Positions 1 through 64,000 of a DNA stretch of 64,000 nt are shown piece by piece; positions within the stretch are counted from its first letter, which is position 1, and every line of letters starts with the position of its first letter. The DNA is taken from the NCBI RefSeq assembly GCF_004324755.1, contig NZ_SDMQ01000015.1:1-64000 (forward strand). Direction: 5' to 3'. Made by a program: the position numbers and the translations under genes. The notes beneath the pieces were generated by a model. The model was not told where the DNA came from. It saw nothing but the letters and a program-made list of their open reading frames with translations, and did not search any database. Source of the DNA: Propioniciclava sinopodophylli. Its GTDB lineage: Bacteria; Actinomycetota; Actinomycetes; Propionibacteriales; Propionibacteriaceae.

Positions 1-196
1 CAGCAGCCTTGGCCCGATCAGCCTCGGCGATCAACACCACCCGCAAAGCCTCCACCTGACGCCCCAGCGCGACGACCTCGCTCACCAACCCAAGCCGCAC
101 CTCGGCGTCCAACCGACGGCGACCAGCGTGGTCGATACTCGCCAGCAGCGAACGCGCACCAGCCAACGCCCTGGCAGTGGGGGTCGGCTCGTCCAT
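1..196 (-). CDS. DUF222/HNH endonuclease, N-terminal part (runs off the window)
   Basis: Reading leftward from an ATG at 196 gives 65 open codons beginning MDEPTPTARALAGARSLLAS and continuing with a helical, Arg/Glu-rich stretch without a stop to the window edge. This matches the start of the DUF222-HNH family, high-copy actinobacterial proteins whose HNH nuclease motif sits at the far C-terminus, outside this window. Such genes often behave like dispersed repeats. The nuclease core is not visible, so the family call rests on the N-terminal style alone. Confidence 0.6.
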   Translation of the reverse strand, partial: MDEPTPTARALAGARSLLASIDHAGRRRLDAEVRLGLVSEVVALGRQVEALRVVLIAEADRAKAA

Positions 197-523
197 GCAC
201 CCAACGCTAAACACCACCACCGACAATCAGAACCTCACATTCGACCCTGTGGAGAACTCCGCGAAGTTGTCCACATTGTCCGAAACCCCTTGACACGGGG
301 CCCTTCGAGGCTCGCTCCGCTCACACCTCAGGGACCTCGTTCCCAGCGCCGACGCATGGCGGACAGTCCCGGCGTCCACGACCACGCCCCACAGGGGCGG
401 GTCATGCGTCCTGTTGTACCGACCCCGCGGCGCCCGCGCCGGTGCTGGGCGATTGTTGCCGCCCACGGCGTCCGCGCTGGGCGGTCGGTTAGCCTGACGT
501 CACGCTTCCGTGGGGAGGAAACG
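197..523. other. Intergenic region without a gene
   Basis: These 327 bases separate the leftward HNH gene from the rightward kinase-like gene, so both promoters should lie here. I see no credible coding sequence. They hold one copy of a dispersed repeat (299-337) and a short perfect hairpin at 385-399 (CGCCCC, loop ACA, GGGGCG). The ribosome-binding site of the next gene (GGGGAGGAA) closes the region. Confidence 0.6.
299..337. repeat. Dispersed intergenic repeat, copy 1
   Basis: About 39 bases starting GGCCCTTCGAGGCTCGCTCC recur at 12648-12686 with three differences. Both copies lie outside coding sequence or at a gene end. The segment is partly self-complementary (CCTTCGAGG, CGAGG...CCTC), which suits a REP-like element. 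Confidence 0.6.
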
Positions 524-1135
524 ATGACGATCAGCAGGCCCTTGGTCACGATCTTCGAGATGTACGGATCGGGCGCGTCCGAGGTCGGCCCGGCGGTGGC
601 GGACGCCTTGGGCGTCCCCTGGGTGCCCCCGTTCTACTCCTCGGAGGACCTCGAGGCCGCGGAGGGCCGCGGGCCCGAGGAGGAGTCCCTGCTCTCTCGC
701 GTGCTCGCGGCGCTGGGACGGACCGCCGCGACCGCGGATGTGGGCGTCTACTCCGGCCAGCTCGACCAGCTGGACGCCGAGGATTCCATCCGCGAGCTGC
801 GGGCGCAGGTGGCCGAGGGCGGTGTCGTGCTGGGACGCAACGGCACCGTGATCCTCGCCGACGAGCCCCGCGCCCTGCACGTGAAGCTCGACGGCCCCGT
901 CGAGCAGCGCATCGCCCGCGGCGCGAGGGCCGCCGGGATCGACAGCGCCCGGGCGCGAGCCCGCCAGCAGCGGGAGGACTCGGCCCGGGCGGCGATGTCC
1001 CAGCGGCTGTTCAACTGGGATCCGCGCAGCAACGACCAGTTCGACCTGGTCATCAACACCGGTCGGGTGCCGCTCGACCGTGCGGTGCAGATGATCCTGG
1101 ACGCCTACCGGTTGAAGGTCGGCTCCGACCAGTAG
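524..1135 (+). CDS. Cytidylate kinase-like family protein
   Basis: A 203-aa protein with the layout of the cytidylate-kinase-like family (PF13189): a hydrophobic strand followed by a glycine-rich loop YGSGASE near residues 14-20, where true nucleotide kinases have a P-loop. A basic central region (residues ~125-160) could bind phosphate, and the C-terminus LVINTGRVPLDRAVQMI is typical of the family. The loop lacks the classic GKS/T, so substrate and activity are uncertain. The start is fixed by a strong Shine-Dalgarno GGGGAGGAA; the frame is open further upstream but looks non-coding. It is convergent with gntP six bases away. Confidence 0.72.
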   Translation: MTISRPLVTIFEMYGSGASEVGPAVADALGVPWVPPFYSSEDLEAAEGRGPEEESLLSRVLAALGRTAATADVGVYSGQLDQLDAEDSIRELRAQVAEGGVVLGRNGTVILADEPRALHVKLDGPVEQRIARGARAAGIDSARARARQQREDSARAAMSQRLFNWDPRSNDQFDLVINTGRVPLDRAVQMILDAYRLKVGSDQ

Positions 1136-1141
1136 GACGCG

Positions 1142-2482
1142 CTACGCGATCAGCGAGGCGACCATCACCAGCGGCAGGGACACCACCGAAGCGATGGAGG
1201 TGACCGTCGTCATGGTCTTGAGCGCGCCCTGGGTGGTGAGGCCGAGCAGGGACTTGAACATCCAGAAGAAGTTCGAGTTGACCTGGAGGGCGAACAGCGC
1301 GCCGGAGGCGATCGACAGCGCCAGGATGACCGGCGCCACGTCGAGCTGTCCGGCGATCGGGGCGATGATGCCCGCGGCGGTGATGGCGGCGACCGACACC
1401 GACCCGATGGCCAGGTGCAGCAGGGCCGCGATGAACCAGGCGAGCAGGATCGACAGGATCACCGGGGCGCCGGAGTCGACCGAAAAGAGGCCGCCGAGCA
1501 GGTCGGCCAAGCCGGTGGCCTTGATGACCGCGCCGAGCGAGCCGCCGACGCCGGTGACGAGCAGGATCTCGCCGGTGGTCTTGAGGCCGTCGCCGAAGGC
1601 GTCCGCCGTCTGCTCGGTGCCGACGAAGCGGCGGGCCATCACGTAGGCGCCGAGCAGACCGAGGAACAGGGCCACGTTGGCGTCACCGAAGAAGGCGATG
1701 ATCGGGTTGGAGAAGCCGGCCAGCTCGGCGAACGCGCCGAAGGCGATCATGAGCAGCGGCACGACGATGGGGGCCATGGCCAGAGCGAGGCTGGGGCGCT
1801 TGCCGGCTCCGGCGTCCTCGGCGGCCTCGACCTCCTCGAGCGCCTCGGAGTGCTCCTCGTCCTTGGCGGGGTTCCACCAGCCGAAGTTGATCATCCGACG
1901 GAAGATCCACACGGTCGCGGTGGCGGTGATGATGCCGATGACGATGCCGTAGATCATGTACAGGCCCAGCGGCACGGACAGCAGCCCCGCGGTCGAGATG
2001 GCCGACAGGCCGGGGATGACGAACACGTAGCCCACGAAGATGCCCGTGCCGAGCGCGCCGGCGAGCCAGCCGAGGCCGTGCTTGTCGATGAACTTGGCCG
2101 ACGAGCGGGCGACCGGGGCGGCCAGCACGACCTGGACGTCGACGTAGATGGACGGGGCGATCGTGGTGAGGGCGAGCGCGAGGGCGTAGGGCAGCTTCTG
2201 GGCTGGCACGACGCGCACGAGCGCCTCGACCATGACCGTGAAGGCGCCCATCCGGTGCAGCAGCGCGCCCATCAGGACGCCGAAGCCGATGAGCAGGCCG
2301 ATCTTGGCCATGATGTCGCCGAAGCCGCCGGTGATGGCCTCGACGGTCTCGACGAAGCCGACGCCGGAGGCGAGGCCCAGATACAGGGCGCCCAGGACAA
2401 GGGCGACGATCGGGTCGACCTTCACCTTGATGATGAGGAAGATGATCGCGACGATCGCGATCGACGTGTGCAGGGCAATCAT
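1142..2482 (-). CDS. GntP-family gluconate/hydroxy-acid:H+ symporter
   Basis: A 446-aa polytopic membrane protein, the usual size for the GntP family (about 440-450 aa, 12 or more helices), which imports gluconate and related sugar acids. The N-terminus has repeated helices (IAIVAIIFLIIKVKVDPIVA), a family-like loop with SIYVDVQVVLAAP near residue 115, and a charged central loop at ~220-245 rich in Glu. The ATG at 2482 follows GGAGAG. It is divergent from a citrate/dicarboxylate-type two-component system 75 bases away, which probably controls it. The substrate could be another hydroxy acid such as citrate or tartronate. Confidence 0.85.
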   Translation of the reverse strand: MIALHTSIAIVAIIFLIIKVKVDPIVALVLGALYLGLASGVGFVETVEAITGGFGDIMAKIGLLIGFGVLMGALLHRMGAFTVMVEALVRVVPAQKLPYALALALTTIAPSIYVDVQVVLAAPVARSSAKFIDKHGLGWLAGALGTGIFVGYVFVIPGLSAISTAGLLSVPLGLYMIYGIVIGIITATATVWIFRRMINFGWWNPAKDEEHSEALEEVEAAEDAGAGKRPSLALAMAPIVVPLLMIAFGAFAELAGFSNPIIAFFGDANVALFLGLLGAYVMARRFVGTEQTADAFGDGLKTTGEILLVTGVGGSLGAVIKATGLADLLGGLFSVDSGAPVILSILLAWFIAALLHLAIGSVSVAAITAAGIIAPIAGQLDVAPVILALSIASGALFALQVNSNFFWMFKSLLGLTTQGALKTMTTVTSIASVVSLPLVMVASLIA

Positions 2483-2557
2483 GAGGACTCTCCGGGTCAG
2501 GGCCACACCGGTGTGGCGGGAACAGCCTGCGCCGGGCCGCGCTGCGAGGGCATCCTT

Positions 2558-4189
2558 GTGTTCATAGTGTTCACCCGCCCGACCAGCAGAACCCCCGGCC
2601 GCAGCGTCGCGTCGCACGTCCTCGCCGTGCTGGGTGGCGTCGTCGTGCTCGTGGTCGGGCTGTCGTTGGCGATGGCGTGGTGGCAGGCCGTCCGCCACGT
2701 CGAGGACTCCGCCGCCGACAAGGTCACCGACATCGCCATCACCATCGCGAGCACCGACGACGTGCGGGACGGCGTCCGCTCGGCCGACCCGGCCGCAGCG
2801 CTGGGGGCGTTCATCGAGCGCGAACGCCAGGCGACCGGCACCGACTTCATCACCGTGATGTCGCGCGACGGCGTCCGCTACACCCACCCCAACCCCACCC
2901 AGGTCGGCGGCCGGTTCGTCGGCAGCATCGCCGCCGCGCAGGCCGGCGGCACGGTCGTGGAGCAGTACACGGGCACGCTGGGCCCGTCGACGCGGGCGGT
3001 CGTCCCGGTGGTGATCAACGGGGAGGTCGAGGCGCTGGTGTCGGTCGGCCTCCTGCGCACGCGGGTCGGGCAGCAGCTGGCGGCCGAGCTGCCGCAGATC
3101 CTGCTGCCCGGGTTGCTGGCGGCCGTGCTGTCGGGGGCGGGCGCCTGGTTCGTGGCCCGACGCGTCCGCTCGCAGACGCTCGGGCTGAACGCCCAGGAGC
3201 TCCGCCGCCTGCACGACCACCACGACGCGGTGCTGCACGCCGTCCGCGAGGGTCTGGTGATCACCGACACCGAGGGCCGCGTCCAAGTCGTCAACGACGA
3301 GGCGCGCCGTCTGCTCGACCTGCCCCCGGACGCCGTCGGCCGCGAGGCGTCCGACCTGGGCCTGGCCCCGGAACTGGCCGCCCTGCTGGCCGGGCGTGAG
3401 CAGCAGGTCGACGTGCCGCACGCGAGCGGGGGGCGGGTGCTGCTGGTGAGCTCCGACGTGGTTCGGCGGCAGGGACGCGCCGTCGCGACCCTCGCCACCC
3501 TGCGCGACCGCACCGAGTTGGAGGCGCTCACCGGACGCCTCGACACGACCCGGTCCCTCGCCGACGCCCTGCACGCGCAGGCGCACGAGGCCGCCAACCG
3601 GCTGCACACCGTCGTCACGCTCATCGAGCTCGGACGCCCCGACGACGCCGTCGCCTTCGCCACCGACGAGCTGCGCGCGAGCCAGCGCCACGGGGATGCC
3701 ATCGCCGCCGCCCTCGAGGACCCCGCCGTCGCCGCGCTGGTCATGGGCAAGTCCTCGCAGGCGGCCGAGCGGGGCGCCACCCTCGACGTCGATCCGGACG
3801 CCCACCTCCCCGCCGGGCTGCTGCAGTCGGGCGCGGTGGTGACGATCCTCGGCAATCTCATCGACAACGCCCTGGACGCCGTGGCGGCCCAGCCGGCCGG
3901 GTCGGCGAAGGCGGTGCTCCTGGACGCCCAGGCCGCCGACGGCGTCGTGACGCTCACGGTCGCGGACACGGGCCCGGGATTGCCCGGCCCCGAACGCGAG
4001 CGGGCGTTCGAGCGCGGAACCACCTCGAAGGCGTCGACCGGACCGGCCGGGCGGGGCATCGGCCTCGCGCTGGTGCGCCAGACAGTCAACCTGCTCGGGG
4101 GGCGGATCGAGGTGTCCGAACCACCGGGGGCGACGTTCACGGTGACCCTGCCGGTGGTCATCGCGCAGGAGGAGGGCGGCGATGACTGA
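2558..4189 (+). CDS. DcuS/CitA-family sensor histidine kinase
   Basis: A 543-aa membrane sensor kinase. It has one transmembrane helix (~21-42), an extracytoplasmic ligand-binding domain to ~170, a second helix (~175-197), a PAS-like segment (~215-285), a His box QAHEAANRLH with candidate phospho-acceptor H343, and a GHKL ATPase domain with N-box NLIDNALDA and G-boxes DTGPGLPG and GRGIGLAL. This is the CitA/DcuS layout for sensing external carboxylates. I chose GTG 2558, seven bases after GCGAGGG; GTG 2567 is the alternative. It overlaps the response regulator by eight bases and is divergent from gntP, its likely target. Confidence 0.85.
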   Translation: MFIVFTRPTSRTPGRSVASHVLAVLGGVVVLVVGLSLAMAWWQAVRHVEDSAADKVTDIAITIASTDDVRDGVRSADPAAALGAFIERERQATGTDFITVMSRDGVRYTHPNPTQVGGRFVGSIAAAQAGGTVVEQYTGTLGPSTRAVVPVVINGEVEALVSVGLLRTRVGQQLAAELPQILLPGLLAAVLSGAGAWFVARRVRSQTLGLNAQELRRLHDHHDAVLHAVREGLVITDTEGRVQVVNDEARRLLDLPPDAVGREASDLGLAPELAALLAGREQQVDVPHASGGRVLLVSSDVVRRQGRAVATLATLRDRTELEALTGRLDTTRSLADALHAQAHEAANRLHTVVTLIELGRPDDAVAFATDELRASQRHGDAIAAALEDPAVAALVMGKSSQAAERGATLDVDPDAHLPAGLLQSGAVVTILGNLIDNALDAVAAQPAGSAKAVLLDAQAADGVVTLTVADTGPGLPGPERERAFERGTTSKASTGPAGRGIGLALVRQTVNLLGGRIEVSEPPGATFTVTLPVVIAQEEGGDD

Positions 4190-4865
4190 CCTGCGCGTGT
4201 TCGTCGTCGACGACGAACCCGAGGTGGCCGCCGGGCATGCGGCCTACGTGCGGCGGGTGCCCGGGTTCGAGGTGGTCGGCACGGCCGGGACGGTCCAGGC
4301 CGCGGTCGCCGTGCTCACCCGCCAGGCGGTCGACCTTGTGCTGCTCGACCTGAACCTGCCCGACGGGCACGGGCTCGACGTGGTGCGGGGGATCCGGGCG
4401 GCGGGGCGTCCGATCGACATCCTGGCCATCACCGCCGCGCGCGAGGTCGAGCACGTGCGGTCGGCGCTCGCGCTGGGCGTGGTCGGGTACCTGCTCAAGC
4501 CGTTCACGTTCGCCGACCTGCGGGAGCGTTTGGAGGCGTACCGACGCTTCCGCGAGGAGCTGGCCGGGGCGACGTCGGCGAGCCAGGCCACCGTCGACGC
4601 GATGTTCGGCGAGCTCCGCCGGCCCACCTCGTCGGGTACCTCACCCAAGGGGCTGGCCCGCGACGTCCTCGAGGCGGTGATCGGGGCGCTGACCGACGCC
4701 CAGCCGTCGGCCCTGTCGGCGTCCGAAGTCGCCGACGCGGTCGGGACGTCGCGCGTGACCGCCCGTCGCTACCTGCAGTACCTCGCCGACGAGGGACGCG
4801 TCGCCCGCGCCCAACGCCTCGGCGGTTCTGGACGCCCCGAGGTCACCTTCGCCTGGCGCCGCTGA
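4182..4865 (+). CDS. CitB/DcuR-family response regulator
   Basis: A 227-aa regulator. The receiver domain shows the acidic pair D10-D11, phospho-acceptor D56 (LLDLNLP) and the conserved Lys in YLLKPF near residue 106. After a linker, residues ~160-225 form a helix-turn-helix typical of the CitB class (SEVADAVGTSRVTARRYLQY) ending in GRPEVTFAWR. It is translated with the kinase (8-base overlap). The pair should activate uptake of a carboxylate, most plausibly through the divergent gntP. Confidence 0.87.
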   Translation: MTDLRVFVVDDEPEVAAGHAAYVRRVPGFEVVGTAGTVQAAVAVLTRQAVDLVLLDLNLPDGHGLDVVRGIRAAGRPIDILAITAAREVEHVRSALALGVVGYLLKPFTFADLRERLEAYRRFREELAGATSASQATVDAMFGELRRPTSSGTSPKGLARDVLEAVIGALTDAQPSALSASEVADAVGTSRVTARRYLQYLADEGRVARAQRLGGSGRPEVTFAWRR

Positions 4866-4961
4866 GACGATCGAAGACCGCAATTTCCCGCTGAAAGCTG
4901 CTGGTCAGAGGCTCGGCCTTCCCCCGAGTTGCAGTCTGATCAATCCCACGCGCCCTCTTGT

Positions 4962-4979
4962 CATGCAAACGTTTGCATG
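4962..4979. promoter_or_regulatory. LacI-type operator, perfect 18-bp palindrome
   Basis: CATGCAAACGTTTGCATG is perfectly symmetric around a central CG, the usual form of LacI/GalR operators. It lies 64 bases upstream of the symporter start at 5043. The LacI regulator that ends this operon (11645) is the obvious candidate to bind it. I did not see a second copy. Confidence 0.7.
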
Positions 4980-5042
4980 CGACGGTTCCCCACCAACGCC
5001 CCCTGCACGGACGCCTGGGGGGCCAACGCAAGGGAGGGAACC

Positions 5043-6569
5043 ATGGGGACGCTTGACTGGATCGTGGTCGGCGCTTACTTCCTCGTCATGGTGTGGATCG
5101 GCTGGTGGTCGAAGCGCCGCATCAAGAACGCCTCTGACTTCTTCGTGGCCGGTGGCAACGTGCCCTGGTGGCTCGTCGGCATCTCGCACCACATGTCGGG
5201 CTACTCGGCGGCCGTGTTCGTCGGCTACGCCGCCCTCGCGTACACCGTGGGCTTCGCGGTGTATGTCTGGTGGGCGCTGTCCATCACCTTCGCCTGCATC
5301 GTGGGCACCGTGCTGTTCGCACCCCGGTGGCCCAGGCTCCGCAAGCGTCTGGGGATCATCTCGCCTCTGGAGTACCTCGCCACTCGCTTCAACGTCGCGA
5401 CCGAGCAGCTGCTGGCGTGGTCCGGCGCGCTGCTGAAGGTGTTCGACGTGGCGGCCAAGTGGACCGCCTCCGCCATCCTCCTCAACGTGTTCGCGGATGT
5501 CCCGCTGGTGTGGGGCGTCCTGCTGGTCGGCGGCGTCACCATGGTCTACTCCACCATCGGCGGCATCTGGGCTGACGTGCTCACCGACTTCGGCCAGTTC
5601 GTCATCCAGCTCATCGCCGCTGTGGCGCTGGCCATCGCCGTGATGGCGCGCCTGGACGGCGTCGCCACCCCGTTCACGATGTGGAGCCAGCTGCCCGAGG
5701 GCCACTCCAACCCCTTCAACGGGACCCTGACTCTCGGCTTCTTCCTGGCCTACTGCGTCATCGCGACCCTGTCCTACAACGGCGGCACCTGGAACCTCGC
5801 CATGCGCATGATCTCGACCAACGACGGCCGCGAGGCGAAGCGCTCGATGATCCTGTCCGCGGTGCTCTACCTGCTGTGGCCGCTCGTCCTCTTCTTCCCG
5901 ATGTGGGCCGCCCCCATTCTGATCCCCAACCTCGACAAGCCAGACCAGAGCTACGCCCTGATCACCACCGAGCTGCTGCCCCAGGGCCTCATCGGGCTGG
6001 TGCTCGCCGGAATGTTCGCCCACACGATGGCGATGACGTCGTCGGACTCCAACGCGATCGCCTCGGTCGTCGTCCGCGACATCATCCCCCAGTTCCGCAA
6101 GGGGAAGTCGTTCCTCCCGGAGAAGAGCGAGCTGTTCTTCAGTCGTCTGATCACCTTCTTGTTCATCACGTTCTCGATGATCATCGCCCTGACGTCGGAG
6201 AGCTTCGGCGGCGTCCTCGGCCTGCTCATCCTGTGGTTCGGCGCCCTCGTCGGCCCGGTGGCCGTGCCGATGCTGTTCGGCATGCTGCCGGCATTCAAGC
6301 GCTCCGGCTCGTCCGCGGCGCTCATCTCGACAGCAGGCGGCCTGATCATGTTCGCGCTCAACCGCTGGGTGATCACAGACTGGATCACCACCCTCGGCGC
6401 CAATGCCCAGGCGTGGTCGGTCGCCACCCCCGTCCTGGTGTCGATCATCCTGTTCACCGTCATCGGCTGGATCAAGCCCGAGAACACTCCCGAGACGGAC
6501 GCGCTGGTTGACTCCCTCTCCGTCGACACCGATGAAGAGGCCGTCGCGATCCGCGGGAGCGCGGCGTGA
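5043..6569 (+). CDS. Sodium:solute symporter (SSS family)
   Basis: A 508-aa membrane protein starting with a helix and the family signature DFFVAGGNVPWW (~residues 30-41). About 13 hydrophobic segments follow, including WAPFTMWS-like loops and the conserved AMTSSDSNAIASVVVRDI, where the SSS sodium site lies. It ends in a short acidic tail. RBS GGGAGGG precedes the ATG. It heads an operon with an AGE epimerase (4-base overlap), a NagB-like deaminase and NagA, so an N-acetylated amino sugar or sialic-acid-like compound is the likely cargo. This is inference from context. Transcription is probably governed by the palindrome at 4962-4979. Confidence 0.85.
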   Translation: MGTLDWIVVGAYFLVMVWIGWWSKRRIKNASDFFVAGGNVPWWLVGISHHMSGYSAAVFVGYAALAYTVGFAVYVWWALSITFACIVGTVLFAPRWPRLRKRLGIISPLEYLATRFNVATEQLLAWSGALLKVFDVAAKWTASAILLNVFADVPLVWGVLLVGGVTMVYSTIGGIWADVLTDFGQFVIQLIAAVALAIAVMARLDGVATPFTMWSQLPEGHSNPFNGTLTLGFFLAYCVIATLSYNGGTWNLAMRMISTNDGREAKRSMILSAVLYLLWPLVLFFPMWAAPILIPNLDKPDQSYALITTELLPQGLIGLVLAGMFAHTMAMTSSDSNAIASVVVRDIIPQFRKGKSFLPEKSELFFSRLITFLFITFSMIIALTSESFGGVLGLLILWFGALVGPVAVPMLFGMLPAFKRSGSSAALISTAGGLIMFALNRWVITDWITTLGANAQAWSVATPVLVSIILFTVIGWIKPENTPETDALVDSLSVDTDEEAVAIRGSAA

Positions 6570-7789
6570 CCAAGCACTCACCATGGGCTTCCCACCTGGT
6601 GCAGGACGTCCTGCCCTGGTGGGAGGCCCACGGTGCCGACGACGAGCACGGCGGCGTGCGGACCGGCTTCGACAACAACGGCGAACCGACGACCAGCGAC
6701 CGGTTCACCTGGTCCCAGGGTCGTTGGGCCTGGCTCTCCGGTGAGCTTGCCGACGAAGTCACCGCCGGCCGCCTGGATCTGGACGCCGCCCTCTGGCGTG
6801 ACCGGTGCCTCGCCACGTGCGAGCGTCTGCTGGCCCACGCCGTCCGCGAGGACGGGCGGACGCACTTCCGGGTGACCGAGGCGGGAGAGCCGGTCCCCGA
6901 CGACGCGGGCGAGACGGCCACCAGCGTCTTCGCCGACCTCTTCTGCGTCCTCGGCCTGTCAGCCGGTCTCCGCCAGCTCCCGGACGCCGACGCTCGACTC
7001 CACACCTGGTCGGCCACCGCCAACCACATCCTCTCCACGGCCCGACGGTCGATCGAGGACCGCACCGCCACCGCCGAGCCTTACCCCGTCCCTGACGGCT
7101 TCACCGACCTCGCCGGGCCGATGACCCTGCTCCACGTCGCCGCCGAGCTGCTGGGTTCACCGGTGGAGGACGCCTCGGTCGCCCGCTCCGTCCGCGACTG
7201 GGCCGGCGGGCAGCTGGCCACCGTCCACCTCGGCGATGGTCGGTGGCGCGAGTTCGCCCCCACCCGCCCCGGGCTCGACGACACCCTGTTGGCCCGCCAC
7301 GTCACCCCCGGGCACCTCCTCGAGGTGCTCTGGATGATCGAGCACGCCGAGGCCGAGGACCCCGACTTCCACGTCCTCAGCCGCCCCGAGAGACTGGCCC
7401 TGGTCGAGCTCGCGATCACGGTGGGCTGGGACGAGACGCACGGCGGTGTGCTGCGCTACACCGACCGGGACGGGGGCATCCCCCGGGGTGAGCCCACGCC
7501 GGGATCACCGTATGAGACTCTCGTCAGCCGGACTTGGGGCACCAAACTGTGGTGGGTGCATGTCGAAGCCGTCTACGCCTTGGCGCTGTACGCACGGGAG
7601 TCGGACGCCATAGCGCGGTGGGCCTCCCGCGCGGCCGAGTGGACGATGAAGGTCTTCCCCAGCCCCGGCGCAGAATGGATCCAGATCCGGGACCGAGCGG
7701 GAGCACCGTTCAACGAGGTCGTCGCCCTGCCCGTCAAGGACCCCTTCCACATCATCCGCTCGCTCATCTTCCTGAACCGCCTCAGCTGA
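6566..7789 (+). CDS. N-acylglucosamine 2-epimerase (AGE) family isomerase
   Basis: A 407-aa protein with the (alpha/alpha)6-barrel sequence style of AGE enzymes, which interconvert aldoses such as GlcNAc and ManNAc at C2 or act on free hexoses. Family-like segments are GGVRTGFDNNGEP near residue 29, DRFTWSQGRWAWL at ~45, a central FADLFCVLGLSAG, and the C-terminal KLWWVHVEAVYALALY and KDPFHIIRSL, which contribute active-site Trp and His in this family. The GTG start overlaps the symporter stop (GTGA). With NagA and a NagB-like enzyme downstream, conversion of ManNAc or a relative to GlcNAc is a reasonable guess, but no sugar kinase is present. Confidence 0.82.
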   Translation: MTKHSPWASHLVQDVLPWWEAHGADDEHGGVRTGFDNNGEPTTSDRFTWSQGRWAWLSGELADEVTAGRLDLDAALWRDRCLATCERLLAHAVREDGRTHFRVTEAGEPVPDDAGETATSVFADLFCVLGLSAGLRQLPDADARLHTWSATANHILSTARRSIEDRTATAEPYPVPDGFTDLAGPMTLLHVAAELLGSPVEDASVARSVRDWAGGQLATVHLGDGRWREFAPTRPGLDDTLLARHVTPGHLLEVLWMIEHAEAEDPDFHVLSRPERLALVELAITVGWDETHGGVLRYTDRDGGIPRGEPTPGSPYETLVSRTWGTKLWWVHVEAVYALALYARESDAIARWASRAAEWTMKVFPSPGAEWIQIRDRAGAPFNEVVALPVKDPFHIIRSLIFLNRLS

Positions 7790-7802
7790 CGAAAGGATCG
7801 TC

Positions 7803-8546
7803 ATGTCGTTCCACCCGTTGAACGTCACCGTCCACGCCACCCCGGCCGCCCTGGGCGAGGTGACGGGGCGCCGCGCGGCCGCGGTGATCAACGCCGCCAT
7901 CGAGGCTCGCGGCCGGGCGCGCGTGATGCTCGCGGCGGCCCCCAGCCAGACACCCACCTTGACCACGCTCGCGGCCCAGGACGTCGACTTCGACAAGGTC
8001 ACGTTCTTCCACATGGACGACTACCTCGGGCTCGCGCCCGACGCACCCCAAGGCTTCGGCAACTGGCTCGAGACCAACTTCTTCGCCCACGTCGACGGCC
8101 ACCCGACCTTCCACCGCATGGACCCCCAACTGCCGGCCACGGACGCCCTCCGCGCCTATACCGAAGCCCTCGGCGACGAGCCGTTCGACCTCACGCTCTG
8201 CGGCCTGGGCGTCAACGCTCACCTGGCCTTCAACGACCCGCCCGCGAACTTCTCCGACCCGGACCCGGTACGCCTCGTGCAGCTGGACGAGACATCGCGC
8301 CAGCAGCAGGTGGACGAGGGCCACTTCCCCACCTTTGACGCCGTCCCCACTGAGGCCCTCACCGTGACGATCCCCCGGCTCCTGAACGCCGACGTCGTGA
8401 TCTGCTCCGTCCTGGGCACGGCGAAACGGGATGCCGTGCGGAACACGCGGCGCCTCAACCCTGACCCCGAGGTGCCGGGCACAGCCCTGAAGTTCCACCC
8501 CCGGGCCGAACTACACCTCGATGCCGAGGCGGCCGGCGGTGAGTGA
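7803..8546 (+). CDS. Glucosamine-6-phosphate deaminase-like (NagB-family) protein
   Basis: A 247-aa member of the NagB/6-phosphogluconolactonase superfamily. It keeps the lid motif FHMDDYLGL (~residues 77-85) carrying the general-base Asp, and an active-site loop GLGVNAHLAFNDPP. In classical NagB this loop reads GVGNDGHIAFNEP, so the Asp is Asn and the Glu is Asp here. Such a variant loop occurs in a NagB-like subfamily with DPP and a RQQQV segment, also seen here (TSRQQQVDEG). RBS GAAAGGA. It lies 13 bases after the epimerase and overlaps the SIS gene. The role is probably deamination or isomerisation of an amino-sugar phosphate, but the changed residues leave the substrate open. Confidence 0.75.
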   Translation: MSFHPLNVTVHATPAALGEVTGRRAAAVINAAIEARGRARVMLAAAPSQTPTLTTLAAQDVDFDKVTFFHMDDYLGLAPDAPQGFGNWLETNFFAHVDGHPTFHRMDPQLPATDALRAYTEALGDEPFDLTLCGLGVNAHLAFNDPPANFSDPDPVRLVQLDETSRQQQVDEGHFPTFDAVPTEALTVTIPRLLNADVVICSVLGTAKRDAVRNTRRLNPDPEVPGTALKFHPRAELHLDAEAAGGE

Positions 8547-9294
8547 CCTCGGCATGCAGTACTTCGACGCCGTCACGGGCCTGATGCGCCGGATCCTCGA
8601 CACCCAGCAGGCAGCCATCGCCGAGGTCGCCCTGGTTCTGGCCGATCAGATCGCCGAGGACCGCCTCGTCCACGTCTACGGCCCTGGTGGGCACTCCAAC
8701 CTCGCCGCACAGGAGGTCTTCTTCCGTGCGGGCGGGCTCATGCACATCTCCGCGATCCTCGACGAGGGCACTCTGATCTCGTCCGGTGCGCTGCGCTCGA
8801 TGGCGATGGAGCGGACCCCACGGTACGGCCGGATCGTGATCGACGACGCCTCGCTGGGCGAGGGCGACGTCCTGGTGCTGGTGAACGCGTACGGCATCAA
8901 CGCCGCCCTCATCGACGCGGCCCTGCGCGCCCGCGAACTGGGTGTCCGCACCATCGGTATCTCCTCACGCGAGCACGCCGACAACACCACACCCGATCAT
9001 CCCGCCCGGCACCCTTCGCACCAGAACCTTCACGACGTCGTCGACCACCACGTCGACACGCTCGTCCCCATCGGTGACGCACTCATCGAGGTCGAGGGGG
9101 CACTCGAGAAGTCGGGCGCGAGTTCCACCTTCGCGAACGCCTTCGCGCTCAACTGGTTGATGCTCGAGACCCTCCAGGAGCTCGGCGCCCGGGGAGTGGC
9201 GGTCCCGCAGTGGCGCTCCGGCAATGCCCCCGGCGGCGACGAGGCGAACCAGCGCTTCATTGCCCGATTCAAGGGGCGCGTGAGATGCCTGTGA
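8539..9294 (+). CDS. SIS-domain sugar-phosphate-binding protein (UPF0309-like)
   Basis: A 251-aa protein with a single SIS fold. The N-terminal VYGPGGHSNLAAQEVFFRAG carries the phosphosugar-binding loop. A second Rossmann-like half contains VLVLVNAYGINAALIDAA and GVRTIGISS, followed by a His-rich stretch (HPSHQNLHDVVDHHVDT), typical of UPF0309 isomerase-like proteins. I prefer the GTG at 8539, which overlaps the deaminase stop; ATG 8521 is an in-frame alternative. Its place between deaminase and NagA suggests binding or isomerisation of an amino-sugar phosphate. Confidence 0.72.
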   Translation: MSDLGMQYFDAVTGLMRRILDTQQAAIAEVALVLADQIAEDRLVHVYGPGGHSNLAAQEVFFRAGGLMHISAILDEGTLISSGALRSMAMERTPRYGRIVIDDASLGEGDVLVLVNAYGINAALIDAALRARELGVRTIGISSREHADNTTPDHPARHPSHQNLHDVVDHHVDTLVPIGDALIEVEGALEKSGASSTFANAFALNWLMLETLQELGARGVAVPQWRSGNAPGGDEANQRFIARFKGRVRCL

Positions 9295-10409
9295 TCGAGG
9301 GCCGCTGCCCGCGCACCGGCGACCTGCTCCGCGTCGAGACCGCCGGTGACCGGATCGCCTCGGTCCAGCGTGCCCGGACGGCCGATGCGACCATCCCCTG
9401 GCTCGTGCCCGGCTTCATCGACGTCCAGGTGAACGGGTACGCGGGCCACGACGTCAATGGCGAGGGGGCGACCCCGGACGCGGTGGCCGCCATCACCCAC
9501 ACCCTCGCCACCCGCGGCGTCACCTCGTGGGTGCCGACCATCATCACGGGCTCGGAGGAGGCGATCATCCAGTCGATGCGCGCCGTCACGTCCGCCCGGG
9601 AGCAGGACCCGACCGTCGCGCGCGCCATCCCGTTCGTTCACGTGGAAGGCCCGTTCCTCTCACCAGAGGACGGCCCGCGAGGCGCACACGCGCTCGACCA
9701 GGTCCGTACCATCGACCCCGATGAGGTGGCGCGCTGGGCCCAGCACGGGCCGCTCGGCTACGTGACGGTATCCCCGCACGACGACGAGGCGCCGGCCCGC
9801 ATCGCACAGATCGCCGCCGGCGGGGTCCGGGTCGCGCTGGGCCACACGCACGCCTCCCCGGAACAGCTCCTCCGGGCCACGGACGCCGGCGCCACGCTCT
9901 GCACCCACCTCGGCAACGGTATCTTCGCCACCCTGCCCCGGCATCCCAACCCGATCTGGACGCAGTTGGCCGACGACCGCCTGACGGCAGGGTTCATCGG
10001 GGACGGACACCACCTGCCTCCGGACACCCTGACAGCGATGGTGCGGGCCAAGGGGCAGGGGCGACGCTTCCTCGTGTCCGACTCCGTCGCCCTCGCGGGA
10101 TCTGCCCCCGGTGTCTACCAGCAGCCTGTCGGAGGCGCCGTGGAACTTCACGACAACGGCCGACTCACCCTGTCCGGCACCCCGCTCCTGGCGGGATCCG
10201 CGGTGAACCTGGCCGAGGTCGTTGCCTACACGCTGACCCACACGCCGATCGATCTCAACACCGTCGTCGAGATGGTTTCGGAGACGCCGGCGCGCATCAT
10301 CGGCGACCCCACCCTCGCGCGGGTCCAAGCCGGTGCGCGGGCGGACCTCCTGCTGCTCGACCCATCCGGGACCGTGGTGGACGTGGTGCGCCAGGGGGCG
10401 CGACCGTGA
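9285..10409 (+). CDS. nagA: N-acetylglucosamine-6-phosphate deacetylase
   Basis: A 374-aa amidohydrolase of NagA size. Visible metal and substrate motifs are FIDVQVNGY (Gln in the first metal motif, as in E. coli NagA), HVEGPFL with the metal-binding Glu, GHTHAS and THLGNGI with the metal His residues, and SDSVALAG with the catalytic Asp. It removes acetate from GlcNAc-6-phosphate. The ATG overlaps the SIS gene by 10 bases, and its stop overlaps the next gene (GTGA). It is the firmest functional anchor that this operon degrades N-acetyl amino sugars. Confidence 0.85.
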   Translation: MPVIEGRCPRTGDLLRVETAGDRIASVQRARTADATIPWLVPGFIDVQVNGYAGHDVNGEGATPDAVAAITHTLATRGVTSWVPTIITGSEEAIIQSMRAVTSAREQDPTVARAIPFVHVEGPFLSPEDGPRGAHALDQVRTIDPDEVARWAQHGPLGYVTVSPHDDEAPARIAQIAAGGVRVALGHTHASPEQLLRATDAGATLCTHLGNGIFATLPRHPNPIWTQLADDRLTAGFIGDGHHLPPDTLTAMVRAKGQGRRFLVSDSVALAGSAPGVYQQPVGGAVELHDNGRLTLSGTPLLAGSAVNLAEVVAYTLTHTPIDLNTVVEMVSETPARIIGDPTLARVQAGARADLLLLDPSGTVVDVVRQGARP

Positions 10410-11644
10410 GCCTCACCGCCGGCGTTGCGGTCCGGACGGTCGAGGTACCGGCAGGGACGCCGCTGGCAGGGTTCGCCGGTCGGTTGTCCGCCAACACAGG
10501 CGTCCACGACCCCACGAGCGTTCGCGCCCTGGTCCTGGACGAGGTCGCGATCGTGACGGTCGACGTATGCGCCCTGCACGAGCGCACGTGCGCAGCCATC
10601 GAGGCCGCCAGCGGTCTGACCACAGTCGTCGTGACCGCCACGCACACCCACAGCGGGCCGTCGGTCGGGTGCGGCCGCGTCGGGCCCCACGCACCCCAGG
10701 TCCACGACGCGATCGTGGACGCCGCCCTCGCCGCTCTGCACGAGGCCGCCGATCGGCGCCGACCGGTGACTGTCGACTGGGCGCAGGTGCACGGCCTGGG
10801 CGTCGCGCACGACCGCCGGCACCTTGGCCGCCCGATCGACCCCCCGCTCGTCGCCCTCCGGTTCACCGACTCTGGGACCCAGGAAACCATCGCCACGCTG
10901 GCGAGTTATCCCTGCCACCCCGTCGTGCTCGACGCGACCAACACCCTCGTCACCGCCGACTACGTACACCCCCTCCGTGCGGGTGTCGAGGACTCCACGG
11001 CCGCACCCTGCGTGTTCCTCACCGGAGCTGCGGGGGACGTGAACACCGGGCACGAGGCGACGTCCTCCTTCGGGACCCAGAAGACGCCCCAGCGCACCTT
11101 CGAACAGGCCGAGACGTTGGGGGGACGCATCGCCGCCGGGCTGGAGGCCGCCCTGTGGGCACCGGTCGAGGCGAGGATCGCCACTGCACTCAGCGAGGGT
11201 CTGGTCTTCGACTACGAGCCACTCACCCAGGCCCGCGTGGACGCCCGCCGCGCAGAGTGGGAGACCCAGCTCGCCGACTCCGACCCGGGCCAGCGGGCGG
11301 TCTTGACCTGCTGGATCGCGTGGGCCGAGGACTGGCGTCCCGAGTGGCTCACCGAGCGCTGGGCAGGGCGGGTGACCTGTATCGACTTGGGCGGGGCCAC
11401 GGTGCTGATGTTGCCGGGCGAACCGTTCCTCTGGGCCGCCGACACCCTGATGGGTGTCCGGCCCCGCGTCATGGTCGCCGGCTACGCGGACGGGGTGGCC
11501 GGGTACCTCCCAACCTCCGACGCCTACCCCGAGGGCGGCTACGAGGTGGAGGATGCCTGTATGTACTACGCCATGCCGGCACCGTTCGCCCTAGGATCAC
11601 TCGAGCGTGCCGTCGAGGTGGCCCGATCCCTGCTGGAGGCCTGA
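10406..11644 (+). CDS. Neutral/alkaline ceramidase-like amidohydrolase (PF04734-like)
   Basis: A 412-aa protein resembling the N-terminal catalytic domain of neutral ceramidases. The metal motif THTHSGPS (H80, H82), a later SYPCHPVVLD with another candidate ligand, a GAAGDVNTGH loop, and PGEPFLWAADTLM with GYADGVAGYLPT near the C-terminus all fit. Full ceramidases have about 650 aa, a signal peptide and a C-terminal Ig-like domain. This one is short, has no signal peptide and is co-translated with nagA. It probably hydrolyses an amide on a small intracellular substrate, perhaps an N-acyl sugar, rather than ceramide. That is inference. Confidence 0.7.
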   Translation: MSLTAGVAVRTVEVPAGTPLAGFAGRLSANTGVHDPTSVRALVLDEVAIVTVDVCALHERTCAAIEAASGLTTVVVTATHTHSGPSVGCGRVGPHAPQVHDAIVDAALAALHEAADRRRPVTVDWAQVHGLGVAHDRRHLGRPIDPPLVALRFTDSGTQETIATLASYPCHPVVLDATNTLVTADYVHPLRAGVEDSTAAPCVFLTGAAGDVNTGHEATSSFGTQKTPQRTFEQAETLGGRIAAGLEAALWAPVEARIATALSEGLVFDYEPLTQARVDARRAEWETQLADSDPGQRAVLTCWIAWAEDWRPEWLTERWAGRVTCIDLGGATVLMLPGEPFLWAADTLMGVRPRVMVAGYADGVAGYLPTSDAYPEGGYEVEDACMYYAMPAPFALGSLERAVEVARSLLEA

Positions 11645-12610
11645 GTGCCGGGGCGGTCGACGATCCAGCAGGTGGCGCGTTCCCTGGGCGTCTCCCCCTC
11701 GACCGTGTCCCGCGCCTTCAATGCCCCGCACTTGCTGAAGGAGGAGACAGTCTCAGCGGTCGTGGCCACGGCCGAGCGCATGGGTTACGTCCCGAACCTC
11801 CACGCACGCGCCCTGGTGACCGGGAAGACCGGCCTCATCGGCTTGATCGTGCCGGACATCACCAACCCGTTCTTCCCACCTTTGGTCCGCGCGGCCCAGC
11901 GCGCTGCGGAGACACGCGGCCTCAGTGTCATGATCGCCGAGACGAACTCACTGCCGGAGCGGGAACGCGCCCACATCGCCTCCCTCGCCCCCCACTGCGG
12001 CGGACTGATCATCGCGTCCTCACGCCTGACGCCCGAGGAACTGCGCCACGTCGCCGACTCCACGCGCGTGGTACTGGTGAACAATGACACCGAGGGCGTC
12101 GCACGCGTGCTGATTTCCTCGGCCTCGGCGCTGACGGAAGGGATCCACGCGCTCGTCGCACGCGGCGCCCGCCGCTTCTGCTACGTGGGCGGGCCACACC
12201 GCTCGTGGTCGGAGTTCGAACGGCGGTCCACCTTGGAGCAGCTCGCAGCCGAACTCGATCTCGATGCCACCTACCACCGCGACGAGTCGGGGACCTACCA
12301 CGAGGCCCGGATGATGACCGCGACCGTCGACTGCGAGACGGACGCCGTCATCGCCTTCGACGACGTGATCGCGTGCGGTGTGCTCGACGGCCTCTCGGAT
12401 CGAGGTCTCCGGGTTCCGGAGGACATGGCCCTCCTCGGGTGTGACGACGCCCTCCCGGTCCAGACGCGCCCCCGCCTGTCCACCATCCGGCTGAGAGCGG
12501 CTGAAGGGGTGACCGAGGCGGTCCGCATGGTCACGGAGGCGACCGGTTCCACCGTCGACGAGGAGCGTGTGCTCCTGCCTGGCGTGCTGGAGTTCCGGGA
12601 GACGACCTGA
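11645..12610 (+). CDS. LacI-family transcriptional regulator of the amino-sugar operon
   Basis: A 321-aa repressor-type protein. The N-terminal helix-turn-helix is STIQQVARSLGVSPSTVSRA with hinge YVPNLHARAL, followed by a periplasmic-binding-protein-like domain beginning GLIGLIVPDITNPFF. The GTG start abuts the stop of the ceramidase-like gene, so it is the last gene of the operon. It most likely binds the palindrome at 4962-4979 and releases it on binding an amino-sugar intermediate, which would give autoregulation. Confidence 0.85.
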   Translation: MPGRSTIQQVARSLGVSPSTVSRAFNAPHLLKEETVSAVVATAERMGYVPNLHARALVTGKTGLIGLIVPDITNPFFPPLVRAAQRAAETRGLSVMIAETNSLPERERAHIASLAPHCGGLIIASSRLTPEELRHVADSTRVVLVNNDTEGVARVLISSASALTEGIHALVARGARRFCYVGGPHRSWSEFERRSTLEQLAAELDLDATYHRDESGTYHEARMMTATVDCETDAVIAFDDVIACGVLDGLSDRGLRVPEDMALLGCDDALPVQTRPRLSTIRLRAAEGVTEAVRMVTEATGSTVDEERVLLPGVLEFRETT

Positions 12611-12647
12611 TCCCCGCACTGTGCGGAGCCTGTCCTCGACAAGCCAC

Positions 12648-12686
12648 GGCCCTTCGAGGCTCGCTCCGCTCGCATCTCGGGGACCT
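12648..12686. repeat. Dispersed intergenic repeat, copy 2
   Basis: This copy differs from 299-337 at three positions. It lies between the convergent LacI and acyltransferase genes and touches the acyltransferase stop codon. A small hairpin (CCGCAC, T, GTGCGG at 12614-12626) just upstream could help terminate the LacI operon. Confidence 0.6.
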
Positions 12687-14655
12687 AGGGCAGCTGGTGC
12701 TCCACCAGTTCGGGCGCGACACCGGTGTGTCGCTCGACCAGCTCGGCGAAGGCGGACTGCACGGCGCGCGCGTACAGGTGCGAGCCACGCAGGCTGGGGT
12801 GCTTGCGGTCGGACTGGACCGCCCGAGGGTCGTCGCGCACCACTTGCTGCCAGTCGGCGATGGCCACGTTGGCCCGGCCGGCCACGGCCTGGCTCAGGGC
12901 GGCGTTGTCGGTCTCGACGCGGGCGAACGTGCCGTAGAGGTTGACCAGGACGACCATGCGGTCGGGGCCCAGTGCGTCCAGGACGGCGGTGACGTCCTCG
13001 GGCTTGGTGCCCGCGTTGAGTCCGAAGTGGACCACGACGGCGCGACGGGCGTCCTCGCCGCGGGCCTCGATGGCGGCTTGCCCCGCGGCCCAGCGCCGGT
13101 TGGACTCCGCATCGATCCGGATGCCCGGGAAGTACAGCCTCAGCGCGTGAACGCTGGAGACCATCATCGAGTCACCGAAGCCGTCGACCTCGTCGCCGGT
13201 GGGCATCGACCAGTCCTGCCCGACCGCCGAGGGCTTGCCTCCGGCCGGCTCGGACGCCGCGGGCGCCACCTCGGCGGCGGGCACGGGCCCGGCGGCAACA
13301 TCGGCGACGGCCGGCTCGACCGGCACCGCGGGCGCCACCGGGGCGTCCGGCACCTGCGCCTCCTGCGCGTTGGCCTGCAGCACGCGGGCGGTCTCGGTCA
13401 TGGACGGGGCAGTCGCGACGACGGTCGTCAGCGCCAACCCGAGCAGCAGCGACGCCGCGACCAAGCCACGGGCCCGGCTCCAGGGCAGGGCCCGCACCCA
13501 GCCGCGGACGCGGCGTCCGGTCTCGTGGAAGCCCGCCTTGCGGATGGGCTCCTCGACGAACCGGAACGACAGCTCGGCCACGCCCACCGTGAGGGCAACC
13601 GCCAGGGCGCGGGAGGCGAGGAACTGCCAGCTGTCCACGGCGGCGGGCCACAGCTGGTCGACGATCACGATGGCGGGCCAGTGCCACAGGTAGAGGCCGT
13701 AGGAGCGGCGTCCGATCCAGGTGACGACCTTGCCGTCGAGCACGTACTGCAGGGGCGTACGCGGGCCGCCGCCGCGGGTGATGGCGCTCAGCACGAGCAC
13801 GCCGGTGGCCGCGCTGACGACCGTGAAGCCGCCACGGTAGGTGAGCGCGGACTCCTCGGTCAGCACCACCATGCCGACCGCGACGACGGCGAGCGCGACG
13901 GGGCCGACCCAGTGGCGGTGGCGCAGCAGGAAGACCTCCAGGGGGGCGCGCTGCGCGCCGGCCCACAGGAAGGCGAGGGTGGCGCCGAGCATGAGCCCCA
14001 TCAGGTGGGTGTCGGTGCCGTAGTAGAGACGGGTGACGTCCTCGCCGGGGACGTACAGCAGCGCCATCGCGAGGGTGGACGCCGTCGCAACCGCCAGCGG
14101 GACCGCCCAGCGCGCGTTGCGGTGCAGGCGCACCAGCAGCACGAAGCTGACGATGGGCCAGACGAGGTAGAACTGCTCCTCGACAGCGAGCGACCACAAG
14201 TTCATGAACAAGGTCGGCGCGGTCTGGTCGAAGTAGCTCTGGCCGCTGATGATCTCCACCCAGTTGGTGGAGAACGTCGCGGCGCCGAGAACCTGGCGCC
14301 CGATGCCGACGGTGAGGTCGGCGCTGACCAGCCGGGCGAGCAGCGTGCCGGCCACCACGCACAGCACAAGCGCGGGGATGAGCCGGCGGGCGCGCCGCGT
14401 CCAGAAGCCCTTGAGGTCGATGATGCCGTTGTCGGCGATCTCGCGGGCCAGGAGGCTGGTGATCAGAAACCCGGAGATGACGAAGAAGACGTCCACCCCG
14501 AGGAAGCCGCCGGGCAGCCACCCGTCGTGGAGATGGAACACGAGCACGCTGATGATGGCGAGCGCCCGGAGTCCGTCAAGGCCCGCGAAGAACTCGCGTG
14601 ACCGAGCCTTCGTCGAGGGCGCCGCGGGCCGGGGAAGGACCTGCGAGGTCGGCAT
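12685..14655 (-). CDS. OatA-like membrane O-acetyltransferase (acyltransferase-3 plus SGNH domain)
   Basis: A 656-aa two-domain protein. Residues ~20-370 form an acyltransferase-3 membrane domain with about ten helices and motifs FAGLDGLRALAI, GGFLGVDVFFVISGFL and LWSLAVEEQFYLVWP. After a Pro/Ala-rich linker comes an extracytoplasmic SGNH domain with GDSMM (nucleophile Ser) and DRKHPSLRGSHLY carrying the catalytic Asp/His. Such proteins move acetyl groups across the membrane onto peptidoglycan or surface glycans. I start at ATG 14655 (MPTSQVLP); an upstream ATG at 14721 is possible but adds only a non-conserved leader. It stands alone. Confidence 0.85.
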   Translation of the reverse strand: MPTSQVLPRPAAPSTKARSREFFAGLDGLRALAIISVLVFHLHDGWLPGGFLGVDVFFVISGFLITSLLAREIADNGIIDLKGFWTRRARRLIPALVLCVVAGTLLARLVSADLTVGIGRQVLGAATFSTNWVEIISGQSYFDQTAPTLFMNLWSLAVEEQFYLVWPIVSFVLLVRLHRNARWAVPLAVATASTLAMALLYVPGEDVTRLYYGTDTHLMGLMLGATLAFLWAGAQRAPLEVFLLRHRHWVGPVALAVVAVGMVVLTEESALTYRGGFTVVSAATGVLVLSAITRGGGPRTPLQYVLDGKVVTWIGRRSYGLYLWHWPAIVIVDQLWPAAVDSWQFLASRALAVALTVGVAELSFRFVEEPIRKAGFHETGRRVRGWVRALPWSRARGLVAASLLLGLALTTVVATAPSMTETARVLQANAQEAQVPDAPVAPAVPVEPAVADVAAGPVPAAEVAPAASEPAGGKPSAVGQDWSMPTGDEVDGFGDSMMVSSVHALRLYFPGIRIDAESNRRWAAGQAAIEARGEDARRAVVVHFGLNAGTKPEDVTAVLDALGPDRMVVLVNLYGTFARVETDNAALSQAVAGRANVAIADWQQVVRDDPRAVQSDRKHPSLRGSHLYARAVQSAFAELVERHTGVAPELVEHQLP

Positions 14656-14837
14656 GTAGGTGAGCGTAGGACCTGCCCCGGACAATCCCGGACGCCACGC
14701 CGTACGGCGCGCGCCGGGCACCGGGGCGGAGCTTCGCGGGTGAGCTCGAGACGTTCCAGCGACGCCCTTGGAGGTCGCTTCGTCGTCGTGGTGGTCTGGC
14801 GGTCGCTCAGGGCACAGGCACCATCACCCCTTCCCGA

Positions 14838-14875
14838 ACAGATACAACTGAAACTATTTACAGATACAAGTGAAA
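14838..14875. promoter_or_regulatory. Tandem 16-bp direct repeats upstream of the toxin-antitoxin pair
   Basis: ACAGATACAACTGAAA (14838-14853) and ACAGATACAAGTGAAA (14860-14875) differ at one base and start 22 bases apart, about two helical turns. They end 10 bases before the antitoxin start, in an unusually AT-rich patch. This is the expected place for the antitoxin to bind and repress its own promoter. Confidence 0.6.
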
Positions 14876-14885
14876 GGCGTGTATC

Positions 14886-15335
14886 GTGGGCCGCATGGCG
14901 ACAACGTTGGCATCCCCCGAACGCAGCCGTGTGATCGCAACCGAACGTGAGGTCTCTCAGGCTCGCGACGTGCTCGCGCAGCTGGAGGGCCCACAGGGCA
15001 CCTTGGTCGTCGAGCGCGTCGGGGAAGCCGCGAGCACGATGCCTCCCGAGGTCGGACGGATTCTCCAGCAGGTGCTGGACGCCATGGCTCGCGGTGGCAC
15101 CATCACGGTCACCTCGGTTCCGAAGGAACTGACTCCTGCGGGCGCTGCCGAGATCTTGGGCATCTCTCGACCCACGTTGATGAAGCTGGTCAAGGAAGGA
15201 CGCATTGTCTCGCACCGCGTCGGCACCCATCATCGCCTGAAGTCCGAGGATGTGTTCGCCGAACTGAAGGCGCGACGCGCACGGGAACGCGCGGCATTCG
15301 CCGCGTTGTTGGAGGCTCAGGGCGACGACGACTGA
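14886..15335 (+). CDS. HTH-domain antitoxin of a PIN toxin system
   Basis: A 149-aa protein whose C-terminal half carries an excisionase-like helix-turn-helix (AAEILGISRPTLMKLVKEGR, ~residues 82-101) followed by an Arg/Ala-rich tail. The N-terminal half (~residues 20-70) is helical and could wrap the toxin. I chose GTG 14886 because AAAGG lies nine bases upstream; ATG 14895 is an alternative. It is followed 41 bases later by a PIN-domain gene, the arrangement of type II toxin-antitoxin modules, and preceded by direct repeats that are probable operators. Confidence 0.75.
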   Translation: MGRMATTLASPERSRVIATEREVSQARDVLAQLEGPQGTLVVERVGEAASTMPPEVGRILQQVLDAMARGGTITVTSVPKELTPAGAAEILGISRPTLMKLVKEGRIVSHRVGTHHRLKSEDVFAELKARRARERAAFAALLEAQGDDD

Positions 15336-15376
15336 GCCTCCGACTACCGGCTGAGCGTCGCCGCTAGGCTCGGCGC

Positions 15377-15982
15377 ATGCCCGCCCCGGGAACCATGGTC
15401 GTCTTTGTCGACGCGAACGTCTGGCACTCACGGACGCTTCGCGATTGGGTGGGCACGTTGTACACGCTTCCGGAGACTCCGCCGTTCGAGGTGCGGTGGA
15501 CGGAGGACGTCATGGCGGAGGTGCTCTACTCGCTTCGACGCAAGCATCCCGACTGGGATGGTGGACGGATCACGCGGATCCGAGACCTGCTCCAGTCGAC
15601 CTTCGAGGTGGGACGTGTGGAGAGCTTCCCCATGGACGAGCGCTACCAGGGCAAGGATCCACTCGACGCCCACGTGCACGCCGCAGCGGTAGCCTGCGGG
15701 GCGGGGATCCTCCTCACGTGCAACGTCTCCGATTTCGTCTGGGACGAGGCCACCGCACCGTACGACGTGCTCAATCCAGACGCGTTCCTGACGCTGATGG
15801 ACGACTCCGCACCGGAACTCATCAGGGCGGCGACGCTGAGCATGAACCAGTACTGGTTCTCCAAGACTGGAAGTGCCAATCTGCCCGCTCGACTCAAGAA
15901 GGCGGGGTGTCCTGAGTTCGCGGAACGTGTCCGGCGCCACACGCAGGGTCAGGAGCACGCATTGCTCAAGACGACCGACTGA
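15377..15982 (+). CDS. PIN-domain ribonuclease toxin
   Basis: A 201-aa PIN-fold protein. The acidic catalytic set is visible: D12 in VVFVDANVW, E48 in DVMAEVLYSL, D94/D97 in GKDPLDAHVHAAAV and D119 in TCNVSDF. PIN toxins cleave tRNA or rRNA and are held inactive by the antitoxin encoded just upstream. It is longer than typical VapC (~130 aa), with ~75 extra residues at the C-terminus, as in the PIN partners of HTH antitoxins. The ATG at 15377 has no clear ribosome-binding site, so coupling to the antitoxin is likely. Confidence 0.78.
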   Translation: MPAPGTMVVFVDANVWHSRTLRDWVGTLYTLPETPPFEVRWTEDVMAEVLYSLRRKHPDWDGGRITRIRDLLQSTFEVGRVESFPMDERYQGKDPLDAHVHAAAVACGAGILLTCNVSDFVWDEATAPYDVLNPDAFLTLMDDSAPELIRAATLSMNQYWFSKTGSANLPARLKKAGCPEFAERVRRHTQGQEHALLKTTD

Positions 15983-15988
15983 CCCCCA

Positions 15989-16403
15989 TTGCGGGGCGGC
16001 AGGTGGCCCCGTACGCGTCTCAGGCTGAGTGAAACCAGCCATGAGATTCCTAAGCGGGCCGCACGAGAGGCCTTTGAAAAGCTGGGACCGAGCCCGTGCG
16101 AGAAGGCGAAGGTGGCCATACACCGCAGCAATGGCCATCACCTGGGGTCGGTCTACGAGACGGACGCCGGGCGCGTCTTTCACTCGGTCCTCACCTCGCG
16201 CGGTCGCGGTTGCAAGGACCTGCCGGTGAGCCGGCACCGGGTCCGACGAGGGACGCGACTGGCTGGACCTGTTGGACGCTGGGGAGGACCCGACCGTGCC
16301 GGACCAGCTCCAGTCAGGGCGCGCGTGCGGGTCCTACCAGCTGTCCCGGGCGTTGCTGGTCAGACAGATCAAGGTGAGCGAGAAGCGCGCCATCGCGGAG
16401 TGA
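15989..16403 (+). pseudogene. Broken hypothetical gene
   Basis: Two adjoining frames look coding. One runs ETSHEIPKRAAREAFEKLGP through VYETDAGRVFHSVLTSRG to about 16225. The other runs from about 16236 (SDEGRDWLDLLDAGEDP) to TGA 16401-16403. The change of frame falls near 16230, just after a TGA in the second frame. No convincing start codon is visible. I do not recognise the family. It may be a decayed partner or cargo of the neighbouring toxin-antitoxin module. From 16404 to 16560 I see only a short leftward reading (RLMDDRGVLYQRRDAYTW) that may be another fragment. Confidence 0.4.
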
Positions 16404-16578
16404 GGGGGCTCATCCCCCCTCGCTGAGGCCCAGGCCGTCCAGGTGTAGGCGTCGCGGCGCTGGTACAGGACGCCGCGGTCATCCATGAGGCGGACGAGCC
16501 ACGGTTGCCCCTCGCGCGGGGCGCTTGCCTGCCTCGCCTAGAATGGCGACGGGTCGCGATATGTCGTTAGGAGACACC

Positions 16579-17112
16579 ATGCACCATCGTCACGCCCATG
16601 GCCCAGGCGGCCGTGGCTTCCAGCAACTCATGGACCTGATCGGGCTCCAGGACGCTCCCCCTGCCGGCGCCGGGCGTGCCCGACGCGGCGACGTCCGGAC
16701 GGCCACCCTGCTGCTCCTCACCGAGCAGCCCATGCACGGCTACCAGATCATTCGGGAGATCACGGACCGCAGCGGCGGCGCGTGGAGCCCCAGCGCGGGG
16801 TCGGTCTACCCCACCTTGCAGATGCTCGCCGATGAGGGCCTGATCGACTCGGAGCACTCCGAGGGCAAGAAGGTCTATCGCCTGACCGAGTCCGGCGCCG
16901 CGGCGGCCGCAGGCCTCGGTGGGCAGCGCGCTCCGTGGGAGGAGGCCGCCGGGACCACGTCCGACCGCACGGCCCTGCAGCAGTCGGCCGCCCGCCTGGC
17001 CCAGGCGGTGTTCCAGGTGGCCCGCACGGCCTCGGAGAGCCAGCGCACCAGCGCGACCGAGGTCCTCGACGAGGCACGCCGGAAGCTGTACAGCATCCTG
17101 GCCCAGGACTGA
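16579..17112 (+). CDS. PadR-family transcriptional regulator
   Basis: A 177-aa protein with the PadR winged helix at ~45-115: GDVRTATLLLLTEQPMHGYQ, then SAGSVYPTLQMLADEGLI and KKVYRLTESG. A C-terminal helical dimerisation region follows. The His-rich N-terminus (MHHRHAHG) is common in this family. The ATG at 16579 follows TAGGAG; ATG 16561 is less likely. A near-palindrome CGATATGTCG at 16556-16565 lies just before the gene and may be its own operator. It is followed 32 bases later by a UbiB-type kinase gene, probably in the same operon. Confidence 0.85.
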   Translation: MHHRHAHGPGGRGFQQLMDLIGLQDAPPAGAGRARRGDVRTATLLLLTEQPMHGYQIIREITDRSGGAWSPSAGSVYPTLQMLADEGLIDSEHSEGKKVYRLTESGAAAAAGLGGQRAPWEEAAGTTSDRTALQQSAARLAQAVFQVARTASESQRTSATEVLDEARRKLYSILAQD

Positions 17113-17144
17113 CGCCACTCGCCCCCGACCGACGCGGAGCACGC

Positions 17145-18833
17145 ATGAAGGAATCGACCCTACGCCTGCGCTACTGGCGCATCGTCCTCTTCTTCGGTCG
17201 GGTGGTCTTCGGCTTCATCGCGTGGGAGGTGGTCGGCCCCCGTCTGGGGCTCCGCCGGCTCGCGGAGCGGACGCGCGAGCGGCGCCTCCAGCAGGCCGCG
17301 GCACGCTTCCGCGTGCTGGCCATCGCCCTCGGCGGGCTCATGATCAAGCTGGGCCAGTTCCTGTCGTCCCGACTCGACGTGCTCCCACGGTCCATCACGA
17401 ACGAGCTGTCGGGCCTCCAGGACGAGGTGCCCGCCGAGGAACTCGACGCTCTGCTCTCCGTCGCCACGGCCGAGCTCGGTGGTTCCCTGTCGCAGCACTT
17501 CGCCTGGTTCGACGAGGAACCGCTCGCCGCCGCTTCCCTGGGGCAGGCGCACCGTGCCCGGCTGCGCGACGCGGACGCGGACGAACTAGGGTTCCGCGAC
17601 GTCGTGGTCAAGATCCAGCGGCCGCACATCCAGCAGGTGATCGAGGTCGACCTTGCCGCCCTGCGTCGGGTCGGTCGGTGGCTCACCCGCTATCGCCCCA
17701 TCGCGTCGCGGGCCAACGTGCCGGGGCTCGTCGAGGAGTTCGCCCACACCTCGCTGAACGAGGTGGATTACCTCGCCGAGGCGGCGAACGCCGAGCGGTT
17801 CGCGGAGAACTTCGCCGCCGACGCGCGCGTCAAGGTGCCGCGCATCGTGTGGGAACTCACCAGCCGTCGCGTGCTGACCTTGGAGGACGTCTCGGCCATC
17901 AAGATCGCCGACCACGCCGCCATCTCCGCCGCGGGGATCGATCGTGGGCAGGTCGCCACCGTGCTGGTCGAGAGCTACCTGCAACAGATCTTCCGGGACT
18001 CCTTCGTCCACCTCGACCCCCACCCCGGCAACCTGTTCGTCACGCCGATCACCGACCCCGCCCCCGGCGAGCCGGCCTGGAGGCTCACCTTCATCGACTT
18101 CGGCATGATGGGCGAGGTCCCCGAGAACCTCCGCGAGGGCCTGACCGAAGCGCTGATCTCCGTCGGCCTGCGCGACGGTGCCCGTGCCGTGCGGTCGATG
18201 GAGATCCTGGACGTCATCCTTCCCGGCGCCGACATGCACCTGATCGAGCGGGCGTCCACGGAGGTATTCGCCCGGTTCGGCGGGATGAGCATGGACGAGT
18301 TGGTCAACGTCCCCCCCGAGGAGATGATCGAGTTCGCCAGGCAGTTCCGCGAACTGGTCTTCGAACTGCCCTTCCAGGTGCCCGACGACATGCTGATGCT
18401 CGGCCGATCGGTGGGGATCCTTTCGGGCGTCGCGACCGGCCTGAAGCCGAGCTTCAACGTCTGGGCGGTGCTCACGCCATACGCAGCCACACTCGTGTCC
18501 GGCGAGGGCGGGCTGTCCGTGGACCGGATCGTCAAGGAGGCGGCCGACCTCGGCCGGGCCCTCCTGGCGCTGCCGGGGCGGGTCGACCGCGTCCTTACCA
18601 GCGCCGAGCGGGGCGAGCTCACGGTGCGGACGCCACGGGTGACGGCCCAGGTGGAGCGCCTCAACCGCACGGCCCGCGGGACGAACGGGGTGCTCGTCTT
18701 CGCGGCGCTGCTCCTCGCGGGCGCGGTCGTGCTCGCGACGGATCCGGTGTTGGGTCGGTGGTTGATGGGGCTGTCCGCGGCGCCGCTGCTGTGGGCGATG
18801 ATCGCCGGGCGCCCCCCGCGTCCGTTCCACTGA
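17145..18833 (+). CDS. ABC1/UbiB (AarF) family atypical kinase
   Basis: A 562-aa protein of the ABC1/ADCK/UbiB family. It has the KxGQ motif (MIKLGQFLSSR, ~residue 66), a VVVKIQRP Lys strand, NEVDYLAEAANAE, the catalytic HLDPHPGN and metal-binding FIDFGMMGE. The C-terminus has two hydrophobic helices (~residues 510-525 and 532-550), anchoring it in the membrane as in UbiB. The family supports isoprenoid-quinone synthesis or lipid homeostasis; in actinobacteria the partner would be menaquinone metabolism. It is downstream of padR on the same strand. Confidence 0.85.
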   Translation: MKESTLRLRYWRIVLFFGRVVFGFIAWEVVGPRLGLRRLAERTRERRLQQAAARFRVLAIALGGLMIKLGQFLSSRLDVLPRSITNELSGLQDEVPAEELDALLSVATAELGGSLSQHFAWFDEEPLAAASLGQAHRARLRDADADELGFRDVVVKIQRPHIQQVIEVDLAALRRVGRWLTRYRPIASRANVPGLVEEFAHTSLNEVDYLAEAANAERFAENFAADARVKVPRIVWELTSRRVLTLEDVSAIKIADHAAISAAGIDRGQVATVLVESYLQQIFRDSFVHLDPHPGNLFVTPITDPAPGEPAWRLTFIDFGMMGEVPENLREGLTEALISVGLRDGARAVRSMEILDVILPGADMHLIERASTEVFARFGGMSMDELVNVPPEEMIEFARQFRELVFELPFQVPDDMLMLGRSVGILSGVATGLKPSFNVWAVLTPYAATLVSGEGGLSVDRIVKEAADLGRALLALPGRVDRVLTSAERGELTVRTPRVTAQVERLNRTARGTNGVLVFAALLLAGAVVLATDPVLGRWLMGLSAAPLLWAMIAGRPPRPFH

Positions 18834-18834
18834 G

Positions 18835-18888
18835 GGCCTCGCACCGCGGAGGCCGCCGCCAGGAACCCGGATGAAACTCGCGGGTTCC
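18835..18888 (+). terminator. Two tandem hairpins after the UbiB gene
   Basis: GGCCTC/GAGGCC (18835-18854, 8-base loop) and GGAACCCG/CGGGTTCC (18862-18888) follow the stop codon directly. Neither has a T-run, which is usual in GC-rich actinobacteria. They probably end the padR-ubiB transcript. Confidence 0.5.
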
Positions 18889-18933
18889 GGCGTTGGGGAG
18901 GAGGACAGCGCACCTCGACGACGAAGGATCAGC

Positions 18934-19416
18934 ATGCCGACCCTGTACGACTTCACCGCCACGACCATCACCGGCCAGGAGCGCAACCTGGCCGACTACC
19001 GCGGGAACGTCGTGCTCGTCGTGAACACCGCGTCCAAGTGCGGCTTGGCGCCCCAGTTCGCCGGGTTGGAGGAGCTGTACAAACGGCACGCCGACGCCGG
19101 CCTCGTCGTGCTGGGGTTCCCGAGCGACCAGTTCATGAATCAGGAGTTCGGCGACGACGCGCAGATCGCCGAGCACTGTCAGCTCAACTACGGGGTCTCG
19201 TTCCCGATGTTCTCCAAGGTGGACGTCAACGGCAAGGGCGCCCACCCGGTGTTCCAGTGGCTGCGCAAGGAGACCGGCGGCCTGCTGGGCGACGCGATCA
19301 AGTGGAACTTCACCAAGTTCCTCGTCGACCGCGAGGGTCGCGTCGTGCGGCGGTACGCGCCCACCGTCGAGCCCGCGCAGATCGAGGCCGACCTCGTGAA
19401 GGCGCTCGCGGGCTGA
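18934..19416 (+). CDS. Glutathione/thioredoxin peroxidase (GPx family)
   Basis: A 160-aa single-domain thiol peroxidase, the usual bacterial GPx length. The peroxidatic residue is C36 in NTASKCGLAPQF, a cysteine rather than selenocysteine. The Gln and Trp-Asn of the active site are in FPSDQFMNQEF and KWNFTKFLVD. Actinobacteria generally lack glutathione, so thioredoxin or mycothiol systems probably reduce it. RBS AAGGA. It stands alone behind the hairpins of the upstream operon. Confidence 0.9.
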   Translation: MPTLYDFTATTITGQERNLADYRGNVVLVVNTASKCGLAPQFAGLEELYKRHADAGLVVLGFPSDQFMNQEFGDDAQIAEHCQLNYGVSFPMFSKVDVNGKGAHPVFQWLRKETGGLLGDAIKWNFTKFLVDREGRVVRRYAPTVEPAQIEADLVKALAG

Positions 19417-19469
19417 TCACAGGGGAGACGCCTGAGCTGGCGCTATCGTCGCGTAGCAGTCTCCGCGGG

Positions 19470-19783
19470 GTCAGAGGCCCATCGCTGCACGGAGTTGGCG
19501 GTGAAGTCGGGTCGCGTCAGCCCCGCCGACGCGGCCAAGACGCTGGTGGCATTCGCCAACGCGGACGGCGGGACGCTGCTCGTCGGCATCCATGACGGCG
19601 AGGTGGACGGGGTCTCTCGTCGTGCGCGTGGACCCCGGAGACCACGTGCGCACGCTCACCAATGGCCAGTGCCTGCTCCGCATCGGGGACGAGTGCCGCC
19701 GCCTCGGCACGGCACAGCACCAGGAGCTCTTGTTCGACCGCGGTGCGGCGCCGTCTGACTCGACCGCCGTGCCCGACCTCACC
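19470..19783 (+). pseudogene. Remnant of an AlbA_2 (Schlafen AAA_4-like) DNA-binding regulator
   Basis: One frame gives ADAAKTLVAFANADGGTLLV followed by GIHDGEVDGV. A second frame, from ~19618, gives VVRVDPGDHVRTLTNGQCLL, RIGDECRRLG and QELLFDRG. These are the start and end of the AlbA_2 domain found in divergent AAA-4 transcriptional regulators. The middle of the domain is missing and the frame changes at the join, so this is a deletion derivative. No C-terminal wHTH or ATPase part follows. Confidence 0.65.
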
Positions 19784-19813
19784 ACCTACTGCAACATTGA
19801 TGTTGCAGTAGGT
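19784..19813. repeat. Perfect 30-bp palindrome
   Basis: ACCTACTGCAACAT, spacer TG, then ATGTTGCAGTAGGT: two perfect 14-base arms. It sits exactly between the AlbA_2 and sbcD remnants. It could be an orphan operator of a repressor-type regulator, or the end of a lost mobile element. Confidence 0.7.
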
Positions 19814-19814
19814 C

Positions 19815-20164
19815 CCGGCCTCAGTCATCGACGTGCCCATTACCTCGGCCAAACGGCTGCGGACGGTCACCGGCACCGTGGCGGAGCTCCGCAAGCTGGC
19901 TGGCGATCTGGGCGACGACTATCTACGCGTGGTCGTGAAGGAACCAACCCGGGCGGGACTACGCGACGAGGTGGTCGAGGCCCTTCCCAACACGCTGGAG
20001 ATCCGTATCGACCCCGCGTTCATCAAGGCCGGACCAACTCCCCCTCCGCTCATGTCGGCAAGTCGCCGCGCGAGCTGTTCGCCACCTACTGCGAGCAGGT
20101 CGGCATCGACGATGCCCGGGTCGCCGCCTTGTTCGATGATCTCTACGACGAGAGCACGAGGTAA
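19815..20164 (+). pseudogene. sbcD: sbcD remnant (exonuclease SbcCD nuclease subunit, C-terminal part)
   Basis: The reading VPITSAKRLRTVTGTVAELR continues through DDYLRVVVKEPTRAGLRDEV and ALPNTLEIRIDPAF, the capping domain of SbcD. The frame then shifts at a run of five C (20040-20044) into GKSPRELFATYCEQVG and FDDLYDESTR before TAA. The entire phosphoesterase domain that should precede it is missing. The stop lies just before the sbcC start, the normal sbcD-sbcC order. The 3' shift may be a homopolymer error, but the loss of the 5' half is real. Confidence 0.75.
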
Positions 20165-20167
20165 GCC

Positions 20168-22550
20168 ATGCGCCCGGTTCGCCTGGAGATGGAGGGCTTC
20201 GCCTCCTTCCGTTCCGCTACCACGGTCGACTTCATGGAGGCCGACTACTTCGCGCTCGTCGGGCCCACCGGCTCGGGCAAGTCAACGGTAATCGACGCCA
20301 TGGTGTTCGCTCTCTATGGCACCGCTCCCCGCTGGGGTCGTTTGAACGCCATCGCGAACGCCTTGGCGCCCACCTCAACCAAGGGCACCGTACGACTCGT
20401 ATTCGACGTCGGTACGCGCCGCTATCAGATCGCTCGCGAGGTATGTCGCGTCGGCAGTGCGGGTGAAGTGCTGCAGAAGGGTGCATTCCTCGAGCGATTC
20501 CTGGACCCCTCAGCAACGAGCGTGAAGAGTGACGAGGTACAGACGGTCGCCGCTGAGCTGCTTGAGGTCAAGAGCGCGGTCGAACAGCTGGTCGGTCTAG
20601 ACCTCAAGCAGTTCACCCAAGCAGTGGTTCTCCCGCAGGGACGCTTTGCGGAGTTCCTGAGTGCCAAGTCGTCAGACCGTCAGGACATCTTGCTCAAGCT
20701 GCTCGGCGCGGACCGGTACGAACGGGTGCACAAGGCCGCCGCCGAGCGCCAACGGGACGCTGAGGCGCAGGCCGCCCAAGTTGCGGCATTGCTGGAGGAG
20801 ACCGGCACCGCCACGCCGGCTGTCGAGCACGAGTCCGTCGCGCGTGTGGCTGAGCTGAAGGCTCTTCACGCCGAGGTCGAGCATGGGCTCGAGGCCTTGG
20901 CCGTACTCCGCTCCACTGCTCATGAAGCGGAGGGTCGTCGACAGCATCTGGAGGACAGGGCAGCCACGCTCGGCGGCGTCGAGGCGCCGACAGGGGTCGC
21001 CGACCTCGGTGTGCGGGCCGAATCACTGGCGCGCTCGTTGGCCGAGGCCCGCGAGGCCGAGTCGGTGGCCGTCGAGGCGTCGGACGCCGCCCGGGAGGCG
21101 CTGGAGGCCTTGGGGGCACGAGGCGCTTGGGAGAGGCTGCGCGATTAGTGGAAGGAGTCGACGTCGCTCGCCGATAGTCTGCCCGGGCTCCGGGAGACCG
21201 CCGAGGCGGCTCGGGCAGAGGTCGCCCGCACCGAGGCCGAGCGCGAGCGGGCTGACCTAGCCGCCCGGGCAGGCGACCAGACTGCCGAGCAGGCGGAGGT
21301 CGCCCAGAACGAGGCTCAGGCTGCCCTTGCCGAGGCGCAGCAGCGCCGCGCGGGCCCTCGTGGCCGTCACCCGACCCGATGGCGTGGGTGAGCTGGCCGG
21401 CAAGATGCACCAGGCGGCAGCCGCGCTCACGAGGGCCGAAGCGAAGCTCACCGACGCCGAACGGGCCGACGATGAGGCCCGGGCTGGGCGGGTTCAGGCC
21501 GGCGACGCCGCAGAGACGCGCCAGTCGCTCGGGTTGCTGCAGCAGCGGGCGTCCGTGGTGGAGGAGATCGGACGCCTCGCGGTAGAGCGCGACGCCGCCG
21601 GCGCGCAGCTGGCCGCACGGCAGACCGCCCTGGACGCCGCCCAGCGTGTCCTCGACGAGGCGGCCCAGCACGTGCACGCCGCGCAGGCGGCCGGTCTGGC
21701 CGCCGACCTCCGGACACAACTCACCGTGGGCGAGGACTGTCCCGTGTGTGACCGGCGCGTCGACGCACTGCCCGCCACTCTCGATGCGCTCGACCTCGCA
21801 CCGGCCAGAGCGGCGGAGTTGGACGCGCGGGCCGCCGTCAAGGCGGCGGACCGAAGCGTGCGCGAGGCCGACAGACTCGCCACGCATCTGGCGGCCCAGC
21901 TCGCAGGAAGCCACCGCACGCTGGAGGATCTCGAGCGCTCGCTCGCCGACGCCCATCCCGGGGCCGACCTCGCGTCCCTCGCGTCGTTCCTCGCTGACCG
22001 CCTTGGCGGCATCGCCGCTGCGGAGGGGCGCGCTTCCGAGACGGACGCCGCCCTCAAGGTCGCCCGTAGGGAGCGCGGGGAAGCCCAGGCACGGGTAACC
22101 GAACTCCGGGCGTCGTACGATGCCGGGTGGCGACAGTTCCGCGTTAAGCGTGCGGGCCTGCTGGCGTGGGGGTGCCCGACAGACGAGCCGGCAGACCTCG
22201 TCGAAGCGTGGGGCGTCCTCGCCGACTGGGTCGGCCAGGAGGTCGGGCGAGTCGACAACGACACCCTCCCCGCGCTCGCGGCGCGATCGGAGGAAACTGC
22301 CGAGGCGCTCGGCGCTGCAACCGACCTCGCCCGGCTGGGGCGCGAACGTCGCCGGGAGGCCGAGGCGGCAGCTACACAGGCCGCCCGGGTGGACACCAGT
22401 GCGTCCGACAGCGTAGCCCGAGCCGAGGCGCGGTCCCTGGCGCTCGGCACCCTGCCCACCGAACAGGCTGATGCGGACGCGGTGGCCGACGCGCTGGAGC
22501 GACTGTCCGCCGCGGAGGCTACGGGAAAGGAGGCGCGCGAAAGGCTGGCT
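20168..22550 (+). pseudogene. sbcC: sbcC pseudogene (exonuclease SbcCD ATPase subunit)
   Basis: The N-terminal ATPase half is clear: ALVGPTGSGKSTVIDAMVFA (Walker A), then QFTQAVVLPQGRFAEFL (Q-loop region) and a long coiled coil. An in-frame TAG at 21146-21148 stops it after 326 aa. The same frame continues as coiled coil until ~21345, where a one-base shift leads into a second coiled coil with the zinc-hook CPVC (~21745-21760). Coiled coil ends near 22550, and the C-terminal lobe with signature and Walker B is absent. With sbcD also broken, this strain lacks SbcCD from this locus. Confidence 0.85.
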
Positions 22551-22865
22551 GACCCGCAGGTCGCCGGCCGCCACGGCCTCGGCCCACTCCCGAGCGCCGG
22601 TCGCGAGCGCGAGCCAGGTGACGGCATCCGTCTCCACGACGTTCGGTGGGGTGCCACGGGTGTGGGTGGGCCTTCGATGCACTGGACGGCGCCGAACGGG
22701 TGCACGCGCACCTCGACGCTGCGGCCCGGGGCGCGCGCGCCGAGCTCCTCGAGGGTGAAGCGCACGGCCGTGGCGAGTGTGGTGCGGTCGACGGCATCCG
22801 GATCGAAGAGCCACGCGGTGAGTGCTGACTCACCCGCGGCGGGGTCGGTGCGGCGGGGGAGGCAT
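22550..22865 (-). pseudogene. Sterol carrier family protein remnant
   Basis: Leftward readings in neighbouring frames give TDPAAGESALTAWL, AVRFTLEELGARAPGRSVEV, HPFGAVQCIEG, then THTRGTPPNVVETDAVTWLA and WAEAVAAGDLRVS. This is the order of a small actinobacterial sterol-carrier family protein. Frame changes occur at a G5 run (22855-22859) and near 22665. The last residues are replaced by the tail of sbcC at ~22550, so a deletion has fused the 3' ends of two convergent genes. Confidence 0.65.
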
Positions 22866-22875
22866 GGTGCCGACG

Positions 22876-23520
22876 CTACCCGCGAGGACTGACGTGCAGG
22901 GCGACGAAGGTGTCGACGGCCCGCTCGGCGTGGTCGCGGATCTCGTCGGCCACGGGCGGGCGATCGCCGAGGAGGACACGGATCTGGGTGTCACGCACGA
23001 CGAGCCCGAAGAAGGTTCGGTAGGCCTCGCCGGGGTCGGGGACACGGAGGATGCGGTGTTTGTCGAGGTGCGCCAGGTATCGCTCGACGACCGGGCCGAT
23101 ACGTTGCCGGCCCGACTGGAGCAGCCGATCGGACAACGCGGCTGACGTCATGGCCGCCCGGTTGAGCGACACCGACGGTTCGCTGGTCAGCAGCCGCAGA
23201 AGCGACTCGGCGTAGTTGGCAAGAGTGTCGCGCGCGTCGTCCACGGTTGTGGCGTCGGCCGCGAGAGCTGCCTCGACGCGCTGCGCGGAGTCGTCGGCGG
23301 TCGCCTCGATCACGGCGCCGATGAGGTCATCGCGGGTGCCGAACCAGGCGTACAGAGTCTCCTTCGAGGCGCCCGCGCGGCGAGCCACACCCTCCATCGT
23401 CAGGCCGGCGGCGTCACGCTCGACGAGTTCGTCTCGGGCCGCCACGATCACCTCCGCACGACGACGCTCGCGAAGCTCTCGCGGCAGACGGCCACGGCGG
23501 GGGGCGGATGACGTGCTCAC
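22876..23520 (-). CDS. TetR-family transcriptional regulator
   Basis: A 214-aa regulator with an N-terminal TetR helix-turn-helix (LTMEGVARRAGASKETLYAW, ~residues 39-58) and a helical ligand-binding domain. I start at GTG 23520; the longer reading from 23565 would overlap the divergent promoter. It is divergent from a DUF1772 membrane protein. The 67-base gap holds an inverted repeat likely to be its operator, so the membrane protein is its probable target. Confidence 0.87.
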   Translation of the reverse strand: MSTSSAPRRGRLPRELRERRRAEVIVAARDELVERDAAGLTMEGVARRAGASKETLYAWFGTRDDLIGAVIEATADDSAQRVEAALAADATTVDDARDTLANYAESLLRLLTSEPSVSLNRAAMTSAALSDRLLQSGRQRIGPVVERYLAHLDKHRILRVPDPGEAYRTFFGLVVRDTQIRVLLGDRPPVADEIRDHAERAVDTFVALHVSPRG

Positions 23521-23539
23521 TTGACAAATGTACCCGAAC

Positions 23540-23561
23540 GTACGGATAGTCTTTTCCGTAC
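23540..23561. promoter_or_regulatory. TetR operator candidate between divergent genes
   Basis: GTACGGA and TCCGTAC form a perfect 7-base inverted repeat with an 8-base spacer (ATAGTCTT region written 23547-23554). A TTGACA hexamer at 23521-23526 points rightward just upstream. Binding here would control both tetR and the DUF1772 gene. Confidence 0.6.
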
Positions 23562-23587
23562 CCAACCGTTCGCTTAAGGAGTGTCCC

Positions 23588-24193
23588 GTGCGTCGACCCC
23601 CTCTCCTCGTCCTGACCTCGCTCGTCGCCCTCGTGCTGACCGGCGCGATCTTCGGCTTCTTCTACGCCTGGGTCTGCTCGACCATGTGGGGCCTGGACGA
23701 CGCCGACCCGCGCGTGGCGATCGCGGCGATGCAGGCCATGAACGCCTCCGTGCGCAACGCCGTCTTCTTCCCGGCGTTCTTCCTCACCCCGGTCGCCTTG
23801 TGCGTCGCCGCGGGTGTCGCGCACCGGTACCGCCATCGGGCATCGGCCGCGTTGTTCCTCGCCGCGGCGGGCATTTACACGCTCGGCGGGCTGCTGTTGA
23901 CCATGGCGATCAACGTGCCGATGAACGAAACCCTGGGCGCGATGGCGGTTCCGGAGTCCCGGGAGGCCGCTGCACTCATCTGGGCCGACTACTCGGGCCG
24001 CTGGCAGCGCTGGAACATCACGCGAACGGTGGCCAGCGGCACCAGCCTCGTGCTCGCGACGCTGGCCATCCTTGCCCTGCGGACGTCCTCGACCGACAAG
24101 GGCCTCGGCGAGGCCGCGGCCCACGTTTCTGCGCCTCACGTGACTGCGGCTCACAGGACTGCGGCACCCGATGGCGTGGCCCGGGTCCACTGA
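23588..24193 (+). CDS. DUF1772-domain membrane protein
   Basis: A 201-aa protein with four predicted helices (~residues 7-27, 62-80, 88-110 and 158-178), the layout of DUF1772 (anthrone-oxygenase-like) proteins. NMNASVRNAVFF-like and INVPMNETLGAM segments are typical, as is the Trp/Arg-rich WADYSGRWQRWNITRT. Function in bacteria is poorly known. GTG 23588 follows AAGGAG. Its divergent TetR neighbour suggests inducible expression, perhaps against a toxic small molecule. The low-complexity tail rich in His/Ala is unusual. Confidence 0.75.
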   Translation: MRRPPLLVLTSLVALVLTGAIFGFFYAWVCSTMWGLDDADPRVAIAAMQAMNASVRNAVFFPAFFLTPVALCVAAGVAHRYRHRASAALFLAAAGIYTLGGLLLTMAINVPMNETLGAMAVPESREAAALIWADYSGRWQRWNITRTVASGTSLVLATLAILALRTSSTDKGLGEAAAHVSAPHVTAAHRTAAPDGVARVH

Positions 24194-24620
24194 TGCTCGA
24201 GTTCCTCGTGGCGTCAGTCATCGTCGTGGCCTCCCCAGGCCCAGGTGCGACGTTCACCATCGCCACCACCGCGTCGCAGGGCTGGCGCCTCGGGTGGTTC
24301 GCGGCCCTCGGATGCACGCTCGATGTCGCCCCCACCTGATCGTTGCGAGCACCGGCTTGGCCACCGTCCTTCGATCCGGCGGCGCCGCCTTCGAGGTCCT
24401 GCGCTGGGCCGATGTCACCTACCTTGCGTTCCGCGCGATCCAGGCACTGCGGAGCTGCCGCCCTCTCCCGGAGGTCCCGGACTGCGCGGTGGCTGCGCCG
24501 CCCGCGACGGAGCCGACGCTCACGGCATCCGGTGTCCTGCGACGAGCGATCACCATGAACCTGCTCAATCCCAAGCTCACCGTCTTCTTCCTGGCGTTCC
24601 TTCCCCAGTTCGCGGGACGC
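24193..24620 (+). pseudogene. LysE/RhtB exporter pseudogene
   Basis: It begins MLEFLVASVIVVASPGPGAT, the LysE-family N-terminus with its PGP motif. The frame then breaks at a run of five C (24329-24333) and continues as HLIVASTGLATVLRSGGAAF and VLRRAITMNLLNPKLTVFF. Homology stops at about 24615, roughly 60 residues short of a normal LysE, where sequence of a pglZ remnant takes over. The ATG overlaps the DUF1772 stop, so the two were probably co-expressed. Confidence 0.75.
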
Positions 24621-25219
24621 TCGCCGACCTCACCTGCGAACGACTGCGGTACGGACCGATGAAGGCGGGCTACCACGGCGGCGCAGCACCGGCCGAAGTG
24701 GTCGTTCCCGTGGCCGTTTTGGCACCCACCTCCCTGGAGCATGACCTGACGCCCGCGGCTCCGCCCGAGCCGGAGTGGTGGGAGGGTCACGTCCCCGTAG
24801 CGTCCTCGGCTCCGTCTGTGGCGCGTCCCGTCCCGACCAAGATCGCGGCGTCCGCGCAGCCGGACCTGTTCAACGACGTCCCTGAACCGACGCGCGGTCC
24901 CTCGACGACGGCCGCAGACCTGCTGGCCAGCGCCACGTACAAGGTGCAGCGCAAGCTGGTGGGGCGCCTCGCCGTCACCGATGAGGCCGTCCAGCAGCTG
25001 ATCGACGCACTCACACTTGCCCCTGACCACCGGCTTACCGCTGCCCGAGCAGCCGGAACGCTGGGGGTGCCCACCAACAGGGTTCCGATGATGGTCAGCC
25101 AGGTTGCGAAGCTGTTGAACGTCGAGGGCTACCCGGTCGTGTCGAGCGATCCCGCCACCCAGACAGTGGTGCTTGATCCTGCGTTGCTGGCCGAGCAGTA
25201 CGGGGTCCGGCTCGCTTGA
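24621..25219 (+). pseudogene. pglZ: BREX type 2 pglZ remnant (C-terminal part)
   Basis: The open frame reads ERLRYGPMKAGYHGGAAPAE and VVVPVAVLAP, the last conserved block of the PglZ alkaline-phosphatase-like domain. After a Pro-rich linker (PEPEWWEGHV) comes a C-terminal helical domain ending LLNVEGYPVVSSD and VVLDPALLAEQYGV, the style of BREX-2 PglZ C-termini. About 190 codons remain of a gene that should have about 900. The phosphatase core is gone and the 5' side is fused to the LysE remnant. The family call is from memory of BREX-2 proteins and is supported by the brxD start found just downstream. Confidence 0.65.
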
Positions 25220-25311
25220 GATTCCCGCCCTGCAAGAGCGTTCCGGTGAACAATCAGGATCTCTATACTCATCTATGGATTTCCGTTATACGGCTAGATA
25301 GAGTCTGACAC

Positions 25312-26493
25312 ATGGACCCGGTGGAGAACCCCTTCAGGCCAGGCGCTGGTCGCAGGCCGCCCGTCCTTGCCGGTCGGGAGCGCATTCTGTCGAACTTCGA
25401 CGTGGTCGTCCGTCGGGCAGAGAACTACGGCGAGGGCGACCGCAGTTGGGTCATCAACGGACTGCGCGGGGTTGGAAAGACAGTGCTCCTCAACGAGCTG
25501 ATGAGCCAAGCCAACGCACGCAAGTGGATCGTCGCCAAGGTCGAGGCGTCCACGTCCGCACCCCTGCGCCGGGTGCTGGCCACGGAGTTGGTGAAGGCAC
25601 TGCGGACGGCCACAGGCCGCCACGCAGATCGCTCGAAGTGGAAGCGCGTGCTGGGAGTGCTCCGTTCGTTCACATTCAAACTCGGGATCGATGGCATCAC
25701 GTTGGGCATCGACGTGGATCCCGTCCACGGGGTGGCGGACAGTGGAACCTTCGGAGACGACTTGGCAGCCCTGCTGGAGGTCATCGGTGAAGCCTCGCTC
25801 GAGTTCGGCATCGGCACGCTGATCCTGGTGGACGAGTTGCAGGAGGCTGGCACCGACGACCTCGAAGCCGTCAACATGGCAGTCCATTCACTGGGACAGG
25901 CACCCACCCCCCTGCCGGTCTTCTTCGTGGGAGCTGGGCTCCCTTCCCTCCCAGCCCAGCTGGCGGATGCAGCCAGTTACGCGGAACGGCTGTACGTCTA
26001 CCAGCCGATCGGCCTCTTGTCCCCGGACGACGTCCGCACCGCGTTGGTGGAACCCTGCGAACAACGGGGAGTCACCTGGCAAGAGGATGCGCTGGCGGCT
26101 GCGTTCGAACTGGCGCGTGGATACCCCTACTTCGTCCAGTCCATCGGCAAGCACGTCTGGGACCTGGCTGCGGGGCCCGCCTTCACCATGGACGATGTGC
26201 AAGCTGGGGGTGCCTTGGCCCGCGAGGAGATCGATGCCGGCCTGTACAGGTCGCGTTGGGAACGTGCCACGACCGCTCAACGCAGGCTGCTCACAGGGAT
26301 GGCGCACCTGAAGGGGGAGGACCCAGTGGAGATCGGCGAACTCGCGGCTCACCTCGGCAAGGCCAGGACGTCTGACCTGTCGGTCGCCCGACAGGAACTC
26401 ATCAAGAAGGGTTTGGTCTACGCGCCCGAGCGGGGTCTGGTCGCCTTCACCGTCCCCGGAATGGCGGACTTCGTCATCGCCCAGGATGCGTGA
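25312..26493 (+). CDS. AAA-family ATPase (ORC/AAA_16-like) embedded in a BREX-2 relic
   Basis: An intact 393-aa ATPase. Walker A is GLRGVGKT (GKT at 55-57), Walker B is LILVDELQEA (D174-E175), with an arginine-finger-like region before a lid (YPYFVQSIGKHVWDLA). A C-terminal winged helix (~residues 315-385, ELAAHLGKARTSDLSVARQE) follows. Related stand-alone ATPases are widespread in actinobacteria; their role is not settled. It starts 92 bases after the pglZ remnant in an AT-richer stretch with an inverted repeat (CTCTAT/ATAGAG at 25261-25303). Its stop overlaps the brxD reading frame. That tight coupling suggests it belonged to the BREX operon. Confidence 0.75.
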   Translation: MDPVENPFRPGAGRRPPVLAGRERILSNFDVVVRRAENYGEGDRSWVINGLRGVGKTVLLNELMSQANARKWIVAKVEASTSAPLRRVLATELVKALRTATGRHADRSKWKRVLGVLRSFTFKLGIDGITLGIDVDPVHGVADSGTFGDDLAALLEVIGEASLEFGIGTLILVDELQEAGTDDLEAVNMAVHSLGQAPTPLPVFFVGAGLPSLPAQLADAASYAERLYVYQPIGLLSPDDVRTALVEPCEQRGVTWQEDALAAAFELARGYPYFVQSIGKHVWDLAAGPAFTMDDVQAGGALAREEIDAGLYRSRWERATTAQRRLLTGMAHLKGEDPVEIGELAAHLGKARTSDLSVARQELIKKGLVYAPERGLVAFTVPGMADFVIAQDA

Positions 26494-26497
26494 CTGC

Positions 26498-26695
26498 ATG
26501 GAGTCGGTCTCGCCTCGACGGCGTCGCGAGGTCATCGACGCCCTGCGGCGCCGTACCGTGCCCGCCAATGGCTTGGATCTCCTTGCGGTCGGGCTGACCC
26601 CCTTCGAGTCGGCTCTGGGTTCTGATCTGGAGTCGGTCGCCGGTGGCGCGGCTGTCTTCAAGGCCGTCCGCGCACGCACGCACTCGCGTTCGTGA
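26498..26695 (+). pseudogene. brxD: BREX brxD remnant (N-terminal 65 codons)
   Basis: From ATG 26498 the frame reads MESVSPRRRREVIDALRRRT, then VPANGLDLLAVGL and GGAAVFKAVR. This is the characteristic start of BrxD (DUF2791-type P-loop protein), up to just before the GEYGSGKTF Walker region expected next. Instead the frame becomes ARTHSRS and stops. The frame is also open from ATG 26486, which overlaps the ATPase stop. The remaining ~85% of brxD, and the helicase gene that normally follows, are missing. Confidence 0.68.
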
Positions 26696-26847
26696 GCTGC
26701 TGTTCCTTGTCCGAGTGCGGGTGAAGTCGGCACCGATGGGTACGGCGAGCCCTACGTCCGAGTGACGAGCGCTTGGAGGCGCATGCCGACTACATGCGTC
26801 AATGGGCGGAGTGAGATGACCTGGCCACATACGTCCTGTCCGACGGT

Positions 26848-27057
26848 CTACGGCCTCGAGGGCAGCGGGCCGAAGTCTTCCTTCGGCGGCGACATCCGCA
26901 AGAGCGACATCCGCAAGCTGGTGAGCTTCCAGGGCGTGTACGGCTACCGCGACATCGCGGTGCAGTTCTCCCACGCCAACAACGGCAAGACCACTGGCGA
27001 CACCTGCTTCGGCGACTCCGGCGGCCCCACGTTCGACATCTCCACCGATCGCTGCCC
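26848..27057 (+). pseudogene. Trypsin-like (S1) serine protease fragment
   Basis: About 70 codons read YGLEGSGPKSSFGGDIRKSD, VSFQGVYGYRDIAVQFSHAN and GDTCFGDSGGPTFD. GDSGGP is the S1 catalytic-serine motif, here with its neighbouring Cys. His and Asp of the triad and a signal peptide are absent, and the reading fades after TDRC. It is a 3' fragment of a secreted protease. The stretch 26696-26847 before it holds only scraps, for instance a reading ending ERLEAHADYMRQWAE and a stop. Confidence 0.65.
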
Positions 27058-27086
27058 GCACCCACCGCGTCCGCCATCATGGGGAC

Positions 27087-27449
27087 ATGACGATCCTCAA
27101 GATCAACGCCATCACCGTCCCCGCCGACAGCGGCGACGAGCTCGCACACCGCTTCGCCAAGCGCGCCGGCGCCGTCGACGGGCAGGACGGCTTCGAGGGC
27201 TTCGAGCTGCTCAAGCCGCTGGACGCCGACCGTCACGTCTGGCTCGTCCTCACCCGCTGGCGCGACGAGGAGTCCTTCCAGAACTGGATCACCTCGGCCA
27301 ACTTCAAGGGCGCCCACGGCGGCCGCGACACCGAGATCTCCCGCCAGCACAGTGCGTCGGACGCCGGAGGACCCCCGCCCCACGGCGACGCGCGTCCGGT
27401 CGGCGTCAGCGCGGAACTGTGGAGCTACGAGGTCGTCGACCTCACCTGA
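27087..27449 (+). CDS. Antibiotic biosynthesis monooxygenase (ABM) family, MhuD/HmoA-like
   Basis: A 120-aa ferredoxin-like-fold protein: KINAITVPADSGDELAHRFA strand-helix start, GFEGFELLKP, WLVLTRWRDEESFQNWITS and a HGGRDTEISRQHS loop. The size and the NWITSANF region match heme-degrading HmoA/MhuD-type monooxygenases, so release of iron from heme is plausible, although the family is mixed. It stands alone and is the first intact chromosomal gene after the decay zone. Confidence 0.75.
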   Translation: MTILKINAITVPADSGDELAHRFAKRAGAVDGQDGFEGFELLKPLDADRHVWLVLTRWRDEESFQNWITSANFKGAHGGRDTEISRQHSASDAGGPPPHGDARPVGVSAELWSYEVVDLT

Positions 27450-27453
27450 CTCG

Positions 27454-27468
27454 AGGCCCTCTGGGCCT
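27454..27468 (+). terminator. Short hairpin after the ABM gene
   Basis: AGGCCC, loop TCT, GGGCCT, starting four bases after the stop codon. No T-run. It probably separates the ABM gene from the downstream ABC operon promoter. Confidence 0.45.
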
Positions 27469-27505
27469 GCACCGTCGCGTTACCCAACCGTGATGCGGGC
27501 GGATC

Positions 27506-27535
27506 TTGACACCAAGACTGGGAAAGAGCGACTCT
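27506..27535 (+). promoter_or_regulatory. Promoter of the cellobiose-type ABC operon
   Basis: TTGACA at 27506-27511 is a perfect -35 element. GACTCT at 27530-27535, 18 bases on, is a fair -10. The predicted transcript starts just before the two operators at 27550-27596, so repressor binding would block elongation or promoter clearance. Confidence 0.5.
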
Positions 27536-27549
27536 GAGACACATCCCCC

Positions 27550-27596
27550 TGAGAGCGCTCCCATTCCCTCTCAGTCTCTACTGAGAGCGCTCTCAG
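27550..27596. promoter_or_regulatory. Two CebR-like LacI operators
   Basis: TGAGAGCGCTCCCA (27550-27563) and TGAGAGCGCTCTCA (27582-27595; symmetric as CTGAGAGCGCTCTCAG, 27581-27596). The known Streptomyces CebR box is TGGGAGCGCTCCCA; the first site differs from it at one base. Centres are 32 bases apart, about three helical turns. They lie 45-91 bases before the binding-protein start and fit regulation by the LacI protein at 32338. Confidence 0.75.
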
Positions 27597-27640
27597 GATG
27601 ACAGGCGGACCTTCATCCGCACACAAACAAAGGAGTTGCT

Positions 27641-28951
27641 GTGCACAAGTCACGCATTGGGGCCCTCGCGGCGATCAGCGCCCTGGCCATCACCCTGTCC
27701 GCCTGCGGCGGTGCGAACACGGGGTCGACACCGGCCCCCGGCGGAAGCGCTGCGCCCGCGACGTCGGACGAGAAGATCACCCTGACCGTCGCCACCTTCA
27801 ACGAGTTCGGCTACGAGGAGCTCGTCAAGGAGTACACGACGCTCAACCCGAACGTGATCGTCGAGCACAAGAAGGCCGCGACCGCCGACGAGGCGCGCGA
27901 CAACCTGAACACCCGCCTGGCCGCCGGCTCCGGGCTGGCCGACATCGAGGCCATCGAGGTCGACTGGGTGCCCGAGATGATGCAGTACGCCGACAAGTTC
28001 GTCGACCTCAAGGACGACGCCGTCAAGGGTCGCTGGCTCGACTGGAAGGAAGCCGCAGCCACCACGCCCGACGGCAAGCTCATGGGCTACGGCACCGACA
28101 TCGGCCCCGAGGCCATCTGCTACCGCGCCGACATGTTCGAGGCCGCAGGCCTGCCCTCCGACCGCGCCGAGGTCGCCAAGCTGCTCGACGGCGGCTGGGA
28201 CAAGTACTTCACCGTCGGCAAGGACTTCGTCGCCAAGAGCGACGCCGCCTGGTTCGACGCCGCCGACGGCGTGTTCCAGGGCATGATCAACCAGATCGAG
28301 ACACCGTTCGAGAACGCCGACGGCACCCCGATCCCCCTCGGCGAGAACACCGAGATCAAGAAGGTCTACGACCAGGTGATCACCGCCGCGGTCACCGACG
28401 ACCTCTCGGCCGACCTCGCGCAGTGGAGCACCGACTGGTCCACCGCCTTCCAGAACGACGGCTTCGCGACGATGCTCTGCCCGGGCTGGATGCTCGGCGT
28501 GATCGAGGGCAACGCCGAGGGCGTCGAGGGTTGGGACATCGCCGACGTCTTCCCCGGCGGCGGCGGCAACTGGGGCGGCTCGTACCTGACGGTGCCGACC
28601 CAGGGCGCGCACCCTGAGGAGGCCAAGAAGCTGGCCGCGTGGCTGACCGCCCCCGAGCAGCAGCTCAAGGCCTTCGCGTCCAAGGGCACCTTCCCCAGCC
28701 AGAAGGAGGCCCTCGCCTCCCCCGAGCTCCTCAAGTCGACCAACGCGTTCTTCAACGACGCCCCCACCGGCCAGATCCTCACCAACCGCGCCAACGCCGT
28801 CTCGGTGACCCCCTTCAAGGGCCCGAACTACTTCGCGATCCGCGCGCTGACGTCTGACGCCATCAACCGCGCCGACGTCGACAAGACCGACGACCCCGAG
28901 GCCTCCTGGGCCAAGGCCGTCGCAGCCTACGGCGACCTCGGCCTCAGCTGA
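27641..28951 (+). CDS. ABC sugar-binding lipoprotein, CebE-like
   Basis: A 436-aa extracellular solute-binding protein. The signal peptide ends in lipobox LSAC (C22). The mature part follows the family-1 binding-protein pattern: NPNVIVEHKKAATADEARDN, then AAGSGLADIEAIEVDWVPEM and a Trp-rich ligand cleft (GGGGNWGGSY). GTG 27641 follows AAAGGAG. It is followed by two permeases and a GH1 beta-glucosidase and preceded by CebR-like operators, so cellobiose or related beta-glucosides are the expected ligand. No ATPase is encoded here; a shared MsiK-type ATPase elsewhere would be needed. Confidence 0.85.
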   Translation: MHKSRIGALAAISALAITLSACGGANTGSTPAPGGSAAPATSDEKITLTVATFNEFGYEELVKEYTTLNPNVIVEHKKAATADEARDNLNTRLAAGSGLADIEAIEVDWVPEMMQYADKFVDLKDDAVKGRWLDWKEAAATTPDGKLMGYGTDIGPEAICYRADMFEAAGLPSDRAEVAKLLDGGWDKYFTVGKDFVAKSDAAWFDAADGVFQGMINQIETPFENADGTPIPLGENTEIKKVYDQVITAAVTDDLSADLAQWSTDWSTAFQNDGFATMLCPGWMLGVIEGNAEGVEGWDIADVFPGGGGNWGGSYLTVPTQGAHPEEAKKLAAWLTAPEQQLKAFASKGTFPSQKEALASPELLKSTNAFFNDAPTGQILTNRANAVSVTPFKGPNYFAIRALTSDAINRADVDKTDDPEASWAKAVAAYGDLGLS

Positions 28952-28960
28952 CGCACCCTT

Positions 28961-28992
28961 GGCCGACCGGACGCCACGGCGTCCGGTCGGCC
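28961..28992 (+). terminator. Intra-operon hairpin between binding protein and permease
   Basis: GGCCGACCGGACGC, loop CACG, GCGTCCGGTCGGCC: a perfect 14-bp stem nine bases after the binding-protein stop. Placed inside an operon, it probably lowers read-through or protects the upstream mRNA so that the binding protein is made in excess. Confidence 0.65.
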
Positions 28993-29027
28993 CCCACCCG
29001 AACCCACCACGACCGCGAGGAGGCTCG

Positions 29028-29975
29028 ATGTCGAGCACCACAGCGCGCCAGCGGCTGTCCCGCCTGGACGTGCGCCTGTCGCCGTACCTCTACATCAGCC
29101 CCTTCTTCATCCTCTTCGCCGTCGTCGGCCTCTACCCGCTGCTCTACACGGCATTCGTCTCCGTGCACGACTGGCACCTCATCGGCGGCCAGGGGGACTT
29201 CGTCGGCCTGAAGAACTACGTCGACGTCCTGGGACAGCAACGCTTCGGCCGCGCCCTGGGCAACACCTTCTCCATCTTCCTGCTGTCGTCGGTCCCCCAG
29301 GTGATCGCCGCCATCGCGATCGCGGCCCTGCTCGACGCGAACCTGCGCGCGAAGACCTTCTGGCGCATGGGCGTCCTGCTGCCCTACGTGGTGGCGCCGG
29401 TCGCGGTGTCGCTGATCTTCTCCAAGCTCTTCGCCGACCAGTCGGGGTTGGTGAACACGCTCCTGGCCACGATCGGCATCGACCCCATCGGCTTCCACTC
29501 CGACCGGCTCGCGTCGCACCTCGCGATCGCCACCATGGTCAACTTCCGCTGGACCGGCTACAACACCCTGATCTTCCTCGCCGCCATGCAGGCCGTGCCC
29601 CGGGATCTCTACGAGGCCGCGATCGTCGACGGGGCGTCGCGCTGGCGCCAGTTCTGGTCGGTCACCGTCCCGATGCTGCGCGCCACGATCATCTTCGTGG
29701 TCATCACCTCCACCATCGGCGGTCTGCAGATCTTCGACGAACCCCGCATGTACGACACGCTCGGCCTTGGCGGGTCGGACCGGCAGTGGATGACGATGAC
29801 CATGTATCTCTACGAGCTCGGCTGGGGGGCGCAGAAGAGCTTCGGCCGTGCAGCCGCCGTCGCCTGGATCCTCTTCGGGATCATCATCGTGATCGGCATG
29901 GTCAACTTCCTGCTCACCCAACGCATCGCCTCCGGGGACGCGCCCCGGCGAGTCCGCAAGGGGGCCCGCGCATGA
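29028..29975 (+). CDS. ABC sugar transporter permease, CebF-like
   Basis: A 315-aa MalF-type inner-membrane permease with six helices. The EAA loop is EAAIVDGASRWRQFWSVTVP (~residues 195-214), which docks the ATPase. ATG 29028 follows GAGGAGG. It overlaps the second permease by four bases. Confidence 0.85.
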   Translation: MSSTTARQRLSRLDVRLSPYLYISPFFILFAVVGLYPLLYTAFVSVHDWHLIGGQGDFVGLKNYVDVLGQQRFGRALGNTFSIFLLSSVPQVIAAIAIAALLDANLRAKTFWRMGVLLPYVVAPVAVSLIFSKLFADQSGLVNTLLATIGIDPIGFHSDRLASHLAIATMVNFRWTGYNTLIFLAAMQAVPRDLYEAAIVDGASRWRQFWSVTVPMLRATIIFVVITSTIGGLQIFDEPRMYDTLGLGGSDRQWMTMTMYLYELGWGAQKSFGRAAAVAWILFGIIIVIGMVNFLLTQRIASGDAPRRVRKGARA

Positions 29976-30910
29976 ACTCCGTCGCCGCCATCGAACAGAC
30001 CGCCGGGCGCGGTGCCGCCCGCGCCGCCCGCCGTCGGTTGAACCGACCGCAGCCCGGGGCGTCAGGGAGCAGCACCGCGTGGGGCGCCGACCGCCGCCCG
30101 TCGTGGCTGTCCTACGTGCTGCTCGGCCTGGTCCTGCTGATCTCGGCCTACCCGCTGTGGTTCGCGGTGCTGCTGGCCAGTTCGGACGCCGCGACCATCG
30201 CCCGCAACCCGATCCCGTCGCTGATCCCCCAGGGCCGGCTGCTGGAGAACATCGGCCTGGTCATCTCCTCCGACATCAACTTCTGGCCGGCGCTGTGGAA
30301 CTCGATCCTCGTCGCCGTGATCACCTCGGCGTCGGTCGTGATCTTCTCCACCCTGGCCGGCTACTCGTTCGCCAAGCTGAACTTCCGCGGCCGCGGGCCG
30401 CTGCTGGTGTTCGTCATCGCCACCATGGCCGTGCCGACCCAGCTGGGCATCGTGCCGCTGTTCATCGTGATGTCGAAGCTGGGCTGGATCGGCCAACTGC
30501 AGGCCGTCATCGTGCCCGGCATGGTCACCGCGTTCGGGGTGTTCTGGATGACCCAGTACCTCCGCGACGCCCTGCCCTACGAACTGATCGAGGCGGCACG
30601 GGTGGACGGCTGCTCGATGATTCGCACGTTCTGGCACGTCGCGCTGCCCGCCGCCCGCCCGGCCGCCGCGATGCTGGCCCTGTTCACCTTCGTCGGCTCG
30701 TGGACCAACTTCTTCTGGCCCTTCATCGTGCTGGGTCCCACGAACCCGACGCTGCCCGTGGCGCTGCAACTGCTGCAGGCGTCGTACTTCAAGGACTACT
30801 CGCTGATCATGGCGGGCGTCGTGGTGGCCACGATCCCGCTGCTGCTGGTCTTCGTCGTCGCTGGCCGACACCTCGTCGCCGGCATTATGCAAGGAGCTGT
30901 CAAGGGATGA
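29972..30910 (+). CDS. ABC sugar transporter permease, CebG-like
   Basis: A 312-aa MalG-type permease. A ~45-residue Arg/Ala-rich cytoplasmic N-terminus precedes six helices. The EAA loop is EAARVDGCSMIRTFWHVALP. Start and stop overlap neighbouring genes by four bases each (ATGA), showing translational coupling with the first permease and the beta-glucosidase. Confidence 0.85.
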   Translation: MNSVAAIEQTAGRGAARAARRRLNRPQPGASGSSTAWGADRRPSWLSYVLLGLVLLISAYPLWFAVLLASSDAATIARNPIPSLIPQGRLLENIGLVISSDINFWPALWNSILVAVITSASVVIFSTLAGYSFAKLNFRGRGPLLVFVIATMAVPTQLGIVPLFIVMSKLGWIGQLQAVIVPGMVTAFGVFWMTQYLRDALPYELIEAARVDGCSMIRTFWHVALPAARPAAAMLALFTFVGSWTNFFWPFIVLGPTNPTLPVALQLLQASYFKDYSLIMAGVVVATIPLLLVFVVAGRHLVAGIMQGAVKG

Positions 30911-32328
30911 CCGAACTCACCTTCCCGCCCTCGTTCTCGTGGGGCACCGCCACCGCGGCCTACCAGATCGAGGGAGCCCGCCACGAGGGTGGCCGCCGCG
31001 ACTCGATCTGGGACACCTTCGCCCACACCCCCGGCGCGGTGGTGAACGGCGACACCGGTGACGTCACCTGCGACCACTACCACCGCATGCCCTCCGACGT
31101 CGCGTTGATGGCCTCGCTCGGCCTCGACACGTACCGGTTCTCGGTGTCGTGGGCGCGTGTGTGCCCCGACGGCCGGACCCCCAACCCGGAAGGCCTCGAC
31201 TTCTACGACCGCCTCGTCGACGAGCTCGTCGGGCGCGGCATCCGACCGTGGCTGACGCTCTACCACTGGGACCTCCCCCAGGCCCTCCAGGACCGGGGCG
31301 GCTGGACGAACCGCGACACGGCGTCGGCGTTCGCCGAGTACGCCGGCACGGTGCTGGAACGACTCGGCGACCGCGTGCCCGTCTGGACCACGCTCAACGA
31401 GCCGTGGTGCTCGTCGTTCCTGTCCTACGCGGCCGGCGAGCACGCGCCCGGCCACACTTCCCCGACCGAGGCCGTGGACGCCGCCCACCACCTGTTGCTG
31501 GGCCACGGCCTCGCCGTGCAGCGGATCCGCGCCGACCGACCCGACGTCACCGTCGGTATCACCACCAACCACACCGTCGCCGAGCCGGCCGACCCGTCGA
31601 ACCCGGCCGACGTCGACGCCGCCCGCCGCATCGACGGCGCGTTCAACCGCGTGTTCCTCGACCCCCTGTTCCGGGGCGAGTACCCCGCGGACGTGCTCGA
31701 GGACATGGCGGAGGCGGGGCTGGGGCGCGCAGCCCGTGACGGCGACTTCGCGGTCATCTCGTCGCCGATCGACGTGCTGGGCGTGAACTACTACAACGGT
31801 GCGGCCGTCGCCGGCGCTGTGCCGGGGGACGAGTCGCCCCTGGTGTTCGCCGGCCCGGGTGAGCTGCCCCGGCGCAGCCCCTACGTGGGCTCGGAACGCG
31901 TGCGGTTCGTCCCGCGCGGGCTGCCCGTCACCGCGATGGGGTGGGAGGTGCAGCCCGAAGGCCTCACCCGTCTGCTCGTCCGGCTGCAGGAGGAGTACAC
32001 CGGTCCCGCCGGCGTCCGTCTGCACGTCACGGAGAACGGCGCCGCCTACGACGACGTGCCGGACGCCGCGGGCTTCGTCGACGACACCCACACCCGCCGC
32101 GCGTACGTGCGCGACCACCTCGCCGCGGTGCACGCCGCGATCGAGGCTGGCGCCGCCGTGGACGGGTACATGGTGTGGTCGATGCTGGACAACTTCGAGT
32201 GGGCGTGGGGGCTGGCCAAACGGTTCGGTATCGTTCGGGTCGACTTCGACACGCTCCAGCGGACCCCCAAGGCGTCCGCACTCTGGTACGCCGAGGTCGC
32301 ACGGTCGGGAAGCGTCACCCTCGACTGA
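30907..32328 (+). CDS. GH1 beta-glucosidase, BglC-like
   Basis: A 473-aa family-1 glycoside hydrolase of normal length. It has the N-terminal signature FPPSFSWGTATAAYQIEG, acid/base E165 in TLNEPW and nucleophile E376 in VTENGA, plus YMVWSMLDNFEWAWG near the end, which shapes the sugar site. No signal peptide, so it acts on imported cellobiose or aryl/alkyl beta-glucosides in the cytoplasm. It is translationally coupled to the upstream permease. Confidence 0.9.
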   Translation: MTELTFPPSFSWGTATAAYQIEGARHEGGRRDSIWDTFAHTPGAVVNGDTGDVTCDHYHRMPSDVALMASLGLDTYRFSVSWARVCPDGRTPNPEGLDFYDRLVDELVGRGIRPWLTLYHWDLPQALQDRGGWTNRDTASAFAEYAGTVLERLGDRVPVWTTLNEPWCSSFLSYAAGEHAPGHTSPTEAVDAAHHLLLGHGLAVQRIRADRPDVTVGITTNHTVAEPADPSNPADVDAARRIDGAFNRVFLDPLFRGEYPADVLEDMAEAGLGRAARDGDFAVISSPIDVLGVNYYNGAAVAGAVPGDESPLVFAGPGELPRRSPYVGSERVRFVPRGLPVTAMGWEVQPEGLTRLLVRLQEEYTGPAGVRLHVTENGAAYDDVPDAAGFVDDTHTRRAYVRDHLAAVHAAIEAGAAVDGYMVWSMLDNFEWAWGLAKRFGIVRVDFDTLQRTPKASALWYAEVARSGSVTLD

Positions 32329-32337
32329 GGAGGCGAG

Positions 32338-33351
32338 GTGGACGACGTGCGGTCACGCACCACGTTGGAGGACGTCGCGCGCGTGGCGGGGGTGTCCCGC
32401 GCCACGGCGTCCCGGGCCGTGCGCGGCGGCGAACTGGTGAGCCCCGTCGCCCTCGAGGCGGTACGCCGGGCGGTCGAGCAGCTCGGGTACGTGCCCAACC
32501 CGGCCGCCCGCAGCCTCGTCACCCGGCAGACCGACACCCTGGCCGTGGTCGTCCCCGAGGACGACGCCCGCGTGTTCTCCGACCCCTTCATCGCGCAGGC
32601 CATCGGCGGGGTCGCCGAGGCGCTGGCCCACACCCCGAAGCAGCTCGTCCTGCTCATGCGCGCCCGCGGCCAGGAGAACGATCGCCTGCTGCCCTACCTG
32701 CGCGGCGGGCATGTCGACGGGATCGTGGTGCTCTCCCACCACCGCGACGACCACCTCGAACGCGAACTCGCCGCCTTGCACCTGCCGCTCGCCTTCATCG
32801 GACGTCCCCTCGAGCCCCAACTGGCCGTGCCGTACGTCGACGTCGACAACGTCGCCGGCGGACGCCTCGCCGCTGAGCACCTGCTCGCCGCGGGCGCGCG
32901 TAGGCTCGCCACCATCAGTGGCCCACTGGACATGCCGGCCGCTGTCGACCGCATCACCGGGTGGTCGGAGGCCCTGGCCGAGGCCGGCGTCACCGAGGTC
33001 GCCCGGTACGAGGGCGACTTCACCCTGGTGCGCGGCGAGGAACTCGGCGCGCGGCTGCTGGCCGAACACCCGGAGGTGGACGGCGTCTTCGCCGCCAACG
33101 ACCTCACCGCCGCCGGCGTGCTGCACGCGGCCCGCGCCGCCGGGCGCTCGGTCCCCAGGACCCTGCGCCTGGTCGGGTACGACGACACCCAGCTCGGCCT
33201 GACGACCCACCCGCAGCTCACCTCGATCACCAACCCCGGGCGCGACCTCGCCCGCCGGGCCACGCGCATGGTGCTCGACCAGCTCGCCGGGCAGCCCGCG
33301 CCGCCTCCGATCATCATCACGCCCGTCCTCGTGGAGCGGGCCTCGGGCTGA
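32338..33351 (+). CDS. LacI-family repressor, CebR-like
   Basis: A 337-aa regulator. HTH: TTLEDVARVAGVSRATASRA; hinge GYVPNPAARSLV; then a ligand-binding domain (LAVVVPEDDARVFSDPF). It is the last gene of the operon, eight bases after the beta-glucosidase, with RBS GAGGAGG. In Streptomyces, CebR represses cebEFG-bglC until cellobiose is present; gene content and operator match here, so the same logic is likely. Confidence 0.83.
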   Translation: MDDVRSRTTLEDVARVAGVSRATASRAVRGGELVSPVALEAVRRAVEQLGYVPNPAARSLVTRQTDTLAVVVPEDDARVFSDPFIAQAIGGVAEALAHTPKQLVLLMRARGQENDRLLPYLRGGHVDGIVVLSHHRDDHLERELAALHLPLAFIGRPLEPQLAVPYVDVDNVAGGRLAAEHLLAAGARRLATISGPLDMPAAVDRITGWSEALAEAGVTEVARYEGDFTLVRGEELGARLLAEHPEVDGVFAANDLTAAGVLHAARAAGRSVPRTLRLVGYDDTQLGLTTHPQLTSITNPGRDLARRATRMVLDQLAGQPAPPPIIITPVLVERASG

Positions 33352-33376
33352 CGGGCCCAACTGGCAGGCTGTGCCC

Positions 33377-34624
33377 ATGAGCAACCCCGAGGAGCTGCTG
33401 GAGCTGGCGCAGGCGTGGGCGACCCAGCGCGGGCGCACGTTCGCCCCCGAGTTGGTCGACACCGCGATCAGGCTGCGCGATTCCTACGACGGGCTCGAGG
33501 CCCACCGATGGCCCGCCCGGACGGTCGAACACCTCATGCTCGTCCGTTGGCCGTCGCACGGTCCGCACGGTGTGCCCGACGTCGCAGCCCTGGTCGCCTC
33601 GCTCGACACCTTCTGGCGCTTCCTCCGCTCGACAGGGCGCATGGCGGGCGGGTCCGCCGAACCGGCCGCGCTGGCCCAGGAAGCCAAGAAGGCCGGCAAG
33701 CGGATGGCGGCCGCCTGTACCGACGACCGCAACTTCGGGTCCAACAAGATCCTGCTCGGCTTCGGCGAGGAGATCGGCGTCACGCTCGACGACGCGACCT
33801 CCATCGAGGAGGTCCAGGAGCGCTTCCAACGGATCACGGACGCCTGGAACGCCCTCCCGATCGACGAGCGGCGCCGACGGACGCCGGGGCTGGACGCCCT
33901 CGAGGCCGAGGCCGGCGCCGAAGGGGTCGACGACGGATACGAGTGGACCGCCGACCTCAGTGAGCCGGCCACGAGCGCACCGCACCTGAGGGCGTCCGAG
34001 TTCGTCGCCACGCTGCGCGCGCTCGTCGATTGGGTCGGGGCCGGGCGCGAGGTCACCTCGACCGGCGCGCTGCGGCCGGTCATCGCCCGCGCGGCCGTGG
34101 ACGCCCTCGGCCTCGGCGAGTGGGACCGGAGCTGGCGCAGCGCGATGGACTGCCTGCCGCTGCACCGCCTCTGGCTGGCCGCCGTGGGGACGGAGCTGGT
34201 CGAGCTCCGCGCCACCAAGGCGGTCGCGCACCCCGAGGCGTGGCCCACGAGCGACCGGGAGTGGGTGGCCTTCGGGCTCGCGGCCGTGCACGAGTTGTAC
34301 GACCTGGCCATCTACGAGGGCGTGGAGTACCCCCTCACCGAACTGCTCTTCGAAATCGACGGCCACCAGGGCGCCCCGAAGAAGCGCTCGGCCGTCGCGG
34401 ACTGGTGGTGGCAGTCCCCCGGCAACCCCCTCGCCGGCCCCGAGCACGACGCGGTCATGCGTCCCATCAGCGACGACACCCTCGCCGGCTGCCTGGAGTT
34501 CTTCGGCGACCTCGGCCTGTGGACCGAACGCGCCGGCTACCTGATCGGCACCGACTTCGGCTGGGACTGCGCGGTGTACCTCGCCGCCACCCACAGCCCC
34601 GACGGCCAGGAGTTCGAGGGCTGA
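33377..34624 (+). CDS. Hypothetical protein, 415 aa
   Basis: I do not recognise this family. It is a soluble, Ala/Glu/Trp-rich protein with no signal peptide, membrane helix or nucleotide motif. It appears helical throughout: an N-terminal block (ELLELAQAWATQRGRTFAPE), a middle with TSIEEVQERFQRITDAWNAL and an acidic linker (~residues 175-200), and a C-terminal half with YPLTELLFEIDG and LEFFGDLGLWTERAGYLIG. The last block suggests a two-module layout seen in plant-pathogen-type 'SEC-C-less' hypothetical proteins, but that is only an impression. It begins 25 bases after cebR; no clear ribosome-binding site. Confidence 0.7.
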   Translation: MSNPEELLELAQAWATQRGRTFAPELVDTAIRLRDSYDGLEAHRWPARTVEHLMLVRWPSHGPHGVPDVAALVASLDTFWRFLRSTGRMAGGSAEPAALAQEAKKAGKRMAAACTDDRNFGSNKILLGFGEEIGVTLDDATSIEEVQERFQRITDAWNALPIDERRRRTPGLDALEAEAGAEGVDDGYEWTADLSEPATSAPHLRASEFVATLRALVDWVGAGREVTSTGALRPVIARAAVDALGLGEWDRSWRSAMDCLPLHRLWLAAVGTELVELRATKAVAHPEAWPTSDREWVAFGLAAVHELYDLAIYEGVEYPLTELLFEIDGHQGAPKKRSAVADWWWQSPGNPLAGPEHDAVMRPISDDTLAGCLEFFGDLGLWTERAGYLIGTDFGWDCAVYLAATHSPDGQEFEG

Positions 34625-34662
34625 CGTCCCGCCGGCCACGATGGCCCACGTACGCTGGATCC

Positions 34663-35376
34663 ATGCCCCGACCGCTGGTGATCCTGCTGCACGGTACGCG
34701 TTTCAACGCGCGGTCATGGGACGCCTACGCCGACCTCGTGGACGCCGAGTTGCGGGCCGTCGACCTGCCGGGCCACGGCGTCCGGGCCGGCCAGCCGTGG
34801 ACGACCGACGCGGCGCTGGCGGTGATCGACACCGAGGTGGCAACCGCGGCCCCCGATACCCCCATCGTGCTCGTGGGTCACTCCTTGGGCGGGTTCATCG
34901 CCACCACCTGGGCCCAGCGCCACCCCGACGCGTTGGCCGGGCTGGTGCTCGTCGGCGCGATGGCTGATCCTCGGCGCCACCGGATCCTGACCCGGGCCTA
35001 CACCGACTTCGCCAAGCTGCTGCCGGTGGTCGGCCCGCAGCGGATGGCGTCCATCGCGAACACCGTGCTGCGGGTGATGGGGATCCGCGGGGACGCGATC
35101 CCCGACGCCACCGGCTACGCGGTCGCGCCCGACGCGTGGCACAGCGTGGTCGCCGAGGCCGGCTGCCACCAGCTGCCCGACGTCACCTGCCCGGTGTGGC
35201 TGGTCGCCGGCGCGCTCGACCAGCTCGCCATCGACACCCGGCGCTACGCCCGGGCCTGCCAGGACCCCCGCATCGTCGTCGTGCGTTCCGCCACGCACCT
35301 GCTGCCGTTCACGCACCGTCGGCAGCTGGCGGAGGTCATCAACGAGGCGTCCGGGGTGGTAACCGCCGTCGCTTGA
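34663..35376 (+). CDS. Alpha/beta hydrolase
   Basis: A 237-aa alpha/beta-hydrolase fold enzyme. The oxyanion segment is ILLHGTRFNARSW near the start, the nucleophile elbow is GHSLGG with S74, the acid is probably Asp in AGALDQLAID, and the catalytic His is in SATHLLPFTH. The compact cap and size fit esterase/lipase or menaquinone-pathway-like hydrolases; the substrate cannot be deduced. It lies 38 bases after the hypothetical protein, probably in one transcript. Confidence 0.82.
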   Translation: MPRPLVILLHGTRFNARSWDAYADLVDAELRAVDLPGHGVRAGQPWTTDAALAVIDTEVATAAPDTPIVLVGHSLGGFIATTWAQRHPDALAGLVLVGAMADPRRHRILTRAYTDFAKLLPVVGPQRMASIANTVLRVMGIRGDAIPDATGYAVAPDAWHSVVAEAGCHQLPDVTCPVWLVAGALDQLAIDTRRYARACQDPRIVVVRSATHLLPFTHRRQLAEVINEASGVVTAVA

Positions 35377-35432
35377 CCGGGGTGACACGATGGGGTGACC
35401 CCGCTCAGAGTCGAGCCCCCGGAAGGACGCCC

Positions 35433-37751
35433 ATGACCATCGCCGACCGCCAGCCCCGCATCCCGATGACCGACGGGTTCGAGCCCGTCCGCCGCGCGGT
35501 GGTGATCGGCGCGGGAACGATGGGTTCCGGCATCGCTGCCCACCTGGCCAACTGCGGCATCGTGGTGGCGCTGCTCGACCGGGTCGCCGACGGCGACGAC
35601 CGCTCGGCGCTGGCGCGCACCGCGATCGAGCGCCAGGTGCAGGTCGGCGGGTTCATGGTGCCGGCGTTCGCGGCGCGGGTGACCCCGGGCAACGTGGAGG
35701 ACGACCTCGACGTCGTCGCCGAGGCGGACTGGATCGTCGAGGCCGTCTTCGAGGACCCGAACGTCAAGCACGAGCTCTACGCCAAGCTCGAGGGCCTGCG
35801 CCGGCCGGGCACGCTGATGTCGTCGAACACGTCGGGCATCCCGGTGGCCGAGTTGGTCCGCGGGCACTCCGAAGAGTTCGCCCGCGACTTCACCATCACC
35901 CACTTCTTCAACCCGCCGCGCACGATGGAGCTGCTGGAGGTCGTCGCCGGTGAGGCCACCTCGCCGGAGGTGCTCGAGCGCACCATCCGCGTCGCCGACC
36001 GCCAGCTCGGCAAGACCGTGCTCGAGTGCCGCGACACCCCCGGCTTCATCGCCAACCGCCTCGGGTCGCACTGGATGGCCGTCGCCGCCCTGGAGGCCTT
36101 CGAGGCCGGGCTCGACGTCGAGACCGCCGACGCGATCATGTCGCGCCCGTTCGGCATCCCCCGCACCGGCGTCTTCGGCCTGTTCGACCTCGTCGGGGTC
36201 AACCTGGTGCCGCTGCTGTGGCCGGTCCTGACCCGCGCGCTGCCTGCCGACGACGCCGCCCAGCGTTACGACCTCATGGGCGACCGCGTCTTCCAGCACC
36301 TGCTCGACAACGGCCTCATCGGACGCCGCGGCCCCGGTGGCTTCACCCGCCGCAAGAACGAGTCGGGCGAGAAGGTGGACGAGGTCATCGACCTGGAATC
36401 TTTGCAGTACCGCGCGCGGCGTCCGGTGACGGACCCGGCCGGGTCGGCCGCTGACCTGCCGACCCTGCTCGCCGGCGACTCCCCCGGCGCGACCTACGCC
36501 TGGACCGTGTTCGCGCAGGTCCTCGACTACGCCTGCCACATCGCCCCCGAGGTCGGCGACGACGTCGCCGCCGTGGACGCGGGCATGGAACTCGGCTACG
36601 CCTGGGCGCGCGGCCCGTTCAAGCTCGCGGACGCCGTGGGCGCGGCCCAGCTGGTGGTCCGGTACGAGGCCGAGGGACGCGCGGTGCCCGGGCTCTTGGC
36701 CGCCGCGGCGAAGGCCGGGGGCTTCTACCCGGACGCCGACACCGTGCTGTCGTCGACGGGTTCGGTGGTGGAGCGGCGGAAGGTCGAGGGCGTGCTCACC
36801 GTCGCCGACGCGCAGCGCGCCCACGGCGTGCTCGCCGAGTCGGAGGCGGCCGCCATCGTCGACCTCGGCGACGGCGTCGCCTGCCTGGCGCTGCGCACCA
36901 AGATGAACACCTGCGACGCCGGCGTCATCGAGATGGTCGAGCGCGCCCTGGCGCTGGGCGAGGAGGGGGCCTTCAAGGGCCTCGTCATCGGTTCGGACCA
37001 CCCCCGCGCCTTCTCCGCCGGGGCCAACCTGGCGACGTTCACGCACTTCATCGAGTCCGAGGACCCGGACGGCCTGCGGGCGCTGATCCGACGCGGGCAG
37101 GTGGCGTTCCACGCGCTGCGGAACTCCGCGTTCCCGGTGGTGGCGGCTGCCAAGGGCTTCGCGCTCGGCGGCGGCTGCGAGCTGATGCTGGCCGCCAACC
37201 GGGTCGTCACGCACGCCGAGCTGTACGCCGGGTTCCCCGAGCGGTCGGTCGGACTGCTCCCCGCGTGGGGCGGCACGGTGCAGTCGCTGGTGCGCGCGCT
37301 GGGGGCGGGCGAACCGCTACCCGCGGCGTCCGCGTTCGCGGTGACGACCAGCTGCGAGGTCAGCACGTCGGCGTGGCAGGCCGCCGACTGGCACCTGCTC
37401 ACCGACCACGACGAGGTCGTCGCGTCGGTGCACCGCGTGCTCGCCGAGGCCAAGGCGGTGGCGCTCGACCTGCTCGAGGGCGGTTGGACGCCCCCGGCCC
37501 CGGTCGAGCTGCCCCTGCACTCCCCCGACGCCGAGCCCCTCGACGCAGGGTGGGCGGACGCCTCCGAGACCGACCGTGCGATCGTGGCCCGCATCGCCGG
37601 GATCCTGACCGGCGGGCGGCCCGGGGCGACGGCGTCCGAGGAGGACCTGCTCCCCCTGGAGGTGGACGCCGCAGTGGACCTGCTGCAACGTCCCCTCAAC
37701 CAGGAGCGCGTCTGGCACCTGCTCCGGACGAACAGGCCCCTGGCGAACTGA
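35433..37751 (+). CDS. FadN-type 3-hydroxyacyl-CoA dehydrogenase/enoyl-CoA hydratase
   Basis: A 772-aa bifunctional beta-oxidation enzyme with the dehydrogenase first. NAD-binding motif VIGAGTMGSGIAAHL (~residues 24-38), substrate loop SSNTSGIPVAEL, FFNPPRTMELLEVV and the C-terminal dehydrogenase domain with RRGPGGF follow. The enoyl-CoA hydratase fold occupies ~residues 480-680, with oxyanion segments AFSAGANL and ALGGGCELMLAANR. This order is that of B. subtilis FadN rather than E. coli FadB/FadJ. RBS GGAAGGA. No thiolase or acyl-CoA dehydrogenase is adjacent. Confidence 0.85.
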   Translation: MTIADRQPRIPMTDGFEPVRRAVVIGAGTMGSGIAAHLANCGIVVALLDRVADGDDRSALARTAIERQVQVGGFMVPAFAARVTPGNVEDDLDVVAEADWIVEAVFEDPNVKHELYAKLEGLRRPGTLMSSNTSGIPVAELVRGHSEEFARDFTITHFFNPPRTMELLEVVAGEATSPEVLERTIRVADRQLGKTVLECRDTPGFIANRLGSHWMAVAALEAFEAGLDVETADAIMSRPFGIPRTGVFGLFDLVGVNLVPLLWPVLTRALPADDAAQRYDLMGDRVFQHLLDNGLIGRRGPGGFTRRKNESGEKVDEVIDLESLQYRARRPVTDPAGSAADLPTLLAGDSPGATYAWTVFAQVLDYACHIAPEVGDDVAAVDAGMELGYAWARGPFKLADAVGAAQLVVRYEAEGRAVPGLLAAAAKAGGFYPDADTVLSSTGSVVERRKVEGVLTVADAQRAHGVLAESEAAAIVDLGDGVACLALRTKMNTCDAGVIEMVERALALGEEGAFKGLVIGSDHPRAFSAGANLATFTHFIESEDPDGLRALIRRGQVAFHALRNSAFPVVAAAKGFALGGGCELMLAANRVVTHAELYAGFPERSVGLLPAWGGTVQSLVRALGAGEPLPAASAFAVTTSCEVSTSAWQAADWHLLTDHDEVVASVHRVLAEAKAVALDLLEGGWTPPAPVELPLHSPDAEPLDAGWADASETDRAIVARIAGILTGGRPGATASEEDLLPLEVDAAVDLLQRPLNQERVWHLLRTNRPLAN

Positions 37752-37763
37752 CCGCCTCCCGGC

Positions 37764-40019
37764 TCACCGTCGGGCGGCGTCCGAGTCCTCGGCCACCGGC
37801 CCGAAGCGGTGCCAGACCCGGTGCTCGGCGAGCAGGGCCGCCAGTTTTCCGACCACCGCGGCCGGCTCCCCGACGACCACGCCGGGGGCGTCCTCGGGCA
37901 CGCCGGCCGCCGTCAGGACGTTCGTCGCGTCGGAGGCGACCCCGATGGCCTTGAAGTGCCGGAACATCTCCGCCACCAGCTTCGCCACCCGCGGGTCCAC
38001 GGGCCGGCCGGCCCTCGCGTGCCCCGCCTTGGCGTCGAACAGTGGGACGGCGTCCGGGGCGGGCGCGGGAGCGTCCACGACGAGAAGGGAGTCGAACTCG
38101 ATCGATGCCGCCGTGAGGAACGTCCGGTCGACCACGACATCCCCGAGCTTCCCGCCGGAGGGCGCCATGACGAACGCCATCATCCCCGCGGCCGTGACGG
38201 CGTCCTTGGCCGCCTGCACCGCAGTGGGGTCGGTGTCGGCGTCCACGACAAGGGCCACCTTGCGGCCGGCGACCGGCCACGTGCCGCCCACCTGCGACAG
38301 CGCCGGGCTGGGCTCGACGTCCGCCGGCGGCACGGTCGGCTCGGGGGCCGGCAGGCCGAGCCCGCGGGCGACCTCGGCGCACAGGTCGGCGTCGATGTTC
38401 GCGAGGCACTGCAGCTGGCGGAGCCGGATGGCCTCCTCGTAGCACTTGCCCAGCTCGAAGGTGTACGCCCGCGTGAGGTGCTCGCGTTCCACCTCACTGA
38501 GCGAGCGCACGAAGAGCGTCGCCTGGCTGAAGTGGTCGTCGAAGCTGGCCGACAGCTCCCGCACCTTGGCGCCGGACGCCACCGGCTGCGGCACGTCGAT
38601 GAACGCGCCGGAGTCCTCGGACGCCTCGGCGGGGTTGCCGCCATCGAGCGAGTTCGGTCGATAGGGCGTGACTCCGCCGTGCACCGCGTGCTGGTGGAAC
38701 CCGTCGCGGAACATGTCGTTGACCGGGCAGTGGGCGCGGTTGATGGGCAGCTGGTTGAAGTTCGGCCCACCCAGGCGGGTGATCTGGGTGTCGATGTAGG
38801 AGAACAGGCGCACCTGCAGCAGGGGGTCGTTCGTCACGTCGATGCCCGGCACCAGGTTGCCGGGGTTGAACATGACCTGCTCCACCTCGGCGAAGAAGTT
38901 GATGGGGCGCCGGTTGAGGGTCATGGTGCCGATGATCTCCACCGGGCACAGCTCCTCGGGGACGAACTTGGTCGGGTCCAGCAGGTCGATGCCCTCGAAC
39001 GTCTCGTCCTCGGTGTCGGGCATGACTTGGACGCCGAGGTCCCAGACCGGGTACGCGCCGGCGTCGATGGCGTCGTAGAGGTCGCGGCGGTGGAAGTCGG
39101 GGTCGTTCCCGGCCGTCAGCTGGGTCTCCTCCCACACCTGCGAGTGGACGCCCTGGCGCGGCTCCCAGTGGAACTTCACGAGGCTGGTCTCGCCGGCGTC
39201 GTTGATGAGCCGGAAGGTGTGGACCCCGAACCCCTCCATCATGCGGTACGAGAGGGGCACGGCCCGGTCGGACATGGACCACGCCACGTGCGCCTGCGCC
39301 TCGGTGTGCAGCGACACGAAGTCCCAGAAGGTGTCGTGCGCGCTCTGCGCCTGCGGGATCTCCCGGTCGGGCTCGGGCTTCACCGCATGGACGATGTCGG
39401 GGAACTTGATGCCCTCCTGGATGAAGAACACCGGAATGTTGTTGCCCACGAGGTCGTAGTTGCCCTCGGAGGTGTAGAACTTTGTCGCGAAGCCCCGGGT
39501 GTCACGGACCGTGTCCGACGACCCGCGGAAGCCCTGGACGGTGGAGAACCGCACGAACGTCGGTGTCTCCACGCCCTTCTTCAGGAATGCCGCGCGGCAG
39601 ATCTTGGCCGCCCGTCCGTTGGCGACGAACACGCCGTGGGCGCCCGTGCCGCGGGCGTGCACGACCCGCTCCGGGATGCGCTCGTGGTCGAAGTGGGTGA
39701 TCTTCTCGCGGAGGTGGTGGTCCTGCAGGAGAACGGGCCCGCGCCGACCCGCCTTGAGGGCGTGGTCGGTGGTCCGCAGCCGCGCCCCCTGGGCCGTCGT
39801 CAGGTACTCGCCCTGCTGGGCCATGGCCTCGGGCGGCGCGCCCGTGGGGGCACCGGTGGGCGTCACCGTGGCCGGGCCCTGTTGGGACGCCTTGGGCGGG
39901 GGCGGAGCCACCGGGGCCGTGGGCTCGTCCAGGGCGGGGTCCTCCACACCGGGGCCGGGTGGCCGGGGCGGGGGTGGCGCCATGTCCGCGGCGGGGGTCT
40001 TCTTCTTGGCTGGCGACAT
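37764..40019 (-). CDS. katE: Large-subunit monofunctional catalase (HPII/KatE type)
   Basis: A 751-aa heme catalase. Distal His is H121 (RVVHARGTGAHGVF), Asn is N194 in GNNIPVFFIQ, and proximal heme ligand is Y408 (RLFSYIDTQ); spacing equals E. coli HPII. The ~60-residue N-terminal extension is Pro/Ala-rich and begins with a Lys cluster. After ~residue 590 comes the flavodoxin/DJ-1-like domain typical of large catalases (VAGRKVALVVDADTDPTAVQ). It decomposes hydrogen peroxide. It is monocistronic; its promoter must lie in 40020-40160. Confidence 0.92.
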   Translation of the reverse strand: MSPAKKKTPAADMAPPPPRPPGPGVEDPALDEPTAPVAPPPPKASQQGPATVTPTGAPTGAPPEAMAQQGEYLTTAQGARLRTTDHALKAGRRGPVLLQDHHLREKITHFDHERIPERVVHARGTGAHGVFVANGRAAKICRAAFLKKGVETPTFVRFSTVQGFRGSSDTVRDTRGFATKFYTSEGNYDLVGNNIPVFFIQEGIKFPDIVHAVKPEPDREIPQAQSAHDTFWDFVSLHTEAQAHVAWSMSDRAVPLSYRMMEGFGVHTFRLINDAGETSLVKFHWEPRQGVHSQVWEETQLTAGNDPDFHRRDLYDAIDAGAYPVWDLGVQVMPDTEDETFEGIDLLDPTKFVPEELCPVEIIGTMTLNRRPINFFAEVEQVMFNPGNLVPGIDVTNDPLLQVRLFSYIDTQITRLGGPNFNQLPINRAHCPVNDMFRDGFHQHAVHGGVTPYRPNSLDGGNPAEASEDSGAFIDVPQPVASGAKVRELSASFDDHFSQATLFVRSLSEVEREHLTRAYTFELGKCYEEAIRLRQLQCLANIDADLCAEVARGLGLPAPEPTVPPADVEPSPALSQVGGTWPVAGRKVALVVDADTDPTAVQAAKDAVTAAGMMAFVMAPSGGKLGDVVVDRTFLTAASIEFDSLLVVDAPAPAPDAVPLFDAKAGHARAGRPVDPRVAKLVAEMFRHFKAIGVASDATNVLTAAGVPEDAPGVVVGEPAAVVGKLAALLAEHRVWHRFGPVAEDSDAARR

Positions 40020-40161
40020 GCGGTTCTCCGTTTGCTCGGGCCGTTCCGGTTCAGGTCAATGGCCTCTCATCCTGCGGGGCCGCCCAGCACCACGCAACAC
40101 CCATAGGGGTACTCGGGCTCGCGGAGGACGCCCGGCCCCGGCGGCTCAGAAGCGCGGGTTC

Positions 40162-40180
40162 CGGCGGGCAATCTCCGCCG
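40162..40180 (-). terminator. Hairpin after the MMPL transporter gene
   Basis: CCGCCG/CGGCGG stem with a 7-base loop starts directly after the MMPL stop codon on the minus strand. Short and without a T-run. Confidence 0.4.
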
Positions 40181-42301
40181 TCAGCCTCCGCCGGGGAGGG
40201 CCCTGCGGCCCGCGGTCGCGGGCCGGCGCGGCCACCAGAAGGCGTCACCCAGCAGGATCGCGATGGCCGGGACGAGGACGGTGCGCACAAGCAGGGTGTC
40301 GAGCAGCACACCGACGCCGATGATCACGCCGATTTGGGCCAGCACCACCAGCGGGAGCACACCGAGCACCGCGAACACCGCCGCGAGCAGGATGCCCGCG
40401 CTGGTGATGACCCCGCCGGTGGCCGTCAGTGCGCGGAGCATGCCCCGCTTGCTGCCGTGCCGCAGGCCCTCCTCCCTTGCCCGGGTGACCAGGAAGATGT
40501 TGTAGTCGATGCCCAGCGCCACCAGGAAGAGGAAGGTGAGCAGGGGCACGCTGGAGTCCAGCCGCTCGAAGCCGAGCACCTCGACGAACAGCACCCAGGA
40601 GGCCCCGAGGGCCGCCGCGTAGGTCCCAACCACCGTGGCCACCAGGACCAGCGGGGCGACCACCGAGCGGAGCAGCAGGAACAGGACGCCCAGCACCAGG
40701 GCCAGGATGAGCGGGATGATCGTGCGCTGGTCCTGGGCCGAGCCGTCCAGGCTGTCCACGGCCTGGGCCTCGGTGCCGCCGACGACGGTCATGTCCAGGC
40801 CCTCGAAGGCCGTGCGCAGGTCACGGATGGTCTGGCGCGCCTCGTCGCTGCCCGGCTCCGGCTCCAGCACGACCCGGACCTGGGTGAGCTCATCCGCGGT
40901 GTCACCCACGGTGGCGGAGGCCACCCCCGGGACGGCCTCGGCCAGCTCCACGACACGGGACGGGTCGTCCTCGGTGATCACGAGGGCGGGGTCGGACTCG
41001 CCGGCGGGGAAGGACTCGCCGAGACGGTCGAGCGCGACGATGGCCTCGGGCTTGCGCAGGAACTGGTCGGACGGGCCCAGCCCGGTCTCGATGCGGAACA
41101 GGCCCGCGCCCATGACGGCGATCAGCGCCAGGCTGGCGGCGATGAAGGCGGCGGGACGCTTGGCCACCTGGTTGCCGACCCGCGCCCAGACCGACCGGTC
41201 GCTGTCCACGAGGGCGGCCTGCCCCACGCGGGGGACCAGCGGCCAGAACACCCAACGGTTGACGAGCACGAGCACGGCGGGGAGGACGACGAGGGCGTAG
41301 CCGGCCGCGATGACGATGCCGACGGCGCTGGCGAGACCGAGGCCGCGCGTCGCGGGGAACACCGACAACAGGAGGGTCAGGACGCCCAGGACCACCGTGG
41401 AGGCACTGGTGACGACGGCCTCGCCCGCGTGGCGGAGCGCGCGGCGCATCGCCAGGAACCGGTCCTCGGTGGCGCGCAGTTCGTCGCGGTAGCGGGAGAT
41501 GATCAGGAGGGCGTAGTTCGTGCCCGCACCGAAGACGAGCACCGAGAGGATGCCGATGGTGGACTCGTCCCACGGCACGCCGGCCAGGCGCAGGGTGTGC
41601 GTCGCGACGATGGCGGCCAGGCGGTCTGCGAGACCGACGACCAGCAGCGGGATGATCCACAGGATGGGGCTGCGGTAGGTCAGCAGGAGGAGCAGGGCCA
41701 CGACCGCGGCGGTGGCGGCGAGCAGCCGGAAGTTGGCGCCGTCGAAGACCGCACCCAGGTCGGCGCGGATGCCCGCGGGCCCGGTCACCTGCACGGTGAC
41801 GCCGTCGGCCGCCTCGTCCACCAGCTCGGCGCGCAGTGTGGCGATGGCGTCGCGGTTCTCGGCGCCGTCGGCGGCGTCGATGGCGATCGTGCCGAAGGCG
41901 GCGGTCCCGTCCTCGCTGACCAGCGGCAGCGGGGGAATGCCGGCGGGCGGACCGGCGGCCCCCGCATCCACCCCGGCGGGCGGACCCCCGGCACCGGCGA
42001 ACGCGTCGTCGGGCAACCGCTCGAAGAGGGACTCGCGGGCCGCGGCCAGCTGCTCCTCGGTCAGGGTCTCGCCGTCGGTGGACGTCCAGAGGATGAGGGC
42101 CGTGCCGTCACCCTCCTGGGGGAAGCGCTCGGCTAGTTCGACGACGCGCGTGCTGTCGTAGCCCTGGGCCAGGGAGTCGGTGGGCGAGGCGTCCCGCTCG
42201 GCCTCGGGCAGGAAGCCGACGACAAGACCTCCCAACAGGAGGAAGAAGAGGGCGACGATCCACGATCGGCCGCGGCCGATGTAGAGGGAGGGAAGGGACA
42301 T
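40181..42301 (-). CDS. MMPL/RND-family membrane transporter
   Basis: A 706-aa protein with two copies of an MMPL half: a first helix, an extracytoplasmic loop (~residues 30-165, with a Gly/Pro-rich low-complexity insert), then five helices; the second copy starts near residue 385. Motifs include VFGAGTNYALLIISRYRDEL and VALGIDYNIFLVTRAREEGL, the MMPL signature pair carrying proton-relay Asp/Tyr. Such exporters move lipids, dyes or drugs. It is downstream of a MarR regulator in one operon (68-base gap). RBS AGGAG. Confidence 0.88.
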   Translation of the reverse strand: MSLPSLYIGRGRSWIVALFFLLLGGLVVGFLPEAERDASPTDSLAQGYDSTRVVELAERFPQEGDGTALILWTSTDGETLTEEQLAAARESLFERLPDDAFAGAGGPPAGVDAGAAGPPAGIPPLPLVSEDGTAAFGTIAIDAADGAENRDAIATLRAELVDEAADGVTVQVTGPAGIRADLGAVFDGANFRLLAATAAVVALLLLLTYRSPILWIIPLLVVGLADRLAAIVATHTLRLAGVPWDESTIGILSVLVFGAGTNYALLIISRYRDELRATEDRFLAMRRALRHAGEAVVTSASTVVLGVLTLLLSVFPATRGLGLASAVGIVIAAGYALVVLPAVLVLVNRWVFWPLVPRVGQAALVDSDRSVWARVGNQVAKRPAAFIAASLALIAVMGAGLFRIETGLGPSDQFLRKPEAIVALDRLGESFPAGESDPALVITEDDPSRVVELAEAVPGVASATVGDTADELTQVRVVLEPEPGSDEARQTIRDLRTAFEGLDMTVVGGTEAQAVDSLDGSAQDQRTIIPLILALVLGVLFLLLRSVVAPLVLVATVVGTYAAALGASWVLFVEVLGFERLDSSVPLLTFLFLVALGIDYNIFLVTRAREEGLRHGSKRGMLRALTATGGVITSAGILLAAVFAVLGVLPLVVLAQIGVIIGVGVLLDTLLVRTVLVPAIAILLGDAFWWPRRPATAGRRALPGGG

Positions 42302-42369
42302 GGTGGACTCCTGGGGAGACGAGGTTGGAGGGATCGGGAGAGAACGGGAATCGTGCGTGCGGGGCCGTC

Positions 42370-42840
42370 TCACCGGTCCGCCTCTTGGGCGGCCAGCGTC
42401 GCGGCGTGGTCGGTGAGGTGGGTGGCCGTGACCTGGAGGAACTCCGTCACGAGCTGGGCGTCCTCCGGACGCAGGGCCTTGACCCAGGCGTCGGTTGCGC
42501 CCATGAGGGGGCGCATGATCTCGACGATCTTCTGCCAGGCCAGGGGGGTCGGCTGGATGGTGACCAGGCGGCGGTCGGTCTCGGCCCGGTTCCGCTGGGC
42601 GTAGCCCGCCCGCTCGAGCCGGTCGACGATGGCGCTCGTCGTGGCCGCCGTGGTGCCCAGTGCCGCGCCCAGACCGGTCATCGTGACCGTCTCCTGGCGG
42701 GACAGCTGCTGCAGCGCCGACAGGGCACGGTAGTCGGTGGCGTTCAGCCCCAGCAGCCGGGCGAGCTCGCGCTCCACAACGTTCGACTGGGCGATCACGG
42801 CCTGCAACGCGAAGGTGGCGGGGTGGTACGCGTGGGACAT
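42370..42840 (-). CDS. MarR-family transcriptional regulator
   Basis: A 156-aa winged-helix regulator: LLGLNATDYRALSALQQLSR, recognition region VTMTGLGAALGTTAATTSAI and wing RAETDRRLVTIQPTPLA. It precedes the MMPL exporter on the same strand and lies 36 bases after a long inverted repeat. It probably represses marR-mmpL until an exported compound binds. Confidence 0.87.
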   Translation of the reverse strand: MSHAYHPATFALQAVIAQSNVVERELARLLGLNATDYRALSALQQLSRQETVTMTGLGAALGTTAATTSAIVDRLERAGYAQRNRAETDRRLVTIQPTPLAWQKIVEIMRPLMGATDAWVKALRPEDAQLVTEFLQVTATHLTDHAATLAAQEADR

Positions 42841-42876
42841 CAGGAGCCTCTCTGGCGGGGACGCGACCAGAGTAAC

Positions 42877-42906
42877 TCAAAGCCGTTTGATGATAAACCG
42901 CTTTGA
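42877..42906. promoter_or_regulatory. MarR operator, 12-base inverted repeat
   Basis: TCAAAGCCGTTT, spacer GATGAT, AAACCGCTTTGA: eleven of twelve positions are symmetric. It lies upstream of marR in an AT-rich patch, in the size range of MarR-dimer sites. Confidence 0.75.
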
Positions 42907-42993
42907 AGGTTCAATCCTCGAAGCACCTTCCCCACCCACGCGTCGGGGCAGCGCGGCGTCGGTGGGGCGTCCGGAAAAGAGCACGATCAGGAG

Positions 42994-43021
42994 TTGAGCC
43001 CACCACGCTCAGGTATATAAT
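42994..43021 (+). promoter_or_regulatory. hsp20 promoter with HAIR-like element
   Basis: TTGAGC (42994-42999) and a perfect TATAAT (43016-43021) with a 16-base spacer, 48 bases before the start codon. TTGAG...CTCA (42994-43011) resembles half of the HspR-binding HAIR element (CTTGAGT-N7-ACTCAAG) and overlaps the -35. ACCACGCTCA occurs twice (43002-43011 and 43030-43039). Confidence 0.6.
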
Positions 43022-43068
43022 TGACGCAACCACGCTCAACCTGCACACTCCACGAGAAAGGAACAGTC

Positions 43069-43518
43069 ATGGCCATGTTCGATCCCTTCCGCGAGATGGA
43101 CCGCCTCCTGGGCGACGTCACCCGCACGCCCGCCTCGGTCGCGATGCCCATGGACCTGTACCGCTCCGGTGACACGTTCGTCGCGCACATCGACCTGCCC
43201 GGAGTAGAGCCGGGCAGCATCGACATCGACATGGACGGCGCGACGGTCACGATCCGCGCCGAGCGCACGCCGTCGGTCGATGAGGACACCCAGTGGCTGA
43301 CGCGCGAACGGGCCGTGGGCACGTTCGCCCGCCAGCTCACGCTCGGCCGAGGGCTCGCCACCGACCAGATCAGCGCCGACTACCGCGACGGCGTCCTGAC
43401 GCTGACCATCCCGGTGGCCGAGGCAGCCAAGCCGCGCAAGATCGCGGTGCAGCACTCCACCCGGGATGTGCCGGGTGAGATCACCGAGGGTGCCACAACC
43501 GAGGAGCAGCCCGCCTGA
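43069..43518 (+). CDS. Hsp20/alpha-crystallin small heat-shock protein
   Basis: A 149-aa holdase. N-terminus MFDPFREMDRLLGD, alpha-crystallin domain ~residues 25-120 with DLPGVEPGSIDIDM and the GVLTLTIPVAE end motif, and a C-terminal PRKIAV giving the I/V-x-I/V-like anchor. It binds unfolding proteins as an oligomer. RBS GAAAGGA. Promoter architecture suggests heat-shock repression by HspR. Convergent with the ABC permease gene. Confidence 0.92.
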   Translation: MAMFDPFREMDRLLGDVTRTPASVAMPMDLYRSGDTFVAHIDLPGVEPGSIDIDMDGATVTIRAERTPSVDEDTQWLTRERAVGTFARQLTLGRGLATDQISADYRDGVLTLTIPVAEAAKPRKIAVQHSTRDVPGEITEGATTEEQPA

Positions 43519-43549
43519 CCGGCGCTGTCTGCGAGGCGGTCCCGCGCGT

Positions 43550-43587
43550 GGGCCGGCCGGAGCGCCTCGGCGCCGCCCGGCTGGCCC
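43550..43587. terminator. Bidirectional hairpin between convergent genes
   Basis: GGGCCGGCCGG and CCGGCTGGCCC pair with one mismatch around a 16-base loop that can itself fold. It lies between the stops of hsp20 and the leftward ABC permease and could serve both. Confidence 0.5.
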
Positions 43588-43600
43588 TCGCCTGTGGGCC

Positions 43601-45994
43601 CTACTCCCGGAACTTCAGCACCTCCGTCACGGGCACCGTCCTGGTGTCACGGGCCGTGGCCACGCGCACCACGGCATAGGCGCCCAGCGCGAGCCCGGCC
43701 ATCAGGGCCACGTCACCCGGGGTGACCAGGAACGGGATGCCGATCGGCAGGTGGGCCGTCATCAGCCGCCAGACCTCGCCCATGATGGCCACCGACGTCG
43801 GGACGGCGATGGCGACGCTCGCCGCCACCAGCCACAGGTAGTTGTCGAGGTAGAGCCTGCCCACCTCACGATCGCTGTAGCCCAGCGCCTTCAGCAGCGA
43901 GATCGAGTACCACTGACGGGCCACCACCAGGCGGACGAGCACGTAGAGCACCACCACCATGATCAACATGGACGACCACGAGACGAGCGCCACGATGCGT
44001 GACAGGAGGGCGTTGAACTTCTCCACGCCACCGAGCATCTCCTCGCGCGTGCTGTGGCTGACCAGCCGGTCGGGGTCGATGTCCAGGGGCTGGTCGGAGA
44101 ACACGGCGTTGTAGTAGGGCACGACGCCGTCGTCGTCCGCGCCCGGGCGGGCGCCGGCGCCGGCCATCGACCGGGCCGCGAGCAGGACCGCCGGATCCAC
44201 CAACGCCCGCGCGTGCTCCGGGGTCGTGAACCCGAACGCCGAGGTGGTGTAGTCGGAGACGCCCACGACGTCGAAGGCCCACGAGAGCTCCCCATCGTGG
44301 AGGGTGAGGGTGTCGCCTGCTCCCAGCCGGTACTTGTGGGCCGCGGCCCGCGAGATCACCAGCTCCTGCGCCCCCAGGGCGTCCACGTCCACCGCGAAGT
44401 AGGGATTGTCGGCGGGCACGCCGAGCACGGTCAGCGACTCCCCCGGCAGCCCGTCCGCCCCGACCACCCGCAGGGGGACGGCCACGGCCTCGTGCCCTCC
44501 GGGCGGAACGGCGGCCAGGTCGGGGAACCGCAGGGTGTAGAAGTCGTGGAAGAGGAGTTCGTCCTCGGCGCGGGTCAGGTAGGTGTCCATCGAGCTTCGC
44601 ATCCCGAGCCCGAAGACCAGCAGGAGGATGCACAGGAACGTGCCCGCGGCGATGAGGAGGTAGCTGCCGGGGGTGCGGAGCGCCTGACGCAACCGGAACA
44701 TGCTCACGAAGGGCAGCCGGTCCAGGCGCACCGGCAGGCCCGGCCCGCCGGCCGGCTGGGGACGCAACAGCTCCTGCGTGGGGCGGCCCAGCGCGGCCCG
44801 GATGACGAGGGCGTTGACCGCCGTCACCAGGGTCACGGGTGTCACGATGCTCAGCAGCGCGACCAGCGGGGTGGGTTCGACCGGGGCCGCGGGGAACGAG
44901 TAGTAGTCGGTGACCAGTCCGAGGAAGGGGGCCAGCGCCCGGCCCAGCAGGAGCCCCAGCAGCGAGCCGGCGAGCGTGACGGCCAGCGGCAGGACCAGGT
45001 AGTGGGCCAGCAGGGCGCGCTCGCTGGTGCCGTGGGCCGACTGGGTGCCGATGACCACGGAGTCACGGACGATCCGGTCCCGGGAGAACTCGGCGAGGAC
45101 GTAGGCGACGAGCAGCAGGACGAGGACGGTCGTGACCAGGGTGACGGCCATCGTGGTGCGGGCGTCCGAGATGGCCCCGTTGATGCGCGGGTTGTCGTCG
45201 GCCGGCAGGAACAGCGACACCGCCGGGTAGCTGACGGGCAGGCCGGCAGCGCGGGCGGCGTCCGTGGCCACGGCGACGTAGGGGTTGGACGCCCTCGCCG
45301 GATCCAGGGTCGCCTCGCCCAGGAGGCGGCGCACCTGCTCGTGGGTGGCGCCTTCGAGGGCGTAGCCGTACACCCACGAGACGGCACGCGGGTGGGCGGC
45401 CGCCACCTCCTCGAAGGCGTCCGGAGCCACCATCACCAGCGCGAACAGCTCGGGGTCGCCCGACTGGCCCACGTGGGGGGTGACCGAGGCGTAGTCGGGA
45501 AGGCTGCCGATCCCGGTGATCCGCAGGGTGCGGCCGTCAACCGCCAGGGTGTCACCCACGCCCAGGCCGTGCACCCGGGCGTGCAGTTTCTCGACCATGC
45601 CCTCGTCGTCGGCCGAGGGCAGGACGCCGGCGTCCAGCGTGGGACGGCTCAACGCCTGGTCCGCGCGGAGCACGCGCACGGTCGTGTCGGTGCCCGCGGT
45701 CCGCCCCGGGACGTCGACGAACGGCGTCGGGACGATGCGCGCCCCCAGCGCCTCCACGTCGGCGACCTGCTGCTCCGTCAGTGGGATCTCGGTGACGACC
45801 ATGCCGTCGGCGAGCTGTCCCTCGCGCGCGCCGCGTTCCAGCGCGCCCAGCGTGGCGGACGCCGAGGTCAGGAGCCCCACCACCACGCCCAGCCCGACGG
45901 TCAGGAGCACGGCTATCGCGGTCCAGCGCGCCCACGTGGAGCGGAAGCCGCGCCACTGGCGGCGGAGGCCGAGGGCCACGGCGTCCCTGTTCAC
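43601..45994 (-). CDS. FtsX/MacB-type ABC transporter permease
   Basis: A 797-aa permease with two FtsX-like repeats. Each has a first helix (WTAIAVLLTVGLGVVVGLLT near residue 27; YLLIAAGTFLCILLLVFGLG in the middle), a large extracytoplasmic domain and three more helices. The C-terminus QWYSISLLKALGYSDREVGR is the coupling-helix region. Such proteins do mechanotransmission or export of lipids or peptides. GTG start overlaps the ATPase stop by four bases. Confidence 0.87.
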   Translation of the reverse strand: MNRDAVALGLRRQWRGFRSTWARWTAIAVLLTVGLGVVVGLLTSASATLGALERGAREGQLADGMVVTEIPLTEQQVADVEALGARIVPTPFVDVPGRTAGTDTTVRVLRADQALSRPTLDAGVLPSADDEGMVEKLHARVHGLGVGDTLAVDGRTLRITGIGSLPDYASVTPHVGQSGDPELFALVMVAPDAFEEVAAAHPRAVSWVYGYALEGATHEQVRRLLGEATLDPARASNPYVAVATDAARAAGLPVSYPAVSLFLPADDNPRINGAISDARTTMAVTLVTTVLVLLLVAYVLAEFSRDRIVRDSVVIGTQSAHGTSERALLAHYLVLPLAVTLAGSLLGLLLGRALAPFLGLVTDYYSFPAAPVEPTPLVALLSIVTPVTLVTAVNALVIRAALGRPTQELLRPQPAGGPGLPVRLDRLPFVSMFRLRQALRTPGSYLLIAAGTFLCILLLVFGLGMRSSMDTYLTRAEDELLFHDFYTLRFPDLAAVPPGGHEAVAVPLRVVGADGLPGESLTVLGVPADNPYFAVDVDALGAQELVISRAAAHKYRLGAGDTLTLHDGELSWAFDVVGVSDYTTSAFGFTTPEHARALVDPAVLLAARSMAGAGARPGADDDGVVPYYNAVFSDQPLDIDPDRLVSHSTREEMLGGVEKFNALLSRIVALVSWSSMLIMVVVLYVLVRLVVARQWYSISLLKALGYSDREVGRLYLDNYLWLVAASVAIAVPTSVAIMGEVWRLMTAHLPIGIPFLVTPGDVALMAGLALGAYAVVRVATARDTRTVPVTEVLKFRE

Positions 45995-46707
45995 CAGTCG
46001 AGGTCCCGGGCCGCGAGCGGATGGGGGTTGAGCCGGTCGCGGACGATGCGCCCGTCGCGCAGTTCGATGACCTGGTCGGCGAGGGCCGTGATGGCCTCGT
46101 TATGCGTGACCATGACGAGGGTGGCGCCGTACCGCCGGTGGACGTCGTCCAGGACCTCGAGCATCTGCTGGGAGGTGTGCCGGTCCAGCGCCCCGGTGGG
46201 CTCGTCGGCGAGCAGGAGGTCGGAGCCCTTGACCAGGGCCCGGGCGATCGCGCACCGCTGCTGCTGGCCGCCCGAGAGCTGCGCGGGGAACTTGTGCCGG
46301 TGCTGGGTCAGGCCCAGGTGCTCGAGCAGCTCGTCGATGTCCAGGGGGCGACGGACGAGCTGCGCGGTCACCTGGATGTTCTCGGTCACTGTCAGGTCCG
46401 GGACGAGGTTGTAGAACTGGAACACGAACCCGACGTGCGCGCGGCGGTAGCGCGTCAACTCCCTGGGTGACCTCCCCGTCACCTGCTCCCCCGCGACATG
46501 GATCGTCCCGGCGTCAGGAGCGTCGAGGCCGCCGATGGCGTTGAGCAGGGTGGACTTCCCGGACCCGGAGGCGCCGACGATGACGCAGCGCGCTCCCCGG
46601 GCGACCGAGAACGTCACGTCGTGGAGCACCTCGACGCGCGACTCACCGGCTCCGAAGTGCCGGGACAACCCCTCCACGCGCACGTGCGGCGTTGGCGTCT
46701 GGGTCAC
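45991..46707 (-). CDS. ABC transporter ATPase (MacB/LolD type)
   Basis: A 238-aa ATPase: Walker A GASGSGKST, Q-loop VFQFYNLVPDLT, signature LSGGQQQR, Walker B LLLADEPTGALD and switch VTHN. FYNL-type Q-loop and TGALD are typical of the MacB/LolD subgroup that pairs with FtsX permeases. GTG 46707 follows GGTGGGG. The longer reading upstream is not coding. It is the first gene of the two-gene operon and divergent from the P450. Confidence 0.9.
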   Translation of the reverse strand: MTQTPTPHVRVEGLSRHFGAGESRVEVLHDVTFSVARGARCVIVGASGSGKSTLLNAIGGLDAPDAGTIHVAGEQVTGRSPRELTRYRRAHVGFVFQFYNLVPDLTVTENIQVTAQLVRRPLDIDELLEHLGLTQHRHKFPAQLSGGQQQRCAIARALVKGSDLLLADEPTGALDRHTSQQMLEVLDDVHRRYGATLVMVTHNEAITALADQVIELRDGRIVRDRLNPHPLAARDLDW

Positions 46708-46810
46708 CCCACCAGTCTTGCACCCGACGAAAACGCCCCTCGCCCTGCACACGTGCACCGGTGACCGACAGTCGACGTCCGCACCGTGGGGGGGTCGGTA
46801 CGCTCGGTGC

Positions 46811-48052
46811 ATGAGCGTCGATAGCGTGGACCGTCGCGTGTCCCACCGTCCCGGGGAGGCGTCGTCGCCGGCCGCCGAGCTCGTGGGGAACGTCTGGCAC
46901 CTCCGCACCACCGAGGCGGTGCGCCAGGTACTGCGCGAGAAGGACGCCGCCACCCAGGCGGGCTTCAGCGCCGAACTGATGCCGGAGAGCGTGGGCGAGC
47001 GTCCGATCCTGTTCATGGACGGCGACGAGCACCGCAGGCAGCGCACCAAGGTCGCGCGCTTCTTCGCGCCGAAGACGGTCACGAACCGCTACCGCCGTCT
47101 CATGGAGGAGCGCGCGGACGCCCTCGTGGCGGACGCCCTCGCGGCGACCACCTTCCGGCTCGACGACCTGAGCCTGCAGTACTCCACCGAGGTGGCGGCC
47201 CAGGTGATCGGCCTGACCAACTCCAACGCCAAGGGGATGGCCCGGAGGCTGGAGCGGTTGTTCGCCCAGCCGGACTGGAGCCCCGGCTCCGCCCCGGAGG
47301 GACGCCTGAGGAGCGTGTGGCGCTCGGTCCGCAGCCACGCGCCGATGGCGGCCTTCCACCTGGCGGACGTCCGGCCCGCCATCGTGGCGCGCCGCAAGGC
47401 GCCGGGTGAGGACGTCATCAGCCACCTGCTCGCCGAGGGCTACCGGGAGCCGGCCATCCTCATCGAGTGCGTCACCTACGGGGCCGCCGGCATGGCCACG
47501 ACCCGCGAGTTCATCTCCATGACCGTCCTGCACCTGCTCGCGGACGCCGACCTCCGCGCCCGGTACCTCGCCGGCGAGGAGGAGGAGCGGTTCGACATCC
47601 TCCACGAGATCCTCCGGCTCGAGCCCATCATCGGGCACCTCTACCGGCGGGCGGCGCGGGACCTCGACCTCACGGTCGACGGGGAGACGGTGGCCATCCG
47701 CAGGGGCCAGTTGATCGATCTGTACGTGCGTCAGGCGAACAGCGACGCGTCCACGGTGGGCGAGTGCCCGCTGGACATGCGCCCCGGGCGTCCGCTGCCG
47801 CGCGGGATCGGCCCTGAGGTGATGAGTTTCGGCGACGGTCACCACAAGTGCCCGGGCAACTCGCTGGCGATCCAGGAGACCGACATCCTGCTCACCCGGC
47901 TGCTCCGCCACGAACTGGTGGTCGCGAAGGCCCCGGTGATGCACTGGGAGGACCTCACCGCCGGCTACGCCCTGCGCGACTTCGTGCTCACGACCCCCAA
48001 GCCGCCTCTGCCGGTCCTTGCGGTCAGCGACGAGAGACGAGGACCAGGGTGA
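46811..48052 (+). CDS. Cytochrome P450
   Basis: A 413-aa soluble bacterial P450. The heme-binding loop is FGDGHHKCPGNSLA with ligand C347. The K-helix ExxR is EILR in ILHEILRLEPI. The I-helix, normally AGxE/DT, reads AAGMATT, so the acidic residue for proton delivery is Ala. The N-terminal FSAELMPESVGERPILFMDG substrate region is conserved in style. Divergent from the ABC exporter; 29 bases before an NmrA-like gene. Redox partners are not in the window. Substrate unknown. Confidence 0.87.
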   Translation: MSVDSVDRRVSHRPGEASSPAAELVGNVWHLRTTEAVRQVLREKDAATQAGFSAELMPESVGERPILFMDGDEHRRQRTKVARFFAPKTVTNRYRRLMEERADALVADALAATTFRLDDLSLQYSTEVAAQVIGLTNSNAKGMARRLERLFAQPDWSPGSAPEGRLRSVWRSVRSHAPMAAFHLADVRPAIVARRKAPGEDVISHLLAEGYREPAILIECVTYGAAGMATTREFISMTVLHLLADADLRARYLAGEEEERFDILHEILRLEPIIGHLYRRAARDLDLTVDGETVAIRRGQLIDLYVRQANSDASTVGECPLDMRPGRPLPRGIGPEVMSFGDGHHKCPGNSLAIQETDILLTRLLRHELVVAKAPVMHWEDLTAGYALRDFVLTTPKPPLPVLAVSDERRGPG

Positions 48053-48081
48053 CGCCGGACCCGCACGAAGGGAAACTGCAC

Positions 48082-48726
48082 ATGATCCGCATCACCGTCC
48101 TCGGAGGAACCGGCTACGCCGGCGGCGCCGTCGTTCGCGAGGCTGCTCGCCGGGGCCATCAGGTCCTCTCCGTCAGCCGCACCGCCCCCGCCGAGCCGCT
48201 CCCGGGCGTGACGTACCTGACGGGCTCCGTGCTGGAGCCCGGAGTCCTGCATCAGGCATTCACCGACGCCGACGTCGTGTTCGAGGCGCTCTCCCCGCGC
48301 GGGGACATGGCCGGCAAGGTGGAAGGCGTCTTCGACCAGGTGCTCGCCCTCGCCCGGGAGCACGGGACGAGGCTCGGCATTCTCGGCGGGGCCTCCTCGC
48401 TGCTCGTCTCACCGGACGGGCCCCGCCTCATCGACGCCGACCCGCTGCCCGACGAGGTCCGCCCCGAGGCCGACCTCGGCATCCACAAGCTCGAGGTGCT
48501 GAAGGCGACCGGCGACGACCTGGACTGGTTCTACCTCAGCCCGCCGGCCGAGTTCGGCGCCTGGGTTCCCAGCACCGAGACCGGCGAGTACCGCACGAGC
48601 GACGACGTCCTGCTCCGCAGCCCCGATGGCAGCTCGCAGATCTCGGCGGCCGACCTGGCCCTGGCGGTCCTCGACGAGATCGAGCAGCCCAGGCACCCCC
48701 GACGCCGCTTCCACGTCGCCCACTGA
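48082..48726 (+). CDS. NAD(P)-binding NmrA/SDR-like protein
   Basis: A 214-aa atypical short-chain dehydrogenase. Dinucleotide motif VLGGTGYAGGAVVREAARRG (residues 6-25). It lacks the YxxxK pair, having FYLSPPAEFG where the Tyr would be, as in the NmrA and YwnB-type group often acting in redox sensing or quinone reduction. RBS AAGGGA. Probably co-transcribed with the P450. Confidence 0.82.
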   Translation: MIRITVLGGTGYAGGAVVREAARRGHQVLSVSRTAPAEPLPGVTYLTGSVLEPGVLHQAFTDADVVFEALSPRGDMAGKVEGVFDQVLALAREHGTRLGILGGASSLLVSPDGPRLIDADPLPDEVRPEADLGIHKLEVLKATGDDLDWFYLSPPAEFGAWVPSTETGEYRTSDDVLLRSPDGSSQISAADLALAVLDEIEQPRHPRRRFHVAH

Positions 48727-48790
48727 CCCGGCACTCCCACGGGCTCGGTGGTGCTGAGGTGGACCCTGGTCCGGGGCCAGGAGTCGGCCC

Positions 48791-49230
48791 CTATCCGACC
48801 TTCGTCGCCGACTCGATCAACCAGGTGCCGGTTGCTCCGCGGGCCCGGTCGATGGTGACCTCGCCGACGACCTGGTACCGGTAGCAGCCGTTCTCCTGTG
48901 TGCCCTCGTACTCGCAGACCACGACCGGGACGCTGGTTCGTCCGCCTCCCGCGGCGGAGAGACCGGCGACAGGCCGGCCGGACGGATCGGCACCGACCTC
49001 ACGCAACACGTAGGAGTCGACCCGGCCGGCGCGGCGGCGTTCGATCAGGTCGGTGAGAACCGGCCCGCCGGTCGGGGCGAACAGGCTGGCCACCTCCACC
49101 TCGGGCTGGTCGACCCAGTCCCCAAGTGCACGTGGTCAAGCAGCCCAGGCACTTCCTCGGCAGCTTTCATGGGCTCGATGAGGGCGCCGTTCGCGCTCCG
49201 GAGGCCATCCGTCCGCCACCATCCGAACAT
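48791..49230 (-). pseudogene. Small hypothetical gene with a frameshift
   Basis: A strong ribosome-binding site (GGAAGGGG) precedes ATG 49230, which begins MFGWWRTDGLRSANGALIEP. This frame runs to about LLDHVHL near 49125. After a run of four C (49120-49123) the next frame continues as GDWVDQPEVEVASLFAPTGG and, later, VVVCEYEGTQENGCYRYQVV, ending at 48791. Joined, it is about 145 aa with two Cys in the C-terminal part. The shift in a homopolymer may be a sequencing error. Family unknown. Confidence 0.55.
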
Positions 49231-49267
49231 CACCCCTTCCCCCCTCGGCAAACCCTTGCTAGCCTCA

Positions 49268-49281
49268 GAGAACCTTTTCTC
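49268..49281. promoter_or_regulatory. Small inverted repeat before the secreted-protein gene
   Basis: GAGAA, spacer CCTT, TTCTC, in an AT-richer intergenic patch between two divergent genes. It could be a regulator site or a hairpin; weak on its own. Confidence 0.3.
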
Positions 49282-49364
49282 AAGCTATCGCCAGATGGCT
49301 TGCTTGAAGCGGCGCAGTGATACGCCGGCGCCTCCACTGACGGATCCGCGACGAAGGGATAAGC

Positions 49365-51988
49365 ATGAAGCACACGGCAGCACGCCTGCTCACCTCACTC
49401 CTTCTGGTCGGGGGACTCCTCACAACGTCGGCCGCGCCGGCCGAGGCAGTGGTTCCCCCGACCAGGTTCACCTCGTTGGAGGGGATGCCGCTGACCGGCG
49501 TCACCGCCCCGGGGTCCCACCTCGGCTATGGCGCGAACGGCGAGCCGTTGCTCTACTACGTCTCCTCTGGTTCGACCGCCTACTTCAGCGCCGTCGACGC
49601 GCGGACCGGCCAACGCGTTTTCGAGGCCCCCATGCCGGGCGCGGGCGGCTCTTGGATCGTGGACGTCGGCCCGAACGGCGAGGTCTACAGCGGCGCCTAC
49701 GGCAACGGCAGCCTGTTCCGTTGGATCCCCGGGCAGCCGACGATCGAGAACCTCGGTCAGGCGGTGCCGGGGGAGACGTTCATCTGGTCGCTCGACATCA
49801 CCGAGGACGGCACGGTCTTCGGAGGGACCGGCCAGGTGGGCGGCCACCTGTTCTCCTGGGATCCCGACGCCAAGTCGTTCACCGACTACGGCCCCAACTC
49901 GATCGGCGAGCCGCTGCTCATTCACGGCACCGCCATCGCGCCCAACGGGCAGGTCTACGGCCTTGAGGGCCTGCGCCCCGGCCTAGTCCGCCTCGACCCG
50001 ACGACCCGCCAGTACACTCGGATGACGCTCCCGACCGGGGCCGACCCCACGGTCACCGGATATGACCTTGACGTCCGAGGGAACCTGATGTTCGCCCGCT
50101 TCGGCGACAAGCCCTCCTCCCTCCACGTCATGGACCTGACGACTGAGGAGTGGATCGACGCGATCCCGGGCGTCCACGGCCTGCGCATGTCGGAGGTCTC
50201 ACCCGATGGCCGCAGCACATACTTCGTCAAGGAGCAGCAGCTCTACCGCTATGACCTGCAGGACCGCACGTACACCGCCACCGGCGTCACCGGTCTCAAG
50301 GACATGCGCGCCTTCGGTTTCCTCCGGCTCGGACTGCCCGACTTCCCCGGCGAGACGCTGATCGGCAGCGACTACGAGGGCAACGTCCTGCGCTATGACC
50401 CGGCGACCGGCAAGTCCGAGACCATGAGGGCGGACGCCGTGGGCGCTCCCGCCCCGATCCGTTCGATCGCCGAGGGTCCCGACGGCAAGGTGTACGCAGG
50501 CAGCTACCTGAACGGCGGGCTCGCGTCCTACGACCCGAGGACCGGTGAGAAGGTCGCGTTCGCCCCCGAGGTCGGCCAGGCCGAGGGAATGACCACCCAT
50601 GCCGGCGCCCTGTACGTCGGCACCTACCCGGGCGCCGACATCTGGCGTTTCGACCCGTCGGAGCCGGCCGTCACGGGGGTCAACCCCCGGCGCGTCCTGC
50701 GGCTCAGGGAGCTCGAACAGTCGCGTCCGTACGCCATGGTCTCGGCCGGTCAATACCTCGCGATCGGAACCGTGCCGTCCAACGGCAAGTTCGGCGGCGG
50801 CCTCACCCTCCTCGACACCGAGACCGGTGAGTACCACTTCGAGGAGGTCGTCCCGGACCACTCGATCGTCGGCCTCGGCTACCACGACGGCATCTTGTAC
50901 GGCAGCACCAGCGTCTACGGCGGCGTCGGGGCGGACCGCCCCACCGAGAAGGACGGCTACGTCTTCGCCTACGACATCGAGCAGCGCAAGGTCCTGTGGC
51001 AGGTGAAGCCGGTCCCCGGGGAGGGATCGTTCGGAGCACCCATCCTCGACCAGTCCGGCCATCTGTGGGTGCACAGCCCCGCCACTCTGGTGAAGATGGA
51101 CCCGGCGACCGGTGCGGTCCTCGCCACCAAGACGTTGAGCTCAACTACCCGTGGGACACCATCGCCTACGCCCACGGCGGCGGAGTCCTCTGGATGGACC
51201 CGTACTACAGGGACCTGACAGTCGTGAACCAGGCTGCCATGTGGATCATCAACGAGGAGACGCTCACCCGGGCGCGGTACGTCCGGCCGACTTCTCACGG
51301 CTTCCTGCACTCGAGCGGTTCGGCCTACTTCGCCCGTGACCTCGCCTTCCAGCGGATGGACTTCCTCGACGGACGTCCTACCGCCACGGTGACCGTCGTC
51401 GAGGACGGCAACGGCGGACGCGTAGCGCAGCTGCGCGGATTCGGCGCCCACGAACCGCTGGACGTCTGGCTGCGTCCGAAGCCCGTCGAGCTCGGCGTGG
51501 TCACGACGGACGCCGACGGGTCGGTCGACGTCCCGTTCTCCGGGCCACTGCCTCGAGGCGACTATGAGGTGACGGCCTCGCGTCCGATGACCCGGGGGCA
51601 GATCGGTGGCGGCACGTTCACCATCGACGACTCCGTCGCACCGACCACGAAGGCGGCCGTGGTCGGGGCCCGGGGGCGTCCCGCTGACGTCTCGGTGACC
51701 TTGACCACCACCGACGCCGGTGACTCAGGCTTGGCCCGAACCGAGTACCGGGTCGACGCCGGTGCCTGGACGACCTACTCCCAGCCCATCACCTTTGCCA
51801 CCGGAGGCAGCTTCACGGTCGCATACCGGTCGATCGATGGGGCGGGCAACGTCGAGGCGACCCAGTCGGTCGTTGTGCCGGTCCGCTGGGACAAGGGCTG
51901 CGGGGATCACGGCGAGAACGAAAAGGGCAACGGCGGACGCCCAGGCTGCGGGAACGTGCCGGGTCAGCCGAACGCAGGCAAACCCTGA
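49365..51988 (+). pseudogene. Secreted beta-propeller protein with C-terminal Ig-like domain, frameshifted
   Basis: A Sec signal peptide (MKHTAARLLTSLLLVGGLLT, cleavage after AEA near residue 30) opens a ~590-residue region of repeated propeller blades: GANGEPLLYYVSSG, VYGLEGLRPGLVRLDP, VYAGSYLNGGLASYDP and others. Near 51135 (AAGACGTTGAGC) the frame shifts by one. The next frame continues without a gap as LNYPWDTIAYAHGGGVLWMD to 51988, closing the propeller and adding an OmpL47-like domain (YRVDAGAWTTYSQPITF, YRSIDGAGNVEATQ) and a Gly/Asn-rich tail. About 870 aa if joined. Likely an extracellular binding protein or hydrolase. RBS GAAGGGA. Confidence 0.75.
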
Positions 51989-51997
51989 CCACACGCT

Positions 51998-52068
51998 GCA
52001 AGGTTGACACAGTTGGACAGCAGTGGGTTTCCCGCAACAGCGAGAAGCCCACTGCTGGACCACCTTGC
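51998..52068 (+). terminator. Large stem-loop after the secreted-protein gene
   Basis: CAGCAGTGGGTTTC (52018-52031) pairs with GAAGCCCACTGCTG (52044-52057) with one mismatch. Outside it, GCAAGGT (51998-52004) pairs with ACCTTGC (52062-52068). The nested structure lies directly after the stop codon, so a terminator is most likely. Confidence 0.6.
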
Positions 52069-52113
52069 GACCTTGAGGTCGCCTGACCCGCCCAGATCTC
52101 AGAAGGAAGAGCC

Positions 52114-52158
52114 ATGCACGACAGACGATGCGATGCCCCGGCTCGGGGGGTGCGCTGA
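52114..52158 (+). CDS. Possible 14-codon leader ORF
   Basis: ATG 52114 to TGA 52156-52158 encodes a 14-aa Arg-rich peptide (MHDRRCDAPARGVR). It has a better ribosome-binding site (AGAAGGAAGAG) than the epimerase gene that starts four bases after its stop. It may couple translation of that gene or be a vestige of a deleted 5' end. Confidence 0.3.
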   Translation: MHDRRCDAPARGVR

Positions 52159-52161
52159 GCC

Positions 52162-52845
52162 ATGCGCGTCCTGGTCATCGGCGGGGCCGGACGGGTCGCC
52201 CAGTGGGTGGTGCCGCACCTTCGGAAGCTTCATGAAGTGACGACGTTCGACCGCGCGCAGCCGGCGGACATCGTCGGTGATGCGATGTCGCCTGACATGG
52301 TGGCCGCCGCCGTCGCAGGGATGGACGCCATCATCCATATGGCCGTAGTTGTTCCGCGCGGCGACGACCAGACCGAACCGGCCGTGCTACGTGAAGCCTG
52401 GGCCATCAATGTGGGCTCCTGGTGGGTCGCCTTGCAGCAGGGACGCCTCGCCGGCGTGAGTCGATTCGTGTACGGCAGCACCCTTTCGGTCCACGCCCGT
52501 TTCGGCGTACAACTGATGCCCGAGGTATCCACACAAGATCCAGATTCCACGTTGCCCTACGGCTTCAGCAAGCGGGTCGCCGAGGCTGCTGGTGCCCTGT
52601 ACGCCACCCAGTTCGGCCTCCACGTGACTGCGCTGCGGCTGGCGTTCCCCACCTCGGACGAAGCGGCGCCCCGCTGGGTCCGCCCGGCCACAGGTGAGAT
52701 CTGTGACGCACGGCTCCCGGACGGCACCGTGCTGCCGGCGGCATCGGCAGCCTACGTCGCCCAACACGTCGAGCGGGGCTTGGTCTTCGACGGCACGTTT
52801 CAGGTGCTCGACGTTGTCGCACCCGGCACCCCGTGGGAACCATGA
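52162..52845 (+). CDS. NAD-dependent epimerase/dehydratase family protein
   Basis: A 227-aa extended-SDR-like protein. NAD motif VIGGAGRVAQWVVPHLR (residues 5-21), DIVGDAMSP acidic adenine-pocket stretch, catalytic Ser/Thr region VYGSTLSVHA and the YxxxK as YGFSKRVAE. It is shorter than typical sugar epimerases (about 300 aa), with a reduced substrate domain, as in uronate dehydrogenase-like enzymes. It is next to, but convergent with, the LacI gene of the following locus, so it may belong to the same sugar pathway. Confidence 0.8.
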   Translation: MRVLVIGGAGRVAQWVVPHLRKLHEVTTFDRAQPADIVGDAMSPDMVAAAVAGMDAIIHMAVVVPRGDDQTEPAVLREAWAINVGSWWVALQQGRLAGVSRFVYGSTLSVHARFGVQLMPEVSTQDPDSTLPYGFSKRVAEAAGALYATQFGLHVTALRLAFPTSDEAAPRWVRPATGEICDARLPDGTVLPAASAAYVAQHVERGLVFDGTFQVLDVVAPGTPWEP

Positions 52846-52880
52846 CCACAACCGAAGCATCACCGAGACATCGACAGCCC

Positions 52881-53906
52881 TCAGTCCCCGCTCTGTTCGT
52901 CGGGTGAGGGACCGGTCGACCCTCGCGCGACCAAATGCACCTTGAACGTCTGACTGCCCGCTCCCCCCACTGGAGTCGCCAGGGCCAGACGCAGCCCTGC
53001 GGCTCCCATCTCGGCCAACGGGAAGTGCACTGTGGTCAAGGATGGGGTGAGGTCACGGGAGACCCAGATGTCGTTGCAGCCCGCGACCGACATGTCCTGC
53101 GGCACCGAGATGCCGTGGTCCTTGCAGTAGGCAAGTGCACCTACCGCCATCTGGTCCGCGGTACCGACGATAGCGGTGAGGTCGGGATCCTGCCTGACGA
53201 GCGCCGCAGCACCCGCATAACCGCCATCACGAGTCTGGGGAACCTCCTCAACCAACGGTCGGCGCCCCAACCCCTCGGTGAGGCCTGTGATGCGGTCGAT
53301 GGTCGAAGTGACGTTGGCCCGGCCGGACAGGACGCCGACGTGTGTGTGGCCGAGTGCACGGAGGTGCTCCCCTAGAAGGCGACCAGCGCCGCGGTTGTCT
53401 GCCTCCACGCGGATGACGTTGAGCGTGGGGTTGAGGTGGTGCCGGCCCATGACGACGACGCGCCCCATCCCGGCGAAGGATTCGATTCGGGTCTCCAGCC
53501 CCGTCCTGTACTCATTCTCCTCGATGCCCGAGCCGGCAACGATGATGATGCTGGCCCCGTGTGATTGCAGCTGCCGGAAGCTCGCCAGTTCCTTCTCGGT
53601 GTCGCGGTAGGTCCCGATGATGGTCACAAGGCAGCCCTCCTCGGCAGCCACGCGATGGACACCGTCGATCATGGCGTCGAAGTAGGGATCTCCGACTTCG
53701 CCGACGAGCATGCCAACGGTGCGAGCATTTCCAGAGATCAGAGCACGGGCCTGGGCATTGGGTACGTAGTCGAGCTCGGCCGCAACGGCCAGGACACGCT
53801 CCCGCAGTTCGGGACTCACCGGGTAGGTGCTCCCCGAGAGGACGCGGGATGCCGTGGCCAGTGACACCCGGGCAGCCCGGGCCACCTGTTTGAGATTCCC
53901 AGCCAT
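52881..53906 (-). CDS. LacI-family regulator of the second ABC locus
   Basis: A 341-aa regulator. HTH: NLKQVARAARVSLATASRVL; hinge LDYVPNAQARALI; then GMLVGEVGDPYFDAMIDGVH opening the ligand-binding domain. It is transcribed away from the ABC operon behind an oxidoreductase gene on the same strand (63-base gap). The most likely operator is GAAAGCGTTTTC at 54815-54826 in the divergent promoter region. Confidence 0.87.
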   Translation of the reverse strand: MAGNLKQVARAARVSLATASRVLSGSTYPVSPELRERVLAVAAELDYVPNAQARALISGNARTVGMLVGEVGDPYFDAMIDGVHRVAAEEGCLVTIIGTYRDTEKELASFRQLQSHGASIIIVAGSGIEENEYRTGLETRIESFAGMGRVVVMGRHHLNPTLNVIRVEADNRGAGRLLGEHLRALGHTHVGVLSGRANVTSTIDRITGLTEGLGRRPLVEEVPQTRDGGYAGAAALVRQDPDLTAIVGTADQMAVGALAYCKDHGISVPQDMSVAGCNDIWVSRDLTPSLTTVHFPLAEMGAAGLRLALATPVGGAGSQTFKVHLVARGSTGPSPDEQSGD

Positions 53907-53969
53907 GGCCGGAGTCTAAGGCGTCATTTCGCACCCCGGGCAGAGCGGGAGACTCTCTCTGGGTCGACG

Positions 53970-54743
53970 TCACTCAAGGAGATGTGCGAGGAGCTGCACC
54001 GACGCGACCAACTCATGGCTGGGCAGGCCATCTGCGCCCTGCAAGAAGGACAGGATCCGCTCCGCGGCCACATCGAAGTACCCCGGCCCCACGGGAACGT
54101 CGGTGGAAACGCGTCCACCACCCTCGAGTTCGGCCTCCAACCGGAAGGGCGATCCGGGTTCGAGGAGTTTCAACGTGACCGGGACCGCGCCATCCGCCAC
54201 TCGCAGGACACGCACCGCGGGCTCGTCTGCCCTCTCGACCACAGCCCCCTCCATGGGGAGGATCTCGAGGGCCATCTCGACCACATGGCAGCCGTAGAAG
54301 GCCAGGCCCGCGTTGGGGCTCGACGGATCTGCAGGGCCGGACGCCTCCAGTGCCGTGATGGGCAACCCCTTGAACTGCGCCACCTCAGGGGCGAAGCGGA
54401 GCGCAGAGAACGACGTGACTGCTCCCCCAGAGCGTTGTGCCATCGTGAGCATGGCGAGCGCGTCATCCACCCGAGTCGCGAACGGCTTGTCAACGAAGAC
54501 ACGCATTCCCGCCTCCAGCAACGGAAGAGCTTGGCGGGCGTGGTCGCGCCCATCCCGCGTGGTGATCACGGCGACGTCGACCTTGCCCACCAAGTCCTCC
54601 ACCGTTGCGACCGCTTCGCACGACCACTCACGAACAGGTCGCACCACGGCTGCGAGAAACCCCTCCTGCGGTCGTCGGGTGAGAAGGGATGCCAGGTCGA
54701 GTGCATGAGTGCTCTCGTCTCCGACCAGTCCTATGTGCAGCAC
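53970..54743 (-). CDS. Gfo/Idh/MocA-family oxidoreductase (short)
   Basis: A 257-aa protein with a Rossmann start IGLVGDESTHALDLASLL and the family EKP-like motif VFVDKPFATRVDDALAM, Lys in the catalytic position. The C-terminal beta-sheet domain is shorter than in typical members (about 350 aa). It is probably NAD(P)-dependent oxidation or reduction of a sugar or inositol-like compound. I start at GTG 54743, five bases after AGGAG; GTG 54749 is possible. Divergent from the ABC operon. Confidence 0.78.
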   Translation of the reverse strand: MLHIGLVGDESTHALDLASLLTRRPQEGFLAAVVRPVREWSCEAVATVEDLVGKVDVAVITTRDGRDHARQALPLLEAGMRVFVDKPFATRVDDALAMLTMAQRSGGAVTSFSALRFAPEVAQFKGLPITALEASGPADPSSPNAGLAFYGCHVVEMALEILPMEGAVVERADEPAVRVLRVADGAVPVTLKLLEPGSPFRLEAELEGGGRVSTDVPVGPGYFDVAAERILSFLQGADGLPSHELVASVQLLAHLLE

Positions 54744-54814
54744 GGTCACTCCTCATAACGATCTTGCAACGGGCCATAGCCAGAGCCATGCCCAGCCACT
54801 AGCATCTCACGAAA

Positions 54815-54826
54815 GAAAGCGTTTTC
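54815..54826. promoter_or_regulatory. LacI-type operator candidate of the second ABC locus
   Basis: GAAAGCGTTTTC is symmetric at ten of twelve positions around a central CG, the form of LacI/GalR sites. It is in the divergent region between the oxidoreductase (54743) and the binding-protein gene (54880), so binding there could control both directions. Confidence 0.55.
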
Positions 54827-54879
54827 GAGGGTGCGTTCAGGCACCCAAACGCCGACTCCACCCGACTCCCGGAGGATCC

Positions 54880-56148
54880 ATGAAGAAGTTGCTCGCAACC
54901 ACCAGCATGGCACTGGCCTTGACCCTTGCCGCTTGTTCCTCGCCTGCGTCCCCCGGCTCCCAAGCGACCCCTGGGGCAGCGCAGGGAGAGACCAAGAAGG
55001 TGACGATGTGGATGTATCCCGTCATCGCCGACAGCGCGAAGTCGCAAGCCTTTTGGGGCCAGGCGGAGAAGGACTTCGAGGCCGCCAACGCGGGCATCGA
55101 CCTCGTCATCGAACAGCAGCCCTGGGACAACCGCGACGAGAAGTTGGCGACCGCCATCGCGTCCGGCAAGGGCCCCGACCTCGTCGTGCTCGGCCCCGAC
55201 CAACTTCCCCAGTACCAGGCCTCCGGCGGCCTCGCCTCCCTGAAGAAGGCGTACGAGGGCCAGGAGGACAAGTTCCTCAAGTCAGCCGTTGAAGCCGCGA
55301 CGGTCGATGGCGACGTCTACGCGGTGCCGATCTACCACACGATCACCACCACCGTGTACAACAAGAAGGCCTTCGACGCTGCCGGCGTGACCGAACTGCC
55401 CACCACGTGGGACCAGGTCAAGGCGGCCGCCCCGAAGCTCGCCGCGCAGGGTGTGTCGATCATGGACTACTCCGGTGACGCCAAGATGACGCTGAACCTC
55501 AGCTTCTATCCCCTGCTCTGGCAGGCGGGCGGCTCGGTCTTCGCCGAGGATGGCAGGAGCGTCGCCTTCAACAGCCCCGAGGGCAAGGAGACCTTGCAGT
55601 TCCTGGTCGACCTCCAGAAGGTTGGCGGCCTCCCGGCTGACGCGGCGACCAAGGGCAACAAGGTCGAGGGGGGCGGGCTTTCCACCGGCAAGACCGCCAT
55701 GGGTTATGCGCTGGTCAAGCCCGAGGCCGACATCATGATCAAGGCCCTCGGTGAGGACGCCGTCGTGGTCGGCGAACCGCTCAAGAACAAGGAGCAGGTG
55801 GCGTTCGGTCTGCCGGGCCTGCTGACCCGCACCTCCATCAGCAAGGACGAGGCGAGCGCCGCGACCGTGGCCAAGTTCTTCTCCTCGGCCGAATTTGCCC
55901 CCACGCTCTCCAAGGCTTCCGGGTACTTCAGCGCTCGCCAGGACGTCAAGCCGGACAGCGCCGACAAGGTGGGCGCCAAGTTCGCCGAGGCCCTCGCCTT
56001 CGCGAAAGCAGGCGAGATCAACTCCAAGGCCCGTCAGGTCATGGCGTCCCTTCAGCCGCACATCCAGTCCGCCCTTCAGGGCGCCAAGACCGTGGATGCA
56101 GCCCTAGCCGACGCCGAGGCCGAAGCCAACGCCGTCCTCAAGGGCTGA
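54880..56148 (+). CDS. ABC sugar-binding lipoprotein
   Basis: A 422-aa extracellular solute-binding protein with lipobox LAAC (C19). Family-1 features: ANAGIDLVIEQQPWDNRDEK, IASGKGPDLVVLGPDQLPQY, and VYAVPIYHTITTTVYNKKAF. It is the first gene of an operon with two permeases and sugar-type enzymes but no ATPase. RBS GGAGGA. The ligand is unknown; the downstream enzymes point to an amino or keto sugar derivative rather than a simple sugar. Confidence 0.87.
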   Translation: MKKLLATTSMALALTLAACSSPASPGSQATPGAAQGETKKVTMWMYPVIADSAKSQAFWGQAEKDFEAANAGIDLVIEQQPWDNRDEKLATAIASGKGPDLVVLGPDQLPQYQASGGLASLKKAYEGQEDKFLKSAVEAATVDGDVYAVPIYHTITTTVYNKKAFDAAGVTELPTTWDQVKAAAPKLAAQGVSIMDYSGDAKMTLNLSFYPLLWQAGGSVFAEDGRSVAFNSPEGKETLQFLVDLQKVGGLPADAATKGNKVEGGGLSTGKTAMGYALVKPEADIMIKALGEDAVVVGEPLKNKEQVAFGLPGLLTRTSISKDEASAATVAKFFSSAEFAPTLSKASGYFSARQDVKPDSADKVGAKFAEALAFAKAGEINSKARQVMASLQPHIQSALQGAKTVDAALADAEAEANAVLKG

Positions 56149-56162
56149 CCGGCGCAACCAAC

Positions 56163-56196
56163 GGGTGCAGGCGGCCGGATTCGGCCGCCTGCACCC
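56163..56196 (+). terminator. Intra-operon hairpin between binding protein and permease
   Basis: GGGTGCAGGCGGCCG, loop GATT, CGGCCGCCTGCACCC: a perfect 15-bp stem 15 bases after the binding-protein stop. Same position as the hairpin at 28961-28992 in the other ABC operon. Confidence 0.7.
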
Positions 56197-56212
56197 TCCA
56201 CGAGAGAGAGCC

Positions 56213-57124
56213 ATGACGTCGATCGCGCAAGAGGGCAGGACCCGGATTTACCGATCCAGCAAGGTCAGGAGCCAGGCCATGGCCGGCCTGCTGTTCGTGC
56301 TACCCATGCTCGTGCTTTTCGTGGTGTTCCGCTTCGTCCCCACGCTGGGCGCGTTCGGCCTGAGTCTGACCGACTACAAGATCTCGGGTGAGTTCGAGTT
56401 CGTGGGCGTGAAGAACTACGCCGACTTCTTCACCAGCACCATCGCCCGCAATGCGCTGGCCACCACCCTGCTGTATGCCCTGATCTACGTCCCGCTCATC
56501 CTGCTCATCGCGCTGGCCTCTGCCCTGGTGCTGCACCGCATCGTGTGGGGCTCGAGCTTCTTCCGCGGCACCCTGTTCCTTCCCTATGTGACCTCGTTCG
56601 TGCTGGCCGGCATCATCTGGCTCTGGATCTTCGACCTCCAAGGCCCCCTGAACGCCACCCTGGGAGTCATCAACCTAGGACCGGTGCCGTTCCTCACCGG
56701 CGCCCAACCCATGGTCCTGACGAGCCTGGCGGCAGTGTCGGCCTGGCGCGGTTTCGGCTACTCCATGCTGATCCTGCTGGCAGGTCTGAAATCGATCCCG
56801 GGCGAGCTCTATGAGTCGGCGCGCATCGACGGCGCCTCTGTGGGGCGCCAGTTCACCGACATCACGCTCCCCCTGTTGCGTCCCTCGCTGTTCTTCGTCC
56901 TCGTCATCGAGACGATCGGCGCCTTCCAGGTCTTCGACACCATCTACGTGATGACCGGCGGCGGACCAGCCCGGGCTAGCTACTCGCTCGTCTACTACCT
57001 GTATGACAGCGGCTTCAAGTTCTTCAACTTCGGCTATGCCGCAGCGATCGGAGTCATCCTGTTCGTGATCGTGTTCCTCATCTCCATGGTGCAGAGACGA
57101 GTCCTCGACCGAGAGGAGCCCTGA
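56213..57124 (+). CDS. ABC sugar transporter permease (MalF type)
   Basis: A 303-aa permease with six helices. EAA loop ESARIDGASVGRQFTDITLP; conserved VFDTIYVMTGGGPARAS before the last helix. It overlaps the next permease by one base. Confidence 0.87.
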   Translation: MTSIAQEGRTRIYRSSKVRSQAMAGLLFVLPMLVLFVVFRFVPTLGAFGLSLTDYKISGEFEFVGVKNYADFFTSTIARNALATTLLYALIYVPLILLIALASALVLHRIVWGSSFFRGTLFLPYVTSFVLAGIIWLWIFDLQGPLNATLGVINLGPVPFLTGAQPMVLTSLAAVSAWRGFGYSMLILLAGLKSIPGELYESARIDGASVGRQFTDITLPLLRPSLFFVLVIETIGAFQVFDTIYVMTGGGPARASYSLVYYLYDSGFKFFNFGYAAAIGVILFVIVFLISMVQRRVLDREEP

Positions 57125-57936
57125 TGCAGCGCAAGTCCCCCATCACGTGGGCCCACGTCATCGCGACGGTCCTCACGCTCTTCACCGTGACGCCGTTCCT
57201 GGCGGTGCTGGTGCTCGCCCTGAGCCCGGCCTACGAGCCTACGATCCCGGTCGCTTGGCCGAGCCGGTTCACCATCGACAACTTCATCGCAACGTTGTCG
57301 GCGGCCAACTTCGTCCGCTGGACCTGGAACTCGTTCGTGTACGCGGGGGTGTCGGTCATCATCATCCTGCTCACCGCGGCGATGGCCGGCTACGCGTTCG
57401 CGAAGAAGCGGTTCCCCGGACGGGACATCATTTTCTGGTCGTTCCTGGCCACCTTGATGGTGCCGGTTCAGGCCACGCTGATCCCGATGTTCCTGCTGGT
57501 CACGCGCATGGACGGGGTAGACACGATGTGGGGCCTGATCATCCCGACCCTGGCCAACAGCCAGGCCGTCTTCCTCATGCGTCAGTTCATCCGCGATCTC
57601 CCCAACGAGTTGTTCGACGCAGCTGCAGTGGACGGCGCCGGCGAGTGGCGCACGTTCTGGACGATTGTCCTGCCGCTCACCAAGCCGATCCTCGCCACGC
57701 TCGGGATCTTCGTGTTCCTCTGGCACTGGAACGACTTCCTGTGGCCGCTGATCATCGCCCAGTCGGATTCGATGCGCACCCTCACCGTGGGCCTGGCCAC
57801 CCTCAACACCGAATCCGTTGCCCGGGCGCAGGTCATGGCGAGCGCGTTCGTCACGGTGGTGCCCTGCCTGATCATCTTCTTCGCGCTGCAGCGGCACCTC
57901 GTATCCTCCATCGCCGCCACCGGAATCAAGGGCTGA
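57124..57936 (+). CDS. ABC sugar transporter permease (MalG type)
   Basis: A 270-aa permease with six helices and EAA loop DAAAVDGAGEWRTFWTIVLP; ends in IKG as many MalG-type proteins do. The ATPase must be supplied from elsewhere, as in the cellobiose operon. Confidence 0.87.
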   Translation: MQRKSPITWAHVIATVLTLFTVTPFLAVLVLALSPAYEPTIPVAWPSRFTIDNFIATLSAANFVRWTWNSFVYAGVSVIIILLTAAMAGYAFAKKRFPGRDIIFWSFLATLMVPVQATLIPMFLLVTRMDGVDTMWGLIIPTLANSQAVFLMRQFIRDLPNELFDAAAVDGAGEWRTFWTIVLPLTKPILATLGIFVFLWHWNDFLWPLIIAQSDSMRTLTVGLATLNTESVARAQVMASAFVTVVPCLIIFFALQRHLVSSIAATGIKG

Positions 57937-57941
57937 CCCGG

Positions 57942-58706
57942 ATGGAAAGAACCAACCTGCGCATCCATGACATCAATAGGGTTCTCGGCCCAGTCCCCCA
58001 CGACGACGTCCCCACCGACACCGTCGAGGGACTCCTGTCCGACCTCACCGCACTGGGTGTCGCGTCCTGCTCGGCCGTTGCCTCGTGGCAACTGTTCGGA
58101 GACCCGTCCGGTCGGGCCGGTTCGCTCGAAGGCGGCGCGGAGCCGCTCGCCGCAGGGCCGCACCCGCGCGTCCGGTTGACCCCGATCGTCGTGCCCACGC
58201 CCGCGGGCACAGGCTGGCCGGCCGATCCGTCGGTCGTGCTGCAATCGGGCGCCCGCCTCGTGCGGGCCTGCCCCGTTCGCCACCGGTGGAGCCTGTTGTC
58301 ACGCACGGCGTCCCGGTGGTGGGACGCCTGCGCCGAGCACGGCATCGCCTTGGCTCTCGACCTGACCGAGGTCGGGTTCGCCGCCGTCGCCGGCCTGGCG
58401 GCCTCCCGCCCCGGGCTGAACATCGTCGCCCTCAACCCGGGATACCGGGAACTCCGGAGGTGCGCCGAACTCCTGGACGAGGCTCCTTCGATCCTCGTCG
58501 AGACCGGCACGATCCTGACGACCGGCGGGGTGGAGTGGCTGGCAGGCGCCTTCGGTGCGGAGCGACTGGTGTTCGGAACCGGCGGCCCCCTCCTCGATGA
58601 GGCCGGGCCGACGTTCCTCCTCAGGTCTCTCGACCTGCCCGAGAACGACGTCGAGCTGATCGCGTGGGGCAACGCCGCGCGCCTGCTGGAAGGTCAGGCC
58701 CAGTGA
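57942..58706 (+). CDS. Amidohydrolase-fold protein without metal ligands
   Basis: A 254-aa protein that follows the amidohydrolase-2 TIM-barrel pattern: IHDINRVLGPVP at the start where HxH is expected, LNIVALNPGYREL where a His-Gly pair is expected, and LVFGTGGPLLDEAG where the GSD metal Asp is expected. All usual metal-binding positions are replaced, so it is probably non-catalytic or acts without metal. It is followed, with a 4-base overlap, by a paralogue with intact ligands, suggesting a heteromer. Confidence 0.65.
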   Translation: MERTNLRIHDINRVLGPVPHDDVPTDTVEGLLSDLTALGVASCSAVASWQLFGDPSGRAGSLEGGAEPLAAGPHPRVRLTPIVVPTPAGTGWPADPSVVLQSGARLVRACPVRHRWSLLSRTASRWWDACAEHGIALALDLTEVGFAAVAGLAASRPGLNIVALNPGYRELRRCAELLDEAPSILVETGTILTTGGVEWLAGAFGAERLVFGTGGPLLDEAGPTFLLRSLDLPENDVELIAWGNAARLLEGQAQ

Positions 58707-59473
58707 TCCTCGACGCGCACGGCCACCTCGGCACATGGGGGGATTTCTTCATCCCCCACGCAGACCCCGCCTGGCTCATCGCCACCCTTGACAGGGTGGG
58801 GATCTCGGCGATCGGGGTCTCCCACCTGCTGGGGGTCGGGCATGACGCCCGAACGGGCAACAGGCTGGCACTTGAGGCGTCCGAACAGTTTGCGGGGCGC
58901 ATCGGCGTATGGCTGGTGGGCGACCCGCACGACAGGGAGGCCGTCGCCCGCCTTTCCGACGACGTGGACCACACCGGCGTCTGGGGGGTGAAGCTCCACC
59001 CCGACACGCACCAGGTCCAGCTCACCGATGAACGATACGAGCCCCTACTCGCGTTCGCCGCAGAGCGCGGACTGCCCGTGCTCACCCACACGCACACCGG
59101 ATCGGTGTGGAGCGACCCAGCCTTGGCGGCCGAGGTGTCCAAGCGGCACGCCGGCATGCCCATCCTGCTTGGCCACTCGGGACTCGTCGAGAACGGCCTG
59201 ACCCGGACGGCCGCGATCATGGCCGACCACCCCGATCTGATCGCCGAGATCTGCGGATCCCAGCTGACCCGCCGGTGGCTGACGCGCCTGGTGCGTTTGG
59301 TCGGGGCGGACCGGGTGGTGTACGGCAGCGATGCGTGCTTCTTCGACCCGCGCCCGGCCCTCGGCCGACTTCTCGCAGCCGAACTGACCGACCCGGAGCG
59401 GGATTCCGTGGCAGGCGGCACTCTCGCGCGCCTGCTCGGACACCGCCTGACCGTGAAGGAGATGCACGCATGA
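58703..59473 (+). CDS. Amidohydrolase family protein (amidohydrolase-2 type)
   Basis: A 256-aa TIM-barrel hydrolase or lactonase. Metal ligands are visible: H-x-H in ILDAHGHLG, candidate His residues in LTHTHTGS and ILLGHSGL, and Asp in VYGSDACFFDP. A VKLHPD strand lies in between. This group hydrolyses lactones or decarboxylates/hydrates carboxylated rings. GTG start and the ATGA overlap with the aminotransferase gene show tight coupling. Confidence 0.8.
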   Translation: MILDAHGHLGTWGDFFIPHADPAWLIATLDRVGISAIGVSHLLGVGHDARTGNRLALEASEQFAGRIGVWLVGDPHDREAVARLSDDVDHTGVWGVKLHPDTHQVQLTDERYEPLLAFAAERGLPVLTHTHTGSVWSDPALAAEVSKRHAGMPILLGHSGLVENGLTRTAAIMADHPDLIAEICGSQLTRRWLTRLVRLVGADRVVYGSDACFFDPRPALGRLLAAELTDPERDSVAGGTLARLLGHRLTVKEMHA

Positions 59474-60648
59474 CCCTCGCCATCGACGGAGCTCCACCTC
59501 GGGTGGGCGGGACGCCCCTGGTGTGGCCGCCCGCGGCCACACCAGCCCAGCGCGAGCTCCTGTTCGAGGTGCTGGACTCTGGGCGGTGGGGTGCCACCAC
59601 TGGCCCCCTCTGCGAGCGCTTCGCCGCACGATTCGCGGCCATGCACGGCTGCCCCACCGCGGTGTGCACGGTCAACGGGACCGTGGGCCTGACTGCGGCG
59701 CTGGTGGCCGTCGGCGTTCGCCCCGGCGACGAGGTCGTCGTCCCGAGCTACACCTTCGTCGCCTCGGCGACCTCGGTGCTGCTCATGGGGGCGCGACCGG
59801 TGATCGCGGACGTGGACCCGCGGCTGGGATGCCTGACGGGGGAAACCCTTCAGCCGGCCCTGTCCGCCCGCACGCGGGCCATCATGGTCGTCCACATCGC
59901 CGGAGCCCCCTGTCCCATGGACGAGATCAACGCGATCGCGGCCTCGTGGGGAATCCCGGTCGTCGAAGATGCGGCACAGGCCCACGGCGCCACCTACAAG
60001 GGACGGCCCGTCGGTTCGCTCGGGAACATCGCGTCCTTCTCCTTCCAGGCCTCCAAGGCAATGACGGCCGGCGAGGGAGGAATCCTCACGACGCGCGACG
60101 CCGAGCTCGGCGAGCTTGCGTGGTCCCTGTGCAACGTGGGCCGTGTCCGGGACGGAGCCTGGTACGGGCACCATCGCGTTGGCTGGAACCTCCGGATGTC
60201 GGAGTTCCAGGCCGCCGTCCTGCTGCCCTGGCTCGACCTCATCACGGAACAGATCCAGTTCCGCGAGGCCTTCACCCAGGAACTAGCGGGGTACCTGGCC
60301 AGAGACGGCCTCGGTGTCGTGGTGCCCTCCCCCGATGGTACGACCCGCCACACCCGCCACCTCGGCATGATCGACATCGACCCCCACGACGCGGGCGTGG
60401 ACAAGGCGTGGGTCATCAAGGCCCTGCACGCCGAGGGACTCAACACCGACGCCGGGTACCCGGGCATGGCCGACATCCCCGCCATCGCGGCCGAGTCCCG
60501 CCTGATGCCCACGCCAGGGACGGCTCGCTTCAGCGCTTCAGTCATCTGGTTGCGCCAACACGAACTCATGCGCGTCGACGGCACCCAGGAAGTCGCCGAC
60601 GCCCTGAACGCCGTGTTGGCCGATCCCCGCGCCAAGGCGACCACGTGA
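59470..60648 (+). CDS. DegT/DnrJ/EryC1/StrS-family PLP aminotransferase
   Basis: A 392-aa sugar aminotransferase. NGTVGLTAALVAVGVRPGDE (PLP phosphate and pyridine region), PSYTFVASATSVLLMGARPV, VVEDAAQAHGA with the PLP Asp, and the Schiff-base Lys K196 in SFQASKAMTAGEGG. The QASK...GEGG form is that of amino-inositol/keto-sugar aminotransferases. It may add an amino group to a keto sugar or, run backward in catabolism, remove one. Confidence 0.87.
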   Translation: MTLAIDGAPPRVGGTPLVWPPAATPAQRELLFEVLDSGRWGATTGPLCERFAARFAAMHGCPTAVCTVNGTVGLTAALVAVGVRPGDEVVVPSYTFVASATSVLLMGARPVIADVDPRLGCLTGETLQPALSARTRAIMVVHIAGAPCPMDEINAIAASWGIPVVEDAAQAHGATYKGRPVGSLGNIASFSFQASKAMTAGEGGILTTRDAELGELAWSLCNVGRVRDGAWYGHHRVGWNLRMSEFQAAVLLPWLDLITEQIQFREAFTQELAGYLARDGLGVVVPSPDGTTRHTRHLGMIDIDPHDAGVDKAWVIKALHAEGLNTDAGYPGMADIPAIAAESRLMPTPGTARFSASVIWLRQHELMRVDGTQEVADALNAVLADPRAKATT

Positions 60649-61718
60649 CCGCTCCATTTGCCACCCACCCAACGACAGGCGCCACCATGCACCTCCCCCA
60701 CGACATGACGCACAGCGAAGAAGCTCTCGATGAGCACCTCTCCACTCCCTCGGAGGCGGTAGCACTCTCGCTGGCCTCCACCTCCGGCCCGGTGGTGGTC
60801 CTAGGTGCCGGCGGCAAGGTTGGCCCGACCTTGTGCCGCATGCTGCGGCGCGCCCTTCCCGCCGACCGGCAGGTCTTCGCGGTGTCCCGTTGGTCGGACA
60901 CCGAGGCGCGAGCCAGCCTCGAGTCGCACGGGGTCACCTGCATCAGCGCGGATCTGGCCGCCCCCGACGCGTGGGCCGGGCTCCCCGACGCCGGCGCCGT
61001 CTACTACTTGGTCGGCCACAAGTTCGGCAGCAACACAAACCCACACCTCACCTGGTGGATGAACGCCGTCGTCCCCGGGTTCGCAGCAGCCCGGTACCGC
61101 GGCGTACCGACCGTGGTCTACAGCTCGGGGAATGTCTACCCCTTCACGCAGGCCCACGCGGGGGGATGCACTGAGCAGCACCCGGTCGGTCCTGTCGGTA
61201 CCTACGCGCAGAGCTGCCTCGCCCGTGAGCAGGCCTTCACCCACGCAGCGGCCACCTGGAGCACCCCCGTGGCCATCTACAGGCTCAACTATGCGGTCGA
61301 ACTGCGCTATGGCGTCCTCGCCGACCTCGCCGCGAAGATCGTGGCCGGCGAGGCGATCGACGTGACCATGGGTGCCGTCAACGTGGTGTGGCAGCGCGAC
61401 TCCACCGACTGGAGCCTGCGGTTGATCGAGCATGCCCGGAGCCCTGAGCCATTCATCCTGAACGGGACGGGCCCGGAGACAGCCTCGACCCGCCACCTCG
61501 CCTCACGCCTTGGGGCGGCCCTGCGTCGCGACCTCACATTCGTCGGCCAAGAGGCGCCCGAGGCACTGCTGAGCAACGCGGCTCGCTGCCACGGCCTGTT
61601 CGGATACCCCCAAACGACGTTGGACCAGGCGGTCAGCCTCGTCGCCGAATGGGTGGGCGCCGGAGGACGCCAACTCGGCAAGGCGACGAAGTTCCAGACC
61701 CGCGACGGAAGGTTCTGA
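60645..61718 (+). CDS. NAD-dependent epimerase/dehydratase-like protein
   Basis: A 357-aa extended-SDR protein with a ~45-residue N-terminal extension before the dinucleotide loop VVVLGAGGKVGPTLCRMLRR. Later come VYYLVGHKFGSNTN, TVVYSSGNVYPF and a region GPVGTYAQSCLAREQAF where the catalytic YxxxK reads Y-AQSC, lacking the Lys. Activity is thus uncertain. GTG start overlaps the aminotransferase stop. Confidence 0.75.
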   Translation: MTAPFATHPTTGATMHLPHDMTHSEEALDEHLSTPSEAVALSLASTSGPVVVLGAGGKVGPTLCRMLRRALPADRQVFAVSRWSDTEARASLESHGVTCISADLAAPDAWAGLPDAGAVYYLVGHKFGSNTNPHLTWWMNAVVPGFAAARYRGVPTVVYSSGNVYPFTQAHAGGCTEQHPVGPVGTYAQSCLAREQAFTHAAATWSTPVAIYRLNYAVELRYGVLADLAAKIVAGEAIDVTMGAVNVVWQRDSTDWSLRLIEHARSPEPFILNGTGPETASTRHLASRLGAALRRDLTFVGQEAPEALLSNAARCHGLFGYPQTTLDQAVSLVAEWVGAGGRQLGKATKFQTRDGRF

Positions 61719-62731
61719 TGACCATCCACCTGCACGGTGCCATCCCCGCCATGCCACTGCTGCTCGATACGGGGCGACGCGTTGACTGGGACGCCCAGCG
61801 GGCAGTCACCCGCTACTACCTCGCGGCGGGCGTCGACGGCCTGGCCGTCGGCGTCCACACCACACAGTTCGAACTGCACCACGACCCAGCCCTCCTGCGG
61901 GACGTCTGGGCACTGGTCAAGGACGAAACCGTCACGGCGGGCCGCGACATCACCCTCGTCGCGGGCGTGTGTGGTGACGTTGCCCAAGCACATGCCGAGA
62001 CCGCCGTCGCCGCCCAACTGGGCTACGATGCCGCACTGCTGTGCAGCAACGGCATGGCGGAGGTCACAGAGGATGCCGTGCTCGCCAAGAGCCGGGCGGT
62101 CGGGGACACGTTGCCAGTGATCGGCTTCTACCTGCAGGAGTCCGTCGGCGGGGTGCGCCTGTCGCTCGACTTTTGGCGACGGCTGGTGGATCAGCCGTCG
62201 ACGGTGGGGATCAAGGCAGCGCCTTTCGATCGCTATCGGACGCGTGACGTGGCCGTGGCCATCCTCGAGTCCGATCGATGGCAGGAGGTGGCCCTGCTGA
62301 CCGGCAACGACGACGCCATCGTGGCCGATCTGGTCATGCCGCACCGGCGCATTGTCGGCGGGCAGGTGCGCGAACTCCGGTGTGCCGGCGGGTTGCTGGG
62401 ACAGTTCGCCGTGGGCGCCAAGCGAGCCACCGAGCTCACCCACCACGCCGTAGCAGAGGAGCCCCACGCCGACGACCTCCTGTCGACCGGGAATGACCTG
62501 GTCGAAGTCAACGCCGCAGTGTTCGACGTGGCCCACGGCTTCGAGGGCTGCGTCGCCGGGGTCAATGAAGTGCTCCGTCAACAGGGGCTGGCGCGTTCGG
62601 CGGTCTGCCTCAGCGAACGGGAGGCGCTCTCCCACGGGCAGTCCGAGCTGATCGCCAATGCCCGGGCACGCTTCCCTGACTTGTTCGACGAGGACTTCAT
62701 TGCCGAAAACCTGGACCACTGGCTTCGCTGA
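61718..62731 (+). CDS. Dihydrodipicolinate synthase/N-acetylneuraminate lyase family aldolase
   Basis: A 337-aa class I aldolase-fold protein. Schiff-base lysine K166 in VGIKAAPFDRYR, Tyr in VIGFYLQES, and the GNDDAIVADL loop. It is longer than DapA (about 295 aa) by a C-terminal helical extension. It lacks the GTTGE motif (GVHTTQ instead), so it is not a lysine-pathway enzyme. As last gene of the operon, it probably cleaves or dehydrates a sugar-acid-like intermediate to a 2-oxoacid. Confidence 0.8.
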   Translation: MTIHLHGAIPAMPLLLDTGRRVDWDAQRAVTRYYLAAGVDGLAVGVHTTQFELHHDPALLRDVWALVKDETVTAGRDITLVAGVCGDVAQAHAETAVAAQLGYDAALLCSNGMAEVTEDAVLAKSRAVGDTLPVIGFYLQESVGGVRLSLDFWRRLVDQPSTVGIKAAPFDRYRTRDVAVAILESDRWQEVALLTGNDDAIVADLVMPHRRIVGGQVRELRCAGGLLGQFAVGAKRATELTHHAVAEEPHADDLLSTGNDLVEVNAAVFDVAHGFEGCVAGVNEVLRQQGLARSAVCLSEREALSHGQSELIANARARFPDLFDEDFIAENLDHWLR

Positions 62732-62854
62732 GACCGGAGAGGGGCTGGGCGTTGTGGCCCATGACGGCGGCCCACTCCTGTTCGGACGGGCCCACCGCCG
62801 CGATGGCACCGAGTGTCGCGGAGAGGTCAATGAGCGTCGCATCGGTGTGCCGAA

Positions 62855-62938
62855 CAAGCGGGCGACGCCCAGGACCCGACACGCGACCGTCACCGCTAGC
62901 CCGTCGCAGGCCAGGTCCGTCACGACGGGATAGGTCAT
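62855..62938 (-). mobile_element. IS3-family transposase scar
   Basis: Leftward from 62938 the frame reads YPVVTDLACDGLAVTVACRV then LGVA, which resembles the start of IS3-group orfB proteins (…CRVLGVSRSGYYEW). It then diverges at RLFGTPM. No other transposase part or inverted repeat was found in 62732-62988. The rest of this gap holds a leftward reading TDATLIDLSATLGAIAAVGP that I cannot place. Confidence 0.4.
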
Positions 62939-62988
62939 TCTGGGGACTGGCCCAACTTCAGGTTCCCCCGACTAGGGTCTATAGCGGG

Positions 62989-63903
62989 TCAGTCATGCGT
63001 GGCGTGCTCGGAATCGTTGTGCGTGGTTGGTTCGAGTTGGAAGGTGGAGTGCTCCACGCTGACGTCGAAGTGGTGGGCGACGCAGGCTTGCAGGTCGGCG
63101 AGCATTTGGGCGGCGTGGCCGTCGGTGAAGCAGGCGTCTTCGACGACGACGTGGGCGGTGAGGATGGGCAGGCCGGTGGCGATGGTGGAGGCGTGCAGGT
63201 CGTGGACCCCCACCACGTGCGGGACCTCCAGGAGGTGTCGACGGACGTCGTCCAGGTCCAGTCCGGGCGGGGTGGACTCCAGCAGGATGCTGCCAGCCTC
63301 CCGCAGGATGGTGATCGCGCGGGGGACGATCAGGGCGGCGATCAGCAGGCCGGCCAGCGGGTCGATCCGGGTCCAGCCGGTCGAGGCAATCACGATGGCG
63401 CTGACGATGACCGCGACCGAGCCGAGGGCGTCGTTGCCCACTTCGAGGAAGGCGGCCCGCATGTTGAGGTTCGCGCCGCGGCCGGGGTTCAGCACCAGCA
63501 TGGAGGCGAGGTTGCCGACCAGTCCGACGATGCCAAACACCAGCAGACCGGTCGCGGTGACCTCGGGGGGATCGAACAGCCGTTGGACGCCCTCGATGAA
63601 CGCGTACCCGCCGACCCCGAGCAGGACTGCTGCCTGGGCTCCGGCGGCGAGCACCTCGGCGCGTCGCCAGCCCCACGTGCGTTCGGGGGTGGGTGGCCGC
63701 AGCGTGAGGCTGGCGGCGATGAGCGCCATCAACAGCCCGGAGGCGTCGGTGAGCATGTGCCCGGCGTCGACCAGCAGGGCGAGGCTGTTGGTCCACCAGG
63801 CGCCGATGACCTCGGCGACCAAGATGGTGGCGGTGATCCCGAACGCGATGGCGAGCTTCGTGCGGTGGGTGCCTTCCGGCGCGTGGTCGTGGCCGGCGCT
63901 CAC
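62989..63903 (-). CDS. Cation diffusion facilitator (CzcD/ZitB-like) metal exporter
   Basis: A 304-aa CDF antiporter with six helices. TM2 has the HxxxD metal site in VDAGHMLTDASG. TM5 has LEVGNDALGSVAV, where zinc CDFs normally have HxxxD, so the site is E-x3-D. A C-terminal cytoplasmic ferredoxin-like domain (VHDLHASTIATGLPILTAHV) and a His-rich tail follow; the N-terminus is also His-rich. GTG start overlaps the stop of the upstream P-type ATPase (GTGA). It exports Zn, Cd or a similar ion. Confidence 0.88.
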   Translation of the reverse strand: MSAGHDHAPEGTHRTKLAIAFGITATILVAEVIGAWWTNSLALLVDAGHMLTDASGLLMALIAASLTLRPPTPERTWGWRRAEVLAAGAQAAVLLGVGGYAFIEGVQRLFDPPEVTATGLLVFGIVGLVGNLASMLVLNPGRGANLNMRAAFLEVGNDALGSVAVIVSAIVIASTGWTRIDPLAGLLIAALIVPRAITILREAGSILLESTPPGLDLDDVRRHLLEVPHVVGVHDLHASTIATGLPILTAHVVVEDACFTDGHAAQMLADLQACVAHHFDVSVEHSTFQLEPTTHNDSEHATHD

Positions 63904-64000
63904 GCGGCTACCCCTTCAAGAGCTGGGCGTTTTGTCGGCGTGGTGAGGGTGGGCAGGTGGGTGGTGCGGCCGGCGCGGACGCCGTTGGCGATCACGAACA
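63900..64000 (-). CDS. Heavy-metal P-type ATPase, C-terminal end (runs off the window)
   Basis: The last 33 codons read FVIANGVRAGRTTHLPTLTT then PTKRPALEGVAA and stop. FVIANGxR matches the final-helix end of CadA/ZntA-type ATPases (…FVVANSLRL). Its stop overlaps the CDF start, so the two form one metal-efflux operon. Confidence 0.55.
   Translation of the reverse strand, partial: FVIANGVRAGRTTHLPTLTTPTKRPALEGVAA

Follow-up and report, generated by a model that had tools for sequence, protein, structure and literature searches.

The closest described counterparts of the locus considered here are found among BREX phage-defence systems and the genes embedded in them. In work describing the BREX type 2/Pgl system (PMC12839542; Rakesh and Krishnan, 2026), auxiliary nucleases are catalogued across the BREX types and brxD-brxHI is treated as a linked pair. 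As to embedded genes, about 7,000 of 9,000 genomes are reported to carry them in the interval from pglZ to pglX, with BrxU and PARIS being two of the known systems most often met (PMC11341690). Examples from BREX type 1 loci are PARIS, which lies within the Salmonella D23580 island, BrxU of E. fergusonii (both PMC11341690) and, in Salmonella LT2, a two-gene ATPase/DUF4435 region flanked by pglX and pglZ (PMC9009780). The locus presented here likewise holds an embedded gene, although in this case the system is of type 2 and the gene lies at the pglZ-brxD junction. A third counterpart is offered by the AAA_16 or 'ATP-binding protein' genes of Actinobacteria, to which the embedded gene is similar over its full length, and from which it differs in sitting within a BREX-2 remnant.

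The window, i.e., the whole 64,000-nucleotide stretch analysed, belongs to a genome referred to here as G000, and was compared with G001, a genome of the same genus. As in the type 2/Pgl system (PMC12839542), fragments of pglZ and brxD are found in operon order; of the six core genes, however, four were not found and two are truncated, and an additional ATPase gene lies between pglZ and brxD (Table 1). The initial annotation had proposed the two fragments to be the 3' end (about 190 codons) of pglZ and the first 65 codons of brxD, and searches against PglZ and BrxD/DUF2791-type models returned family matches for both. The frame at 24632-25216 matched NF033446 (BREX-2 PglZ; E 2.3e-48, profile 694-890 of 890) and the PADLOC BREX-2 PglZ model (E 1.3e-49, profile 705-908 of 910), in each case by the C-terminal end of the model only, with a score against NF033446 of 165 bits, where the full-length cut-off of that model is 200 bits. 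A Pfam search of the same piece gave no match, and a search of G000 with PF08665, the Pfam PglZ domain, found nothing. The frame at 26486-26692 matched the N-terminal end only of two BrxD models (E 6.2e-19, profile 1-59; E 3.3e-17, profile 1-55, scoring 62.7 bits against a full-length cut-off of 350 bits), as well as Pfam BrxC_BrxD (E 1.6e-13, above the 22.2-bit cut-off).

Table 1. Features of the BREX type 2 remnant and its edges, followed by the contents of the pglZ-brxD slot at other loci.
Feature	Position	Strand	Description
Broken LysE-family gene	24193..24635	+	Frameshift, 3' end cut; Pfam LysE E 7.9e-11, profile 40-128 of 193
pglZ 3' fragment	24636..25219	+	From about codon 703 of the 896-codon G001 ORF through the stop
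Conserved ATPase leader	25267..25311	+	TTATACG block, then TAGAGT (TANNNT-like) 7 nt before ATG
Intact AAA ATPase gene	25312..26493	+	393 aa; AAA_16; weak RuvB-like match at C-terminus
brxD 5' fragment	26486..26672	+	First 62 codons of 445 in G001
DNA at the site of the lost brxD part and brxHI	26673..27456	+	Fragment without Pfam match, then ABM monooxygenase gene
ABM monooxygenase gene	27087-27449	+	Pfam ABM E 7e-16
L095 slot			ATPase
L094 slot			SoFic, PADLOC E 5.9e-110
L096 slot			HEPN-SNF2 helicase resembling DrmD, with TmtA-like (Tiamat-like) protein
L100 slot			PIN protein with FitA-like RHH partner
L097 and L101 slots			HTH trio: 162-aa ORF, HTH_3 protein, third ORF
L173 slot		other strand	GmrSD_N protein

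At the DNA level, homology to the intact G001 pglZ begins at 24636, upstream of which the open frame overlaps the broken LysE gene in another frame, and homology to brxD stops at 26672. As such, about the last 194 codons of BREX type 2 pglZ and codons 1-62 of brxD are left, in agreement with the earlier estimates save for a slightly shorter brxD piece, and neither gene is complete. Both pieces have the order and orientation of the operon, as had been claimed. The possibility that the two frames are unrelated complete genes was ruled out, given that the parent genes are present in G001. The intact ORF that separates the pieces within the same homologous block was not mentioned in the initial annotation.

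Examination of G001 revealed an operon of the order pglW-X-Y-Z-[ATPase]-brxD-brxHI, spanning roughly 18.9 kb (129,917-148,797), in which the encoded proteins match their respective models (PglW and PglX, E 0; PglZ, 1.8e-238; BrxD, 4.9e-203; BrxHI, 1.1e-293; BrxC/PglY, 2.7e-245, the last with the C-terminal 815 aa as query and the frame open further upstream). A 1.25-kb gap between pglX and pglY had been suspected in three genomes; this was refuted, the pglY frame being continuous across it. Positions 24636-26672 of the window align with the G001 operon at 98.7% identity over 2,037 bp, or about a ninth of its length. Segments on both sides of the relic run collinear with G001, at 97.3% identity for 16520-19503 and 97.9% for 27457-34633, and more blocks reach to 14736; the fragments therefore lie at the orthologous site, in operon order, where a close relative holds the complete operon. 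This comparison of syntenic loci, which yielded the intact pglW-X-Y-Z-brxD-brxHI set sought by the initial annotation plus the ATPase gene, supports its reading of the locus as a BREX-2 relic, since G001 holds the operon at the orthologous site. The locus thus very probably represents what is left of such an operon of BREX type 2.

The remainder of both genes and of the system, claimed to be missing, was then sought throughout G000, where neither pglW, pglX, pglY and brxHI nor a second pglZ or brxD was found. PglZ and BrxD queries each gave one match, namely, the fragments in the window. BrxHI gave eight matches, the best (43% over a helicase segment) being generic, as were the two kinase-domain matches obtained with PglW (32%). 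G001 PglX and PglY, the latter represented by its C-terminal 815 aa, gave no match in a search of G000 run without a positive control; the same queries matched relatives by tblastn. Hence, neither PglW and BrxHI nor PglX and PglY, by whose presence BREX type 2 is recognized, could be found in the genome, and PglZ and BrxD are incomplete. BREX in the window's genome is unable to work, and the relic itself is a clearly documented case of ordinary gene loss.

The manner in which the operon was broken is reflected in its edges. The initial annotation had invoked two or more deletions, of which one would have brought a LysE gene up against pglZ. The LysE fragment does indeed adjoin pglZ, at 24635/24636, yet an explanation by deletion only is too simple. 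On the left, the 5.1 kb preceding the relic (19504-24635) contains pieces of a G007 gene (89-91%), an SbcC-like frame, a TetR gene and the LysE gene; its sole match in the 120-170 kb region of G001 is 31 bp long, and the LysE gene has no match there. At the right edge, G001 has about 4.2 kb where the window has 784 bp of other DNA, similarly without a match in G001 120-170 kb and with no Pfam match at 26762-27060; G001 homology resumes at 27457. The nearest copies of parts of both edge regions lie elsewhere and are more diverged, as in G006 (68-75%) and in G001 itself, where the homologue of the ABM gene is found at 560.6 kb and is 84% identical. Because both edges adjoin DNA that is absent from this place in G001, simple deletions between former neighbours are insufficient, and each edge instead shows a replacement, or a deletion plus an acquisition. 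As an Rfam search of 23500-28000 returned nothing and an ARAGORN search of the window detected no tRNA, nothing points to an island anchored at a tRNA gene. Near 19783, a string of 28 bases that resembles a palindrome proved not to be a perfect one.

Attention was next given to the product of the intact gene, which scores 46.1 bits against AAA_16 (E 9.6e-12; cut-off 32.6) and 29.8 bits against AAA_22 (cut-off 27), and which falls below the 22.2-bit cut-off of the BrxC/BrxD family PF10923 at 16.5 bits. Walker A and B motifs could be read by eye. RuvB models matched the C-terminal part far below their cut-offs (E 0.0025 and 0.028), and this part may form a winged helix. Searches of the PADLOC defence families returned nothing confident, the best match being to PDC-S01 (E 0.0098 over 45 residues). 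Sequence searches of solved structures gave only two weak matches (E 0.035 and 0.093), and AlphaFold2 applied to the window and L095 ATPases yielded a model too poor to use (pLDDT 45.6, pTM 0.31). The protein is 99% identical to the G001 copy found between pglZ and brxD and 80-82% identical to copies in G004, G049 and G212.

The 45 bases before the ATPase start are conserved in fixed register across 37 copies of the family, of which 31 (26 distant and 5 near) were retained once near-identical leaders had been removed. The 26 copies of less than 50% identity hold 28.2 bits of information, as compared to a mean of 9.5 and a maximum of 12.4 bits when the same upstream regions were sampled at random 2,000 times, while the five copies of at least 50% identity, that of the window included, hold 57.8 bits against a null maximum of 39.4. 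The leader of the distant group reads TCTAGG, 7 bases, CTAGA and ATAC.GT, with the end of the last element 6 nt from the start; that of the near group reads TTATAAGG ... TTATACG followed by GATAG..T, which ends 7 nt from the start. The mean inverted-repeat score across the leaders is 11.7, as compared to 8.0 for shuffled sequences, whereas in a single-copy dyad test, the window's own leader scored below its shuffles. These features suggest that the leader may be a leaderless promoter with an operator.

How the ATPase gene has fared since the operon was lost was considered by comparison with G001. Here, the gene shows 6 differences in 1,182 bases (3 synonymous, 3 nonsynonymous), whereas the pglZ piece shows 12 in 582 (6 and 6) and the brxD piece 6 in 186 (1 and 5). 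Counts throughout are small, with 6/1182 differences in the ATPase gene against 18/769 in the fragments (Fisher p 5e-4) and, for nonsynonymous changes, 3/876 sites against 11/555 (p 0.004). Three intact flank genes, counted by the same rule (a beta-glucosidase-like fourth was left out, its frame being doubtful), carry 17 nonsynonymous changes at 2430 sites, a level that differs from that of the fragments (p 0.011) and resembles that of the ATPase gene (p 0.31). Set against two outgroups, the fragments (about 256 codons) have 8 amino-acid changes out of 11 that seem derived in the window lineage, and the ATPase (393 codons) has 2 out of 3; the brxD fragment carries G23R in a column that is invariant in 11 BrxD sequences. 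At the same time, synonymous divergence of the ATPase gene is lowish too (3/306, against 26/834 in the flank genes, p 0.054, and 7/213 in the fragments, p 0.10), such that recent recombination or chance could mimic constraint. The contrast between the ATPase gene and the fragments is therefore not purely one of selection on the protein. Retention of the gene by selection after the loss of BREX is, on these substitution counts, modestly favoured.

The strongest competing explanation is that of pure decay, according to which the ATPase gene is simply the last piece of the operon not yet hit, neither expressed nor selected. Given a recent divergence from G001, of about 2%, a non-functional gene of 1.2 kb could have stayed open by chance, the nonsynonymous contrast rests on 3 versus 11 changes, and the promoter is putative, with a generic sigma-70 scan finding no site at the leader. 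Against this stand the overall difference in divergence given above, the Walker motifs and the conservation of the leader across the ATPase family, and we consider pure decay possible, if on the unlikely side.

Relatives of the ATPase were found in 84 of 116 genomes searched (its own included), many of them full-length and 40-47% identical. At 26 loci with relatives of about 41-47% identity, no BREX gene was found within about 1.5 kb on either side. Among plasmids, 117 of 72,556 records hold a relative; in the best 25 of these 117, identity ranges from about 40 to 61%, with the best copies coming from Mycobacterium gordonae (61%) and Rhodococcus (about 53%). The window's ATPase is thus nearer to these plasmid copies (about 53-61%) than to chromosomal copies outside BREX (at most 47%). 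In six plasmid contexts (41-61%), the gene is solitary, its neighbours are varied, some being nuclease- or transposase-like, and no BREX genes are annotated. A single relative (41%) was found in 50,697 phage records, and none was encoded by 159 pattern stretches in viral contigs. That relatives occur without BREX neighbours on both chromosomes and plasmids indicates the family to be independent of BREX. At 15 chromosomal loci of distant relatives (about 41-47%), neighbours judged by eye were likewise varied and several were housekeeping-like; because of such neighbours, a defence role for the family as a whole is not supported. For the copies in BREX loci, a defence role is plausible, as suggested by the company they keep.

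To place the ATPase gene in this context, the pglZ-brxD junction was surveyed in other genomes. Among the best 80 of at least 389 confirmed BrxD relatives, pglZ and brxD are separated by at most 135 bp in 72 cases and by at least 700 bp in seven, with one being unreadable; six of the seven widely spaced loci (Table 1) appear to be from Propionibacteriaceae. A scan of 198 Propionibacteriaceae genomes, which shares nine loci with the wide survey, gave 22 matches, from which G000, two broken G159 pieces (C560 and C492) and three weak matches (E >1e-4) were left out. The remaining 16 loci were counted because pglZ and brxD can both be read there, irrespective of whether the operon is otherwise complete. 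Cargo was found at 10 of the 16 (G001, G004 twice, G048, G049, G063, G120, G125, G143 and G212), including the ATPase gene at four (G001, G004, G049 and G212) and a PDC-M07A/B pair in G125, while six were without cargo (G028 twice, G034, G051, G127 and G159:C607). At loci that appear to lie outside the family, cargo was found at one of 70 readable loci among the matches listed, a difference (Fisher 2.3e-8) that ignores relatedness and is only indicative. As judged from these gene arrangements, the Propionibacteriaceae pglZ-brxD junction reads as a cargo slot for exchangeable extra genes. Its contents (ATPase, SoFic, HEPN-SNF2 helicase with a TmtA-like protein, PIN protein with a FitA-like RHH partner, PDC-M07 and the HTH trio) are unlike those of type 1 loci, and no account of a type 2 pglZ-brxD slot or of the ATPase was found in the literature searched. 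Embedded genes in BREX loci are already known; the slot and the surviving, self-contained ATPase deserve a second look.

A truncated locus was also seen among the 16, in G004 (C98), where pglZ lacks about its first 174 codons, brxD runs off the contig and no match to pglW, pglX or pglY was obtained in the 13.7 kb before pglZ. The SoFic gene in the slot of this locus is open, hinting that survival of the ATPase gene in G000 may not be a single case.

The same survey bears on the proposal that the ATPase is itself a BREX-2 component, such as a helicase loader or regulator for brxD-brxHI, with no role once BREX is gone. The gene does lie between pglZ and brxD, with its 3' end overlapping the brxD start in the window and in G001 (given a first-ATG start), and it recurs in the slot at 4 of 16 family loci. 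Still, the absence of any cargo from 6 of those 16 loci and from 69 of 70 readable loci elsewhere among the matches listed, the occupation of the slot by unrelated genes in other genomes and the lack of BREX genes within about 1.5 kb on either side of the 26 relatives, and of annotated ones in the six plasmid contexts, make such a role improbable.

Two further explanations concern the history of the block rather than its function. Were a cassette comprising the pglZ tail, the ATPase gene and the brxD head to have recombined into the site, BREX need never have been lost here, and the ATPase family is indeed mobile, being found on plasmids and in the slot of several genomes of the family. The block, however, occupies the same chromosomal place as the G001 operon, between collinear flanks, and matches G001 as closely as do those flanks, leaving import very improbable. 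That the joins at 24635/24636 and 26672/26673 are chimeric, as could occur in a draft of 43 contigs, is hardly credible, since the block and both flanks share one 66.6-kb contig and searches of the remaining assembly, which is listed as 100% complete, did not recover the missing genes.

Taken with the comparisons above, the following course of events would best account for the locus. A BREX type 2 operon very probably stood at this site in the common ancestor of G000 and G001. Comparison of the two shows pglW to most of pglZ, and brxD from codon 63 through brxHI, to be gone from G000, with unrelated DNA in their stead. The remaining 2.0-kb block consists of the pglZ tail, an intact ATPase gene with its conserved leader and the brxD head, the ATPase gene having been cargo in a pglZ-brxD slot that, from one Propionibacteriaceae genome to another, holds different defence-like or toxin-antitoxin-like genes. 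While the gene was cargo, its product would have assisted BREX as an accessory ATPase; once left alone, it would function independently, and might sense foreign DNA. In this scheme, the ATPase gene would be autonomous, transcribed from its own, probably leaderless, promoter, perhaps self-regulated through the putative C-terminal winged helix and kept under selection once BREX was lost. Our best guess is that the gene may be an autonomous accessory or defence gene that has outlived BREX. The fuller proposal, namely, that it would belong to an undescribed, mobile single-gene anti-invader family of self-regulated AAA+ winged-helix proteins that rides in the BREX-2 slot and works after BREX loss, is offered tentatively and, taken as a whole, is unlikely.

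Defence systems are quickly gained and lost, and at the present locus, comparison with a complete relative allows a recent loss to be followed at the level of single bases. The point at which pglZ meets brxD-brxHI could be mined for new defence genes, several of the cargo genes matching defence families, and the ATPase gene, whose leader is conserved along with it, provides a concrete and testable candidate. If the fuller proposal is true, a small defence system can survive the destruction of a large one.

Between a glutathione-peroxidase-like gene (a name assigned by eye) and the BREX-2 remnant lies a stretch of decayed appearance (window 19504-23565). A gene known from another compared genome, G007, is present here as two pieces (89-91% identity), with approximately 116 bp absent between them, together with a TetR gene and an SbcC-like frame that has an AAA_23 match and ends early. 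When this stretch was compared with the corresponding place in G001, the same-genus genome carrying a complete BREX-2 operon, no counterpart was found except for 31 bp. To the right of the remnant, the ABM gene has its G001 homologue 430 kb distant (84% identity) and, as such, was relocated or acquired from elsewhere.

Broken BREX-2 loci were also seen in other genomes (see table). In contig C98 of G004, a second same-genus genome, pglZ lacks its first ~174 codons and pglW, pglX and pglY are absent upstream of it, while the pglZ-brxD junction holds a SoFic gene with an open frame, followed by brxD up to the contig end. In contig C99 of G004, the junction is occupied by the ATPase gene.

Coordinates of features neighboring the remnant or found in other BREX-2 loci
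Feature	Location	Remarks
ABM monooxygenase gene, intact	window 27087-27449	right of remnant
Second truncated BREX-2 piece	L061 13733-18261 (G004:C98)	same-genus genome
Degraded BREX-2 piece	L218 (G159:C560), about 4774-5835	same family; brxD start fused to brxHI end
Three small junction ORFs	L097 5554-6995; L101 5544-6992	two Tessaracoccus genomes
GmrSD_N protein and CBS-domain frame in junction	L173 3938-6829	Streptomyces; opposite strand

Stand-alone copies of the ATPase gene, which is widespread in actinobacteria, are preceded in loci such as L041 and L050 by a perfect inverted repeat, CAATCTAGG-N6-CCTAGATTG, at about -41 to -18 relative to the start. This repeat resembles an operator.

As for other junction cargo, the Streptomyces locus contains, besides the GmrSD_N protein, another frame that matches a CBS domain. 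The Tessaracoccus ORFs encode proteins of 162 aa, 152 aa (HTH_3) and either 158 or 202 aa, with only the HTH proteins, among five scanned, yielding a family match; the three ORFs possibly comprise a new toxin-antitoxin-like set.
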